Source: Nymphaea colorata
Lineage: Eukaryota > Streptophyta > Magnoliopsida > Nymphaeales > Nymphaeaceae
Reading direction: 5' to 3'
DNA length: 64,000 nucleotides
Assembly: GCF_008831285.2 (NCBI RefSeq)
Contig: NC_045150.1
Span: forward strand, 15,127,362 to 15,191,361
The notes beneath the pieces are model-generated. The model searched no databases. It had not been told where the DNA came from and saw only the letters and a list, made by a program, of their open reading frames with translations. Position 1 is the first letter of the stretch; every line of letters starts with the position of its first letter. Below are positions 1 to 64,000 of the stretch, piece by piece. The position numbers were made by a program, and so were the translations under genes.

Positions 1-243
1 CTCCGAGTCAAGGAGAACCAACACTCTTTGCTTGTTCACATACCCTACCATACCCTACCATTCGCATAGCCTTGGGCTTAGTAGGATCGGTTAAGGAATG
101 GCAAGACTTGTCCTCTTCCGTTGGTAGCTCTAGACGGCTGTTCGTTTTCTTCATCCTCATCCTTAAACACAAACATCTTCAAGGTTTTGCATTTATGTCC
201 TTTCTGCCATTTATCATCACAATAGAAACACATGCCTTTCAGT
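1..243 (-). repeat. Direct duplication of gypsy A gag/protease junction (pair 1021-1243)
   Basis: Positions 1-243 repeat 1021-1243 in the same orientation with scattered substitutions and a small extra tandem of TACCCTACCA near 50-60. Both copies hold the minus-strand zinc knuckle (C-X2-C-X7-H-X-C). The copy at 1-243 reads CFYCDDKWQKGHKC and the other has E in place of G. The repeat follows the RT start in element order, so the remnant is rearranged. Confidence 0.8.
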
Positions 244-383
244 GAAACTTTATATCGTCTTTCCGAACATGTTGGGCAGATAATGAAGATTGGATTTAAG
301 GGTCCGGAATTGCATATATTTACCTTGCAAATGTATGACTACAAAAATACTTAGGGCCTGCTGAGTCCCAAATCAGCACATTT

Positions 384-611
384 TCAACACCCATCAGTTT
401 CTTCAACCAACCTTTCTATTTCCTTCTGGGCAAATCCATATCTATATGGTCTGACATTGACAGGCTTCGACCTATTTGACAAGTTGATTTGGTGATCAAG
501 GGACCGCCTTGGAGGCAACCCTTTCGGTTCCCCAAAGATATTGACATAGACATTCAAAACCTGCTGAATTTTCATGGGAACGACTTCTTCAGACTTCTCA
601 ACTGCTGGCAC
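384..611 (-). pseudogene. Gypsy A reverse transcriptase N-terminus
   Basis: This 75-codon minus-strand frame shows the short stretch that precedes the RT domain in Ty3/gypsy pol: GLPPRRSLDHQI, then PVNVRPYRYGFAQKEIERLV. The same words, with changes, occur in gypsy B near 38285-38400. The frame stops where the RT core should begin, and the core (LPFG, YxDD) is absent from the window. It is a truncated pseudogene fragment. Confidence 0.75.
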
Positions 612-664
612 TTCAATGGCGATAGCGACCAGCCACCACGCTGGTTGTTGGGCAGTAAGCGCTT

Positions 665-1450
665 TTAGAGCTGCCTTGGGTTCAACGTTAGAACTAACTG
701 CTGATAAGGTAATGCGGTCAGTGCCACCCTCCTTACCTCCTTAGGAAAGCTCGTCCAGAGGTTTGCAAAGTCCCACTCAATCACCCCCAAGGTCTCAAGC
801 CATTGCACGTCGAGAACGATGTCAACACCTCCAATGGGTAGCACAAAAAGGTCCACCTTGAATTGAACGGAACCCTTTGCATCACTAACTTGATGTCCTT
901 GCATAACCCCGCACACATGAAAGTCTTGATCCGTCACCAACCTTACTGGAAAGGGGTTTTGGGGATTGATTGAACATCCCAATTTTCGAGCTGCTTTTAG
1001 GCTCATGAAATTGTGTGTCTCCGAGTGGAGAACCAACCGTCTTTGCTTGTTCACGTACCCTACCATTTGCATAGCCTTGGGCTTAGTAGGATCGGTTAAG
1101 GAATGGCAAGACTTGTCCTCTTCAGCTGGTAGCTCTAGATGGCTGTTCGTTTTCTTCATCCTCATCCTTAAACACAAACATCTTCAAGGTTTTGCATTTG
1201 TGTTCTTTCTGCCATTTATCATCACAATAGAAACAGATGCCTTTCTTAATTCGGTCCTCCCTTTCTTGCTGGGTGATATAGTGAGTTTGTGGGGTGAAAG
1301 GTTTGGGCGGCCGTTCAATTGCCTTTGATCATCTTCCATGTTGTCCAAATCATGTAAATAGGCCTCGGGAATCTTGTATATAGGCCTCGGGAATCTGGTT
1401 TGGTCTTTCACGTTGGTTTCGATTATTAGCCGTGGTTTGTCTTGCATCAT
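665..1450 (-). pseudogene. Gypsy A zinc knuckle and retropepsin
   Basis: The frame at 1177-665 encodes a retropepsin-like domain. It has the hydrophobic flap-side motif IGGVDIVLDVQWL, matching the family's DGVDLILGMQWL, and a degenerate active site: LHSETHNF where the family has LDSGATHNF. The catalytic Asp is therefore lost. Just upstream (about 1240-1190, another frame) lies the gag zinc knuckle CFYCDDKWQKEHKC. The frame change between them shows at least one indel. It is a dead gag-pol fragment. Confidence 0.75.
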
Positions 1451-1615
1451 TCCGTCTCATTTCAACTTGAGCTTCCAGTTGAGGTTGTGGTTGGTTCAAC
1501 AATCTTCAGTCCAAAACATTCTGATTTCTGTGTCTACATTCTGATTTCTGTGTCTACTTGCTCCTTACCTGCATCATAAGAAGTGCTTGGAGAGTTTGAG
1601 CCATTTGTCCCCTTA

Positions 1616-1649
1616 GAGGTCGTTTGATACAGGACAGGACGTCCTGTCC
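1616..1649 (+). repeat. Left terminal inverted repeat with an 18-bp palindrome
   Basis: The TIR begins GAGGTCGTTTGATACAGGAC. Positions 1632-1649 form a perfect palindrome, GGACAGGAC followed by GTCCTGTCC. More GTCCTGTCC-type words follow to about 1690, which looks like a subterminal repeat zone. Confidence 0.8.
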
Positions 1650-2512
1650 ATTACACTACTGTCCTGTCCTCTTAGACAATGGTGTTCCTTGTCCACCGTT
1701 TGATGACTTTAGGTACAAAACACAATGTTCCTTTTGTCCGGCGTTTGTTACAATGTTCCTTTTGTCCGGCGTCTGTTCTGTCTGTTCTGTTCGTCCTGAC
1801 GTTTGTTCACATAATAAACAAAAACAATGATCTGCTGAGACTTGAACGAAGTCATGCCCTTTTTACAAGAATCCAGAGTATAAGGCACAGTACAAAAGCA
1901 CGCGTTACACAATTTTTGTTGGTTTATCACCAAATTTTCACTAAGATTCCATACGGACTGCATTCAAAAGAAAAAATAAAGAACATAGTATTTTATAGTT
2001 TTTCTCTCAATATCTGTCCACTTTTACCCTTCAAAGATGACGATGGCAACCCAGAATACTTTACAGCAGCCATGGAATCATGAATCTCCTTGAGCTTTCT
2101 TTCAAATGTTTGCCTTCACTTTTCCCTTCTTTGGTGGAAAGGACTCAAGGGGAGCTTCTAAACCTCCTTTCTGAAATTGGTCCATGATAATGTGGTATTG
2201 CCTGGTGTGACGGAAATCTAAGATGTCTGCAGAGTGAAAGCCAAGAGTGGCAACTGACTGATTTTGCTTCTTCGCTTTATAGGCACAGTTGGAGTGATAA
2301 AAATTCCTTCCTTCGCATGGACAGGAACTGATTTTACAGGAACTGATTTTACAGAGTGAGATTTTAATCATTCATCAAGGACCAACATTATGAATCTAAA
2401 ATTTTCAAAAAAAATCACAGCAAGATCATGAGATATTTTTTTGTCAAAAGAGTCCCATAGATCAAACATTTCATCAGTAGAACATGAGATATTTTTTTTC
2501 CCTTCCCCTTCG
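1650..2512. other. 3' part of the TIR element, no recognised gene
   Basis: AT-rich DNA between the left TIR zone and the HIPP fragment. The minus-strand frame at 2368-2102 contains GGLEAPLESFPPKKGKVKAN, which looks protein-like and could be a fourth captured piece, but I cannot assign a family. Nothing else is supported. Confidence 0.4.
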
Positions 2513-2703
2513 CACGATGGCACAACTGCTGGTGTTATCATCACTGAACAAATAGGTAGCATACTCTGCTATCTGTGATTGTGGCTGATAGTTGTAGTAG
2601 GAAGTGGTAGCAAGTGGGGTGAGAGAAGACCTGTTGTACATCATCTGGATGTATCTCTCATTCAGCATCAGGTTCAGGTTCAGGTTCTGGTTATGGTTCT
2701 GGT
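2513..2703 (-). pseudogene. Captured HIPP C-terminus with CaaX box (stop lost)
   Basis: The last 64 residues before position 2513 are unrelated to PPR proteins. They end YATYLFSDDNTSSCAIV, the C-terminal signature of heavy-metal-associated isoprenylated plant proteins (FSDEN..C-a-a-X, farnesylated at Cys). The next codon is CGA (2512-2510) where HIPP genes normally stop; one transition from TGA would explain it. The frame then runs 12 more residues to a stop at 2474, so the CaaX Cys is no longer four residues from the end. The HMA domains are absent. The join to the PPR part falls in a hexamer repeat of AACC(A/T)G type at about 2670-2704. The family call is from recall of the motif, not a search. 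Confidence 0.6.
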
Positions 2704-4105
2704 TCCATCTTCCTGCTGCAGCATACATATTCGATAACAGGACGTATGCAGCAGAGTCGTGAGGCTCAAGTGACATGAGTTTATCGGCTGCTAGTTCTCC
2801 TAGTTTCAGATTACGATGTATTCTGCAGCCACCTAAGAGTGTCCGCCAAACAGTAGGACCTGCTGGGAAAGGCATTTCATTTATAAAACTCATGGCACTT
2901 TCAAGTTGACCTGCTCGACTGTACAGGTCGACCATGCAAGCATAATGTTCCATTGTTGGTTGGACATGGTAGATGCTGGTCATGGACTTGAAATAACGAG
3001 AACCTTCGTCTACAAGACCTGCATGATTACATGCAGTGAGGACGCCAACAAAGGTGATTCCATCCAACTGCAAGCCTTCATTCTCTAATTCAGAGAAGAC
3101 CTCAAGGGCTTTCTTACCGCGCCCATGTTGAGCATAACATGAAATCATTGAATTCCACGAAACTATGTCCCTTTCAGTGTGCCTCACGAACAACTTGAAG
3201 GCATGGTCAATGTCCCCACGTCTTGCATACATGGTAACTAAGGCACTGCTCACGCAAATGGCATTATCAAAGCAAGATTTGATCAGAAGTCCATGAAGCT
3301 GTTTGCCCTGTTCCACTGCTGCAGTTGGGCTGCTACATGCATTAAGCACGCCGGAAAACGTGAACTCATTTGGTTCTAATCCTTGTTGGGTCATTCTGCG
3401 GAAAAGCCTTGCAGCACCTTCTGAATCCCCTATTTGTCCATAACCCGTAAGCATTGCTGACCAAGAAACTGTATCCTTTTCATCCATTAAACTGAAAATT
3501 TTTGCTGCCTCCTCCATGCAACGTAGCTTTACATACACAGTCAATAACGCAGTCCCCACTTTTGGCGAGCTCTCATAACCGGCTTTGATGGCTTGCGCAT
3601 GAAACTGAGAAGGTGGCAAAACAGGGGCAGCGGTAAGAATCGTGGAGAATGTGAACTCATTTGGCTTGATATCTTCTCTCCACATATTTCTGAAGCCATG
3701 CAGTGCTTGCTCAGTCATGCCATTTTCCAAATAGCCACCAACCATTGCAGTCCATGAAACCACAGTATGTACTTCGGGCACCAGGGAGAACAATCCATGG
3801 GCAACCTCCATTTGCTTGCAGTTAGCAGAAGCAATCACGAGTCCAGTTAAGGTGCTGGTATCTGAAGCAAATCCAGTTTTAAATGCACATGAATGCAGCT
3901 GTCTTGTGAAACCTAATTCTCTGTTGTCAGCGCAAGCTTTTATGAGCGTTGTGAATGTTGCCTGAGTGAGCTGTACGCCGTCCATTCTCATCTGATGGAA
4001 AATCTCCAAGCTTCCGCATGAAACCCATTCTGTACGAGTCCAGTGAGCATAGCATTCCAAGAAATAGAACTCCTGTTCGACAGTCCATCAAAAACCATTT
4101 GTGCT
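2704..4105 (-). pseudogene. Captured PLS-class pentatricopeptide repeat gene fragment
   Basis: The minus-strand frame 4060-2704 (about 452 residues) is a run of PPR motifs of the P, L and S classes. Examples are VVSWTAMVGGYLENG, TVSWSAMLTGYGQIG and DIVSWNSMISCYAQHG, followed by E-motif-like sequence up to YVLLSNMYAAAGRW. PLS-class PPR proteins bind organellar RNA and often direct C-to-U editing, but here the E+/DYW end is replaced by a HIPP tail. The open frame starts at TTG, not ATG. PPR homology extends further upstream in another frame (SISWNAMLTGLVQNG, to about 4105 after a TGCAG acceptor-like site), so a 1-bp loss near 4020 breaks it. It is a transduplicated fragment, not the parental gene. 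Confidence 0.85.
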
Positions 4106-4348
4106 GCAGAAATTAATCATTAAAGGATAAAAACTTAAAATTTGAGAAAAAGAAACAAATGCTATGGTACAGACTAAGAATCAGGAAGATACACAATGAT
4201 CAACGAAGCAACTGTAAAAAAAAGTCTAAAAATGCTCAGTAAGTTTAAAAAATACGAAAGTTGAGTAAGACACAGTAACTTCAGCAAAAAAATTAAGACA
4301 AGAAGGAAACAAAAAGTCGAGCCAGAAGCAAGGAGAAAATAGAGGATC

Positions 4349-4769
4349 CATACTGCTTGAGTACATATAAGTGATTCCCTTTCCCCTGAGGAAGTTTAGA
4401 CGGCTCGTCATGTCTGTAAGAATAAGAACCATCGGGGTCGATTTCAGGAAGTGGGAAGAAACGAAAGCAACAAAAACAAAAGAGAAAAACACGGAAACAA
4501 ACAGCGAATAGGAAGAAGGACGGAAGGTTCTCAGAGAATCTCACCTCTAAGGTACAGCCCCTCGACGGAATACAGAGGAACTCCATGAAATGCAGATGCT
4601 CGAGCTGACCGTTCCTGCAGAGGTAGTAAAGCACCAGAACCCCACGCTCCTGCCTCGGCGCCCTCTTCTCCATCCAGACCTTCGTCCTCTTGGGGCTCGC
4701 CTCCCGGATCCTCCTCGCCAGCATTTCAACAACCCTAACACCCCCTCCTCCTCTGGCTCTTGCCGCCAT
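4349..4769 (-). pseudogene. Captured SOSEKI (DUF966) gene exons 1-2
   Basis: Exon 1 (ATG at 4769, ends 4545 at a GTGAG donor) carries ASPKRTKVWMEKR and VLYYLCRNGQLEH, the start of the DIX-like domain of SOSEKI polarity proteins. Exon 2 begins at 4413 after TTCTTACAG and reads RLNFLRGKGITYMYSSS, the next block of that domain; phases join G|AC. Captured intron 4414-4544 is retained, so capture was from DNA and not cDNA. A 1-bp deletion before the PLYSVEGLYLR part of exon 1 shifts the frame. Homology ends near 4349, and the rest of the DIX domain (SSKRSYKNGFVWHDL region) is missing. SOSEKI proteins polymerise at cell corners; this piece cannot. The family call is from motif recognition. Confidence 0.75.
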
Positions 4770-4787
4770 TTCTTCTGCGGGAGCGAG

Positions 4788-4955
4788 AGGGAGACTCGGA
4801 AAAGAGAAGGGGGAGAGACGGGGGCAACGGGCAGACTCAAAAGAGAGAAGGGAGAGAGACAGGGGCAAGGGCAGACTCATGGCAAGGGGCAGACTCAGAA
4901 GAGAGAAGGGAGAGAGACAGGGGCAAGGGCAGACTCAGAAGAGAGAAGGGGGGAG
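4788..4955. repeat. GGGCAGACTC minisatellite upstream of the captured SOSEKI start
   Basis: About four imperfect units of roughly 40 bp, each starting (G)GGCAGACTC and continuing with AGAAGAGAGAAGGGAGAGAG, plus one short unit. It lies in what would be the 5'UTR of the minus-strand SOSEKI fragment. Confidence 0.75.
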
Positions 4956-5162
4956 AAGGAGCTCGATGCGAGGGCAACTCGAGAGGTCGGGGGTGGGAGC
5001 TCGGGGCAGGAGATGGTGTCCTGTCTAGCCTGTTCCATGGGTTAGCTCGGAACAGTTTAGGACAGGAAGTAATTTATACTCTCCTCCAGTTGTCCGTTCT
5101 GTCCAGCGTGTCTAGTGGACATTGTTTGATGGTAAAATCGATTAGACAGGACACACATGTCC

Positions 5163-5196
5163 TGTTTCGCGTGTCCTGTAACCATCAAACGACCTC
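5163..5196 (-). repeat. Right terminal inverted repeat
   Basis: The reverse complement starts GAGGTCGTTTGATGGTTACA and continues into AGGACACG. It matches the left end over 13 bases, then again after a short offset. It is followed directly by TTA at 5197-5199. Confidence 0.8.
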
Positions 5197-5199
5197 TTA

Positions 5200-5444
5200 G
5201 TCTCACGGGCTAGGACACTTTGGGTCGTCTTTTCTACCTGTTCTACCCGACGGTTAAGTTGCTGGCTGACGCTATCTACGTTTGCCATGAGGTTTATTAG
5301 ACGGTCTAACTTAGTGTCCATTCCAACCATTTTATTTTCCAGTTGGGTAATCCGATCATCATTGACGCCTACAACCTGATTTTTTACCAAGACCAGGTTT
5401 TGGGTGGCATCCAAAAACCACCCAAGCGTATCACAACCTTGCAA
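5200..5444 (-). pseudogene. Gypsy A gag N-terminal part (part 2)
   Basis: The minus-strand frame encodes a predicted coiled coil with regular heptads, RITQLENKMVGMDTKLDRLI then SQQLNRRVEQVEK, typical of the N-terminal region of Ty3/gypsy gag. It runs into the TIR element at ARETK and continues beyond it at 1612. The start of gag and the 5' LTR are not identifiable; sequence above about 5450 looks unrelated. Confidence 0.65.
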
Positions 5445-5593
5445 ACATGCAGATACAACTTACAAAAACACCAATAGTGTTGCATAATCAACAAATATGA
5501 ATAGTTGTTGTGGTGCCTATAGTTCCAATAAATTCTCCGACTAGCAAAATGTAGCGAGCAACTACAAGAAACAAACATATAAATATAAGACTA

Positions 5594-5806
5594 CCTCAGT
5601 ACATCAAGACCACGAACTCTAGGTGATGCCAGTGAGATCTGCCACCATGATTTTTTTTCTGGACTAGCACTCTGTCGGTTTTCCGCAGTATTATGTTTTC
5701 CATATTCATCATCAGCAGCCAGAAGAGGAAAGCAAAGATTTGTGCCAAGAAGAGAAGAAGCAGAATAGGAAAATCCCTTAACTTGCTCAATCATATCACC
5801 AGGATC
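5594..5806 (-). CDS. Orphan coding exon candidate, unknown family
   Basis: A stop-free minus-strand stretch of about 70 codons with an acceptor-like AG near 5807 (TTGCAAG) and a donor-like GAG|GTAGT at 5594. The peptide is well mixed in composition (DPGDMIEQVKGFSYSASSLL, later SWWQISLASPRV), unlike the low-complexity frames around it. I do not recognise the family. If real, it is one exon of a minus-strand gene whose other exons would lie above 5815 (GA-rich segment near 8400-8760 as a possible 5' end). Gypsy A would then sit in an intron or break the gene. It could also be chance. Confidence 0.3.
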
Positions 5807-5814
5807 TTGCAACT

Positions 5815-8100
5815 CTCAATGTTATTCCATCAACAAGACTAACCTATTACCCAAGAACAATAAAGTGATAAACAGTAACTGAGCACTTAGTAGTTAGTAC
5901 ACACCCCAAAAAAGGCAAACAGAAAATAAATTCTCTTCAGGCAAAGTTCAAACAAGAGATGCTTCATGATGGTTTAGAAACTAACTTTCTATAAAATTTG
6001 AAACCAAACCGATCAAAAGCACTATTAGACAACTCAACTTGGCAAAGTATAATACTAAGTTCAATAAAAAATTTGAACTATCTTAAACTACAAACCAGAC
6101 TATCAAAACCAGCAACACCTTAAGAACATAAATACATACATAAGTTCAGTGAACAAGTGATGAAAAAATAATTCAGCTAAGTAGCTAACTAACTTGGTTC
6201 AGGCCTTAAAAAATACAATCAATAAGCATATGCTCTAACTTCTGACAATCCTAGTGAAACCAACAAACACATTAAATCAATACCAAGGTTTAACAACTCC
6301 AACATTCACAGTTCTTCTGAACCATACCTCGGTATAGCTAGGACATGTGCAACTTAGCTACATGGTTTTAAACAGAATCAAATGCTCAATGAAAAGAACA
6401 CGACAGTTAACAATCAAACAAGAACTACTATAATTAAGATCCAAACAAGCATGGAACCACAACACTACTTTAACCCATGTCCCTACTATGCTAGAGTATA
6501 CACAATAAGTACTTCAACTAAAACAGTATTGCCATAAATAAGCATGACCATAAATAAATATTGAACATGGGTCTCAAAGTCTAATGACTCTAAACCAGGT
6601 TGACATTCAACAATAAGACCAAACCTCAACTAAAACAGTATTGCCTCGTATACTCACCAATTAGGAATATAGCAAAAGACGTCAAGTTTTCTTTGCAAAG
6701 AATTGAACTTTGAAATGGCTTATTCTTTGCAAAAGTTTTCACCATAGGCTTTTAGTGCATGTTGCGTGCAAAAGACATAACTTTCTTTTACCTAAAGTAT
6801 TCGATGAAGTAATAGGATTTGGAATCGCACTGATGCTATCAAATCTCATGAAGGGATTTCTTTCCATTTTCAAGGTATGAGAATAAAGAAATTGTTCTCA
6901 GCTTCATAGGAAACCAAAGGAAAGGAGCGGATATTAACCTTGAATCATTTGCCCACAAAGGATCTACAATCATTGCTAGAGACTTCAGCCTTCATGTCCT
7001 TCATCCCTTGGCAGGCACTTTTTTTTTTCCTGCTTTCTTTTGTCATTGATTTTCTTTTTTCTTTTCTTGCTTCTTTTTTTTTTTTGCTTGCCTTCTTTGT
7101 CGTTTTGATTTTTTTTTTTAGGCCGACCTTCACCTTTGAGGGAAACACCTCACCACCCCAAAGGCTACTACAAAACGCCATCTCTTTGATGGTTTTGTGT
7201 AGCTTTGTCACGTGTCATACCCACTTCAACTTGTGAGTTTCAACGAGACAAAATGTTCATAGATTGCTATCTTCATGGAATACACATAAATCACCTTTAT
7301 GCATACCCAATACTCTCGATTATTAACCTAGAGGAACAACTACACTCGCCCCGAGCCCATCTCTCAACACTAATTTTGCTACATGCCAAGGTTTCAAAGA
7401 ACACTCGGGCTTCCACCTCATCACACTTTCATGTTTGATTCTTGTAGATGTTTGATTGCAAAGGCGAATAGCATTTCCTAATCCTTGAGTTCCTCGACAT
7501 CTCTGAACCCATCTTCATAGCTCACACAAAGAATCTTTCCAGTCTTCTCCTTCAATTGACTGATAGCAAGGGCTTGAAACTTCCTCCTTTACCCTCAAAG
7601 GAATATCTAAGACAAAGCGAAGGTACATCGTAGTGCAGCAAAATTCCTTTTCAAAATAGTTGGTAAAGTTTATTAAAAAATTATTGACGTCAAGTGATAT
7701 ATTACCTAGATTGTTTTCCCTTTTCCTTCAAAATGAGTACGTTGTTAACACCAAGTGACCTATGGTTGGAAGTAGAAAACTGACTAGGTTGGTTTTTGCA
7801 AACTAGACATCCCAAGAAATCATTCCCCTTGAACTGCCGTGGTGGAAGGGTTCATAACAAGATGAATTCCTCATACTTCTCCTATTAAAAGGGTTCCTTG
7901 AGAAAAAGGGAAAAAAATGACTAGGCGAAAAAGTTAATTCCAGCACTCCTATCCAACTAAAACACCACTTCCAAAGCTGAGGCGAAAGTCGAAGGTTGAT
8001 AAGATGAAAGGATGGATTCCATAGCCCACGACACATAATTTGTAGGTGCAACTTTGAGGAATGGTCGGAGGAAAAGGTACTCTTTGCCTTCCATAGTTCC
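5815..8100. other. AT-rich non-coding stretch
   Basis: No supported gene. It holds an intron-like AT-rich composition, a poly-T-rich block at about 7020-7120 and scattered short frames. Nothing is recognised on either strand. Confidence 0.5.
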
Positions 8101-9789
8101 ATTTCATATAGAATAAATTAACTCAGATTATTGAAGAGATATAACACACTAGAAATGAAAAACAAACATGACAATTGACAGCTCAATCCTCTCAGCCTAA
8201 TCAGCAGCAGCAAGATTCAATCTACTTGTTGTCAAAAAACTGTAACATATGCAACCAGTCTTCTAATTGCCACAGCAATTGGTACTGACACAAATCTTCA
8301 AATCAGTCAACAACTAATTCAGAATCAATCAGAAAAATGTATAGCTGCAGACAGACTGGAGGACTAGCACATTGAAGACAACAAATGAGTGAGAGAGACA
8401 GGAAAAGATAACATACAAAAGCTGCGTCAGCCATGGCAAACGCAAAGCCTTAGCCAGAGAGAGAGAGAGAGAGAACAAGTTAACCTAGATGTTTCAGAAA
8501 CAACCTCATATGAGAATACCCACCAGCGATTAGGGCTGGACCACCTTCGTTCCGCTGGTCAGGGCTGTAAACCAGAGACAAATAATGAGTATCTAAGTAG
8601 AGAAAGGCGTTTTGTGTCGGCCATGGCCTACTCAGAACCTAGATTGAGCGAGAGAAAGGGAGAGGTAATGGAGAAAGAAGGTTTAATGCATACCTTGAAG
8701 ACGAGCGGGTGCTCGGAGGGAGACGGGTTGCATGGCAGTTGAAGAAGAAGAGAGGCGACGCAGGGGAAGAGCCTGTGGCTGAGAGGTTTAATCGAGAGGA
8801 AAGGGAGAGAGTGTGTGGGCGGGAGTTTGGAAGATTGCCTCGATTTACATGTTAAGGAAAGCAAATAATTCTAAACACAATGACCGTTGGATAACTTTTT
8901 GGTTTCTTAAAGGGCCCGGTTGATGTGCTGGAAATGTGGAATGATAAAAAACTTTCCGATTCTCATTTTGATGTGTGTGTGATGACTGAGAAATAAATTT
9001 CGGGAAATTTATTTTTGTGTTTGATGAAAAAGAAACATATTTCCATATTTCCAGAAAATTATTTCTTAGTTTGATAAAAGAAACATATTTCCAGATTTTC
9101 TAGGAAGAGAAAGATTGATCTAGCGCACATAAACAAGAGTAACAAGCAAAAGCTCTATCATCAATGACGAAACACAAATAAGATTGTTCCACTGAAGACA
9201 AAAATGCCTTAAAAGTATATTGGCAGAAAAATCAGTCAGTTACACAAGAGAACAGAATCAGGAGTCGCCACTTTCATAAGAGAAAAGCTGGTGAGTTTGA
9301 AACTAAAAACACATGGAAGGAATTAAGTTATAAAGAAACGAGAACGATTGGGATTGTATGAAGCATTGCAGTTAATGAAACTGGAAATAGCTTTCTAAAT
9401 TCCATCAAGCTTCTGGAAGATGCAAAAGTGAACTTCATAGAATCGATGCCTTAGATGACTGAAAAGATCAGTACTGCACAATGAAAATTGACAAAAAGAG
9501 ACCTAAGCTTCACTTATCAACTGGATGCAGTTATCAAACAGTTGCATTTCTCTTTTATTCCATAAATAGTGAACATAAACGATACTGCAAGTAATCCTAT
9601 TTTTTTCTTAGCTGAACAGAATGAAACATGTGACCTCTACATTATCAATGCTCCCCAAGCAATGAAGCAATTGATTAACAGTTAAAATGAACTGCATCCG
9701 GACAAAGCATCACTTCTTAAAGTTTAGTGTTATCAATGAAAACATTTTACGGATGCAGAGAAATAGAGGGATACTCATAAACTTCAAGA
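8101..9789. other. Non-coding stretch with GA repeat and possible minus-strand gene start
   Basis: A (GA)n tract lies at about 8455-8474. On the minus strand near 8740 a short frame MQPVSLRAPARLQ is followed by a GTATGC donor-like site, compatible with a first exon, but no continuation could be established. At 8910-9110 the sequence beginning GGGCCCGGTTGATG with several TTTGATGA/TTTGATAA words resembles a decayed MITE. No other feature is supported. Confidence 0.35.
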
Positions 9790-9865
9790 ATGTGGCTTCA
9801 GAGTTTCAATGAGCTTGCTCGTATCCAAACTCCAGACTCACTGGCTGCATCCACACTCTTGATCT

Positions 9866-10112
9866 TTGAAGCAGGAAACATTGCTAAATGCTTATCACCT
9901 GAAATCAGGAAAAAGGTCCACTCACTCGGTTTGTTCACATACAACAGTAATTCAAGTAATGTTGAGAATGGAGAGCAAGTTCATGGAATGGAAGAAAACA
10001 ATATCTTTCATGGGTAGGATGTGCCTAGTTAAACAAGTTCTTACTACCATTCCTAGCTATTGGGGTATGGTGGTCCATTTTTCTGCTCTTAGACCAAATA
10101 TGGTCTTAATTT
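9866..10112 (+). pseudogene. LINE reverse transcriptase fragment, 5' part
   Basis: The frame reads SFMGRMCLVKQVLTTIPSYW, the conserved C-terminal RT block of plant non-LTR retrotransposons (family form W-G-K-LS-AGR--LIKSVL-SIP-YW). The fragment is cut at 10112 by the copia element, whose target duplication AATTT spans 10108-10112, and resumes at 16323. Confidence 0.75.
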
Positions 10113-10556
10113 TGTTGGATAATGGCCATTGAGCCATATCCTGATATCTCATAACTACCCTGCAGTTACGATATTAATGTAGAAGCATTATCTCTAATAG
10201 TTTTTTTCTCCTAAAGTCTCTCCCCTAGAACCGCCTGTTGGGCTACAGGAAAACCTAAGGAGCTGGTTATTTAAGCCCAGCATCTCTTTGTTTTAGGGTT
10301 ACGGAACTGATTACCCTAAAGAGCTCCTTAGAAGCAAACCTGTAAAACAAAACTCTACTTCTTCTTCTTCCTCTTCCTCTTGTTCTGCTGTTTTCCATAG
10401 GGGACTGTCGCTGTTAGTCACTTGAAGCGTAAGTCTGGAGCATCCGGTGGTGAACTAGTTAAAGAGCTTGAGACGCAGTTGAAGAGCTTGAGAGAGCATG
10501 CGGTGGTGAACTAGTTAAAGAGCTTGAGACGCTGTTCCACTGCCTTCTCTCCAACA
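10113..10556 (+). repeat. Copia 5' LTR
   Basis: 444 bp, TG...CA. It contains an internal duplication: GGTGGTGAACTAGTTAAAGA occurs at about 10446 and again at about 10502. This accounts for most of its extra length over the 362-bp 3' LTR. GGTTATTTAAGCCC near 10264 is a TATA-like candidate conserved in both LTRs. Confidence 0.93.
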
Positions 10557-10557
10557 G

Positions 10558-10571
10558 TGGTATCAGAGCCC
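10558..10571 (+). other. Copia primer-binding site (tRNA-iMet)
   Basis: TGGTATCAGAGCCC starts one base after the LTR. It is the standard plant PBS complementary to the 3' end of initiator methionine tRNA. Confidence 0.9.
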
Positions 10572-12078
10572 AGGAGATCAACGTTCAAAACATGTAAGTT
10601 GTCTTCTGGTGATATAGTACAGAGTAGTAACTCAAATGACTAAAGCATGCTATATTCAAAGTTATGTTCTATACATAAAGTATGCTAGACTAAGTAATTT
10701 GCATTTGCTGCACACATGGAATGATATCAGATGCATGCTAAATTGCTAGTTAATCTGAATGTATGAAGCATGTCGTCTGTAGTTCTCTTGAAACAATCTC
10801 CGTGCATTGTAATTTTAGAAGGTAAAGGCGTTCTAATATACTCTGCCAAGGAATTTTTTTTTGTCATGATTTTTTTTTTCCATGCGTACGTACTTCTATG
10901 GCTCTGTTTCTAGAGGACAAAGGGTTTCTGGTCTATGGCACCATAGACCAGAACCCTCTGGTGACAATCAGCGCTAACGACCGCTCTGAACCTTGTTTCA
11001 ACCTTGATTGACACTTTTAAAATGGGATTGGATGGAAAACCTTATGTGCGAAATTAGGGCAGAGAATATACCTTGACCGAGTTTTTTCTCTTCAACGGAC
11101 CCTCTATGGCAGCCGGAAAACCCACCACTGCTTCTTTTCGAAGAACCCAAATCAGAAATCAACCTGCTTCGTCCTTGTTGCCTAGCTTTGCTTTCTTTCT
11201 TCTTTTTGCATATCGTTGGTGACAGAAGGAGAAGCCTAGGCAGAGTCGAAATCGGGAGAATCTCTGAAATTCTTCTCTCCTGGTGAGCAGACGGTTGTCG
11301 TCACTCGTGCAGCCGGAGTCTTCTTGTTTTCTTTGCTGCGTCTTTCTTGGTAGTTCTCCCTGTTTCTTTAGCGACCACCCAAAACCCAATCTGAAAAAAA
11401 AGGGGTTTCGTATGCTCGCTGCTTGTCAGGAGGAGCTCCGGCCGCTCTTTGAGTGGTACAAGCGTCCTCCTCTCGGTAATGGCGGAAAATGGCCAGACGA
11501 CGAGCAGCGGCGAAGGCACTGCGGGCGAAACCGGTCGCAGAAGAGAGAGGAGCTCTCGAGAGGAGAGAGAGAACGAAATCCAAAATGAGGAAAAATCGTT
11601 TGCAAAGGGCTTTTATAGTTAAAAGTTAGAAATTACAAAAACAGTCCACCCTTTAGGTATTATTTTCAAAAATGTTGTTACATTTTTGATAAATTAAAGC
11701 CACAATTCAAAAAAGGCCCGCGAAAGTTATTTTGATCAGAATCCAAGAATTTTATAAGCAATTATTTTGGGGTACCCTCAGAGTTTTTACAAATTTCTAA
11801 AAGAGGGTTCCCGAAAAATTGTTTTGCAATTTCAGCAAAAAACTGCGGTTTTATGGATAATTTCACATAGGCACCCTCAAACTTATTAAAAATGATAGTA
11901 AGAGGGTTCTTAAACCAACTTTGAAAAGAGAAATGCTTATTCTAAGTTTATTGTAAGCTCTTTTGTTCTAAATATTATTTTAGAATGTTCTATGAGATCT
12001 CTTGATGTAATATTCATTGTGATATTTTCTGTTTATTTGTTGTTTCTTACTTGTCATCAAAATTAATTTAGAAATGAC
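10572..12078 (+). other. Copia leader, 1.5 kb, with unexplained GC-rich segment
   Basis: Unusually long distance between PBS and gag. It contains a near-perfect hairpin at 10921-10956 and a GC-rich part at about 11090-11590 that reads like a gene's 5'UTR/first exon but has no recognisable protein. AT-rich sequence follows. It may include an insertion or captured DNA; no clean target duplication was found. Confidence 0.45.
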
Positions 12079-12080
12079 AT

Positions 12081-12872
12081 GTGGGAGCCTCTGAATTAAC
12101 CAAGACTGAGAAATTAAATGGGACAAACTTCCATGCATGGAAACGTAGGATTATATTGGTCTTGACTTTGGAAAAACTTGTTTATGTGATCAACCAGCCT
12201 TTTCCTATCTTAGAAGATAAATCTACATATGAGAAAAGAAAGACACATGAGTCCTTTATCACTGATGACCTCATAGTTAAAACCATCATGTTAGCCTTCA
12301 TGGAAGATGATCAGGTCAGGGTATTTGAGGATTGTCCAAAGGCCAAGGAAATGTTTGATACTATTTTTTCCAAATATAACACCACTACTGCGATGCATGT
12401 ACAGTTACTGTTATAATAATATAATTCTTATAGGATGAAAGAGTCAGACAGTGTTATGGACCATGTTAATAAGATGTTGGTCATGACAAAAGATCTAGCC
12501 ATAGTAGGGAATGTCATATCTGACAACATGCAGATTAACACAATCATGAACAGTCTACCTCCTTCCTGGGATGTGGCAGTTACTGCATTGAGTCTCCAAT
12601 TTGATAATCTTACTTTAGAAAAGATTCCTATACAGTTAGTTCTACAGCAACAACGTCTGGTCAAGAGAAGGAATGCAGAACTGATGACAGTCCAGGAAAA
12701 ATCTGCTAGTAGTCATGTCTCTATAAGACCCAAACAATTTAAAAATCGAAACGATGGCAAGTTCAAGGGTAATTTTGTAGGTACTAAGAAATCTCAAGGA
12801 ATTGTAGTGAAATGCTACACGGAAAGCCTGGACATATCAGAAAGAACTGCAGCGCAAAATTCCCGAATATGA
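12081..12872 (+). pseudogene. Copia gag (UBN2-type)
   Basis: Two frames, broken by stops at about 12414-12420, encode a Ty1/copia gag: LNGTNFHAWKRRI near the start, then MKESDSVMDHVNKM and LPPSWDVAVTAL, matching the gag-polypeptide (UBN2) family. The CCHC zinc knuckle at about 12808-12850 begins KCY and is then frameshifted; GKPGHIRKNC is readable in another frame. No usable start or intact product. Confidence 0.85.
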
Positions 12873-12959
12873 AAGATAAAAATGGTCAGAACAACAACAG
12901 GAGGAAGCCGCAAGGGGACTCCGACAGAGAAGTCATCTATGTCGTGTCAGAATGTTTGT

Positions 12960-13200
12960 TTGGAGATGGAGATTTGACTGGTTGGTAAGTTGATTCAGGA
13001 GCTATTCGTCACATTGCGAAGACGAAGGAATGCATGATTCACATGGAAGAACTGAGTCCAGGAACAAACAAGGTCTACATGGAAAACAACTTATATTGTG
13101 GTGTCATGGGAATTGGGGCATATGGACTAAATGTTGGGGGTACTAGTGTCATACTTAACGAGGTTTTGTATGTCCCTTCTATGAGGAGGAATCTAGTGTC
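12960..13200 (+). pseudogene. Copia protease
   Basis: After a TAA, the frame reads VDSGAIRHI, the aspartic protease active site of Ty1/copia (family D-S-G-A-[ST]-x-H-[IM]), and ends with EVLYVPSMRRNLVS, the conserved block at the domain end. Premature stops on both sides make it a pseudogene. Confidence 0.85.
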
Positions 13201-13253
13201 TCGCACTTATTGAGAAAAGTTTTGACGTTTGTTTTATTTTAGGAAAAGTAACC

Positions 13254-13960
13254 GTGGAAAAACATGAAAGATCCATGTTCAATGAAAAATTTGTAAAAGA
13301 ACATGGTATGTTCAAACTTAATGATATGAATGAAGCTTTTAGTTCTGCTTATTTCGACTGTGCAATGAGTATGCATGTAAACTCATGGCATGAAAGATTA
13401 AGCCATATAAGCATAAAAAAGATGAAGAATCTAGCACAACAAGGTTTAATACCTGACATAAATATAAATGATTTTGTGAAATGCGAGTCGTGTGTATACG
13501 AAAAATTGACAAGGAAACCATTTCCGTCTGAAGTAATTCGGGCCACTTAATTATTGAAAATAATTCATATTGATATCTGTGGACCTTTTAGAGTCTAAAG
13601 TCATAGTGGCAAGTTATACTTCTTAACATTTATTGACGACTTCTTAAGATTTGACTATATTTATTTGATTAAGTTCAAGTAAAAAACATTTGAGAAATTC
13701 AAGGAATATAAATATGAAGTCGAGAGACAACTTGGAAGATATATCAAAGTTTTAAGGTCTGATCGAAGAGGAGAATACACGTCTAATGAATTCCTTGAAT
13801 ACTGTAAAGACCTTGAAATTAATAGGCAAAAGACAATGTCTAAGACACCACAACAAAATGGTGTGGCTGAGAAGTGTAACAAAACCCTCTTGAACATGGT
13901 GAGATCCATGTTGGCAGGTGCACAATTATCAAAAGTTTTTTGAGGTGAAGTTGTGTTAAC
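13254..13960 (+). pseudogene. Copia GAG-pre-integrase and integrase core
   Basis: WHERLSHIS followed by CESCVYEK is the HHCC zinc-binding GAG-pre-integrase domain. The integrase core follows with HIDICGPF, LTFIDDFLRF, LRSDRRGEY and the QQNGVAEKCNKTLL block holding the third acidic residue. In-frame stops at 13548 and near 13600-13680 interrupt it. The tail near 14000-14190 contains three imperfect repeats of a GNEPT-type peptide. Confidence 0.85.
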
Positions 13961-14249
13961 ATCTATGTATACAATAAATCGAATGTCCTACAAAGCAGTC
14001 CCAACCAAGTTTGGTAATGAACCGACTGGAGGTCAGTTAGGCAATGAACCAACTGAGCTGGAATCGTTTGAGAAACAGTCAGGTAATGAACTAACTGAAG
14101 ATCAGTTATGTAATGAACCAACTGATCCGAGTAATTTGTCATCTCAGACGTTATCAGGTCATAAATACCTAGAGCTCCTCTTTCATATTTGAATGATTAT
14201 TATGTAAATCTGGCAGAGCAGTTATGCTATTTAGCAGATATTAACGAAA

Positions 14250-15000
14250 TATCTGACAATCTGACATATGACGAAGCCATAAGCTCGCATGAATCGTCGG
14301 ATTGGACGAATGCTATGAATGAAGAAATTGAATCCACAGAAAAAAATAAAATCTGAGAATTAGTAGATATTCCTAATGATAGAAAATTCATTAAATGCAA
14401 ATAGGTGCTAAGGAAGAAGTATAAAGCTGACGGATCAGTTGAGAAATTCAAAGCTAGACTAGTGGTGAAAGGTTTTTCCAAAAGGAAGGAATTGATTACT
14501 GAGAAACCTATTCGCCGGTTGCAAAGTTTGCATCAATTAGAATAATTTTGGCTATTGCAGCATTCTATGACTTGGATATTTGTCAGATGGATGTGAAAAC
14601 TGCTTTCCTGAATGGTAAGTTGAAGGAAACTATATATATGACTCAACCACATGTGTATGTCATCAAGGAAAAAGAAGACAAAGTGTACAAGCTGAATAAA
14701 TCATTGTACGGATTGAAACAGTCGCCTAGACAGTGGTTTTTTGTTTTTCACAAAGCAATTACAAAACTTGGGTTCGTTGCAAACCAACTAGACCACTGTG
14801 TATATGCCTAGAAGAGTGAGAGCCCCTTCTGTATCCTATCATTATATGTTGATGACATATTACTAACAGAAAATGATAACGACATGATATTTAAAATGAA
14901 GACTTGGCTGAACAAGAACTTTGAAATGAAGGACTTGGGTAAAACATCCTATATATTAGAAATAAATATCACTCAAGAGAAACTCAAGAATTTTGAGTTT
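14250..15000 (+). pseudogene. Copia reverse transcriptase
   Basis: QMDVKTAFLNGKLKETIYM, KLNKSLYGLKQSPRQW and LSLYVDDILL mark an RVT_2 (Ty1/copia) reverse transcriptase in correct order. YVDD at about 14847 keeps both catalytic aspartates. Stops at 14354, 14403 and 14809 and a frameshift near 14480 inactivate it. Confidence 0.9.
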
Positions 15001-15760
15001 AAGCCAACAACGATATATTGATTATATCTTAAAGAAATTTCGTATATTAGACTGCAAACCAATTGGAACTCCTATAGCTAAAGGAGCAAACTTAAGTATG
15101 AGTGATTGTCCTGGTGAAGGAAAACAAAAATTAAATATTCTATATGCACAAGCGATTGACAGTCTCGTGTATTTAATGCTTTGTATCATACCAGACATAA
15201 GCTTTCTTATTGGTCTGGTGACTCGTTATCAAAGTAATCATGAATGGCCTCACTAGTAAACAGTTAAAAAGATTTTTCGTTACATTAAAGAAATGAAAGG
15301 ACTGAAATTGTTTTATCAAACAGATGAGCTAACTTTAATTGGCTATTTCGATGCAGAATTTGCAGGATGCAAAAATGACAGTAAGTCTATTTCGGAGTAT
15401 GTTTTCCTTTTTGGAGGTAGAGCGATAGCTTGGTCCTGTAAGAAACAAGGATGTGTTGCTCAGCAGACTCAAGAAGCAGAGTATGTAGCATGTAAACTGC
15501 CTTTGATGTATGGATAAATCGGTTCTTGAAATTATATCTTGATCATGAACCAGTTCAACTGTAGTGTGATAATAAGGCAGCAACATCTCTTATGAAGAAT
15601 AGAGCAGTTAGCTCAAAGAGTAAATATATAATGGTGAAATAGCATTATGTTCATGAAATGATTGAAAAAAATGAAATCTCGGTTGATTATTTGCCTACCA
15701 ATACCAATGATATGGTAGTTGATCCCTTAACTAAGGAAATATCTAAAGACTTGTTTTAAA
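15001..15760 (+). pseudogene. Copia RT end and RNase H
   Basis: The frame has the connecting block QRYIDYILKKF and GTPIAKGANLS, then RNase H motifs GYFDAEFAGCKNDSKSISEY, AIAWSCKKQ and QEAEYVA. It ends near VDPLTKEI-type sequence, as in Ty1/copia polyproteins. Several in-frame stops are present. Confidence 0.88.
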
Positions 15761-15945
15761 AACATGTAGCCCATATGTGGTTAAGATATATTTGAAAGGT
15801 TGCGTAGGAAAAACCACTGAATAGAAAACCTCGTTGTAAACCTTGAATAAAGTTTGTGTTACGATGAATAAACCAATTATAAAAAACCTTGTAACTAGTT
15901 AAATGAAAAAAACCCACATATATAGGAAGCAAACTGGTAGTCTCA

Positions 15946-15960
15946 TGGACAAGTGAGAGA
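15946..15960 (+). other. Copia polypurine tract
   Basis: GGACAAGTGAGAGA immediately precedes the 3' LTR, in the position and composition of a plus-strand primer. Confidence 0.75.
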
Positions 15961-16322
15961 TGTTGGATAGTGGTCATTGAACCATATCTGATATCTAGTA
16001 ATTGCCCTGCAGTTACAAGATTAATGTGGAAGCATTATCTCTAACAATTTTTTTCTCCTAAAATCTCTCCCCTAGAACCACTTGCTCGGCTATGGGAAAA
16101 CCTAAGGAGCTGGTTATTTAAGCCCATCATCTCTTTGTTTTAGGGTTACTGAACTGATTACCGTAAAGATCTTCTTAAAAGCAAACCCTTAAAACAAAAC
16201 TCTGCTCTTCTTCTTCTTCTCCCCACACAGGGGACTGTCGTTGTTAGTCACTTGAAGCATAAGTCTCTGGTGGTGAACCAGTTGAGGAGCTTGAGACGCT
16301 GTTCTGCTGCTTTTCTCCAACA
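15961..16322 (+). repeat. Copia 3' LTR
   Basis: 362 bp, TGTTGGATA to CCAACA. It lacks the duplicated segment of the 5' LTR and is followed by the target duplication AATTT at 16323-16327. Confidence 0.93.
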
Positions 16323-17343
16323 AATTTACCTAGGGAAGCTCAGAGCATGTGCGATGAAGACCCATCGTCAGTTGGGATCTACGTTTTCCCAAAGCTGAAG
16401 GGGGAATAGGTTTGAAGAACCAGACTGATGCTAACAGGAGAGGTTGGGCTTTTTGGTGTATAGGGCGGCAACGAGCCATTAGAGTGGAGCAACTGTGTCA
16501 GAAAGAATACCTCTCCAGTCTCCACTTGCAGCTTATGGGTTAATAGAACTGTTTCCAAAAGTTCTAGCTGACGGAGAGCCATTTTCAAGGCCTGGAGTGT
16601 GTTGAAGTGGAAGATTAAGTGGAAAACCTGCGATGGCAAGTCGTTAAAATTCTAGCTGGACCTGTGGCTTGGGGTTCCTTTGGGACGGCAGATTTCGGAG
16701 GAGCTAAGACAACACCTCAATCTTGGGGACTTTATTTTTGTGAGGGCGGCGATTTTTACCAAAATAGATGTAGTCCAAGGCCTGTTTAGAACCATCGTTC
16801 CTGATGCCCAAATCCCATCCAGAGAGGAGCTTCAGCAAGCACGGCAAGCTTGGCTGGTGTGGCAGCATCAAGAGTCGGTCCCCATCTCCTATAGAACTAT
16901 TTGGCTGTCCATCGGATAAAAGGAAAGACCGCATTAGATGGAGACAACAAATCTGGCTTTGGTGGACTCCCTCTAGGGCTTGTTGGACCATGCTTTTAGC
17001 CTGCAACAACAAACTTCTTGTGGAGGACAGGCTGCAACATAGGGGCGTCTTGCTAGCTTCCTGCAGCTCCGTATATAGCAGAGCTCGTGAATCTATTCCT
17101 TACCTCTTCTTACACTGCGGAGTCTCTAGACAAATCTGGAGAAAGCTACTTGGCCATTTTGGGTGCTTCAGATTCGCGTATCTCGAGTTTAGTGATGCTT
17201 TCAGGTTCTGGCTCGAGCTGAGAGGTGGGCCGAAGGAATGTAGAATTCTTGTTGTACATATCATCTGGGAGCGAGTAGAGACACGGCAGTCTGACGATAA
17301 AGATTTAAATATGTCGCCCAATGGGTTTGGGACATGTGTATAG
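16323..17343 (+). pseudogene. LINE remnant, 3' part (RT end and zf-RVT)
   Basis: Continues the LINE frame from 10112. PKAEGGIGLKN at about 16390 corresponds to the family's PK-EGGLG-R block. Near 17000-17145, NKLLVEDRLQHRGV and YLFLHCGVSRQIW are the zinc-binding zf-RVT domain at the end of plant LINE ORF2. Multiple frameshifts; no poly-A tail was located. Confidence 0.8.
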
Positions 17344-17835
17344 CACATTTGCAAACTCTTCCTATAGAGGGGAGGCCAAAGAAGTGCTTGTCGATTTAGA
17401 TTAAAACAGAGACTTTGGGGGAGGATGGGTGCCAAACTGCCATCGCTTTCCCCTAACAGAGGTGGGCCTCCTGGCAGTGGGACACTAAGTTAGGAGTGGC
17501 AGCTTCTGTTACTGACCAGTGTGGCAAAATCAGCTTGTCAGCCTGGGTGGAGCCAAAAGCTAGTCATTCAAGTTTTTGATCAAGCCCGTGTCAGGTTCAA
17601 GCGAGCCCAGCTCGGTACGGGGTCCAGGCGCAGGTTGGGTTTAGCAATTAGCACACCCTTAGGTGTGATTCTTCTTTCCATATGAAAGGAAAATGATCTG
17701 GATCTAGATCTGGATCCAGAAGTCTTACTTTCGTAGTCGAGTCTGTCCATGCCCTAACCAGATAAAGAAAACTTTGTTACACAAAACACTTCCCATCCAC
17801 AAAATTACCGTCTGTCTTTGTACTTTGAATAATCT

Positions 17836-17870
<35 letters not shown>

Positions 17871-18352
17871 ACCACACAAACAGAGACATTTTGTATTGAA
17901 ATTATTAGTAAAAGTAAAAGTTGAAGAATATGTAGCTACACGACTGCAGGATGTGATACAGGGCCAGGCGAACATTGGCGGTCATGGTAGATGCTAGAAT
18001 GTACAGCCTATTGTATCAAAATTCTGGTTGTACATTTTTTATGTCAGGTATTTTTCAACCAACCAGCGTTGGTGACCTAACTGAGAAGACGAAGAATAAT
18101 TTAATGAAAGAATTAAGTACTGCTATTTATTGCGTAGGCTGAGCGTATATCCTGTATGTCAAGAACAGAAAACCTGAACCACGTAACCTGCATCCCAAGC
18201 TCAAACTGGCTCAGTCGTTTAAAAAAGGGTGTGCCCTAAATCCATCTCCTCCCTGCTGTGTCATTCTCAAAGAAGGGCTGTCATCAAATTCTGCAGCAAC
18301 CGAGCTCCTGTGATCTCGTCTACATGACTGACTTGGCCGAACACTTTAAGAC
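17344..18352. other. Intergenic, with CT/CA microsatellite
   Basis: No gene seen. (TC)n then (AC)n at about 17828-17875. The end of this stretch (about 18240-18352) is probably the 3'UTR of the minus-strand DUF630/DUF632 gene. Confidence 0.6.
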
Positions 18353-21300
18353 CTACTGACCTACTTTTGGAATTCTGATCTCCTCGTAGCCCTTGACGAT
18401 TGAGGAAGCCAAATCTCTCATAGCCTCAAAGATCTGAGATAAGCCCGTCCTTAAGGTATCCAAGATGCCGTCCTGAATTTCCTTCGCCACCTCTACGTGC
18501 TTTAGTTTCTGTTCCTCCAATCTCTTCATCATTGCATCAAGGGCCATCTTCCTATCAGCCAAGGGAATTCTATTATTTTTCTTTACCGAAATAGCCAGCT
18601 TATCTGTTACACCATTGCTCCCCTGCATCTTGTTCTCCTCCTCCTGCAATAATCTCTGTCTTTTTTTTAGGTCACTTGAGAGAAAGTCGGTCTTCATACT
18701 CTGGCGTTGCTCCTCCCCCAGCTGTTCCAATAGTTTATGCATGTTTTCTGCAAATGCATGCATAGCTGCTACAACTTGGTCCACTGAAATGCCTTTAGTC
18801 ATGTGATACCAATCGTTGCAGATGACAAACACTGGTGGTGCTCCCATTCTGCCTGGAGAGAAGGGCACAATTCCATCTGCTGTCACTTCCTGTTCCTGAT
18901 GCATGCATCTCAATAACCAATTGTTCAGGGACTCGATATATACTCTCTGAGCATTCATCCAGTCGATGAAACTGGAACACCAGTGTGAAGCTTCTTTTTC
19001 CAACTCCATTATTCCTTTCATAATTGCGTCCCTTGACATACTTCTCCACATGATGCTGCTCGTTTTGCCTTCTGAAATAGCTTGTAGTTGCTTTTGATGA
19101 GAGAGTAACATGGCTTTCCACATTTTTGTCATCCTGTGTTGATTATCAAGATGTAATCAAGATGCAGGAAGATAGAGTAGAAATCACCGCCATCAAGTGT
19201 GACATCACCAGAGATCAGTCACATTACCAAACAAACCAAGAACTTCCCAATTACTGGTTAGAATATACAAAATTAACAATTTATTTAAATGTGCAAAACA
19301 CCATGACATTGATATGCTTCTGGTTAAATTTGTGCCGATATATGTCTTCAACTTGGAGATACTATCAAAGCGACAAGATTTCTACAGCATCTAAGCAAGA
19401 GACATAACTTCTTTCCTATCTTACTTCTGCATCAATATCCTTGATATATAATCGCAGGGCTTGTGATATCAAGGGAGGTTTTATGCAAGATATCCCAATA
19501 GGTATTCCTGTCTAAAATAGAAAGCGAAGGAGATACACAATCAGTTTTGATAATGATAATGGTTCTATTCCTACAACACTGCACTAAGCTAAAGCTGCAT
19601 GCAGCGATCAGTTTTTGAGGTCCATTTAATCTTACAACCTGAACCAACAAAAATCTAAAGCATGATTATACGCCGTTGTTCTTTTTCGGAAAAGTGGGAT
19701 CTATAAACAAATCATATTGAGTTCAAAGCCCATCCTGTGAATCATCCAGAAAAAAGAACACTGGCCCATCCTGTGAATCATCCAGAAAAAAGAACACTAA
19801 TTAATTTAATGTAGACCAAGCAAGTACATATGCTTGCATCTATTTTGGCGTTTTCTTGAGAAAAAGGTTACGATGTAAGGTATAACAGAACCACGAAAGG
19901 AACACATGCATATAAGGTTATCAAATGAAAGAAGCTTGAGGAAAAGATATTTTTGTACCCTTCAATCAGTCTAGTAAGTTGGTCTTGCAGCTCGTAGTCT
20001 CTAAGCTTATGAAGCTTTGCCGATGTGGAATCAATGGCTTTCATGCTGATGCTAATCCTCGTGAGATGTTTCCGTATTGTTGCCTGAATAGCAAAAAGCT
20101 TTTGAGGTTCTGCACCTTTACTCTCCAGATGTCTCAATCGCTTGAGATTGTTCTCATAATTAAGTCGCATTTTCTCTTCGACCTGAGACAAAAGCACAGA
20201 CATGCACAAAGATTTTCAGGAAAAAGCCTCATGGATTGCTTTTATTCAGGCAAGCTCCAAAAGCAGGCAATTTCTGCTTTCTAAGTCTTTGTGTGCCAAA
20301 CATGTAAAGAACAATTCAGGAATTTCTCAGAAAATTTTCCTTCAGGAGCTCTTTCAAAATGTCATTTTTTTCTTGGGAAAAATTTGGAGGTCTTAAAATA
20401 TAAAATCAACAAAGGATGACAGAAAAACCAAGAAGAATAATTTATTCTTTTAATTTTTCTTCCAGAAACATAAAAGGACAAACATGGATGGTTTTTAAGA
20501 TTACTATACTTAAAGCTGACATAATAAATTTTGTAAAAATGCAAAATATGGTGATAATATCATAAAATGTTTTTTTTTTCTTTTTCTGACCATAACGTAA
20601 AAAAGCGTCAAACGGATTTCATGATATCCTCAGTCAACTATAAAATGCAATAAGAACAGGGCATTGCGATTGCCGTAAAACTCAAGATTATAGACATTAG
20701 AAATAGGCATCTGTATATTTCGCCATTAAAAGTTTGCATGCCCACATGTCAAACTATTAAAAGATATATCTGAATGATACCTTAACTTCTCTGTATAGTT
20801 TATTCTCCCATGTGCATATCTCTTCTAGAACTGCTGAAAGCTTGTCGGACTTCATCGGAAAATCTTCACCAGAATCAACGACGTCGGAAGGAGAGTTGCT
20901 TAGTAGGTTGAAGGAGAACTGTGGCGTCTTGGCTAATGAATGATGGCATGACACAGAAGAAAATTATTAAATCCAGACTGCCATGAAAAATAACTCTTAT
21001 TGCATTCTCCTATCAAAGGAAAAGGATAAATTAATATAAGAAAACCAAGTTCAAAACCCTGCAGAAATTCTCAAAATTTCACAGACGTGAAGATTTTACC
21101 TTTAACAATAATGTTTTTCGGACGATAAGGCAGCTTTCCCACCTCAAGTATCACTGAAACCTCTGAGGCCGACTGAGAAGCATCCATGAACTGAGCCTTA
21201 ATTTCAGCAATGGCATCCAATATACCCTTTGTGCACTGTGTCGTTGACATGACAATTACCTTCGTCGACTCACCATCCCCTTCCAAAGCCGCTTCAGTTA

Positions 21301-22294
21301 AACTCACTCCTCTCTGATGATTCGCAGAAGCTGCAGCAGTTTTCAGTTCCCCGCCAGCCGCCGGAGGAACAGCGTCTTCTTTCTCCGCCAGAAGATGGTG
21401 ACTGTGATCGCTTTCATCATCCTCTTCAACCATCAAAATATGCCCACTTTCCGAGCCCTTATTACCACTCAGTTCCTTCTTTGTGACCACACCTGGCTTT
21501 TGGTCTTTGGCCACTTCTTTTACGTCTCCGACCTCCAATTCGTCTTCCAAATCAGGAATCCCTTCCTTCAATCTCACCTCACTCAAGTCGGGGCTACTGC
21601 CATTTGAATTTTGGTTTCCAGCGTAGTACTCGTACATGTTCTCGTACCCTGTGAATGGATTGAAGAAATCCCAGTGAGAGGTTTTCGGAGGCGAAGGAGG
21701 GGGCTGCGGCTTCAGGGATGGTGATTGCACCGCCGGATCTTTCGCCGGCTCTGAGAAAGCCCAGTCGGAGCCTCCCCACATCACCGTCTCCGGATCATAC
21801 GGAGGCATTTGCTCCACAAAGACCACGGAAGGGATCGCACTTGACTTCATGTGGTTCACCGTAGCCTGAAGGCTTCGAGCCGGGGATTCATGAACGGGCG
21901 AGCTCCGGTGGTCGGAGACAACCACGGGACTATGCAGAAGTGAATCCGTCTCAGCATCCGACTCGTCCGAATTGAAATTCAGGTGAGACGCCTGAGAGGA
22001 ACGGTGCGACAACGAGTGAGAAAGCGAGGTCGAAGCCGAGCAGCTCTTGCGCGACACCTTCTTACCGTCGTCGGGAATCGTCAGGACGGGCGACGAGCTC
22101 GGGTCGACAGGAACGAACCTCTCGTTCACGAACAGGTGCACCAACTCGCCAACTCTCACCAGACACTGAATGTAGGCGGAATGCGCTGCGGCGAGAGCGT
22201 ACCGCTCGTCGACTGCGGAGAGAATGAACTGCCTCCGTTCCCTGCAGAGCCTCACCAGGTCTGTCTCCTCCAGCTTCGATTGTCCGCAGCCCAT
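18353..22294 (-). CDS. DUF630/DUF632 family protein, 783 residues, four exons
   Basis: Exons on the minus strand: 22294-21100, 20932-20781, 20182-19959 and 19133-18353 (stop TAG). All junctions are GT-AG and phases 1, 0 and 2 join to 784 codons with no internal stop. The N-terminus MGCGQSKLEETDLVRLCRER is the DUF630 start with an N-myristoylation signal (Gly2), suggesting membrane attachment. Residues about 80-340 are Ser/Pro/Asp/Glu-rich and low-complexity. DUF632 runs from about residue 350 (TKGILDAIAEIKAQF), through YENNLKRLRHLESKGAEPQK and MTKMWKAMLLSHQKQ, to near the end, with a coiled-coil stretch around MKRLEEQKLKHVEVAKEI. Relatives include the NRG2 and REL2-type plant proteins involved in nitrate signalling or leaf form; which subgroup this belongs to is not decided here. 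It is the only intact host gene in the window. Confidence 0.92.
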
Positions 22295-22849
22295 TATAGA
22301 GAATCCCTAATCTCGGATCCACACTCTCCTCGGAAATCCTAATTCCCCGTTAGAAACCCCAAACCAGATCCTAAGTTCGCGCGATTCGTCAAACAAAAAG
22401 GAAAAAGGAAAACTGATTTTCACACAATTCATGCGGTATAATCCGGAAAAAGTGGTAAAAAGTTCAAACAGAATTCTCTGAAATGCTCAACCATAAAGAT
22501 ACCAGAGACGGCAACACACACAAACACACACACACACCCACAAAATCTGTGAGGATGCAGAGGAGGAAACATATGATTTCTTTAACAAAACCGGCAAGAA
22601 AACAATACCATGGTGGAAAATTTTCTCTCTGCGTTCAATTATTATTAATCCGGGGGATCATAAAAGGAAATTGAATAGCCGGAATCATCTTCAAAATCTT
22701 GTGGCGAACCATCTTGTTATTGACGCAGTAAAGGAAAATTTCTCTCCGCCCAACGTTCGAAGGCCAGTCAGTTTGATCCTAAAACCAACTCCATGTCGCT
22801 CCAATATCATCTCATATGCTTGGTAGCAGTAGCAGGAGCAACTCTTACC

Positions 22850-23250
22850 TGAACCCAAGGCACCAACAAATACCAACAAAAGCTCCCACTCTTAGACGAT
22901 TGCCCTTCAGAAAAGAACCCAAACTTCCACAAAACGAAAAACCGATGACAGAAAGTGGTAGGAAAAAAAAAAGAAGGCTTTGCGACAAGAACGGAAGAAG
23001 AAGACGAAGAAGAAGAAGAATTGTCTCCTGTTTGGCACTCCAGTCCAAACCAAAATTGTTCCAACTGTGTCTCTCTCTTTCTCTGGCGAACCGCCCTTCG
23101 CCCTTCGCCCTTCGCCCTTCTTATCAGCACTCCTCCCTCCCGCCATCTCTCTCTCTCTCCCCCTCTCCCTCGTTCTGTCCCTCTCTCTTCCGCCCCCAGA
23201 TGCAACGCCAAGTCTGCAACTTCCCCGACGTAGAAAACTCGAAGTCAGAA
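22850..23250 (-). other. Probable 5'UTR exon and promoter-proximal region of the DUF630/DUF632 gene
   Basis: The minus strand carries GA-rich leader-like sequence with (GA)n at about 23145-23165 and ends at a good donor TTCAG|GTAAGAG (22850/22849). A splice to an acceptor upstream of the ATG (CCGAG or ATTAG within about 40 bases of 22294) would give a UTR intron of about 0.5 kb. No upstream protein family is visible in this stretch, which supports a UTR role. Inferred, not proven. Confidence 0.45.
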
Positions 23251-25204
23251 AGTGGGCTTACCCAAATCCAGCGGGTCCCGCAGCTTCCGTTTTCCCACCC
23301 AAGGCAAAGTACCACCTCACCAGTTCACGACATTGCTAGTCGCAGTTACATAGATCGGATATTTGATACTACTAGTTTAGATCGGTGGGACTCTTAATCG
23401 GACCTTTTGATTTCGGATGCATCAAAACTTTTTTTTAAAAAGAAAAGAAAAAAAAAAACCAAATTTTCACAGTGCAATTTGTTTTGGGTCTTATTCGAAC
23501 CCAACAGATCCAATAAAAAAACATTTCATCCAACTCCGAATGTGGTCACGGGCTTCGGTCCTGTAATTCTGACTAAATTGGTGGCTGAATTCAAACCGGC
23601 AGCGCTTATCGAGTCGGGCCGGGTCGCGCAAGTGCGGTCCGTTATTTTATGAAATGGGGAGCATTGATCGAGGTCAATTTTGTTCCTATCTTATTTGAAA
23701 CAAGAATTAAAGACTATAAAAACGTCGCTGTTCTCTTCATTCAATCATGTTTTAGAATTTAGAAGGCTGCAAAGCAAAATTAATTAAAAGAACAAGTGTA
23801 AAAAATTTTGGTTTCTATCAATGAGAAGAAAATTAGAAGCGTAGTCCAAAAGTGGTTTCCCTGCTATTTTTTGAAAAAACTTAGAAACATGAGATTTAAT
23901 CAAATTTTCTGCATTTATTCTTAATTTTATTATTCTTTATGGGGTACCGTGAACAAAACTGTAACTACAGTTTTGAATTTTGAAAAAAAAAAATCTAAGC
24001 TGAAAATCTCCGAATCTAATGGATGTAAGAAAAAAAAAAAGTAGTCGTAAAAGTTCGTGCAGATGAAAGGCAAAAGGTTGGTTGGCTCTAAAATAAATGT
24101 TTTTCTTAAATGTGAAAGGGAAAGCAAACGGCTCGTGCTTTTCCTTCAACCACCGTGCTTGTTTGTATCCCTGTTCCAACCTCCCGCGTGCATTATCGTT
24201 TCCACGCAGCACCTCATCGTTTACTTCTGCGCTGCCACCATTTTCGCACTAGTTGCAAATAAAGGCATCCCTACTCTTGCGCTACTTGTGTAAAAATATT
24301 TGAACTATTATTTACAAAGATCAAACGCCGTTTAAAATTTTAATTTCTCTTAACATAACATATTCAGCGAGAAGGCTTCTGAGCGTTTAATTGGGAAAAA
24401 TTATAGTTGGTAAAACTCCAAACATTGGGAGACATTATAGTTGGTAAAACTCGGAACTAGAAATCACATAGATAGATGATCCGTAGTGGTGGAGTCAGGA
24501 AAATTGGTTGAAAGGGTACTCGTTTAAAAATACTCAAATTTGGTGGGCACTTATATATATATATATTTCTATTTAAAAATAAAAAACTTTTAAGATATTG
24601 GCATGCTACCAGTCACCATCTGACTACGCCATCACTGGGCTAACAAGTTGACTCATCGACTTAGTTGAGTATCCAAATAACCATAATGTAAATTATGTCT
24701 GCTAAATTGAGTGCATAAAAATGAGGCAAAAGCAAGCCAAAACTGAGTGGGATTGAGTCAAGGGTGAGTCGGGTCGAGTTAAGGGTGAGTCAAGGCCAAG
24801 TCAAACTAAACCTTAACTTATAACTGAATTTGTTGGCAATCTGGCTGACTTGAGTTATTCCCACATCACCCGGTGAATTTGCTAACTATGGCATGTATTG
24901 CATTAAAAAGGGACCGTTCATTTCACATCCGACAGGAAAGGCCATGACACGGAAGTTGGCCTCATATTCTCATTTTTATCTTTAGCCCATAAAATTTGAG
25001 CATGCTCTTTGGAAATTTCAAATAATGTTATTTCAAGGATGACATATCCTATGGTCATCCTCTGGTTTTGTTTAAGAGGCAGTTGGTTGGTAGTTTGCCT
25101 AAAAGGCGCGGGCCACCAAAAAATTATTTTTTTTAATTAGATGCGGGCTGGTTAACAATCAGAACGGTCGGAACTGACCAAATTGGTACTGTTCAAGCGT
25201 AATC
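23251..25204. other. Intergenic AT-rich stretch
   Basis: No gene or recognised element. Short (TA)n at about 24549-24565. GTGAGTC-type words repeat at about 24760-24800. An insertion site cannot be defined. Confidence 0.5.
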
Positions 25205-25206
25205 AA

Positions 25207-25268
<62 letters not shown>

Positions 25269-25575
25269 ATATGTATAGGACAAAGCTTCAATTCACAAGG
25301 CTGACGCTACTTGGTTTGTTCCTCAGCCATTTAACCAAACATGTACTGTGAAATATATTTTTGGGAAGCTTTCACGTTTGGGACTCTGTGTTTGCTTATA
25401 ATTTGAAAGGAAGTGAGATCACTAGGCCGATTTACGTGTTAACCGGGAACTCATGTTCGTTCTTTTCTTTTTTATAGGGACTTATTTCTTCGAATTACAC
25501 TTTTTTTTTTCTCTAGGAGGCATTTCATGACATTCAATTTTGATTTTAGAATTAAAATTCTACAAACAAAATTCT
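25205..25575 (+). repeat. Direct repeat copy 1 headed by a (TA)n array (pair 26634-26990)
   Basis: (TA)n at 25209-25265 is followed by about 300 bp that recurs after a second (TA)n array at 26634-26702. Shared words include GGCTGACGCTACTTGGTTTG, TTTTTGGGAAGCTTTCACGT and TATAGGGACTTATTTCTT. The copies share orientation and differ by scattered changes and small deletions. Origin unknown; it may be a short element or a segmental duplication. Confidence 0.8.
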
Positions 25576-25734
25576 ACTTAGTGGCCGTTTGAAGGCAGAA
25601 ATTTATTTCTGAAATTTTCAGAAATAATTTTTTTGGAATTGATGAAATAAAAAAAAATTTTCGTTTTTCCAAAACCAGCTTCTGTTTGTTATGAAGAAAT
25701 TATTTTTCTAGAAAAAAATTTCTTCGTTTGGTGG

Positions 25735-26400
25735 AAATGGTGAGAAAGAAGGAGGAAGAAGGGAGTGAGGGAGGAAGGAGGAAGAAGGGAGGAAGGAGGA
25801 AGAAGGGAGGAAGAGGAAGAAGGAGGAAGAAGAAGGGAAGAGAAGGGAGGTTCTTTGCATCGTCAGCTAAGGAGCAGCTCTCAACTCTAAGGTTCGGCCC
25901 TATCTCCCTCTGTCTCTTCCTCCCTTCTCTATTGTCTCGCCCTCTTTCCGTCGCTCTCTCTTTCGTCCTCACCCTCTTTCTCCGTCTCTCTCTCTTTGTA
26001 TCCCACCCACTCCTTCTCTCTGTCTCACCCTCCTCCTTTGTGTAGCCCTCTCCTTCCACCTCTTCTCTCTCCCTCCTTCCTTCCCTTCTTCTTTCCTCCC
26101 TCCTTCCCTTCTTCCTCCTCCTTCCTTCCTTCCCTTCTTCTTCCTCTTTCCCCTTCGTTCTTCCTGTGCTGGTGAAACCCTCTGCTGAAACCCTTGGCAG
26201 GAAATGCCGAGGGTTCCAAAATCCCTCGTTCCCTTTTTCCCTTCTTCCCTTCTTCTTCCTCCTCCCTCCTTCCCTTCCTCTTTCCTCCCTCCTCCTCCTC
26301 CTTCCTTCCCTTCTTCCTCCTCTTCCCTTCCCTTCTTCCTCCTCCCCCTTCCCTTCCTCCCTTCGTCTTCTTCCCGGTCCATTCTTCCTCCTTCCTCCAA
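25735..26400. repeat. Polypurine block then polypyrimidine block (large imperfect hairpin)
   Basis: About 25735-25855 is almost pure GGA/GAA repeats on the plus strand. About 25905-26400 is mostly CTTCC/CCTCC. The two can pair as an inverted repeat and each could also form triplex DNA. The flanks at about 25581 (GGCCGTTTGAAGGC) and, on the reverse strand, at about 26596 (GGGCGTTTGTTACGC) look like weak TIRs, so the whole could be one foldback element; no matching target duplication was seen. Confidence 0.6.
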
Positions 26401-26632
26401 CCGTAAAAAAAAAAATTCTGAAAAAACTTTTCCACACCTTTGGTTGGAAAAATTTTTCCGAAAATATATTTTCGGAATCACCTCCAACGGTCAAAAAAAT
26501 TTATCCACGTTTGATAGAATGGAATGAAAAAAATTTAAAAATTTGAAATTTTTTCCCTTTACTACAGTGTTTTTCCAGCGTAACAAACGCCCCCAAGGAA
26601 ATTTCAGTTCTAGGTTTCTTTCATGTTTAATA

Positions 26633-26633
<1 letters not shown>

Positions 26634-26706
<73 letters not shown>

Positions 26707-26990
26707 AAAGCACCTTCCCAAGGCTGACGCTACTTGGTTTGTTTCTCAACCTTTTAACCAAACACGTATTATAAAATATATTTTTGGGAAGCTTTCACGT
26801 TTGGGACTCAGTGATGAGATCATTAGGCGGTTTAAGTGTTAATCGGGAACCCATGTTCTTTGTTTTCTTTCTTATAGGGACTTATTTCTTTTAATTATAC
26901 TTTTTCCTTTAGAGGGCATTTGATGACATTGAATAATTTTGATTCTCTAATTAAAATTCTATGAACAAAATTCCATCTAAAAAAAAAAAT
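26634..26990 (+). repeat. Direct repeat copy 2 headed by (TA)n
   Basis: Second copy of the 25205 repeat. It is itself bracketed by GAAATTTCAGTTCTAG at about 26599 and again at about 26992, a short direct repeat that could be a target duplication or part of a longer tandem unit. Confidence 0.7.
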
Positions 26991-27079
26991 GAAATTTCAG
27001 TTCTAGTTTCTTTTTACGTTTGTTAGTATGAACTTTTGAATATCCTAAAAAGGACTAGGTTTTTACTTTTAGGGGGCGT

Positions 27080-27955
27080 TTGTATGCCAACCAAGTTTTA
27101 TTAATGAGTTTTAAAAACCTTTTTTTTGGTTTGTTTGGGTGGCACATCCAAAACCTGGTTTTATCTAAAACCTAGTTTCAAATAACCTAAAGCGGACCAC
27201 TTTTTTCACTATGACACCCTCCTCTAACTGAGCATTCTAAAAAATAGGTTTTATAGAAAACAAGTTTTAATGAGTTTTAAAAACTTTGTTCTTTTGTTTG
27301 GGTGAAACATCCAAAACCTGATTTTGAATAACCTAAAGGAAACCAGGATTTTCACATTTTTTTTTTACAAAATCAGGTTTTGTCAAAACTAGTTTTGATG
27401 GCACACAAACACTCTAAAACTGGTTTGGAAGTGTCACCCAAACATTTCCCAATAAGTTTCAAGTTGATCCAAAGATGCATTCTAAAAGGAAGCCACCCAA
27501 TGGGTGGTGGTAAGAAGACTCAAGAAAGTAGTACGGGACATCAAAATTCTCTGCCAAGCCTATTCTCTTCCTTCTTGCTTTTTGTTCAAATCCCTCATAG
27601 ATCCTCACTTGGTAGAGCATTCTACGTCGTGTACAACTTTCTTGCGTCTTCTTACCACCACCCATTGGGTGGCTTTCCTTTATTATAGAATGCATCTTTT
27701 CATCAGCTTGAAACTTATATGGAAATGTTTGGGTGACCCTTCAAGTTTTCTGAAAGTTTGTGTGCCATCTTCAGACCCAGTTTTGACAAAACCTGGTTTT
27801 GTAAAAAAAAAAAAAAAAAACCTGGTTTTGTAAAAAAAAAAAAAAAAAACCTGGTTTTCTTTAAGTTATTCAAAGCCAGGTTTTGGATGTATCACCCAAA
27901 CAAAAGAACAATGTTTTCAAAACTAATTTAAAACCTTGGTTGAAGCGCTCCAACA
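27080..27955. repeat. Long foldback (inverted repeat) element, non-coding
   Basis: The left arm (about 27080-27540) and right arm (about 27626-27955) are imperfect inverted copies. The inner arms share a stretch of nearly 30 bases that includes GCCACCCAATGGGTGGTGGT; the outer arms share CCAACCAAG / CTTGGTTG. The loop is about 85 bp. The right arm carries a tandem duplication of AACCTGGTTTTGT plus a run of A (about 27799-27850). No coding potential. It looks like a MITE or foldback element; the exact ends and target duplication are not clear. Confidence 0.75.
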
Positions 27956-30900
27956 TTTCGAAGACTGGCAAAGAATGGAAAGACTTATATATGCCCAAAA
28001 AAATCTCGCAGTACTAAAAGAAAACAATTTTGAAGCGCTCCAACATTCATATAGTAAAGTTTTGAATGTCTTCTTCTATTTTAGGTGAGAGATGAAAATC
28101 AGTGACTTTTTTCTTTGTCATCTGCAAGACCTGCTAACTTGGTAGATGCACGTTTACTGCACTCTATTGAGACCACCTTAACACTTAAAAAGCTCTTTCA
28201 TCCAAAAGAAAGGAAACATACAGCTAATATTAGAGTTTAATAATCCAACTAATTAAATGAAACTTAGTTCATACTTACATTTATGAAATTTTCAAGTCCC
28301 CAAGCAACACCTCCTAATTACCCCAATATGCTATCTCAGAGTTGCTGGGTTTGAAATAAAAATGGAGAGCAAAGCACGTACCACCAAATTTCTTTGGGGT
28401 AGTAGTCGTAGTTACTAAATGAGGTCGGTTCTCATGGGCTTCGCCTCTTATCAGAGGAGCTAGAAAATTAAGGCAGGGAGACTAATATACAATGACTTAA
28501 TTTTAAATATATTTGAAGGGTACCAATACTTAATAAACTAAACTAAGTGAAAGCACCTATTTGTACATAAACTAGATTATGCAGCTCCATGTGGGCAACT
28601 GCGTACACGAGCCCACACCTGACCCGGTGAGTGCCTTTTATGGGAGCCAAAAGCTAAACGTACCTCCGGGAGTTGGAAAGGCTTGAAGGATTTTGATGCT
28701 GTTGTTCTCATGCAGGTTCAAAAGCAAAATTCATTTTGGAAGCTCAACTGAAGACACGACTGCTGTAGGAAGACAGAGCGTCAGTGGGCATGTGTGAGGC
28801 AGTTGCCCACACAGTCCCACAAAGTTTATTTATTTACATCTTGGTTGTCTCTATCTATAATTTGCTTATTCATACATTAGTGGCCCTGATTCATTTATTT
28901 AGTGCCTTTCAATTATTTCATCATGCATTTGAAGGGTTTAGCTTGAATTTGAATTAGAACTCCTTAGCCAAAATTTTTTTTGCTCTGCTACTAGCCGTAG
29001 GTTCAGCGGATCATGCAACTGGCACCAGCAAGTAGTAATAAGGCGAACTTAAGAATATGCTTTGGTTCTAATATTGAACTTTCCACAAGCTCAAGTCAAA
29101 CTCAACTGGGCAATTAGCTCGGTTCCTCAAACCTAACCCAAGCGCAAGCACCACCAGGCTTGGGGCAAAAAGGAAGTCCTTTTCCAATTTCTTCTTCCAA
29201 GATAAGTTAATTAAGTGGGAATTAGGAGCTATTTGGCAACAGTAACACTTTTGCTATGTAGGAAAGATTTATAGAACACTATAACAAGTTCCATTAGTCT
29301 TTGGGAACAAAGTCGTGAGACAACAACAACTTGTTACTGATACCAAACTCCGCTAAGTTGTGTTTGTTTTACCACAGATCTCAGATCTGAGGTGATATGA
29401 GATCCCTAGAATTTAGGGTACATGCATTTAAGATACATGAATTTAAAATCCATGCTACTCAAACTGAAAATCCCTCAAACCCACATTTTTATGCAGCCTC
29501 AAGTCTAAGATATAAAGCTACCAAATGCAACCTTATGGTTTCTTCTTTATCTATATGCTGCATGAGTACTAGTTTACGAGAAATACCATGGCTCATGGGT
29601 ATGTCTCTAATGAAACTAGTACTTAATTTTGGAAGCTTAGAGTTCAAAAAGCTAAACTAATATAGACACTACAGAGTAGAAAACTATGTATATGCATCAC
29701 GATTATAAAGAATAAAGAGGACTTTAAAGTCTAAGGACTTGACTGCTCAATGGGCCCATTGTTCACTTGAGGAGCAAATCCTAAGAAAGCCACAGCTTCC
29801 AAAAACAACACCGCGCCGTGTTGGGACTTTTTTACCTGCATTTAGAAACTGTAGCCATATGTTGGCCAGTAGACTAGGGGCCCATCGATTAGACTATTGA
29901 CCGGCCTGTGTCTAGTGCAGTGGCGGAGCCAGAAATTTTTGGCTATGGGGCACTAGGTACATTTTTGGCTATGAGTTGTAACTTCTATTTTATTAGGTTT
30001 AGCTGCTATAGCCGGAATCCACAAACCATCTCGACCACAACTTCTGTGGCATCTGCTACCGGCTTCAGAAACAGGAAGTGGTGAAGCCAATTCCTCTGAA
30101 ATTTATGTAATCTCAATTGAGAATGGTGCAGGAATTTCGACCACGAGAAAATTGGCTTGGTGGGGAATTCATAAATTCTACTGTAAAGGAAATGGGAATC
30201 CCGTGTCGGTGAGCATTCTATAAAATTCAAATATGAAATTCAGAGCGACAATCACGTACACAAACAAGAAAATTGAGAGAAAAAAAAAATGGAAAAGGAA
30301 GCAAGAACAAGATAGTGAGGAACAGTGGAGACAGCCAATGTAAATTACAGAGAGGACCAATAAAAAAAATGAATGGAGAGCGTAAACTGAAAAAAAGCGA
30401 AAGAAAGGCAGCAAAAGCCTCGGCAATAGAACCGCCATAACTAGTGGGTGCGGACCACGTCTCTTGAGCACGGTAAAGTCCTAAAGTTATTAAACGTCAC
30501 GGGACCAAACGCATTGCCCGGTAAAGTATACTGGGGCCGTTCTCACCAAGAGCAATATGTGCGCCATTATTCTTTGACGTAGAACGTACTGTATACACAG
30601 TTGGTCAAGATTTCACTGTAGCGCGGCCTGATATTTTAAGTTTTTTTTTTTTTTTTTTCTTTTCCTAAATGTTTGAATGAAAGGTATTATAATCAGCTTG
30701 AATCGGTTAATTATGATCGAATTGGCAGAAAATTGTTTCAAGTCCGTGGTCGATTCAAGTGCGTTACATGTATAATCTTTAATATTTCAAAAATTTTCTT
30801 ATCGATCTTTTAAGTTTATTTATTTTCTAAGGATGATTTTTTATTATTATTTATCCAAGTGACAGCCTCACCGATTTGGCTTCTGAATTGATTTTGACAA

Positions 30901-31591
30901 CCACGGTTTGAAAATTTCATTTGTGCAAAAACCCGAGGTGGTGGAGACTTTGCTTGCATGAAGCTATTAGCCATTGTTCAATACTAATATATAAGACGAT
31001 GCCTAGAGGACAACCTATGGAAGGTTGAGACAAGGGTTCCCTTTCAAACCCTTCCAAGCAAATGCATCAATATTTGTGTGAAACATCAGCGGGACACCGG
31101 ACATGCAGCCTTCTTTGGCAAGATAACGCCTTCCCCCACCAAAGGTTTGACTGAAATGATGAAAAACAGTGGCTTCCAATTTGATCAACCTATGGGACAG
31201 TCAATTATCATAGACATGAAATCATTTTTACAGTTATCTTGTCAAAATTTCAACCTTAGAGTACTCTTAATTGGTATTTGCTAGCCTCGGACCTCATATC
31301 CAGACTGACATAAAATCTACGATACATGAGATCTACTGCTTAAGACACATAGAATCTACGATACATGAGATCTACTGTTTAAACAAGCAGAAGATCTCAA
31401 TAAAAGGCCAATATATGAAGTCTAAAGAGGAAGGGGGTCAAAATATATTAGGTCTGCGGATATGAGATTCTTAGAAATCACTGCAGGTCTTAAATCCGCA
31501 GCTACCAAACACATCCGTAATGATTGAAAACTAGTGGACAGGCGAAGTGTGTTAATATAACTTGTGTGTGTGAAAAGATAAAAATCGCTAG
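27956..31591. other. Intergenic stretch, no gene supported
   Basis: Mostly AT-rich single-copy-looking DNA. A short inverted repeat (TGTGGGCAACTGC at about 28590 and its complement at about 28799) may bound a small MITE remnant of about 220 bp. A poly-T run lies at about 30640-30660. Minus-strand frames near 30178-30471 are hydrophobic low-complexity and not convincing. Confidence 0.45.
31311..31388 (+). repeat. Two-copy 39-bp tandem repeat within a small inverted-repeat structure
   Basis: ATCTACGATACATGAGATCT occurs twice in tandem (near 31316 and 31355). Flanking words GGACCTCATATCCAGAC (about 31290) and GTCTGCGGATATGAG (about 31451) are inverted copies, so a MITE remnant of about 200 bp is possible. 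Confidence 0.55.
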
Positions 31592-31596
31592 GTCAC

Positions 31597-34500
31597 TGTT
31601 ACAGACCAGTTTGTAGGTCCAGACCCAACAAGGCACGAGCAGGCTGAAACCAGTCGGCCAAGGCATAAAGCCTCGGACTTATGGGCTCAGTCGCTAAGGC
31701 AGCATGAAGAAGTCCTAAGCGAGGCTAAGTCGGCACCCGAACCAGTTGCAGAGGGCGGAGTGGGAGGAGCAGCTAGGTCCGAAAGAGTGCTCGAACCAGG
31801 TGGAACTCAAGACGTTCTAGAACCCATTGCGAGGCTCACCGAGCTTGACCAGACCAATCCGAGCGTGAGTCCAAATCCCCCGAACGCTTGAGCCTCTCTA
31901 AATCCGAACGGCTTAGGTTCAGGTCTAAGTCACTCGGACTTGACCCGTGCACCAACACCAGAAGTGTGGGCGGCAACCCACACAAGGTCCCCGCCCTAAG
32001 TCCACAAGACTTAGGGATTTCCACATTTGACTTATGTGCTGGGCGCTAGGCCCGATTTGTATTAGGCGTCTTTCATTTCATGTTGATAGCAGGTTTTGAA
32101 TAAGAGACCTAGCAAGGCGGGTTGTGCCTTGCACAATTTTGTAATGGGGCGGGTTAGCGAGCTAGGTTAGGATGTAATTAGGGCTCGCATTAGGGTTAGT
32201 ATAAATATTTTGTAAAACAATGTACAGGGGATGCAAAAAAAATTGAATGAGATTGGCCATTTTGGCGTTTTCACTCTCTCTCCTCTCTCGAGGCTTCTCC
32301 CTTCTCGTCTCCCACCTTGCTCAACCCGTGAGCCAGGCGTCTCCTCCCTCCTCGCATCCTCTACCACCACGGCGCCTCCAATTCCAGAAGATCCTTGAAG
32401 AGCTACCGTCCCTAGGACACCGGCATAAGGATTGAAGACTTAGGCGGATCTCCTCCACCGGCGGCGATCCCTCCTTTGCTCACGTAAGTACCCCTTTTGT
32501 TTCTTTTGCAAATCTGGAATTAGTGCCTATTCCCTGATCACGAGGGAATCGAGAGGCTAATTCTGGTGTAGGGAAGATTGAAGGCGCGGGTTCTACCGCC
32601 GGCTTCAATACGACACCGAAGAGGGCAAGATTCCGATCTTCTTCTTGCTACGGGATCTGTGTTGCTCGGGTTTAGACTCGGAATCACCTTCCTCTAGTTC
32701 CTCCCTCGGCATGCCCGAGAGTGGAGTTACGGGCGGGGGTGAAGCTGCATCTAAACCGCAGCTTACACTTCTGGTCGCACGTTGGAAATCGTTAGTCTTG
32801 GCCTTAGTAGGAATTCGGCCGAGAGAGAGAAATCAAAATCGTAAAAGAATTAACTCTCGGCCTTGGAATCTTCCTCTCGAGCTCTCGGTCCAGAAGCCTA
32901 AAAATCATAAGAAATCAAGGTTCTGGCCTAGATCTGAGACAGAGGACTAGCTCAGAAGAATCGCCCAATCGAGCTCTTCAAAATAATATAATTTGGGTAA
33001 GATTCGACGGCTAGAATGTAAAGATCGAATTCCGCCGGAAAAAGGCATTAATCCGGCCACCGCTGCAAGTTCCGGTGGTCGCCATTGATTCCGGCAGGAA
33101 GACCGTTTTGCCCTTCATTCCCTATTGTTTTTAGTTAAATTCGATAGGGGCACACTGGTCAATTGGACGTTCGGACCAACCCCTAGCCGCCGTTGCTAAG
33201 TTGGAGATTCCTCCTCGGTCGCACGTCCGAATCTGGTAAGTCCTCTCTCGTTCGATCTCAGCCCTCCATTTGGACGCCTGTCATCCATCCTGCCACCTTC
33301 CCATGACCTTCCGCCATCAGCTGCCACCTGTCCCAGACCGAGATCCCCTCGGTATCCCCTGCTCCACCAGATTAGGAAACCTCATCGCGCAGCCGCATCT
33401 CTCCCCTTTGGTCGCATCCCCCCACCGCGTCAACCCTAACTCGCATTGATCTTCACGCGTTCATCCATACACGTGTCAAGATCTTGCTCAGCCATCCGCC
33501 ACCTCACCTGCCAGCTCACCCTCCAGCTCCTCGCCTTGATCCCGCCTTCCACCACGTGTCACCCGGATAGGCCCTGCGAGATCCCCCCTTGCCTACCTTT
33601 CTGGATCTTCATTCCTTAGTTTTAGGAAAGCATCGCCACCTCGCCACCTTTCCTATTTCTCCTCAGCCACAAATCTCCTATCCCCATTGACCTAATCCGC
33701 ACTCCCTCTCAGCCATTGATCTCCTCCACGTGTCCCCATCTCAGCCCTGGAGTAGCCCGAGTTCACTTGAGAGTGACACCTGGCCCTTCGCCACAATCTC
33801 CCTCTCCTTCTTTGTTGAGCTCCTCCCTACCACTTAGGAAAGAGTTCGAATCTTTTCCTAATAGCTAGCCACTTCCTAGCTAATTCTGTCTCGGTCCCTT
33901 CATCTTGCCACGTGGCAAGAATCAACGGCCCCTCTTGGTTTGACCGACCAAGCCATACCCCACCGAGTTAGGAACCCTCACGCGCCGCCTCCTTACCGAG
34001 GTTCCCCATTTCCCTCGCCCTTGTCCTAAGCCACCATCTTATTCTTCACCTTAGCCGACTCTAGGTGCGACCTACCGAGCCCACTTCTTTGGCAACCCCC
34101 CTTAGTGACTCGAGCCTACCTCGAGTGACCCTTGACCTAATTGACCCGGACCCACTGAGCTAGGCCCACTTAGTCAACTACCCACTTAGTCAACCATACC
34201 ACTCTTGGTCAACGTTGACCTTCACCCGTGAGCCTAGGCTCGACCCTAGCCTACCCCAAGCGGACCTCCTATAGCTAGGTCAACCCTCTCTTGCACCTAA
34301 GCCCTCTTTTACTCAACCTACCTCAACCCGAGCCTGTTTGACTAGACCGACCTCCTATTAGAGCCCTGCTGAACCCAGTCAACCCAGCCTTAGTTAGGTC
34401 TAGGTTCTGCCGGCCCAGCCCGGCCCTTGCAACGGCCACTCCTCCTCCGTCGGCACCTACCAGCGTACGTGGCCGAGCCACACACCGGAGACAGGCAGGT

Positions 34501-35532
34501 AGGCGCTGTCGCTGTGACAGCAGCCCCCCTCGGCTTTCCAGGCGACCCTTCTGGCTCGATTCCTTCGTCTTCAGCGCACAGCGGCAACCAGACGCAGACT
34601 GGTGATAGTCGGCCTCCACCCGATCGGCGCCCTCTCGTTCCCGACCACAGGCGAGCGCCCTTCAGCGAACGTCACCGGCAGTGACCGCAGCAGCCCGTCG
34701 GCCGCAGCCTTCGTCCTCGGCGCGCATTCTCCAGCTCTGCTCAGCGTCTGTCAGCAGGACACTTCGGACGCCTGCGCCTGCTCGAGCAGACCATCTAGCC
34801 GCAATCGCGCAGCGGCCACAGCCAGCGAGCAGCGTTCAGGCCTCGGTTGTCGACCAGTCCTCCAGCGCGCGGCCGCCCGCCAGCGCCCATCCGTCAGCCG
34901 TCCAGTCCAAGCAGTAGGCTACGAGGAGGCTCTCCTCAGTTGGTTTTCCTGATCCGTAAGCTGCAGTGCTCGGGGGCTGGTTCTCACCCCGAGACGCTTA
35001 TCCGGCTACGCCAAGGGTAAACCTTGGCCGGTATCATTTCTCTTACCCCCTTGTAGCTTCGGGTGGGATTTTACTTCAAGCATTAGGAAGCATCATAGTT
35101 TATTTTAGTTATTGCTTTAGCCTTGCCTTCGGCCTAGCTCCCCATTGAGGTACCTCGAGGGCACTGCGCCCGAAACACGACCACAAGGAGCGAGACCACC
35201 TATTTATTCCTGTTGTGTGTGGTTTGCGCATTAGTGTGGTTTGAGAGTGAGATTGAGAGTAATTCTTGTATCGCTCGCGAATTGTAAGGCCTCACAACCC
35301 TTCTAGCTTTGTGTAGTAGGCAGACCATAGTTAGGATTTTTGGGAAAAAGGGTAACCTACACTTGTACACCTCTACCTATTTGGGATTGCGCCGGGGTCC
35401 TGTCCGGCCGTGTAGATCTCTTGTGTAATTTGCCTAGGTTTTTCGGTTTTTAGATTAGGCCTCAAGAAGATTCTGGGAGGTTTAGGGTCGCACTGGTCGG
35501 ATTGTTCTAGCTCTGCCGGTGTGGTCCTAACA
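31597..35532 (+). repeat. Gypsy B 5' LTR (3936 bp)
   Basis: Begins TGTTACAGACC and ends CCTAACA. GC-rich for the window. TATA-like TATAAATATTT at 32200. The first about 300 bp remain open in the pol tail frame. A 41-bp segment near 34371-34411 is absent from the 3' LTR and accounts for the whole length difference. A cluster of W-box cores lies at about 33935-34385. Confidence 0.95.
32200..32210 (+). promoter_or_regulatory. Gypsy B LTR TATA box candidate
   Basis: TATAAATATTT about 600 bp into the LTR, identical in the 3' LTR at 41660. It is the best core-promoter candidate for the element's transcript. The start site itself cannot be read from sequence. Confidence 0.6.
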
Positions 35533-35535
35533 ATT

Positions 35536-35547
35536 GGTATCAGAGCG
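35536..35547 (+). other. Gypsy B primer-binding site (tRNA-iMet)
   Basis: TGGTATCAGAGC begins three bases after the LTR end and is complementary to the 3' end of initiator Met tRNA. Confidence 0.9.
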
Positions 35548-36177
35548 AATCTTGAGGAACACCGTCGGTTTGAGCACTTGGACCTTTGAAGAGTCTTCAT
35601 CAACGGCAGTGCAGACGGTTTTTTCTAGAGGGTTTTCAGCTTTGGCAGTGGTTTCTTTTGGTTTTCGAGTCAGCGTGTCTACGGTTTTCTTAGTGGCAGA
35701 ATTCAGATTTGAAGTCCCCACGGCTTCCAATATCGTGCGTAGTTTAGGGCTTTGCTTGCTCCTTAGCAAGTAAAGGGCTGTACATTCCGTGCACCCGAGG
35801 GCAGCCGAGCTCTCGGTATGTCACCGAGGCACCAGGAGGGTGCGGTGATTTAGGCTTGAAAAAGCCCGGCCGAGGGCGAAGTGGGAATGCCGAGGCGCTT
35901 AGGTGAAGCGCGGCACTAGGCGGGCCAACCTGCCTCCCTTGCCTTTAAACTCGCTACCGGCAGCTAAGGCAGCGGCAGCGTAGGACAGCTAGGCAGTTTG
36001 GGTTTTTCAGGTCAGTGTCAGTCGGCAGATCGGAGTCTTCGGGCAGGAAATCAGTCGGCAGTTTAGGGCGAACAGCGACACCTCACTTAAGAGTGGCAGC
36101 TTGTTCAGTTTTTGGATTTTAGTTAGGACTTCCCTTTTCGTATATTTCTTTGACGTACACCGGCCCAAATCGTACTA
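35548..36177 (+). other. Gypsy B untranslated leader
   Basis: About 0.63 kb between PBS and the gag ATG at 36178. It is G-rich with short GGCAG-type repeats and no protein-like frame. Confidence 0.6.
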
Positions 36178-37225
36178 ATGGGCAAGTCAAAGAAACAGTT
36201 TAATCCCGACGAGCCCGTCGTTGAGGAACACCTCACCGACTAGCAGGAAGAGGCTCCGGGCACTCAAACGGGATCCGTTCCCAATTACGCCATGGGCAGG
36301 ATTTTGAATATAGAGAAAGAGCTGCTGCAGATGCGCAGTGACATGAATAAAATGGAACAATTCCGCAAAAGAGATCTGGATAGACAAAATCAAGAGCGGC
36401 AAAAGGAGGTGGAAGAAATTCGGGCACTTCTTAGGCAGCTGACTGCCAACCAAGCCCCAGGGGGGAAAGGACCACTCAGGGTCCGAATAAAGGAAAAGGT
36501 GTGTTAGGTGCGCATACCTACCCCACCGATACTGAGATTGACCCGAATAACCTCTCCCACATCGGTACGAGCACGGACGGGGGCAGACTCTTGCAGATGG
36601 GTCCCTCGCCAAAGCGGCAGCCACTTGAGCCCACTAGCGAATACTACAGGACTCCTCGAGTTCAAAGGTTTGCTAGTAGCAGGATGAATCGCACATACTA
36701 CGATTCAGAAGGGGAACAGGACGAATCTCCTCTACACCCAAGAAGAGCACAACGGAATCCCCAAGGGGAAAGGCGAACTCCCACAGTTCGATATGAGTTT
36801 CCCAAATTCAATGGGGAACACTTACGGGAATGGCTTTTCATTGCCGAAAGGTATTCTTATGTCATCACGTACCCCAGGACGAATGGATCGAGATTGCCAC
36901 AGCGAACATGACAAGAGAGGCCACAACCCATTACTTGTGGTTTGATCATAAGACGGCAGACTCTACCTGGGAGAAATACAAAGCAAGTCTCCAACTCCAA
37001 TTTCGGGACTCCACATTCATAGACTATGATGAGGACCTCAAAAATCTGGTCCAAACTACTACCGTGGCTGCTTATCAACGTCAGTTTGAGAGGTTAGCCA
37101 GCATGGTCCAGTGGCCAGAAAAGGCCCTCATCAGAGCGTTCAAGGGCGGCCTTAAAAGCGAGATAAAAAGAGAATTGAAAATCCACCGTTTTGACAGGCT
37201 TGAAGAATGTTTTGCCATGGCCTGA
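36178..37225 (+). pseudogene. Gypsy B gag
   Basis: ATG at 36178 opens MGKSKKQFNPDEPVVEEH, with a TAG at 36241. A predicted coiled coil (RILNIEKELLQMRSDMNKME) follows. Frame changes near 36490 and 36870 separate further pieces: FPKFNGEHLREWLFIAERY, then TTHYLWFDHK, STWEKYKASLQLQF and AYQRQFERLASMVQWPE, the Retrotrans_gag core. A TGA at 37223 ends this piece and the same frame reopens after it. One TAG, one TGA and two indels are therefore enough to explain its inactive state. Capsid function is lost in this copy. Confidence 0.85.
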
Positions 37226-38017
37226 CTCTATGAGGAACAAATAGAGGAGAAAAGAGCCGAGAAAAAGGCTCACAAGATGGATAAGCAGAGGAGGAAGCCT
37301 TCCTATTCCTCTGGTTCTCGTTTTAGAGGGAAGGAACTGACTCCCTTCAGAAGAGGGAGTGACTATAGGCCCCAACAAGGCCCAAATCAAGGGCAGGGCC
37401 GAAAACCACCCACCCGTTACCTAACGCCAAAGCAGATTGAAGAGTTCAGGCGCAAGGGCCTGTGTTACAGATGCGAGGGTAAATGGTATAAGAACCATCA
37501 GTGCCCAACATATTACAGGGTACAGGTGGTGAGTGATGATGAATCCAGCTCGTGTAGTGATTCTTCAACAACGCCGTATGAAACTAGTTCATCCTCGTCG
37601 GATGAGGAAGTAATTGCGAAGAAGAGAGCCAAGTCTACCGAGAAGAAGAAAGAGAGCCGTTCAGAAGAGACTCCCACCAAAGAGGAGAAGCCCACTGAGG
37701 CCGAGTCTCTACATTCTATGCAGGATCCCAACAAACCCAACTCATTCCAGGTATTTGGGAAAATAAACGGCCACAAGGTCTTGATATTGCTAGACAACGG
37801 GGCGACAAAGAACTTCCTAACCGAGGAAGCGGCAAGGAGATGTAATGTTGCTCTGGAGTCAAGCAACCCCCAAACCATAATCGTGGGAGGGGGCATGAGA
37901 TTGAAATGCCACAATGAAGGGAAAGACGTGGAAGTGGTGATAAAGAAGAAACCCTTCAAGATTGACTTCTTAGTCATTCCCTTAGATGGAGTAGACCTTA
38001 TTCTTGGCATGCCATAG
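37226..38017 (+). pseudogene. Gypsy B zinc knuckle and protease
   Basis: This continues the gag frame with a basic stretch, then the zinc knuckle CYRCEGKWYKNHQC (C-X2-C-X7-H-X-C, usual for this lineage). A Ser/Glu/Lys linker follows, then a retropepsin with VLILLDNGATKNFLTEEA. The active site reads D-N-G where D-S-G or D-T-G is usual. IPLDGVDLILGMP marks the domain end, where a TAG at 38015 replaces the Trp codon of the usual GM-W block. Whether DNG would be active is uncertain. Confidence 0.85.
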
Positions 38018-41000
38018 TTTTTCACGCTTGGCATCATCTCTTGGGATGTGAAGAACTTCAGTATGACCTTCACTCCCGACGGCGACGAAGACCCCATGAC
38101 ACTACAGGGGTTAACCAGCACTACTCGTCCCAAGGCTGCATTACGTGCAATTGAGGCCGAGCAGCCTGCTTGTTGGGTGATGGCACTCGCAACGGATGTG
38201 CCAGAAAAGGAAGAGCAGAAAGAGATAGTGCCAGAAAGAATACAAATGGTGCTGGACCGTTTCGAGGACGTCTTTGAGGAGCTTAAGGGTCTCCCGCCAC
38301 AAAGGTCTTATGACCATAGAATTATAATGACTCAGGGGGCCGAACCAGTTAATGTACGTTCCTATCGGTACGGGTATAACCAGAAGGTTGAGATTGAGCG
38401 TCTGGTTAAAGAGATGTTGGAGAGTGGCATTGTGCAACCGAGTAGCAGTCCTTTCTCTTCCCTAGTGTTACTAGTGAAGAAGAAGGACAACACTTGGCGC
38501 TTCTGTGTAGACTACCGCGCCTTGAACGAAGCCACCGTGAAGGACCGACACCCCATACCGGTTATAGATGAGTTATTGGATGAATTAGCCGGGGCAACAA
38601 TCTTTTCCAAGATCGATTTACGAGCCCGGCTATCATCAGATTCGAATGTGCAAGGACGACGTCCCCAAGACCGCTTTTCGGACACATGACGGGCACTACG
38701 AGTTCCTCGTCATGCCATTTGGTCTGACTAACGCACCAGCAACTTTTCAGAGGTGCATGAACAACGTCTTCAGACAATACCTCTGTGATTTCATCTTGGT
38801 CTTCTTCGATGACGTCTTGATATATAGCCAGTCTGAAGAACTTCATCAAAAGCATCTTTCGGTTGCTCTTCAAGTTTTAAGGGATAACCAATTATACGCA
38901 AAGATGTCCAAATGCAGCTTTGGACAACCTTCCATTGGTTATCTAGGGCACATAGTGTGTCAACAAGGGGTTCGGGCAGACCCCGAAAAATTAGAAGCCA
39001 TGCAGAAGTGGCCACTGCCCATGGACCTGAAAGGACTTCGAGGATTCCTTGGCCTAACTGGATACTATAGGCGTTTCATCCAGGGTTATGGACTTATTGC
39101 TCAGCCCTTGACCCAGATGCTTAAAAAAGGAGCCTTTCAGTGGTCGGACAAGGCTAGGGCGGCCTTTGAAAAATTAAAATCAGCCCTTATGTCAGCGCCT
39201 GTTCTTACACTTCCGGATTTCAATCAACAATTCACCATTGAAACAGATGCTTGTGAGGTTGGAATTGGGGCTGTTCTCAGCCAAGGAGGCCACCATATCG
39301 CATATATGTCTAAGGCACTCACGAGTAGAGCGAAGCCTCTTTCTACTTATGAGAAAGAACTTTTGGCGATAGTATTGGCAGTTGAGAAGTGGCGGCCTTA
39401 TCTTATAGGGTGCAGATTTGTAGTTAAAACGGACCAGAATTCTCTTAAGTATATGTTGAAACAGAGAGTATCCACGCCGACCCAACAACGTTGGCTGGCG
39501 AAGCTGCTTGGATACGATTTCGAAATTGAATATAAGAAAGGTTCGGAAAATACAGCGGCCGATTCTATCTCTCGTTTGACTGAGCAATTCATGACTCTTT
39601 CGGTAGTGGAAACTGATGTTTGGGATATATTAGCACAAGAACAACAAGCGGATCAGTCTATGAGGCTAATCAGAGCGTCAACAGAGCAACATCCAGGATC
39701 CATTCCCTTCTATACAGTCAGAGGGAATATTCTCTACAGGAAGAACCGTGCAGTGGTTCCTCCAGAATCAGGGCTTAAGCAGGAACTCCTGCGTCATTTC
39801 CATGACACACCTGCCGCTGGTCATGAGGGGGTTTCCAAAACCCTTAGCAGGATTAAAGCCCAGTTTTGGTGGCGAGGCATTAAAGCAGAGGTACAGAGGT
39901 ACATACGGACTTGCCTGGTATGCCAAAGGGAAAAATACGAGGCCATTAGACCTCCGGGACACTTGGTTCCCCTCCCCATACCAACCAAACCATGGACCGA
40001 TGTAACCATGGATTTTATAGATGCAATGCCCCGCTCAGAAGGCAAGGAAGCTGTGCTAGTGGTAGTGGACCGTCTGACAAAATACAGCCACTTCGCTCCC
40101 TTGCCTCGATCATATCAAGGGCCAATGGTGGCCAGCGTGTACCAAGAGTATGTAGGAAAGCTCCACGGGATGCCACAGTCAGTCGTTTGTGACAGGGATT
40201 CGATCTTCCTCAGTGCATTTTGGCAGGAGTACATGAAGCTCATGGGTACCACGCTTAATTTTAGTACAGCCCATCACCCACAAACAGACGGGCAGAGTGA
40301 AATTGTCAATCGATCTCTAGAGACCTATCTGAGATGTTTCGCAGGGGAGCGACCACACACTTGGGTAAAGTTTTTACCTTGGGCAGAGTGGTCATACAAA
40401 ACCAGTCCACATTCATCTACAGGGATGACACCTTATGAAGGTGTATATGGGACCCCTCCTCCAACTATCCCTAGATATGAAGGAGGCACAGCAGGCGATG
40501 ATAATGTAGACTGCGAGTTACGCACTCGTGAGGAAGTGCTAGACTCCCTCAAGCAAAATATTGCCAAATCTCAGAATAGAATGAGACAGGTCTACAACAA
40601 AGGGCGTAAAGATCGTGAATTTGAAGTGGGTGATTACGTGTGGTTAAAGAGGTTGCCCCTCAAACAAAGATCCTTAATGGGCCAACCCTATTCTAAACTA
40701 CTACCAAGGTATTATGGTCCGTTCCCGGTTTTACAGAAGGTAGGAAAAACAGCGTACCGACTGGGTCTTCCACATGAAGCTATGGTACATCCCGTTTTTC
40801 ATATCACCAGGCTCAAGCCTCATCATGGTGATATTCCTACGATTATAGAGCAAATACCGGAACAAGATAACCTGCCCACTCCCTATCGCATTCTCAAACA
40901 TCGTTATGTTCAGAGACAAGGGATGACAAGGCATGAGGTACTAGTGGAATGGGAAGGGCCAGACAGAGGAACCTCTTGGGAAGAGTTTGGGTCAGTGGCT

Positions 41001-41351
41001 CATCGCTTTCCCTCCTCTAGCGCTCGAGGACAAGCGCATTCTAGGGAGGGGGAATCTGATACGGACCAGTTTGTAGGTCCAGACCCAACAAGGCACGAGC
41101 AGGCCGAAACCAGTCGGCCAAGGCATAAAGCCTCGGACTTATGGGCTCAGTCGCTAAGGCAGCATGAAGAAGTCCCAAGCGAGGCTAAGTCGGCACCCGA
41201 ACCAGTTGCAGAGGGTGGAGTGGAAGGAGCAGCTAGGTCCAGAAGAGTGCTCGAACCAGGTGGAACTCTAGACGTTCTAGAACCCATTGCGAGGCTCACC
41301 GAGCTTGACCAGACCAATCCGAGCGTGAGTCCAAATCCCCCGAACGCTTGA
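38018..41351 (+). pseudogene. Gypsy B pol: RT, RNase H, integrase, chromodomain
   Basis: RT begins at about 38385 ([40 protein letters not shown]). One frameshift near 38625, inside the LRAGYHQI block, separates it from the long frame 38646-41351. That frame has VMPFGLTNAPATFQ, FFDDVLIYS (catalytic DD kept), RNase H (IETDACEVGIGAVLSQ; YEKELLAIVLAVEKWRPYL), the integrase zinc finger (H..H..CLVCQREK), the integrase core with the D,D,E residues at about 40013, 40190 and 40303, and a chromodomain-like end (HEVLVEWEGPDRGTSWEEF, about 40935-40990). The last 98 codons lie within the 3' LTR. Apart from the frameshift it is undamaged. Confidence 0.92.
41043..41056 (+). other. Gypsy B polypurine tract
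   Basis: AGGGAGGGGGAATC directly before the 3' LTR. It is translated as part of the open pol frame. Confidence 0.85.
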
Positions 41352-44300
41352 GCCTCTCTAAAGCCGAACAGCTTAGGTTCAGGTCTAAGTCACTTGGACT
41401 TGACCCGTGCACCAACACCTGAAGTGTGGGCGGCAACCCACACAAGGTCCCCGCCCTAAGTCCACAAGACTTAGGGATTTCCACATTTGACTTATGTGCT
41501 GGGCGCTAGGCCCGATTTATATTATGCGTCTTTCATTTCATGTTGATAGCAGGTTTTGAATAAGAGACCTAGCAAGGCGGGTTGTGCCTTGCGCATTTTT
41601 GTAATGGGGCGGGTTAGCGAGCTAGGTTAGGATGTAATTAGGGCTCGCATTAGGGTTAGTATAAATATTTTGTAAAACAATGTACAGGGGATGCAAAAAA
41701 AATTGAATGAGATTGGCCATTTTGGCGTTTTCACTCTCTCTCCTCTCTCGAGGCTTCTCCCTTCTCGTCTCCCACCTTGCTCAACCCGTGAGCCAGGCGT
41801 CTCCTCCCTCCTCGCGTCCTCTACCACCACGGCGCCTCCAATTCCAGAAGATCCTTGAGGAGCTACCGTCCCTATGACACCGGCATAAGGATTGAAGACT
41901 TAGGCGGATCTCCTCCACCGGCGGCGATCCCTCCTCTGCTCACGTAAGTACCCCTTCCGTTTCTTTTGCAAATCTGGAATTAGTGCCTATTCCCTGATCA
42001 CGAGGGAATCGAGAGGCTAATTCTGGTGTAGGGAAGATTGAAGGCGCGTGTTCTACCGCCGGCTTCAATACGACACCGAAGAGGGCAAGATTCCGATCTT
42101 CTTCTTGCTATGGGATCTGTGTTGCTCGGGTTTAGACTCAGAATCACCTTCCTCTAGCTCCTCCCTCGGCGTACCCGAGAGTGGAGTTACGGGCGTGGGT
42201 GAAGCTGCATCTAAACCGCAGCTTACACTTCTGGTCGCACGTTGGAAATCGTTAGTCTTGGCCTTAGTAGGAATTCGGCCGAGAGAGAGAAATCAAAATC
42301 GTAAAAGAATTAACTCTCGGCCTTGGAATCTTCCTCTCGAGCTCTCGGTCCAGAAGCCTAAAAATCATAAGAAATCAAGGTTCTGGCCTAGATCTGAGGC
42401 AGAGGACTAGCTCAGAAGAATCGCCCAATCGAGCTCTTCAAAATAATATAATTTGGGTAAGATTCGACGGCTAGAAAGTAAAGATCGAATTCCGCCGGAA
42501 AAAGGTATTAATCCGGCCACCGCTGCAAGTTCCGGTGGTCACCATTGATTCCGGCAGGAAGACCGTTTTGCCCTTCATTCCCTACCGTTTTTAGTTAAAT
42601 TCGATAGGGGCACACTGGTCAATTGGACGTTCGGACCAACCCCTAGCCGCCGGTGCTAAGTTGGAGATTCCTCCTCGGTCGCACGTCCGAATCTGGTAAG
42701 TCCTCTCTCGTTCGATCTCAGCCCTCCATTTGGACGTCTGTCATCCATCCAGCAGCCTTCCCCAGACCTTCCGCCATCAGCTGCCACCTGTCCCAGACCG
42801 AGATCCCCTCGGTATCCCCTGCTCCATCAGATTAGGAAACCTCATCGCACAGCCGCGTCTCTCCCCTTTGGTCGCATCCCCCCACCGCGTCAACCCTAAC
42901 TCGCATTGATCTTCACGTGTTCATCCATACACGTGTCAAGATCTTGCTCAGCCATCCGCCACCTCACCTGCCAGCTCGCCCTCCAGCTCCTCGCCCTGAT
43001 CCCGCCTTCCACCACGTGTCAGCCGGATAGGCCCTGCGAGATCCCCCCTTGCCTACCTTTCTGGATCTTCATTCCTTAGTTTTAGGAAAGCATCGCCACC
43101 TTGCCACCTTTCCTATTTCTCCTCAGCCGCAAATCTCCTATCCCCATTGACCTAATCCGCACTCCCTCTCAGCCATTGATCTCCTCCACGTGTCCCCATC
43201 TCAGCCCTGGAGTAGCCCGAGTTCACCCGAGAGTGACACCTGGCCCTTCGCCACAATCTCCCTCTCCTTCTTTGTCGAGCTCCTCCCTATCATTTAGGAA
43301 TGAGTTCGAATCTTTTCCTAATAGCTAGCCACTTCCTAGCTAATTCTGTCTCGGTCCCTTCATCTTGCCACGTGGCAAGAATCAGCGGCCCCTCTTGGTT
43401 TGACCGACCAAGCCATACCCCACCGAGTTAGGAACCCTCACGCGCCGCCTCCTTACCGAGGTTCCCCATTTCCCTCGCCCTTGTCCTAAGCCGCCATCTT
43501 ATTCTTCACCTTAGCCGACTCTAGGTGCGACCTACCGAGCCCACTTCTTTGGCAACCCCCCTTAGTGACTCGAGCCTACCTCGAGTGACCCTTGACCTAA
43601 TTGACCCGGACCCACTGAGCTAGGCCCACTTAGTCAACTACCCACTTAGTCAACCATACCACTCTTGGTCAATGTTGACCTTCACCCGCGAGCCTAGGCT
43701 CGACCCTAGCCTACCCCAAGCGGACCTCCTATAGCTAGGTCAACCCTCTCCTACACCTAAGCCCTCTTTTACTCAACCTACCTCAACCCGAGCCTGTTTG
43801 ACTAGACCGACCTCCTATTAGAGCCCTGCCGACCCAGCCCGGCCCTTGCAGTGGCCACTCCTCCTCCGTCGGCACCTACCGGCGTACGTGGCCGAGCCAC
43901 ACACCGGAGACAGGCAGGTAGGCGCTGTCGCTGTGACAGCAACCCCCCTCAGCTTTCCGGGCGACCCTTCCGGCCCGATTCCTTCGTCTTCAGCGCACAG
44001 CGGCAACCGGACGCAGACTGGTGATATTCGGCCTCCACCCGATCGGCGCCCTCTCGTTCCCGACCACAGGCGAGCGCCCTTCAGCGAACGTCGCCGGCAG
44101 CGACCGCAGCAGCCCGTCGGCCGCAGCCTTCGTTCTCAGTGCGCATTCTCCAGCTCTGCTCAGCGTCTGTCAGCAGGACTCTTCCGACGGCCGCGCCCGC
44201 TCGAGCAGACCATCTAGCCGCAATCGCGCAGCGGCCACAGCCAGCGAGCAGCGTTCAGGCCTCGGCTGTCGACCAGTCCTCCAGCGCGCGGCCGCCCGCC

Positions 44301-44951
44301 AGCGCCCATCCCTCAGCCGTCCAGTCCGAGCAGCAGGCTACGAGAAGGCTCTCCTCAGCTGGTTTTCCTGATCCGTAAGCTGCAGTGCTCGGGGGCTGGT
44401 TCTCGCCCCGAGACGCTTATCCGGCTACGCCAAGGGTAAACCTTGGCCGGTATCGTTTCTCTTACCCCCTTGTAGCTTCGAGTGGGATTTTACTTCAAGC
44501 ATTAGGAAGCATCATAGTTTATTTCAGTTATTGCTTTAGCCTTGGCTTCGGCCTAGCTCCCCATTGAGGTACCTCGAGGGCACTGCGCCCGAGACACGAC
44601 CACAAGGAGCGAGACCACCTATTTATTCCTGTTGGGTGTGGTTTGCGCGTTAGTGTGGTTTGAGAGTGAGATTGAGAGTAATTCTTGTATCGCTCGCGAA
44701 TTGTAAGGCCTCAAAACCCTTCTAGCTTTGTGTAGTAGGCAGACCATAGTTAGGATTTTTGGGAAAAAGGGTAACCTACACTTGTACACCTCTACCTATT
44801 TGGGATTGCGCCGGGGTCCTGTCCGGCCGGGTAGATCTCTTGTGTAATTTGCCTAGGTTTTTCGGTTTTTAGATTAGGCCTCAAGAAGATTCTGGGAGGT
44901 TTAGGGTCGCACTGGTCGGATTGTTCTAGCCCTGCCGGTGTGGTCCTAACA
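41057..44951 (+). repeat. Gypsy B 3' LTR (3895 bp)
   Basis: Begins TGATACGGACC and ends CCTAACA, followed by GTCAC. It encodes the pol C-terminal tail to a TGA at 41349-41351. TATA-like TATAAATATTT at 41660. Differs from the 5' LTR by substitutions and one 41-bp deletion near 43830. Confidence 0.95.
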
Positions 44952-44956
44952 GTCAC

Positions 44957-45682
44957 CCAACTTGAAAACTTATACCCAATTTTCTTGTTAATTCCCATTA
45001 ATGGTTACTTTTTAACTATTTAATGAGGAAACATATGGAAAATGTCATTTAGTTTCTTCTAATAATTTGTTATCTTGAGTTAGTTAGAGAGAGAATCCCA
45101 TCGATCGAAGGAAGCATCATCTCTTGCGTGACTTCAGCTAAGAGGTCAAATCGCTGACTCTAGAACAAAACATGGTTACCATCAATGATTCACGCCCATT
45201 TTTTTTTATCTTTTTAATAAGAAAAAAGTATAAATATTAAAGAAAAAATAGAAAAAAAAACTCTAATGACTAATTATTGAGATAATTGACTTCTATAATT
45301 CATTTACTTCATTGAATGTTCACTCCTTATTAACTATGATTTATTAGAATAAACGAAGAGATATACACAGACACAATACTTAGGTCCCAGAAATGTAAGA
45401 ATCCAAATTTCATGTCCTTGTAACTCATAGTCCTCCTTCCTGTAAAGTCAAAGACACACCTACATATAGAGGAATTGAATCAACAGGCTGGATGTTATGG
45501 GACAAGTTGACATTAAAATTGTGCCAAAAGCACTATAATCGACGAAAACTTTCACTATATTATCAGCAATTGCTAATGACTTTATGGCAACGAAAGATTT
45601 TTAGTGATGGATTTCAAATTTCGTCCTCCAACAATCCATCCATCCGTACATTTCATACATGCAGCAACGACATCGAAATATG

Positions 45683-45762
<80 letters not shown>

Positions 45763-46544
45763 CCTGAACAGTGACTCTACAATTAAACGACCTTGGTGGT
45801 AATAATGCTAGATTTTCAAAAACAATCAACATTTGATGTTCCTTGAGATCGACCTTGGCTGTCCGATGTATATGACATGCCTCTACAAATTTTCAAAAGT
45901 GGGCAACAAAAAATTGTTCAAAAGACAACAGAAAAAACTAGAAACTTCATTCAACGACAAATTACCTGACCTTGGTGGTAATAATGAACTCGATCTCTGC
46001 ATGTTGTAACAATATATATTTGGAGGATTTCCGATTGTAGATTGAATATGGGTTAGTTTGCATGTTTATTTGGGTAGCTTGGAGTTAGAATTTTGGAGTT
46101 AGTACTTTTTGGACTCAACACTTGTTCAGTAAGCCAAAGTTGAGATCATGAGTAATTGGCTAAACAACTAGTTTATTAAACATTATTTTTTTTCTCTTAT
46201 GTAATTATCATATTATTGTTAATGAATACTGAATGTTCATTATGATTTTGCGATCATCCACCAAAAGACCTCAATCACCATTTTTGTCATTTAGACATCT
46301 CAATTATTCTATAATTTGAAGAACAAACTAGCTTGATGGGATGGTTGATTATGGTTCTTACATATTGCTAATGAGCATAGTCCTCTGCTTTTGAGGAGGA
46401 AGATGCTGATCAGAGGCTATTTTATCCCTGGAGGATCAATTTTTGCATGAAAGTAAATGGCTTTTACAAATTGACGCATGGCAGGTTGTTCGCATATGAA
46501 ATCCTTCATTTTATTGTAAAACTTTTTCTTTTTTGAGGAGTTAT
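44957..46544. other. Spacer between the two large gypsy elements
   Basis: AT-rich, no gene. A long (TA)n array at about 45685-45760. CCTTGGTGGTAATAATG occurs twice (about 45791 and 45971) in otherwise unlike contexts, a hint of a small duplication. Confidence 0.6.
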
Positions 46545-46549
46545 GGGTA

Positions 46550-47962
46550 TGTAATCAACCAAAAATTTTCCCAAAATGATATGCCCTTTTATCAAAACAT
46601 AAAATCCAATTTTCGAAAAAAACATAAATTCAGATCCAAATCGAGCATTTCAGACTCAAAATTCGATTCGTGTCCGAAATGACAAAATTTGAGCGCAGCG
46701 CATGCACAGACCTTCCCTTTGTTTTAAAAAAACTCATTTCTCACGCCAAAATGAGTTTTAACACAAGTCACACGCTTGAGCGAGTCGACAACCGATTAAA
46801 CCAAAATCGGATTTGGAGCGAGTTTGGAGTTGCTCAAAATGGAGTCGACCGCTCATTTTTCTTTAGCAAAGAACTTTTTTTTACATATTTTAAATAAAAA
46901 TGAATTTTTAAACAATATTTTTATTTCATATTTATTTTATTAGATTTTATTAAAATTTCATTTGATTTAAAAAAAATGTTTGAGTTCTCGCTCGTCCCGA
47001 ACGCGCAGTCCTGCGACCGTGCATTGCGACACGCAGGTGACTGCGTGCGCGAGCTGTTGCATCGCGCGCGACCGCCCAGGCCGTGGTCACGCGGGATAGT
47101 GCCCGGAGCTGTTGCGTCCGACACTGTTATTTGCCCATTTCCCTCCTCCTTTTTGACAAAAAAACACCCTCCAAGGGGCAGTTTTAGCCTTTTTGGGTGG
47201 GCAACAGCCCTCCCACATCAAAAAATATTTTCTTGCAGGCCTAATGGCCAATCCCATCTATTTCATGCCTATACTTTTACGAAAAAATTGAAAATAAGTC
47301 AAAATTAGTTTAAGTTCGGATTGAAATATTATTAAATTTCAAAAAATTTGAATTTTGGGTTTTGGCTCCAAAATTGTTTATAAATACCCCCCACTTTCCT
47401 CCCTTTTGGGTAAAAGTTAGCCTTTGGAGAAACTCTAGTGTATTCTCACTTGATGACTTTGAGTTCCTTCCTTAGGTCTCTCTCTCAATATTCCTCTTTC
47501 TATTTCACTTTTTTCTCCCAACTTGGAGTAAACTACAACTCTCTTGGAGATATCCTCTTCATCATCATGGAGATTCTTTCAAGGTAAGTCCAAGATTATT
47601 TCAAGCATTTTTTTTATATTTTCACTAAGTCATTTCTCATTTAGAGGTATGTCATCATCATCCCTCTCATTTCTCTCTTATTTTCTTTTCTTCTCATCTT
47701 CATCCCCCATGGCCAAAGGAGATAATACTCAATATCTTTTTAGAGACAAAAGGCTATGCCTCATGATTGAATCATGTTTTCTCTTTTATTCAATATAACA
47801 TTGTCCTTCTTTATTCATTTTAAGGAGATAGCTCTTAATCTCTATTTTAGAGTTCAGAGGCTATGCTCAAGTGCACCGGGAACATGGAAAGATAAGATGA
47901 CATATCATTTCATAGTTACATCATGCCCTCTCTCCTAGTTGAACATTTCTCTCTCCATCATC

Positions 47963-47994
<32 letters not shown>

Positions 47995-49594
47995 TTCCTT
48001 CCTTACTATCAATGCATAGTTGTTTGGTTTTATATTTATATGTAAATGTATGATGGGAATGAGAGTGTGGTTTGAGGTTCTTTACCTTTGCCTTCATATT
48101 AATTTTTGAGGTTGAGACTTGTCCAACCCGAAGAAAACCCTCACGAAAATGTACATATTAATATGCATTTGCAAGTCATTTTGCGCTAATTTTCTTCCTA
48201 ATCACCCCATTAGGAACCCTAATGCATGCCTCGTTATATGGATTGTTTTTCTTCCATACCTAGCGGTGGAAGAAATGTACCTCTTGTAACAAACTAAATA
48301 ACAATATTCTATGTTTATATAAATCATATTTTCCAAAACATTTTCAAAAGAAACCTTCTAATACGGCCTTTGGGACTTAGCTTAGACTTTTGCATGAGTC
48401 CAAGCTCTTTTCTGGCCCATATTAAACTTGAAGTTGATAATTTTAAGTTATTTCTTGATTTTTAATCTTGTGAAAGCACGCATGTATATACATGTTATAT
48501 ACATATATGTACACATGATGACCCCCCATCTTTCTTTCTCTATGCTTTCACTTTTTGTTTTTCAAATTTCAATATGTGCATGAATGTGTATGTTCATGTG
48601 TTCTATTTCTTCTCTTCGAATATTTTATTCATCTTTTCAAGACAAATACCTCTCCTTACAAAATTTCTTATACATACGTATGTATATTTTCTTTTCCTCT
48701 AAAACCTCTCTTTCTCTTCAAACCAATACATATTTTCCTCTTAAGCTTATATATATATATGTATATGTGATGGTATGTACACATATATGCATGTCTTTCT
48801 CTATCTCTTTCTCTTTCTTTTCATAAGAGTGCTTTATCTCTTGTATTCTTTTTAACATTCTCCTCTCATGATCTTTTTATTTACCGACTTCATTAATACC
48901 ACAAACCAAATTATGACTCAATATTGAAATCAGGCTTGATGGTCTACAATCTCATTCCTCTCTCAAAAAACTTTTTCTTCTTATATATAATAAATATTTA
49001 CAAGAATCTTATATGTATGTTATGATAAGAATGCTCATAGATGAATGTTATGGTATGATGTCTTATTATCTTCTACATATAGGATCAATGCATTCATGCA
49101 TGCACACCCACTTAACATTACAAATGAGCACAATCACATCTCTAAAGGAACTTAAGTATAATTAGATGAAACTCTAAGTAGGTGGTAACCGAATTAGAGC
49201 AGAACCTCAAACCTACTTAAAGTCTTAAGAGAACACTAAAATGATTTCAAAACAATTTCCTACGCTTTCCAAATGATATTTACAAAGACTTTCCAATTAT
49301 AGTTTTTCCTAAAATATTTCATATTCTCAAGCAACTCTTCAAAAATCTTTTGAAAAGTTTGAAACATCAAACTTCCAATATTTGTCTACACTGCATATAG
49401 AATCAAAAAGATATTTAAGTTAAAATGAAATGCATTAATGATAAATATAGCCCTTGGGTTGATTTTCCCTAGTAAAGGCGCTTAGAATGGTCAATTCTCG
49501 TACCGACGGGCGAGTCCCTTTCTTTCCTATTTCACAACAAAACCTCATTTTTTTGGAGCACTCCAAAACCAATGAAAATTTTGGGATGCAAACA
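46550..49594 (+). repeat. Tat element 5' LTR (3045 bp)
   Basis: Starts TGTAATCA, ends GCAAACA. TATA-box candidate TATAAATA at 47379. Downstream of it are CT-rich blocks and two copies of a repeat unit containing AAGGAGATA...CTCAAT (about 47716 and 47823). (CT)n at about 47963-47992. Confidence 0.9.
47379..47386 (+). promoter_or_regulatory. Tat LTR TATA box candidate
   Basis: TATAAATA in GTT-TATAAATA-CCCC context, conserved in the 3' LTR at 58902, about 0.8 kb into the LTR. Confidence 0.65.
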
Positions 49595-49596
49595 GA

Positions 49597-49614
49597 TGGC
49601 GACCGTGATGGGAC
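49597..49614 (+). other. Tat element primer-binding site
   Basis: TGGCGACCGTGATGGGAC follows the LTR end after two bases. It resembles the TGGCGAC-type PBS of Tat/Ogre elements; the matching tRNA was not identified with certainty. Confidence 0.65.
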
Positions 49615-50384
49615 CCATAATCGTTTGGCAATGATGATAGTTGATGCATTTTTCACTAACTTGAACATCTTCTATATTGTCGATGATGGAGCATGTTCCC
49701 TACTTTGGCCTTAACCCCATTTGCATTTCATTACATTTTTTTGGTGATTGTATTTGATTTCTTACATATAAGACTAATTGAGGAGGATCAATTATGTTCA
49801 CTTAGATTTAGTATCAAATTAAACCCTCCTCAATTTAAGAGTTGTTTAAAGACAATGTTTGCTCTTCTATTTGTTTTAATCATCATCTTAGGCAACATTG
49901 CATTAGAGACAACTGATTTTGCATGATTTCTTATATTTAAAAATTCCTCATACCTATTTGTCCTGGTCATCATGTTGCGGGGCTTGGTCTTAGGTAGTAG
50001 CACAAGACTAAGCCTTACAACTGAACCACACCTTAGCGGGAAAGACCCTCGTTAGTACCATGAGTGGTAACTTGTGGTATATCGATGACTGTCTAAGAAG
50101 AAGTTGATAAACACTACCTTTAGCTGCCTAAAGAAGAACCTATGCTAGTACTAAGATATTTTGCTAAGGTACGCAAACATAACTTGACATTGGACCATCG
50201 TGACATAAAATTATCTCAATTAGGTCCCTATACCCATTTTTCTACAAAAATTATTTTAAATGACATATGGATGTGCATAAAACCTTGTGTGATGTTTTAC
50301 AAACTCATTGTGTACCTCTGCTTCATATTGTCTTTGTCAACCTAGTCAATTTTTTTCTAATCTAAATCTGTATCCTTTAGAGTC
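49615..50384 (+). other. Tat element leader
   Basis: No protein domain seen between the PBS and the pre-gag ORF. It is AT-rich with several short frames. Confidence 0.5.
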
Positions 50385-51642
50385 ATCCTCTAAGATGTAT
50401 TCCTTCCAACGTGGCGTCACATTCCCTTATGATCATATTCTCTTCGGGGAAGGATCTGAACGATCTATGTACATCTTTCTTGAGTATAAACCTTTGGTTC
50501 CTGAATGATATCAGTCTTGGCATTCTACCTTCTCTCGAATGTTTCTTTCTTACTTTGAAGAATGTGGGCTCGATACAGTGGTAACTGGAGGAATGTAGTC
50601 AGTTGATGAAAATTTGGTACATGCAATCGCCGAGCATTGGAACCCAAGGACCTCCTCTTTTTGGTTTTCATGGAGAGAAATGACAGTATTACTAGATGAA
50701 TTTGCTGAAATACTAGACCTCCATACCCCAACTTGTGATCCAAATGACCTAATTGCTCACTTTATTGGGTGAAAAAACTTGACCTTCAGTCGAAAACCAT
50801 GAAAATCAAAGCATCAACCTGAAAAATTTGTATGAAGAATTAGGAGCCTATGTTGAACCTTCCACTTTACTTCGAAAAGCCATAAAAAAATCAAATATTG
50901 TATGATGCTTTGCACAGTGGGAGTGACCATTTTCACCAATGGAAATGACCTCATAGATGTTTTTATTGCCCAACTTTTTTGGGTATGGGGGCATAGTGAG
51001 ACCCGAAAGTTGTTAGTAGCAATGACAGCCTTAGCCTTCTTTTATCAAGGACTCACCCGTTTCACCATTGGAGATATTGACTTCGTAGAAGGATGCACAT
51101 AGACTTTGCAATTATGGTTTCTCAAGCATGCGGGATCCCAAGCCAGTCTATTTAGAAACGTTGATGGAGCATTCAGTCTTAGAATGCTGTCTGATTGAAC
51201 GATTATATGGAGATGAGATCATTTGGGACTATCGTGATCGTCGTGAGAGTCCACCTCGTTACACTCACCATCCTCATGGGCGTACTGTACTCTTGGGCCT
51301 TTATTTCATAACTAATTATTGTGCTGATAGATGCATGAGACAGTTCTCTCAAAGGCAGAAGATGGTCTCCGTACATACATTAATTGGAGCTATTCCGGAA
51401 TTTGACCTCAGCACTTCTCAATGGGTGGCATTGTTCGCAGTGGCTCGACAAGAATAGAAGACACAAATATCATAAAATTGGTTCGCATGCCTAATGGTAA
51501 AGAAGGAATACGCCGAGTGGTGGGATGCCAACCGACCACCATCCATACTTCCTTAAAAGTTTACATTGTCAATCTTGTATTCCTTATGTCATTATCGGTC
51601 ATTGTCATTTTTGTAAGTATTTTCTTTGGATGTAACTTTTAA
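50385..51642 (+). pseudogene. Pre-gag ORF1, plant-mobile-domain-like
   Basis: Broken frames encode FSRMFLSYFEECGLD, then LVHAIAEHWNPRTSSFWFSW followed by REMTVLLDEFAEILDLH. This is the pattern of the plant mobile domain (aminotransferase-like PMD): a W-P-T-F block, then G/REMT, then L-D-a-LLgL. Further on, MEHSVLECCLIERLYGDEII and, near the end in another frame, an E-Y-A-E-W-W motif also fit PMD proteins. Tat/Ogre elements have an ORF1 here of unsettled function. At least five stops or frameshifts are present. The PMD assignment is by eye. Confidence 0.55.
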
Positions 51643-51743
51643 AAACTCTTAATGCAATATGAACCTTCATTTTGTCATCAATTCCTTCCAATGACTCATC
51701 ATTTTCCTGTCTCACAAGGTGAATACTTGAAAGCCAACAAGAT

Positions 51744-53522
51744 GGTTGAAACCAGATCGCAAGCTAAACAGGCTCCTCAGAATGGGGCTTCACCTTTCAA
51801 GCTTAGCCCAGAAACACTTGGCCTCCCAGCAATCGATGCAGAAGGTTATTATATGTTCCGGTTGTTCATGAAGTGATTCATGAGGGAGCAAGAAGAACAA
51901 ATGGCCTTGATGATTACTCCAGAACCAGAAAAAGAAAAAGCTTCCAAGCAGAAGAGAAAGAAAAAACACAACAAATCTTCTCCTACAGATCGAGATAAGA
52001 ATCATATGGGCTCAGATTCAATAACTAGTAAGGAGGAAAAACCCGAACTGTTTCTTCTTCAAAGAAAAAGACAACAAAGAAAAGCAAAAAGGAAAAAGAA
52101 ATTATGACAGAAAGCAGTTCACATAGCCCTATCACCATTGAAAGTTTGGAAGATAAACCCAAAAGGAAGAGAAAGCCTACCAAGAAAGGCAAAAAGACCA
52201 AGAAGCACATCTCTAATAGTAGATCAAACAATGAGAGTTCTAAAGAGAAAGTAAAGGAGGTGAAGGGCAAGAAGAAAAAGGCCAAGCCAGAATTGGTCGA
52301 ATCAAGTAATTATGAAAGTCCGACTAAGCGCAGATTCTATGAAATGGAGAAAAGAATGAACAATCTTGAGCTTAGGGGAAGAGGAAAATGTTCATACTCA
52401 TGTGAGGACTACTACCTTGGCATTGAAAGGGACGAAGACGTGAAAGGTGAGATGAAAGTCTCATGCACGGTTTTGAATGAGAGAAAGAAGTTTGCCCAGA
52501 GAGTTCGTCCAATATGATGAAACCACTTGCCCACACATTCATCTTTCAAACTTTTTCAATGATTGCTACAAAATTCGGACAAATAACAGAGCTTTGTTTC
52601 GATATTTTTCAAGAAGTCTTGAAGGCATCGCCGCACAATGCTACAAAGAAAATGTCAACCCAGTCGAGCTGAAGGAATTTGATAAATTGATTAACATGTT
52701 TGTCAAAAGATTTGAACAAAATGCTCCTATGGCTCCAATCCTCAGTACTATTTGCAGTGTCCGTAAGAAATAGGGAGAAAAGCTCGAGAATTGGTCAAAA
52801 AATGAAGAATTCAGTGCAACATGATGAAGGAGCCCATTTCTAAAACACAAGGCTTGTCACTCATCAGGAAAAATCTTGCCCAGCCCTTGAAAAGTCTTAT
52901 CCGCAATGCCCCGATCAAGACTTTTGCTGAGTTAATTGAACAAGCAAACTCAATAGAAAGAATTGAGGAAGGAGATTTTGATGGCATTATTGCTCCTAAG
53001 TACAAAGAAGATGAAAAGAAAGAAGGAATGACACAGTTGCTTGCATACTTCATAGCCAATGCTGGCATTAGAAAGAACCATGGTAATAGCTATAAGCATG
53101 ACAAAGAAGTTACTCACAAGAAGAACACACAGTTTCCCAAAGGCGACGATGAAAGGAAAAACAAGCACCCAGGTTGGGGCTATGACCAGAAATTCACTCC
53201 TCTTAGTCATTCTCGTGAGAAGATCCTGAAATACCTCCTCGCCAAAGGAACTATCATCTTGCCGAAAGTCTCAGAGCCTCCGAAAATGATGGAAGGAAAT
53301 AAAGAGAAACTATGTAAGTTTCATCGTATCCCTGGTCATGACACCGATGATTGTTTTGTCCTCAAAAATGTTATTCAAGACTTCATCAACAAAAATCTCA
53401 AGATTTGTGATGATAGCACCCCTGAGATATTAAGAAATCTATTTCCTCATCACGGGAAGGCGGCAGTAGCTACAATCACCAAAGGCACTCCACTCCCATA
53501 TCATCCACAAGAGCACATCTGA
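51744..53522 (+). pseudogene. Tat gag
   Basis: Starts MVETRSQAK (51744), a usual Ogre/Tat gag opening, followed by long Lys-rich stretches (51880-52330). The Retrotrans_gag region lies near 52500-52970 (YFSRSLEGIAAQCY; LINMFVKRFEQN). The frame 52821-53522 is 233 codons and ends with the zinc-like motif CKFHRIPGHDTDDC followed by LKNVIQDFI. Stops at about 51874, 52105, 52515 and 52771 break the frame, so no full product can be made from this copy. Confidence 0.85.
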
Positions 53523-53799
53523 CCTTGCAATGGAAGCAGTTCACACCAAGTCATGGTGACAGATCGAGGTAAAAATCCTTTGGATTTCATTGCTATGATG
53601 AACGACATGACATAAAGTTCACCTAAGAAACTTCCCATGATTTCAAAGACTTTTATCTTACAAGGCGATGAATCATCAGATGACTCCTCGGATGGAGATC
53701 CATGCTACTTGAATGTTCTCCCCTTGAAAGAGCGTATGGTTGAGGGAGCATGGATTCGACCCTATAAAGACTAATCAATTACCTTTTCAGAGAAGGACC

Positions 53800-54160
53800 T
53801 CTCAAAATAGGGATATTACTGTGAAAATGCTCTTTACATCGTCGTTCAGATCAATGGGATGACTGTGCCATATGTGTTGATTGATGGAGAAAGTGGCCTG
53901 AATATTTATCCTGATCTCACGGCCAAAGCATTGGGGTTTCGTGAAGACAAATACCGCTTTGATAATATCAAAATCTACGGATATGATGGCTGAGGCATGA
54001 ACAACAAAGGTACCCTCGACATGAACGTGATCATTGAGAACACCAGTCATTGCATTGTGTTCCATGTGGTGGATGTACCACCATCATATAACTTGCTTCT
54101 AGGACGACCTTAGATCCGTCAAGGTTAAGGAATCCCATCCACTCTTTATCAGTGCCTCAA
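53800..54160 (+). pseudogene. Tat protease
   Basis: The frame reads VPYVLIDGESGLNIYPDLTA, where the family has L-I-D-G-G-S-xxN; the catalytic Asp is kept but G-G-S is G-E-S. It ends with PPSYNLLLGRP, the conserved domain end. In-frame stops at about 53991 and 54110. Confidence 0.8.
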
Positions 54161-54227
54161 ATAGAATTCCGGCCCATCGGTCATCACCATACGTGCTGAG
54201 GATCCGATTGAAAGGTTAGTACAACTA

Positions 54228-54714
54228 ATGCTCCTTAGGTCGATTGAGTCGGTGGATGTATCCAACATAATAACAACAAAAGATAGACATTTGGAAGAAT
54301 GGATGCAGAACATAAAGATAGGTGAATCATCTGGAAGTACCCATACTGTTTCAAGCAGTCATGCAAGTTACAAAAAACACCCATTGTATGTTCATTTCAT
54401 GAAAAACCCTAAGGGATTTCAGTTGCTTCTGAAAGATGGCTACCATCCATTCACTGGCCATCGAGAAGAACAAAGATGGCATCCTAGAGCCAATCCATAT
54501 GTCTTTTCAGATGAACACCAGAGCTGATAGTATTCACTTTTGTTTCAAATCATTTCATGAATTTTGTAATCTTAAACTTCTTTTTTGTCTGGTCTCATGA
54601 GAGGACCCCTTCTATGAACTAAGAACTTCTTTTTTATACACAATGCAAATAATCTTTTGTTGTCAATTTTAATTTCATCTAATTTTTTCCTTTGCTTAAC
54701 TGGCTTGCAGTCTA
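54228..54714 (+). pseudogene. Tat pol linker between protease and RT
   Basis: A 99-codon frame (54228-54527) without a known fold, containing KKHPLYVHFMKNPKGFQLLL and DGYHPFTGHREEQRWHP. A non-coding-looking T-rich stretch follows to 54714. In Ogre-like elements an intron can occur in this part of the polyprotein gene; the T-rich stretch ends in TTGCAG (54710), a good acceptor. Confidence 0.5.
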
Positions 54715-55440
54715 GCAACAGGACCTATTAAAGGCAAATTCATTTGTTCCATCGATTACCCCGAATGGTTGGTGAACATCGTGGTGGTCCCCAAGAAAAA
54801 TGGCAAAGTTAGGTTGTGCATCGACTTTCAAGACTTGAACAAAGCACACTGAAGGATGATTATCTTCTTCCAAACATTGATCTGTTGCTAGACAGTAGTG
54901 TAGGTCATACAATGTTCTCTTTCATGGATGGATATTCAAATATAATCAGATCAAATTAGCAGTCAAAGATCAACCTAAGACCGCATGCACAAAATCATGG
55001 ATGCGTATATCGATGACATATTGATTAAATCGAAGATGAGAGAATATCATATCGAAACTCTTGCCCAAGTATTCAAGAGACTTTTATAGTACAAGCTTTG
55101 CTTGAATCCTCAAAAGTGTCTGTTTGGGGTTGAGTTAGGCAAGCTCTTGGGTTTCATGATCAGTAAGAAGGGGATCAAAATGGATCTTACCAAGGCTAAA
55201 ACAATCATCGATATGCCACCACCTACCAATAACAAGGAGTTGCGAAGTTTGCAAGGGTGAATCCAGTCCATCAGATGATTTATTTCCAATTTAGACATGA
55301 GATGCAAATCATTGAACCAGCTTCTGAGGAAAGGCATCAAGTTTGAATGAGATTTTGAATGCCAATAGTCATTCAAAAGGATCAAGAAATACCTTCTGAA
55401 TCCACCAATTCTAAAACCCTCGGTGTTCGGTAGACCATTA
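54715..55440 (+). pseudogene. Tat reverse transcriptase with core deletion
   Basis: PEWLVNIVVVPKKNGKVRLC and IDFQDLNKA open the RT. Then QIKLAV-DQ-KTACTK jumps almost directly to YIDDILIKS (55006-55032). The segment that should hold the MPFGL-NA--TFQR block is missing, an internal deletion of roughly 40-60 codons. The YIDD aspartates remain. There are many stops. Confidence 0.8.
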
Positions 55441-56280
55441 CTGCTTTATATCACGGTAAATGAGTCAACATGTGGTGGCTTTTTGGCATAATATGAGGAA
55501 AGAAGTCACATCGAGCATGCAATCTATTACATTAGCAAAGCTTTTGTGCAGTACGAAAAGAAGTACTCTCCAATAAAAAAAACTTGTCTAACATTGGTTT
55601 GGATGTGTCAAAAGGTAAGACATTATTTACTAGCTTGTGAAGTCAAGATCCTCTCCAAGCTTAATCCTCTCAAGTATATCTTGGAATGGTCTTTCCTTAA
55701 TGGACGCATCGCCAAATGGTAAGATCTGCTAATGCAATATGATCTTGAATATGTGTCACAAAAATCAATCAAAGGACAAACAATTACGGATCAGTTAGCA
55801 GACTTTCCCTAATACGAGAAAATCCAAACAAACGATGAGTTTTCAGATGAACATGCTCTAAGATTGGAGACGATTCTGACATGGAAGATGTACTTTGATG
55901 AGTCCAAAAATGTGATGGGAGCAGACATAGACATCTTAGTCATCACTTCGAAAGATGAAATGATCTCGTATTCTTTGAAACTCCATTTTTCATGTACCCA
56001 TAACATGGCTGAATATGAAGCCCCCTTACAAGGGCTTTGTTATTTATTGAGTTTTCAAGTGAAAAGGGTGCATGCCTTTGGAGACTCTAAGCTTATTATA
56101 AACTAAGTGAACGGAGAATGGCAAGTCCAAGACCAAAAAGTTGGTGCCATATTAATAGATCGCTACCTCCTTAATCCGTCAGTTTGAAGAAGTACAACTG
56201 GCTCACATAAAGAGAGAAGGTAACCCTATTGCAGATGGCCTCGCTAGCCTAGGATCCACCATCACTTTTCGAACAATTGA
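55441..56280 (+). pseudogene. Tat RNase H and second archaeal-type RNase H
   Basis: RNase H: YYISKAFVQYEKKYSPIKKT and YEERSHIEHA in frame pieces at about 55500-55620, with TCLTLVWMCQKVRHYL next. After a linker, a second RNase H of archaeal type at about 55888-56106 reads MYFDESKNVMGADIDILVI, then SCTHNMAEYEAPLQGLCYLL and VHAFGDSKLIIN, keeping the D..E..D acidic positions. Two RNase H domains are diagnostic of Tat elements. Frames are broken between them. Confidence 0.82.
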
Positions 56281-56281
56281 A

Positions 56282-57440
56282 GTGATTCGTTCTTTTGAGA
56301 TTAGAAGATTAGAACACCCTGCTTTTGAAACAAAGATGCATGTTCATCATATCCAAGAGGGGAATACGCCTTGGTACCATGACATCAAAAGGTACTTTGA
56401 AAGCAGAGAATTCTCGACTAAAATGGCCAAAAATGAACAAAAGCAATCCAACGTATGTCAGCAAGGTAGTTTATTATTGCAGGGTTATTATACAGACGTG
56501 GATTTAGCACTGAATATTCACAGTGCGTTGATGAAGATGAGGCAAAGGAAGTCATCGAAGAGTCACATCAAGGAGACTGTGGAGGCCTTGTTGGTTACCA
56601 AACCCTCACCAAACAGATAATTTGAGTAGGATATTATTGGCCTACTATGCAAAAGGATTGTTACCAATTTGTCAAAAGGTGCAAAGAATGCCAACTGCAT
56701 GCTCCAGTGATTCATGCACCAGCCTCTCAATTGCATTCCATGACATCGCCTTGGCCATTTTCTATGTGGGCCTTTGATGTTGTCGGACCTATATCCCCTA
56801 CAGCTTCTAATGGCCATAAGTATTTTTTGGCTCCAATGGATTATTTTACCAAGTTGGTAGAAGTTATCACACTCAGAACAGTGGAAGGACATCATGTAGT
56901 CATTCACAAAAATTTTCTTTACAGATTTGGAGTCCCTCATGATATAGTATCTGAGAATGGGACCCATTTTAAGAATGAAAAGATGAGACAGTTGTGCAGC
57001 AAATACCACATCAAGCACCATTTTTCAGCTCCTTAGTACGCCCAAGGCAATGGACAAGCAGAGGCTACCAACAAAATCCTGATCCACATCTTGGAACGAA
57101 CAGTGGAAACTGGAAGAACTAGCATGAAAAGATGCATAACGCTTTATGGGCATATCGCACCACTATGAGAACTCAAACTAATGCTACTCCAGCAGAGCTA
57201 GTCAATGGAACAGAAGTAGTTTTATCACTACATGTGCTAAAACCTGCTTTGACGTTCGTTTCTCTTATAGAGCTTCATCTAAATCAATATGAGTCGAAAA
57301 GACTAATGCAGCTCGATCTGCTAGATGAAAAGAGGCTAAAAGTAGCCAAACACACTGAAGCTTATCACCAAAGCGTAGCCAGACAGTTTGCCAAATCAGT
57401 TATTGAGAGACAGTTCAAAGTGAATGACTTAGTTCTATGA
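56282..57440 (+). pseudogene. Tat integrase
   Basis: Zinc-binding part near 56560-56700 (H..H broken by frameshift; CKECQLHAP in frame 56647-57036), then the core WAFDVVGPIS, FLAPMDYFTKLVE and DIVSENGTHF, and after a TAG at 57034 NGQAEATNKIL. So D, D and E are all readable. The following frame 57132-57440 has ALWAYRTTMRTQTNATPAEL and RQFKVNDLVL, the C-terminal integrase region. Confidence 0.88.
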
Positions 57441-57747
57441 TCAGTGGCATACCTCGGAGGACGACCATGAGGCAAGTGGGTGCCGAACTGGGAAGACCCA
57501 TATGTCATTCAGGAAGTCTTACCCCGTAATTCATATCGACTGATTAATGCTGATGGGTGGAACTTGCCGATCCTGTTAATGCCCTTCACCTCAATAAATT
57601 TGATGCCTAGTCCTCTTGTATTTGTTTTCCAATCAATGTCAAGTATTTGTGTTTCCACATCTACCATTCAATGTAGATTCTTCCCAGTCGTAAAACATGA
57701 CAATTACATTGGGGCAGTTTTTTATTATTATCGCTCAAGACTTGAGA

Positions 57748-58045
57748 GCAACCCATGCAGGTAAAAGGTTAAACATGCAAATATGAAGGTAACCCATGCA
57801 GGCAAGGGGTTAAACCTGCAATGCTAGCCGAAGCAACCCATACAGGTAAAGGGGTTAAACCTGTGCTACTAGCCAAAGCAACCTACACAGTTAAAGGGTT
57901 CAATTTGTGATGCAAGTCATGGCAACTCATTCAAGGGGTGTTAAACCTGAATTTGAAATCGGCAAACCCGCGCAGTTAAGAGGTCAAACCTGCAAATTTA
58001 AGCCCAAACAACCCTTTGAGGTGAGGGGGTAAGCCTGAAACGTTA
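57748..58045 (+). repeat. Minisatellite of about 43-bp units in the Tat 3' untranslated region
   Basis: About seven degenerate tandem units starting near 57748, 57788, 57833, 57878, 57922, 57962 and 58006. The shared core is GCAACCCATGCAGGTAAAGG followed by GGTTAAACCTGCA. It lies between integrase and the 3' LTR, where Tat/Ogre elements are known to carry tandem repeats. Confidence 0.85.
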
Positions 58046-58121
58046 CTCTGCACATGTTTTGTTTGAAAAATTTGTGGTGCTTATCTTTGTCACTAAGCAT
58101 GACTAACACCGGCTTAGCAAC

Positions 58122-58134
58122 AAAGAGGGACATC
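58122..58134 (+). other. Tat polypurine tract
   Basis: AAAGAGGGACATC just before the 3' LTR. Confidence 0.65.
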
Positions 58135-59432
58135 TATAATCACCCCAATTTTTTTCAAAATGATACGCCCTTTTATAAAAACACAAAATTCAATTTTTAG
58201 AAAAAACCTAAGTTCAGATCCAAATCGAGCATTTCAGACCCAAAATTCGAATCACATTCGAAACGACAAAATTTGAGCGTCGCGCACGCACAGACCTTCC
58301 CTTTGTTTTAAAAAAACTCCTTTCTCACACCAAAATGAGTTTTAAACCCAAGTCACACGCTTGAACGAGTCGACAGCCGGTTAAACCAAAATCAGATTTG
58401 GAGCGAGTTCAGAGTCGCTCAAAATGGAATCAACCACCCATTTTTCTTTAACAACGAACTTTTTTTGCATATTTTAAATAAAAATGAACGTTTAAACAAT
58501 ATTCTTATTTCATATTCATTTTATAAGATTTTACTGAATTTTATTTGATTTAACATTGTGCGACCACGAGCACGAGCTGTTGCGGTCGCGCGTTGGCAAG
58601 CACGATTGCCCATGCCATGGTTGGGCAGGATAGCACCCGGCGTTGTTGCGTTCCGGCGTTGTTATTTGCCCATTTCCCCCCTCCTTTTTGACAAAAAAAG
58701 ACCCTCCAAGAGGTGATTTTAGTCTTTTTGGGTGGGCAACAGCCCTAATGTTTCTTGCAGGCCTAATGGCTAATCCCATCTATTTCAAGCCTATTTCTTT
58801 TACAAAAAAATTGAAAATAAGTCAAAATTAGTTGAAATTCGGATGAAAATATTATTAAATTTCAAAAAATTTGAATTTTGGGTTTTGGCTCCAAAATTCT
58901 CTATAAATACCCCTTACTTTCCTCCATCTTGGGCAAGAGTTAGCCCTTGAAGAAACTCTAGTGTATTCTCGCTTGAAGACTTAGAGTTTCTCCCTTAGCT
59001 CTCTCTCTCCCTCTCGCTCTTTCCATTTCTCTTTTTCCTCTTCAACTTGGAGCAAGCTATAACTCTCCTGGAGATATCCTCTTCATCTTGGAGATTCTTT
59101 CCATGTGAGTCCAAGATTATTTCAAGCAAGGTTTTTTTTCATTTTCACTAAGTCATTTCTCATTTAGAGGTATGTCATTATCATCCGTCTCATTTGTCTC
59201 CTATTTTCTTTTCTTCTCATCTTCATCTCTCCACAGACAAAGGAGATAGCACTCAATATCTTTTGAGACAAGAGGCTGTGCTCAAGTGCACCGGGAGCAA
59301 GAAAAGATGAGATGATCTTTTATATTATGATTGAATTTTGTTTTCTCTTTTATTGGATATAGCACTGTCCTTCTTTCTCCATTTTCTTCTCATCTTCATC
59401 TCCCCATGGCTAAAGGAGATGGCACTCAATCT

Positions 59433-60140
59433 AAGTCACACAGATACATCGGTTTAGCCCACGTATCCATATCGATACGCCGATACGAGAATTCAGACAT
59501 GGATACGACATAGATACGTTTTGGATCAGGGTGTGGGTCAAATGCGATCCGAACCCAAAAAACCCGATTTTAAAACTGATTGAGCTCTTCTCACTTTCAC
59601 CCATCGAGGTCTCCCACTGCCAAAGCGGGAGGTGTTCTCTGTTATGTGAAGCGGGCAGCAAGATTATATCCCATTTAACTGTTTTAGATATTTTCGATAT
59701 AGGACTAAAGTTGGCCATCTCTCCCTCCCTCTCAATATACAACTTTGATATATATATGAAGACATTTTTTTCTGAACGAAGTTAACACAATCATCATGGA
59801 GACAAGATCTACTAAATAAATGAACACATAAACAAAGACAAAGGAGACAAAAGAGAAAACGAGTCCAGCCTCTTCTTTGTTGGTTCATCGGTTTAAGGCG
59901 AGACAAAAGAGAATCATTCAGATTGTATCAAAATTTTCATTTCTAGGGAGAAAACGAGTCCTTAAACCATAGGCTTTGAGCTAAGTCACACGGATACATG
60001 TGATAAACAATGTTTTGTTTGTTTGTTTTTTCAATTTATAATTTTTTGAGAATATTATATTTGTCGTGTTCGCGTATCCGAAAATTATGAAACTTGCCGT
60101 ATCTGCAACCGTATCCCCATATCCGCACCAGTGTGACATA
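59433..60140. mobile_element. Inserted TIR-like element inside the 3' LTR
   Basis: 708 bp absent from the 5' LTR. Short inverted ends: GTCACAC at 59435 and GTGTGAC at 60131, with further GATAC/GTATC-rich subterminal sequence on both sides. It is flanked by GCACTCAATCT (59422-59432 and 60141-60151), an 11-bp direct repeat of the size seen with Mutator-like elements. Because that word also belongs to the local LTR repeat unit, the duplication could be older than the insertion. No transposase frame. Confidence 0.55.
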
Positions 60141-60305
60141 GCACTCAATCTCTTTTTAGAGAGAATAGGCTATGCTCTAGTGCACCGGGAACATGCAAAG
60201 ATGAGATGATCTTTCATCTCATGATTAAATCATGTTTTCTCTTTTATTGAATATAGCATTGTCTTTCTTCTTCATTTTCTTCTCATCTTCATCTCCCCAT
60301 GGCCA

Positions 60306-60459
60306 AAGGAGATAGCACTCAATCTCTTTTTAGAGACAAGAGGCTATGCTCAAGTGTACCGGGAGCATCGAAAGATGATGTGAAGGAGATAGCACTCAAT
60401 CTCTTTTTAGAGACAAGAGGCTATGCTCAAGTGTACCGGGAGCATCGAAAGATGATGTG
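60306..60459 (+). repeat. Perfect 77-bp tandem duplication in the 3' LTR
   Basis: 60306-60382 and 60383-60459 read identically, starting AAGGAGATAGCACTCAATCT and ending AAGATGATGTG. Related diverged units begin at about 59236, 59413, 60138 and 60566, and two lie in the 5' LTR. Confidence 0.9.
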
Positions 60460-62373
60460 ATCTTTCATCTCATGATTGAATCATATTTTCTCTTTTATTG
60501 AATATAGAATTGTTGTTCTTTTACTTCCTCCTATTTTTCTCTCTTCTTCATTTCTCCATGGTCAAAGGAGATAGGTCTCAATCTCTATTTTAAAGTCAAG
60601 AGGCTATGCTCAAGTGCACCAGGTGCATAGGAAGATGAGATGGTATATCATTTTATAGTTACATCATGTCCTCTCTCCTAGTTGAACCTTTCTCTCTCCA
60701 TCATCATCACTCTCTCTCTCTCTCTCTTTCTTTCCTTGAATATCATCTATATACTATCAATGCATAGTTGCTTGGTTTTCTATTTATATGTAAATGTATA
60801 GTGAGAATGAGAGTGTGGTTTGGGGTTCTTTATCTTTGTCTTCATATTAGTTTTTGAGATTGAGACTTGTCCAACTCAGGGAAAACCCTCGCGAAAATGT
60901 ACATGTTAATATGCATTTGCATGTAATTTTGCGCTAGTTTCCTTCTTAATCACCCTATTAAGAACACTAATGAGTGCCTCGTTATATTGCTTGTTTTTCT
61001 TCTATACCCAACGGTGGGAGAAATGTACCCCTTGTAACAAACTAAACAACAACATTCTATGTTTATTTAAATCATATTTTCCAACACATTTTCAAAAGAA
61101 ATCTTTTAATGCAGCCTTGGGACTTAGCTTAGACTCTTGCATGGTCCAAGCTTCCCTCTGGCCCACATTAAACTTGAAGTTGATAATTTTAAGTTATTTC
61201 TTAATTTCTAATCTTGTGAAGGCACATATGTATATACGTGTTATATACATCCATGCGTGATCCCCCTATCTTTCTCTCTCTATGCTTTCACTTTTCATTT
61301 TACAAATATTCATATGTGCATGAATGCGTATGCACATGTGCTCTATTTTCTTTCTTTCGAATATTTTATTCCTCTTTTCAAGACAAATATGTTCCATTAC
61401 AAAATTTCTTATACATACCCATATATACGTATGTATATTTTTCTTTTGCTCTAAAATCTCTCTTTCTCTTCAAACTAATACATCATTTCCTCTTAAACTT
61501 TCTGATATGTGTATATGTGGTGGTATTGACACTTATATGCATGTCTTTCTCTATCTCTCTCTCTTTCTTTTCATAAGAGTGTTTTATTTCTTGTATTCTT
61601 TTTAACATTCTCCTCTCATGATCTTTTTATTTACCGACTTCATTAAAACCACAAACCAAGTAATGACCCATTATTGAAATCATGCTTGATGGTCTACAAT
61701 CATAATCCTCTCTCAAAAAACTTTTCCTTCTTATATACAATAAATATTTATTACAAGAACCTTAGATGTATGTTATGGTAGGAATGCTCATAGATAAATG
61801 TTATGGTAGGAATGTCTTATTATCTTCTATATATAGGATCAATGCATTAATGCATGCACACCCACTTCACATCACAAATGAGCACAATCACATCTGTAAA
61901 AGAACTTAAGCAAGATGAGATGAAGCTCTAACTAGATGGTAACCGAATTAGAGCAAAACCTCAAACCTACTTAAAGTCTTAAGAGAACACTAAAATGATT
62001 TCAAAACAATTTCCTAAGCTTTCTAAATGATATTTACAAAGACTTTCCAATTCTCGTTTTTCTTAAAATATTTCATATTCTCAAGCAACTCTTCAAAAAT
62101 CTTTTCAAAAGTTTGAAACATCAAACTTTCAATATTTCTCTACACCACATATAGAATCAAAAAGATGTTTAGGTTAAAACGAAATGCATCAATGATAAAT
62201 ATAGCCCTTGTGTTGATTTCTTATGGTAAAGGCGCCAGGAACGGTTAATTCTTGTACCGACGGGCGAGTCACTTTCTTTCCTATTTCACAACAAAACTTC
62301 ATTTTTTTGGAGCACTCCAAAAGCAATGAAAATTTTGGGATGCAAATAGGGTACAAGTGGCTTCACATCACAC

Positions 62374-62495
62374 GTGAAATGACAAGTTCCTCTATTTACC
62401 ACTTGTATCATTGTAAATGTAGACATGCAACACTAATTAAAGTTATAAAATGTGGACCAAATTCGGAAAAACTCTTCTATGGGTATGAAGATTAT
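62374..62495 (+). pseudogene. Possible GRF-zinc-finger-like exon
   Basis: The frame reads YHCKCRHATLIKVIKCGPN, then SEKLFYGYEDY, and ends at a strong donor-like GTAAGTG (62496). This resembles the plant zf-GRF motif (C-x-C ... G-P-N ... R-x-F-Y-x-C), but the expected last Cys is Tyr here. No partner exon is certain. It lies just outside the Tat insertion, so the 5' part may be displaced to before 46545. Weak call. Confidence 0.3.
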
Positions 62496-64000
62496 GTAAG
62501 TGACTTCCATGAATTCCTATTAATTATTTTTAGAAGTAAGATATAGAATGCTATCTATTCATGTATTTTGTCATTATGTTAGGGTACAATGAAGTTTCGA
62601 AGACATTTTCAAGGGTGTCATAAACAAGATGGTTCATATGTTGTAAAAGAGGAGAATGAAATCCTTTTGATTGACCAATTAAACCATCCTCGAAGAGCGA
62701 TGCATGATTGAGTGCACAAAGATAAAGCTAAACATGCTTGGCAAAGTTACAAGGACTTCAGTTGGCTGAAGATTAATAATATTGTAACATAAATGTAAAT
62801 AATTAGTGGTTTACAATGTTTTGCTTGTTTAAAAATGTTATTAGGTGCACATAAAAAAACTTGTATTTATTGCCTAGGTTGATCGGGACGTGAATTTTGA
62901 ACATTTTCTTTACAAGCTAATTTTGTTGCCTTAATTACAAGCAAACTTTGACACAAAAATCACCTTGGCTAGCATAAAAATTATAAAATGATAAGCTTCA
63001 ACATAACTATCAAACTTCATTTCAATTTTTGATAGACACTCATTGCCAATATTTGGAACTAAATTTATCTCATATGCAGTCTTTCAATGAAACAATTATT
63101 TGTTGTGTCACTTTCAGTGGCATCTGTTTTCTCCTCTTCATTAATTTTGTCATCCACATCAATGTCTTCATCTTTTATGATACCATTACCATCCAATGTT
63201 GTCATTATTTCATTCACATTATGCAAACACATGTTTTCACTTGTCCCTGCAATCATGTCAAACTTCTTTGGAACCTTGGAATTGAAAGAACTGCAACTTC
63301 AAAATATTTTTGATAATATTCTTGCCACAACAGAACAAGCAATTATAAATATTGTTATTATTTAAAAGATACTTGCTAGAGATTTGTTGAAACTTAAGTA
63401 CTCATGATAATGCATTTGTAATATCAATAGCCTATTACATGTATTTGTCGTCACCGAAGACTAGCACAACCATCAATATAGATCTTTGACTACTCCGTTC
63501 TAAACCAAGAAACCAACACATGGTTGGTCAATCACTTAAATGCACTGAATTTCCCTTGTTAGTACTGAAAAACGTGTAACGAATTATTCAAGCAACATTC
63601 TACAACATGCACTGACTTTCCCTTGTTAACTAATTGTTGTTATAATTAGCATTTAGCATATTAGTATTGAGGTTGTTAGAGGCTTTGAGGATAAAAAAGG
63701 CATAAAGGCTATTGCGAGATGATGCATCAGCCTTGAGGGGCTGTAGTGTGACCTTCTTGACCAAACCAAGACAGCATATAAACTTAATAAAACTAATGAA
63801 AAATATATGAAAAAACAATTAAAAATGATAAGCATACAAGTTACGATGATATAAAAGCAACATTTAACCACAATATAACAACTTGATAATTAGATATGAG
63901 ACAAAAAAAATTCTTAAAAAAGCATGTTATTTTTACCGTAAAACCATTCCATACAATGTTGTTGTCTCATTTAATTTTTCAAGTGCTATCACGTCCTTCT
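62496..64000. other. AT-rich flank, no gene supported
   Basis: Continues to the window edge. Short frames around 63029-63365 overlap on both strands and show no family. Nothing else seen. Confidence 0.5.

Follow-up and report, generated by a model that had tools for sequence, protein, structure and literature searches.

A Pack-type PIF/Harbinger transposon of Nymphaea colorata that probably gathered fragments of host genes stepwise

Positions 1616-5196 of a 64,000-nucleotide stretch of Nymphaea colorata contig NC_045150.1 (hereafter the window) are occupied by a 3,581-bp TIR element that has the gag region of a Gypsy element as its host. Its termini, its target duplication, its relatives and a transposase-coding relative make it very probable that this is a non-autonomous Pack-type PIF/Harbinger transposon which captured host gene fragments in steps, was moved in trans, and now carries these fragments as decaying passengers.

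Results

The left TIR (1616-1628, plus strand; GAGGTCGTTTGAT) and the right TIR (5184-5196, minus strand) are identical at 13 of 13 positions, and TTA lies on either side of the element, at 1613-1615 and at 5197-5199. The insert is absent from all three other Gypsy copies, paralogous copies in the same genome, that match on both flanks. At two of these empty sites (C13:2022040-2022273/2022271-2022533 and C12:4946536-4946768/4946286-4946538) the left and right flanks have exactly 3 bp in common, and in the third copy (L061) the sequence continues across one TTA. These data bear out the preliminary description of a 3.58 kb TIR element with a TTA duplication, and its proviso that the Gypsy site might be filled in all lineages is answered by three empty copies, which are paralogues and not the orthologous site. 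No LTRs of the Gypsy host were found when 11.6 kb on the left was compared with 14.8 kb on the right. Within the window there was no further copy of the element and no Rfam match at gathering thresholds; TIR-like sites with two mismatches each occur at 26912, 45782 and 46260.

A genome-wide count of the family end (TIR with TWA and the word TGTC) gave 106, compared with 0 for a reversed-pattern control. The window element's own left end is without the TGTC word and is not among the 106. The concern that the ends might be unique in the genome holds for the exact first 27 bases, which occur once, but the ends belong to a family. TTA/TTA or TAA/TAA was present at both ends of eleven elements (the window element, L034, L039-L042, L051, C10, C11, C14 and C9). 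Nine of the 17 non-parent loci have a matching TWA pair, two do not (L035, TAA/AAG; L046, TGA/TGA), and at six no terminal pair was found (L036, L038, L043-L045 and L048); the element at C6:14.16 Mb has unmatched TTA/TAA. The 3-bp TTA/TAA duplication of PIF/Harbinger elements is matching at 11 elements, the ends are other or unmatched at 3, and at 6 loci no pair was found.

A relative of about 7.3 kb (C9:7698227-7705572) has one exact TIR, one TIR with 1 mismatch, and both arms. Its frames match DDE_Tnp_4 (1.4e-17 and 1.3e-5), and a second gene is of the Myb/SANT type (Myb_DNA-bind_3, PF12776, E=1.8e-10). In a hand comparison that drew on 100 of the 106 family ends plus left-arm matches, 11 of the 150 DDE_Tnp_4 places scored, out of 307 candidates, lay 0.95-1.5 kb inside a family end or left arm. 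The window element itself showed no transposase in the four frames scanned with Pfam, and none of the 150 scored places of the 307 lies inside it; this absence of its own transposase is as expected for Pack-TYPE elements. The 4.27-kb copies of the C10 type were rejected as a transposase source, as inspection by eye of the long frames in C10, in C14 and in the C6 copy showed no transposase.

Between the TIRs lie fragments of three host genes, all on the minus strand and in the order SOSEKI, PPR, HIPP, an arrangement proposed previously and upheld here by Pfam and host-protein matches. The SOSEKI5-like fragment (4178-4777), recognized by Pfam and by comparison with its parent, consists of exon 1 (4545-4769; PF06136, E=3.2e-6, 27.8 bits, above the cut-off of 24.3), intron 1 (4414-4544), exon 2 (4354-4413, its end predicted; E=1.5e-4, 22.4 bits, under that cut-off) and part of intron 2 (4178-4353). 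Retention of intron 1 and part of intron 2 supports the earlier view that capture was at the DNA level. The PPR fragment (2705-4115) comes from an At2g27610-type PPR-DYW gene and covers repeats (PPR_2, E=3.1e-54) together with part of the E motif (1e-10; both Pfam), and the HIPP32-like C-terminal coding fragment (2492-2698, right edge approximate) shares 55 of 66 residues with an N. colorata HIPP32-like protein.

Parental loci, for which the preliminary description had proposed a search, were located in the same genome for all three pieces. Identity to the parent is 97.2% over 1,412 bp for PPR (C1:14435757-14437168), 94.1% over 186 bp for HIPP, and, for SOSEKI, 84.5% of 638 columns or 91.3% of 587 ungapped columns. 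The SOSEKI5-like, PPR-DYW and HIPP32-like parents lie on three separate contigs (C5, C1 and C11, respectively), so the segments are not contiguous at an ordinary locus of the N. colorata genome. Host gene fragments between TIRs, with parents identifiable elsewhere in the genome, are what defines a Pack-TYPE element, and together with the TIRs and target duplication they sustain the earlier classification. Among the matches listed, the PPR piece is the one nearest to its own parent and is present only at the window element and at that parent, so the full chimera is single-copy in the assembly.

The remaining parts connect the element to its relatives. The left subterminal arm (1633-1807) is 82% identical to the transposase-coding C9 element. 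The right arm (4778-5183) carries CT-rich repeats, parts of which are common to L034-L036, L045 and L046, and its terminal 194 bp are 75% identical to the same C9 element. A minus-strand remnant (4117-4177) corresponds to the spacer lying between SOSEKI and HIPP in L034 and L035. At one joint, a 20-nt filler (2479-2498) that is a 95% copy of 2423-2442 would represent a templated insertion. The segment at 1821-2476, also present in a second subfamily of elements (L038-L042, L051 and others; 82-88% identity for most), is an addition to the earlier three-piece description; it is possibly a piece of a further gene, and the frames scanned gave no Pfam match above cut-off.

Two relatives, L034 and L035, hold HIPP and SOSEKI and no PPR. 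Their SOSEKI edges fall at parental bases 2936 and 3558, compared with 2936 and 3560 in the window element, and at the exact position of its PPR piece they have unbroken HIPP sequence and spacer. L048 also holds part of that spacer (98 bp of L034, 78%). The existence of HIPP-SOSEKI elements without PPR suggests stepwise assembly, with PPR added later. Divergence is 6.5% (synonymous) for PPR as against about 10% for SOSEKI intron 1, with overlapping errors; together with presence and absence among relatives, this suggests that the PPR capture is the younger. L048 may perhaps, and weakly, represent a HIPP-only stage; its HIPP piece has its edge within a simple repeat, and just beyond its probable right end there is a SOSEKI-like stretch (71%) in opposite orientation. 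Where all element copies agree against the parent, it may be the parent that changed.

As the preliminary description had noted, a single open frame runs through PPR and HIPP: 2474-4087 is open on the minus strand and, from the first Met at 3991 to the stop (2474-3991), encodes 505 codons plus stop. The HIPP stop codon is missing, so that the CAIV (CaaX-type) end is now internal. A spliced three-part product driven by a SOSEKI promoter, which had also been proposed, did not hold up. The SOSEKI and PPR frames each contain one 1-nt deletion, and in the present sequence both splice combinations tried run into early stops. Homology to the SOSEKI parent starts only about 8 bp before the ATG, so that the captured piece includes no SOSEKI promoter, and the supposed new acceptor TGCAG preceding PPR is ordinary parental PPR coding sequence (codons Ser-Ala-Ala-Gln). 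Ka/Ks between parent and element is 0.31 (434 codons; 18 synonymous and 20 non-synonymous differences), a value to which the constrained parent branch contributes, as may divergence that preceded the capture. Of the 20 residue changes, 10 are assigned to the element and 6 to the parent, and 4 are ambiguous.

Two predicted Nymphaea thermarum proteins, whose contigs differ in length, match parts of the chimera, of which the N. colorata genome has one full copy among the matches listed. P0006 is a SOSEKI-PPR chimera with the same frame-shifted peptides as the window element, and P0034 is a PPR-HIPP chimera with the same tail beyond the lost HIPP stop; both carry the residues that differ from the N. 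colorata parent. No N. thermarum protein with all three pieces was found. Where PPR meets HIPP, P0034 reads IRKM in place of MYAAAGRW, a difference that may stem from its gene model.

Discussion

By its 3-bp duplication, its end family and the DDE_Tnp_4 and Myb/SANT relative, the carrier is identified as PIF/Harbinger, as the preliminary description had supposed. That the carrier is instead a MULE, a hAT element or another kind of TIR element flanked by TTA through chance is highly improbable: short TIRs alone are insufficient to name a superfamily and three relatives are without a clean TWA pair, but the duplication is seen at two empty sites, TWA at 11 elements, and the transposase and Myb/SANT frames lie between nearly the same ends. 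Target duplications are longer in the Mutator superfamily and measure 9-11 bp in Pack-MULEs, and Pack-MULE membership was rejected on the 3 bp seen at the two empty sites. That an assembly error joined several loci might be suspected from a full chimera that is single-copy, with PPR only at the window element and parent among the matches listed. The matching N. thermarum chimeras, with the same shifted peptides and HIPP tail, speak against this, as do the SOSEKI edges shared by L034 and L035 on other contigs, and we regard such an error as exceedingly improbable.

The order of events and the fate of the captured frame allow other readings. PPR could have been present first and lost from L034 and L035; only one PPR-bearing copy is known among the matches listed, but the unbroken HIPP and spacer sequence of these relatives, the spacer part in L048, and the closeness of PPR to its parent make this improbable. 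A young chimeric gene, with the PPR-HIPP frame transcribed from the right arm or a cryptic promoter, translated and selected in Nymphaea, would be consistent with a stop-free 505-codon frame, with the Ka/Ks value and with N. thermarum gene models, one having the same tail. However, two 1-nt deletions fall within the coding pieces, the parental N-terminal part and DYW domain are missing, the CaaX-type end is internal, part of the ratio and possibly more reflects the constrained parent branch and earlier divergence, the HIPP tail is absent from P0006, and the N. thermarum entries are predictions only. Such a gene would be unlikely, and it is quite unlikely that a PIF/Harbinger transposon built stepwise a PPR-HIPP gene that would be older than the N. 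colorata/N. thermarum split, expressed and under purifying selection. Most likely, the captured pieces are passengers in decay.

For the transposon with stepwise captures, we propose that a PIF element with these ends would have copied in the HIPP32 fragment first, with the SOSEKI5 fragment then added beside it. In one lineage, the HIPP-SOSEKI element would have exchanged its left arm with the second subfamily, and 1.41 kb of PPR coding DNA would have taken the place of about 290-305 bp that lay between HIPP and SOSEKI. Of the joints, one shows 6-nt microhomology, another 1 nt and the third the filler, which suggests template switching, presumably while a break within the element was being repaired. 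Once complete, the unit would have been mobilised in trans by a PIF transposase and its Myb/SANT partner, which we infer to come from a C9-type element with putatively intact genes.

Arguments about how short-TIR elements collect genes have drawn mostly on finished elements. In this case, a single genome contains HIPP-SOSEKI relatives, perhaps a HIPP-only relative, the PPR mosaic, the parents, three empty sites and a transposase-coding relative whose ends are nearly the same, and a second species has matching chimeric proteins, so that the order, breakpoints and age of the captures are directly measurable. In an early-branching flowering plant, this PIF/Harbinger family offers a clear natural record of gene shuffling, a process already known in other plants.

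Published animal elements also combine template switching at microhomology with subsequent transposition, but their hosts are animals, and the accessible part of that text does not use the words Harbinger or PIF. Pack-MULEs likewise capture gene fragments at the DNA level and form chimeras, as far as the accessible parts of PMC8903248 and PMC13317346 describe them, but belong to the Mutator superfamily. Tgm-Express1 of soybean, in the available text of PMC1947982, similarly holds five unrelated gene fragments in one TIR element with exons and introns kept; it is a CACTA element, and its transcripts have been demonstrated. A close likeness is also seen to Pack-PIFs, already published in maize and rice according to the sections available of PMC8903248, so that carriers of this kind are less of a rarity than the preliminary description held. 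They share PIF/Harbinger ends, TTA/TAA duplications, host gene fragments and copy clusters, and growth by the joining of neighbouring elements has been proposed for them. A cluster described there has gene regions of 163 bp and 58 bp in elements averaging 535 bp. The present element, by comparison, is 3.6 kb long, contains pieces of three genes that measure 0.2, 0.6 and 1.4 kb, and has relatives with a smaller number of pieces. In light of those sections, the window element is a well-documented new case of an already described kind.

Insertion and carrier family

The element at 1616-5196 has identical 13-bp terminal inverted repeats (TIRs), and TTA flanks both of its ends. When the flanks were fused with a single TTA, the gag-side frame continued for about 25 codons and then met a stop. 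Both insertion-site flanks are matched in three other Gypsy copies of the genome; in two of these the matches to either side share exactly 3 bp, equivalent to a single target site, and the third, read directly, has one TTA, uninterrupted and without an insert. Because these Gypsy copies are paralogous, they demonstrate the insertion and its 3-bp duplication, as the preliminary description had claimed, and not the age of the insertion. The host Gypsy also contains a 0.86-kb tandem duplication (94% identical), extending from 618 bases left of the window (locus L002) to 240 and from 398 to 1245.

Family ends were counted with a pattern derived from the relatives' left ends (TTA or TAA, then the TIR without mismatches, plus a TGTC word), with the reversed pattern as a control. 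The pattern occurs 106 times in the genome (52 + 54), versus 0 for the control, so the anticipated genome-wide family exists, though the left end of the window element itself is without the TGTC word and begins with 27 bases that are unique in the genome. The ends of relatives were examined at 20 loci, three of which are parental genes. Among the remaining 17, six had a matching TTA or TAA pair at first pass (L034, L039-L042 and L051) and three more did so after extension: L049 on C10 (C10:4793212-4797483; 4,272 bp, TAA duplication), L050 on C11 (C11:16840301-16844584; 4,284 bp, TTA duplication) and L052 on C14 (4,469 bp, TAA duplication). A first-pass end pair for L049 was spurious and was replaced. 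L046 has TGA on both sides, L035 has TAA versus AAG, and an end pair was not found for six of the 17 (L036, L038, L043, L044, L045 and L048). An additional element at C6:14.16 Mb has TTA/TAA flanks. The 4.27-4.28 kb C10 and C11 copies are 98.3% identical at different sites, which suggests recent activity. At 1918-2082 of L038, two left-type TIRs, one behind TAA and the next behind TTA, lie 164 bp apart; a right-type arm accompanies the first, pointing to neighbouring or nested elements.

A Pfam search of the genome scored at least 150 DDE_Tnp_4 places, and their coordinates were compared by hand with the left-arm matches and with 100 of the 106 family ends. Eleven of the 150 are located 0.95-1.5 kb inward from a family end (C9:7698224, C6:17791316, C6:15139982, C10:1246582, C10:12497802, C11:12381235, C11:151985 and C9:5614999) or a left-arm match (C13:3974458, C13:3987057 and C15:2182978), each time on the opposite strand. 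The one that was read, C9:7698227-7705572, is 7,346 bp long with TTA on both sides; one of its TIRs is exact and the other has a mismatch. Its arms match those of the window element at 82% (left) and 75% (right), and two of its frames match DDE_Tnp_4 and a third Myb/SANT. Together with the TTA and TAA pairs, this relative upholds the earlier assignment to a PIF/Harbinger-like carrier. The C9 element's Myb/SANT region has a 90% identical counterpart in part of the C10 copy. A Myb/SANT-like frame (PF12776, E=8.2e-13) is also present at 5471-5857 of L035, minus strand, about 1.2 kb outside the L035 element; no transposase was noticed by eye in the listed frames near it.

Parents and coding state of the captured pieces

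The three host-gene sources proposed earlier were all located in the genome assembly (407.8 Mb, 783 contigs), in which the window occupies C13:15127362-15191361 and whose species is taken to be Nymphaea colorata. The PPR parent, at C1:14435757-14437168, is 97.2% identical to the element piece over 1,412 bp and lies in an open frame of 864 codons that encloses a DYW protein and that, compared by eye, corresponds to N. colorata protein P0001; no further place for the PPR piece appeared among the 55 matches listed (best 40 of 393 candidates scored). The HIPP parent on C11 is HIPP32-like (94.1% over 186 bp; the N. colorata HIPP32-like protein is P0121), and the SOSEKI parent on C5 is SOSEKI 5-like (84.5% over 638 columns, 91.3% over 587 ungapped bases). 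The SOSEKI copy begins about 8 bp before the ATG, includes complete exon 1 and intron 1 and a predicted exon 2 end, and stops within intron 2. The gene copies were therefore captured from DNA, as was thought, and without the SOSEKI promoter that had been suggested to drive a transcript.

Exon 1 of the SOSEKI copy has a 1-nt deletion after FME, which is absent from L034, L035 and L036, and the PPR piece has a 1-nt deletion after HAEA; the predicted N. thermarum SOSEKI-PPR protein P0006 contains identical shifted peptides in both parts. Of the chimeric product envisaged earlier, the fused PPR-HIPP frame stands: 505 codons run from a Met at 3991 through PPR and HIPP, beyond the lost HIPP stop, to 2474. 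The two spliced SOSEKI forms tried do not, as both exon 1-exon 2-PPR and exon 1-PPR reach early stops. The predicted N. thermarum PPR-HIPP protein P0034 shares the terminal RRGREKKYLMFY tail with the 505-codon frame but has other residues where PPR meets HIPP.

Between parent and element, Ka/Ks of the PPR piece is 0.31 over 434 codons (18 synonymous and 20 non-synonymous differences). When Victoria serves as outgroup, 10 residue changes are assigned to the element and 6 to the parent, and 4 are ambiguous. These figures do not distinguish selection acting on the element from parental constraint together with divergence before capture. A working new gene from the element's predicted frame finds no support in the data so far and is unlikely.

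Probable order of capture

L034 and L035 contain HIPP and SOSEKI without PPR. In parental bases, their SOSEKI edges are at 2936 and 3558, and those of the window element at 2936 and 3560. Between HIPP and SOSEKI they have extra HIPP sequence and a spacer, 98 bp of which is also found in L048 (78%). In the window element, PPR (1.41 kb) substitutes for about 290-305 bp of this interval, and the element's left part, 1821-2476, finds its matches in L038-L044 and L051 instead. Alignments read by eye show AAATTA common to both sides at the PPR/spacer joint, one C at the HIPP/PPR joint and, at the HIPP/left-arm joint, a 20-nt stretch copied from 56 bp away. The PPR piece differs from its parent at 6.5% of synonymous sites and SOSEKI intron 1 at 13 of 124 sites (10.5%); PPR capture is therefore probably the younger, the errors of the two estimates overlapping. 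At eighteen SOSEKI sites all four element copies depart from the parent; a single capture would produce this pattern, but changes on the parent side would produce it equally.

L048 has HIPP, and its presumed element span gave no match to SOSEKI. Its HIPP edge falls in a simple repeat, and a 71% SOSEKI-like stretch in the opposite orientation lies just past its probable right end; because of both, L048 suggests rather than shows a HIPP-only stage.

Among other relatives, the SOSEKI-bearing one at 1852-6376 of L036 is interrupted by about 3.4 kb with a frame weakly matching DUF659 (below cut-off). The 1,470-bp family element at 2326-3795 of L046 has a frame with PPKRAQVKARIF, to which the PPKKGKVKAN motif of window 1821-2476 is similar; the two may carry pieces of related genes.

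Elsewhere in the window, a long Gypsy at 31596-44951 has LTRs of 3.9 kb (96.4% identity), and its frames at 37226-41348 match protease, RT, RNase H and integrase. The regions 46552-49595 and 58137-62349 form a large direct duplication, split into two pieces of 82% and 87% identity, and DUF630 and DUF632 frames at 18356-22306, minus strand, are probably a single host gene.

Discussion

A non-autonomous Pack-type PIF/Harbinger element whose pieces were gathered stepwise is very probably the correct explanation as a whole; our confidence is slightly reduced by the weaker evidence for the HIPP-only stage and for an exact match of the N. thermarum joint. The finding first described is real and its core reading right overall, with good intermediates. 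In the literature looked through, no report of an element like this in Nymphaea appeared. Published work describes Pack-PIF elements from maize and rice (PMC8903248) and a soybean CACTA element with five genes (PMC1947982). The kind itself is already known, and this case contributes a staged record within one genome and matching proteins in a second species.
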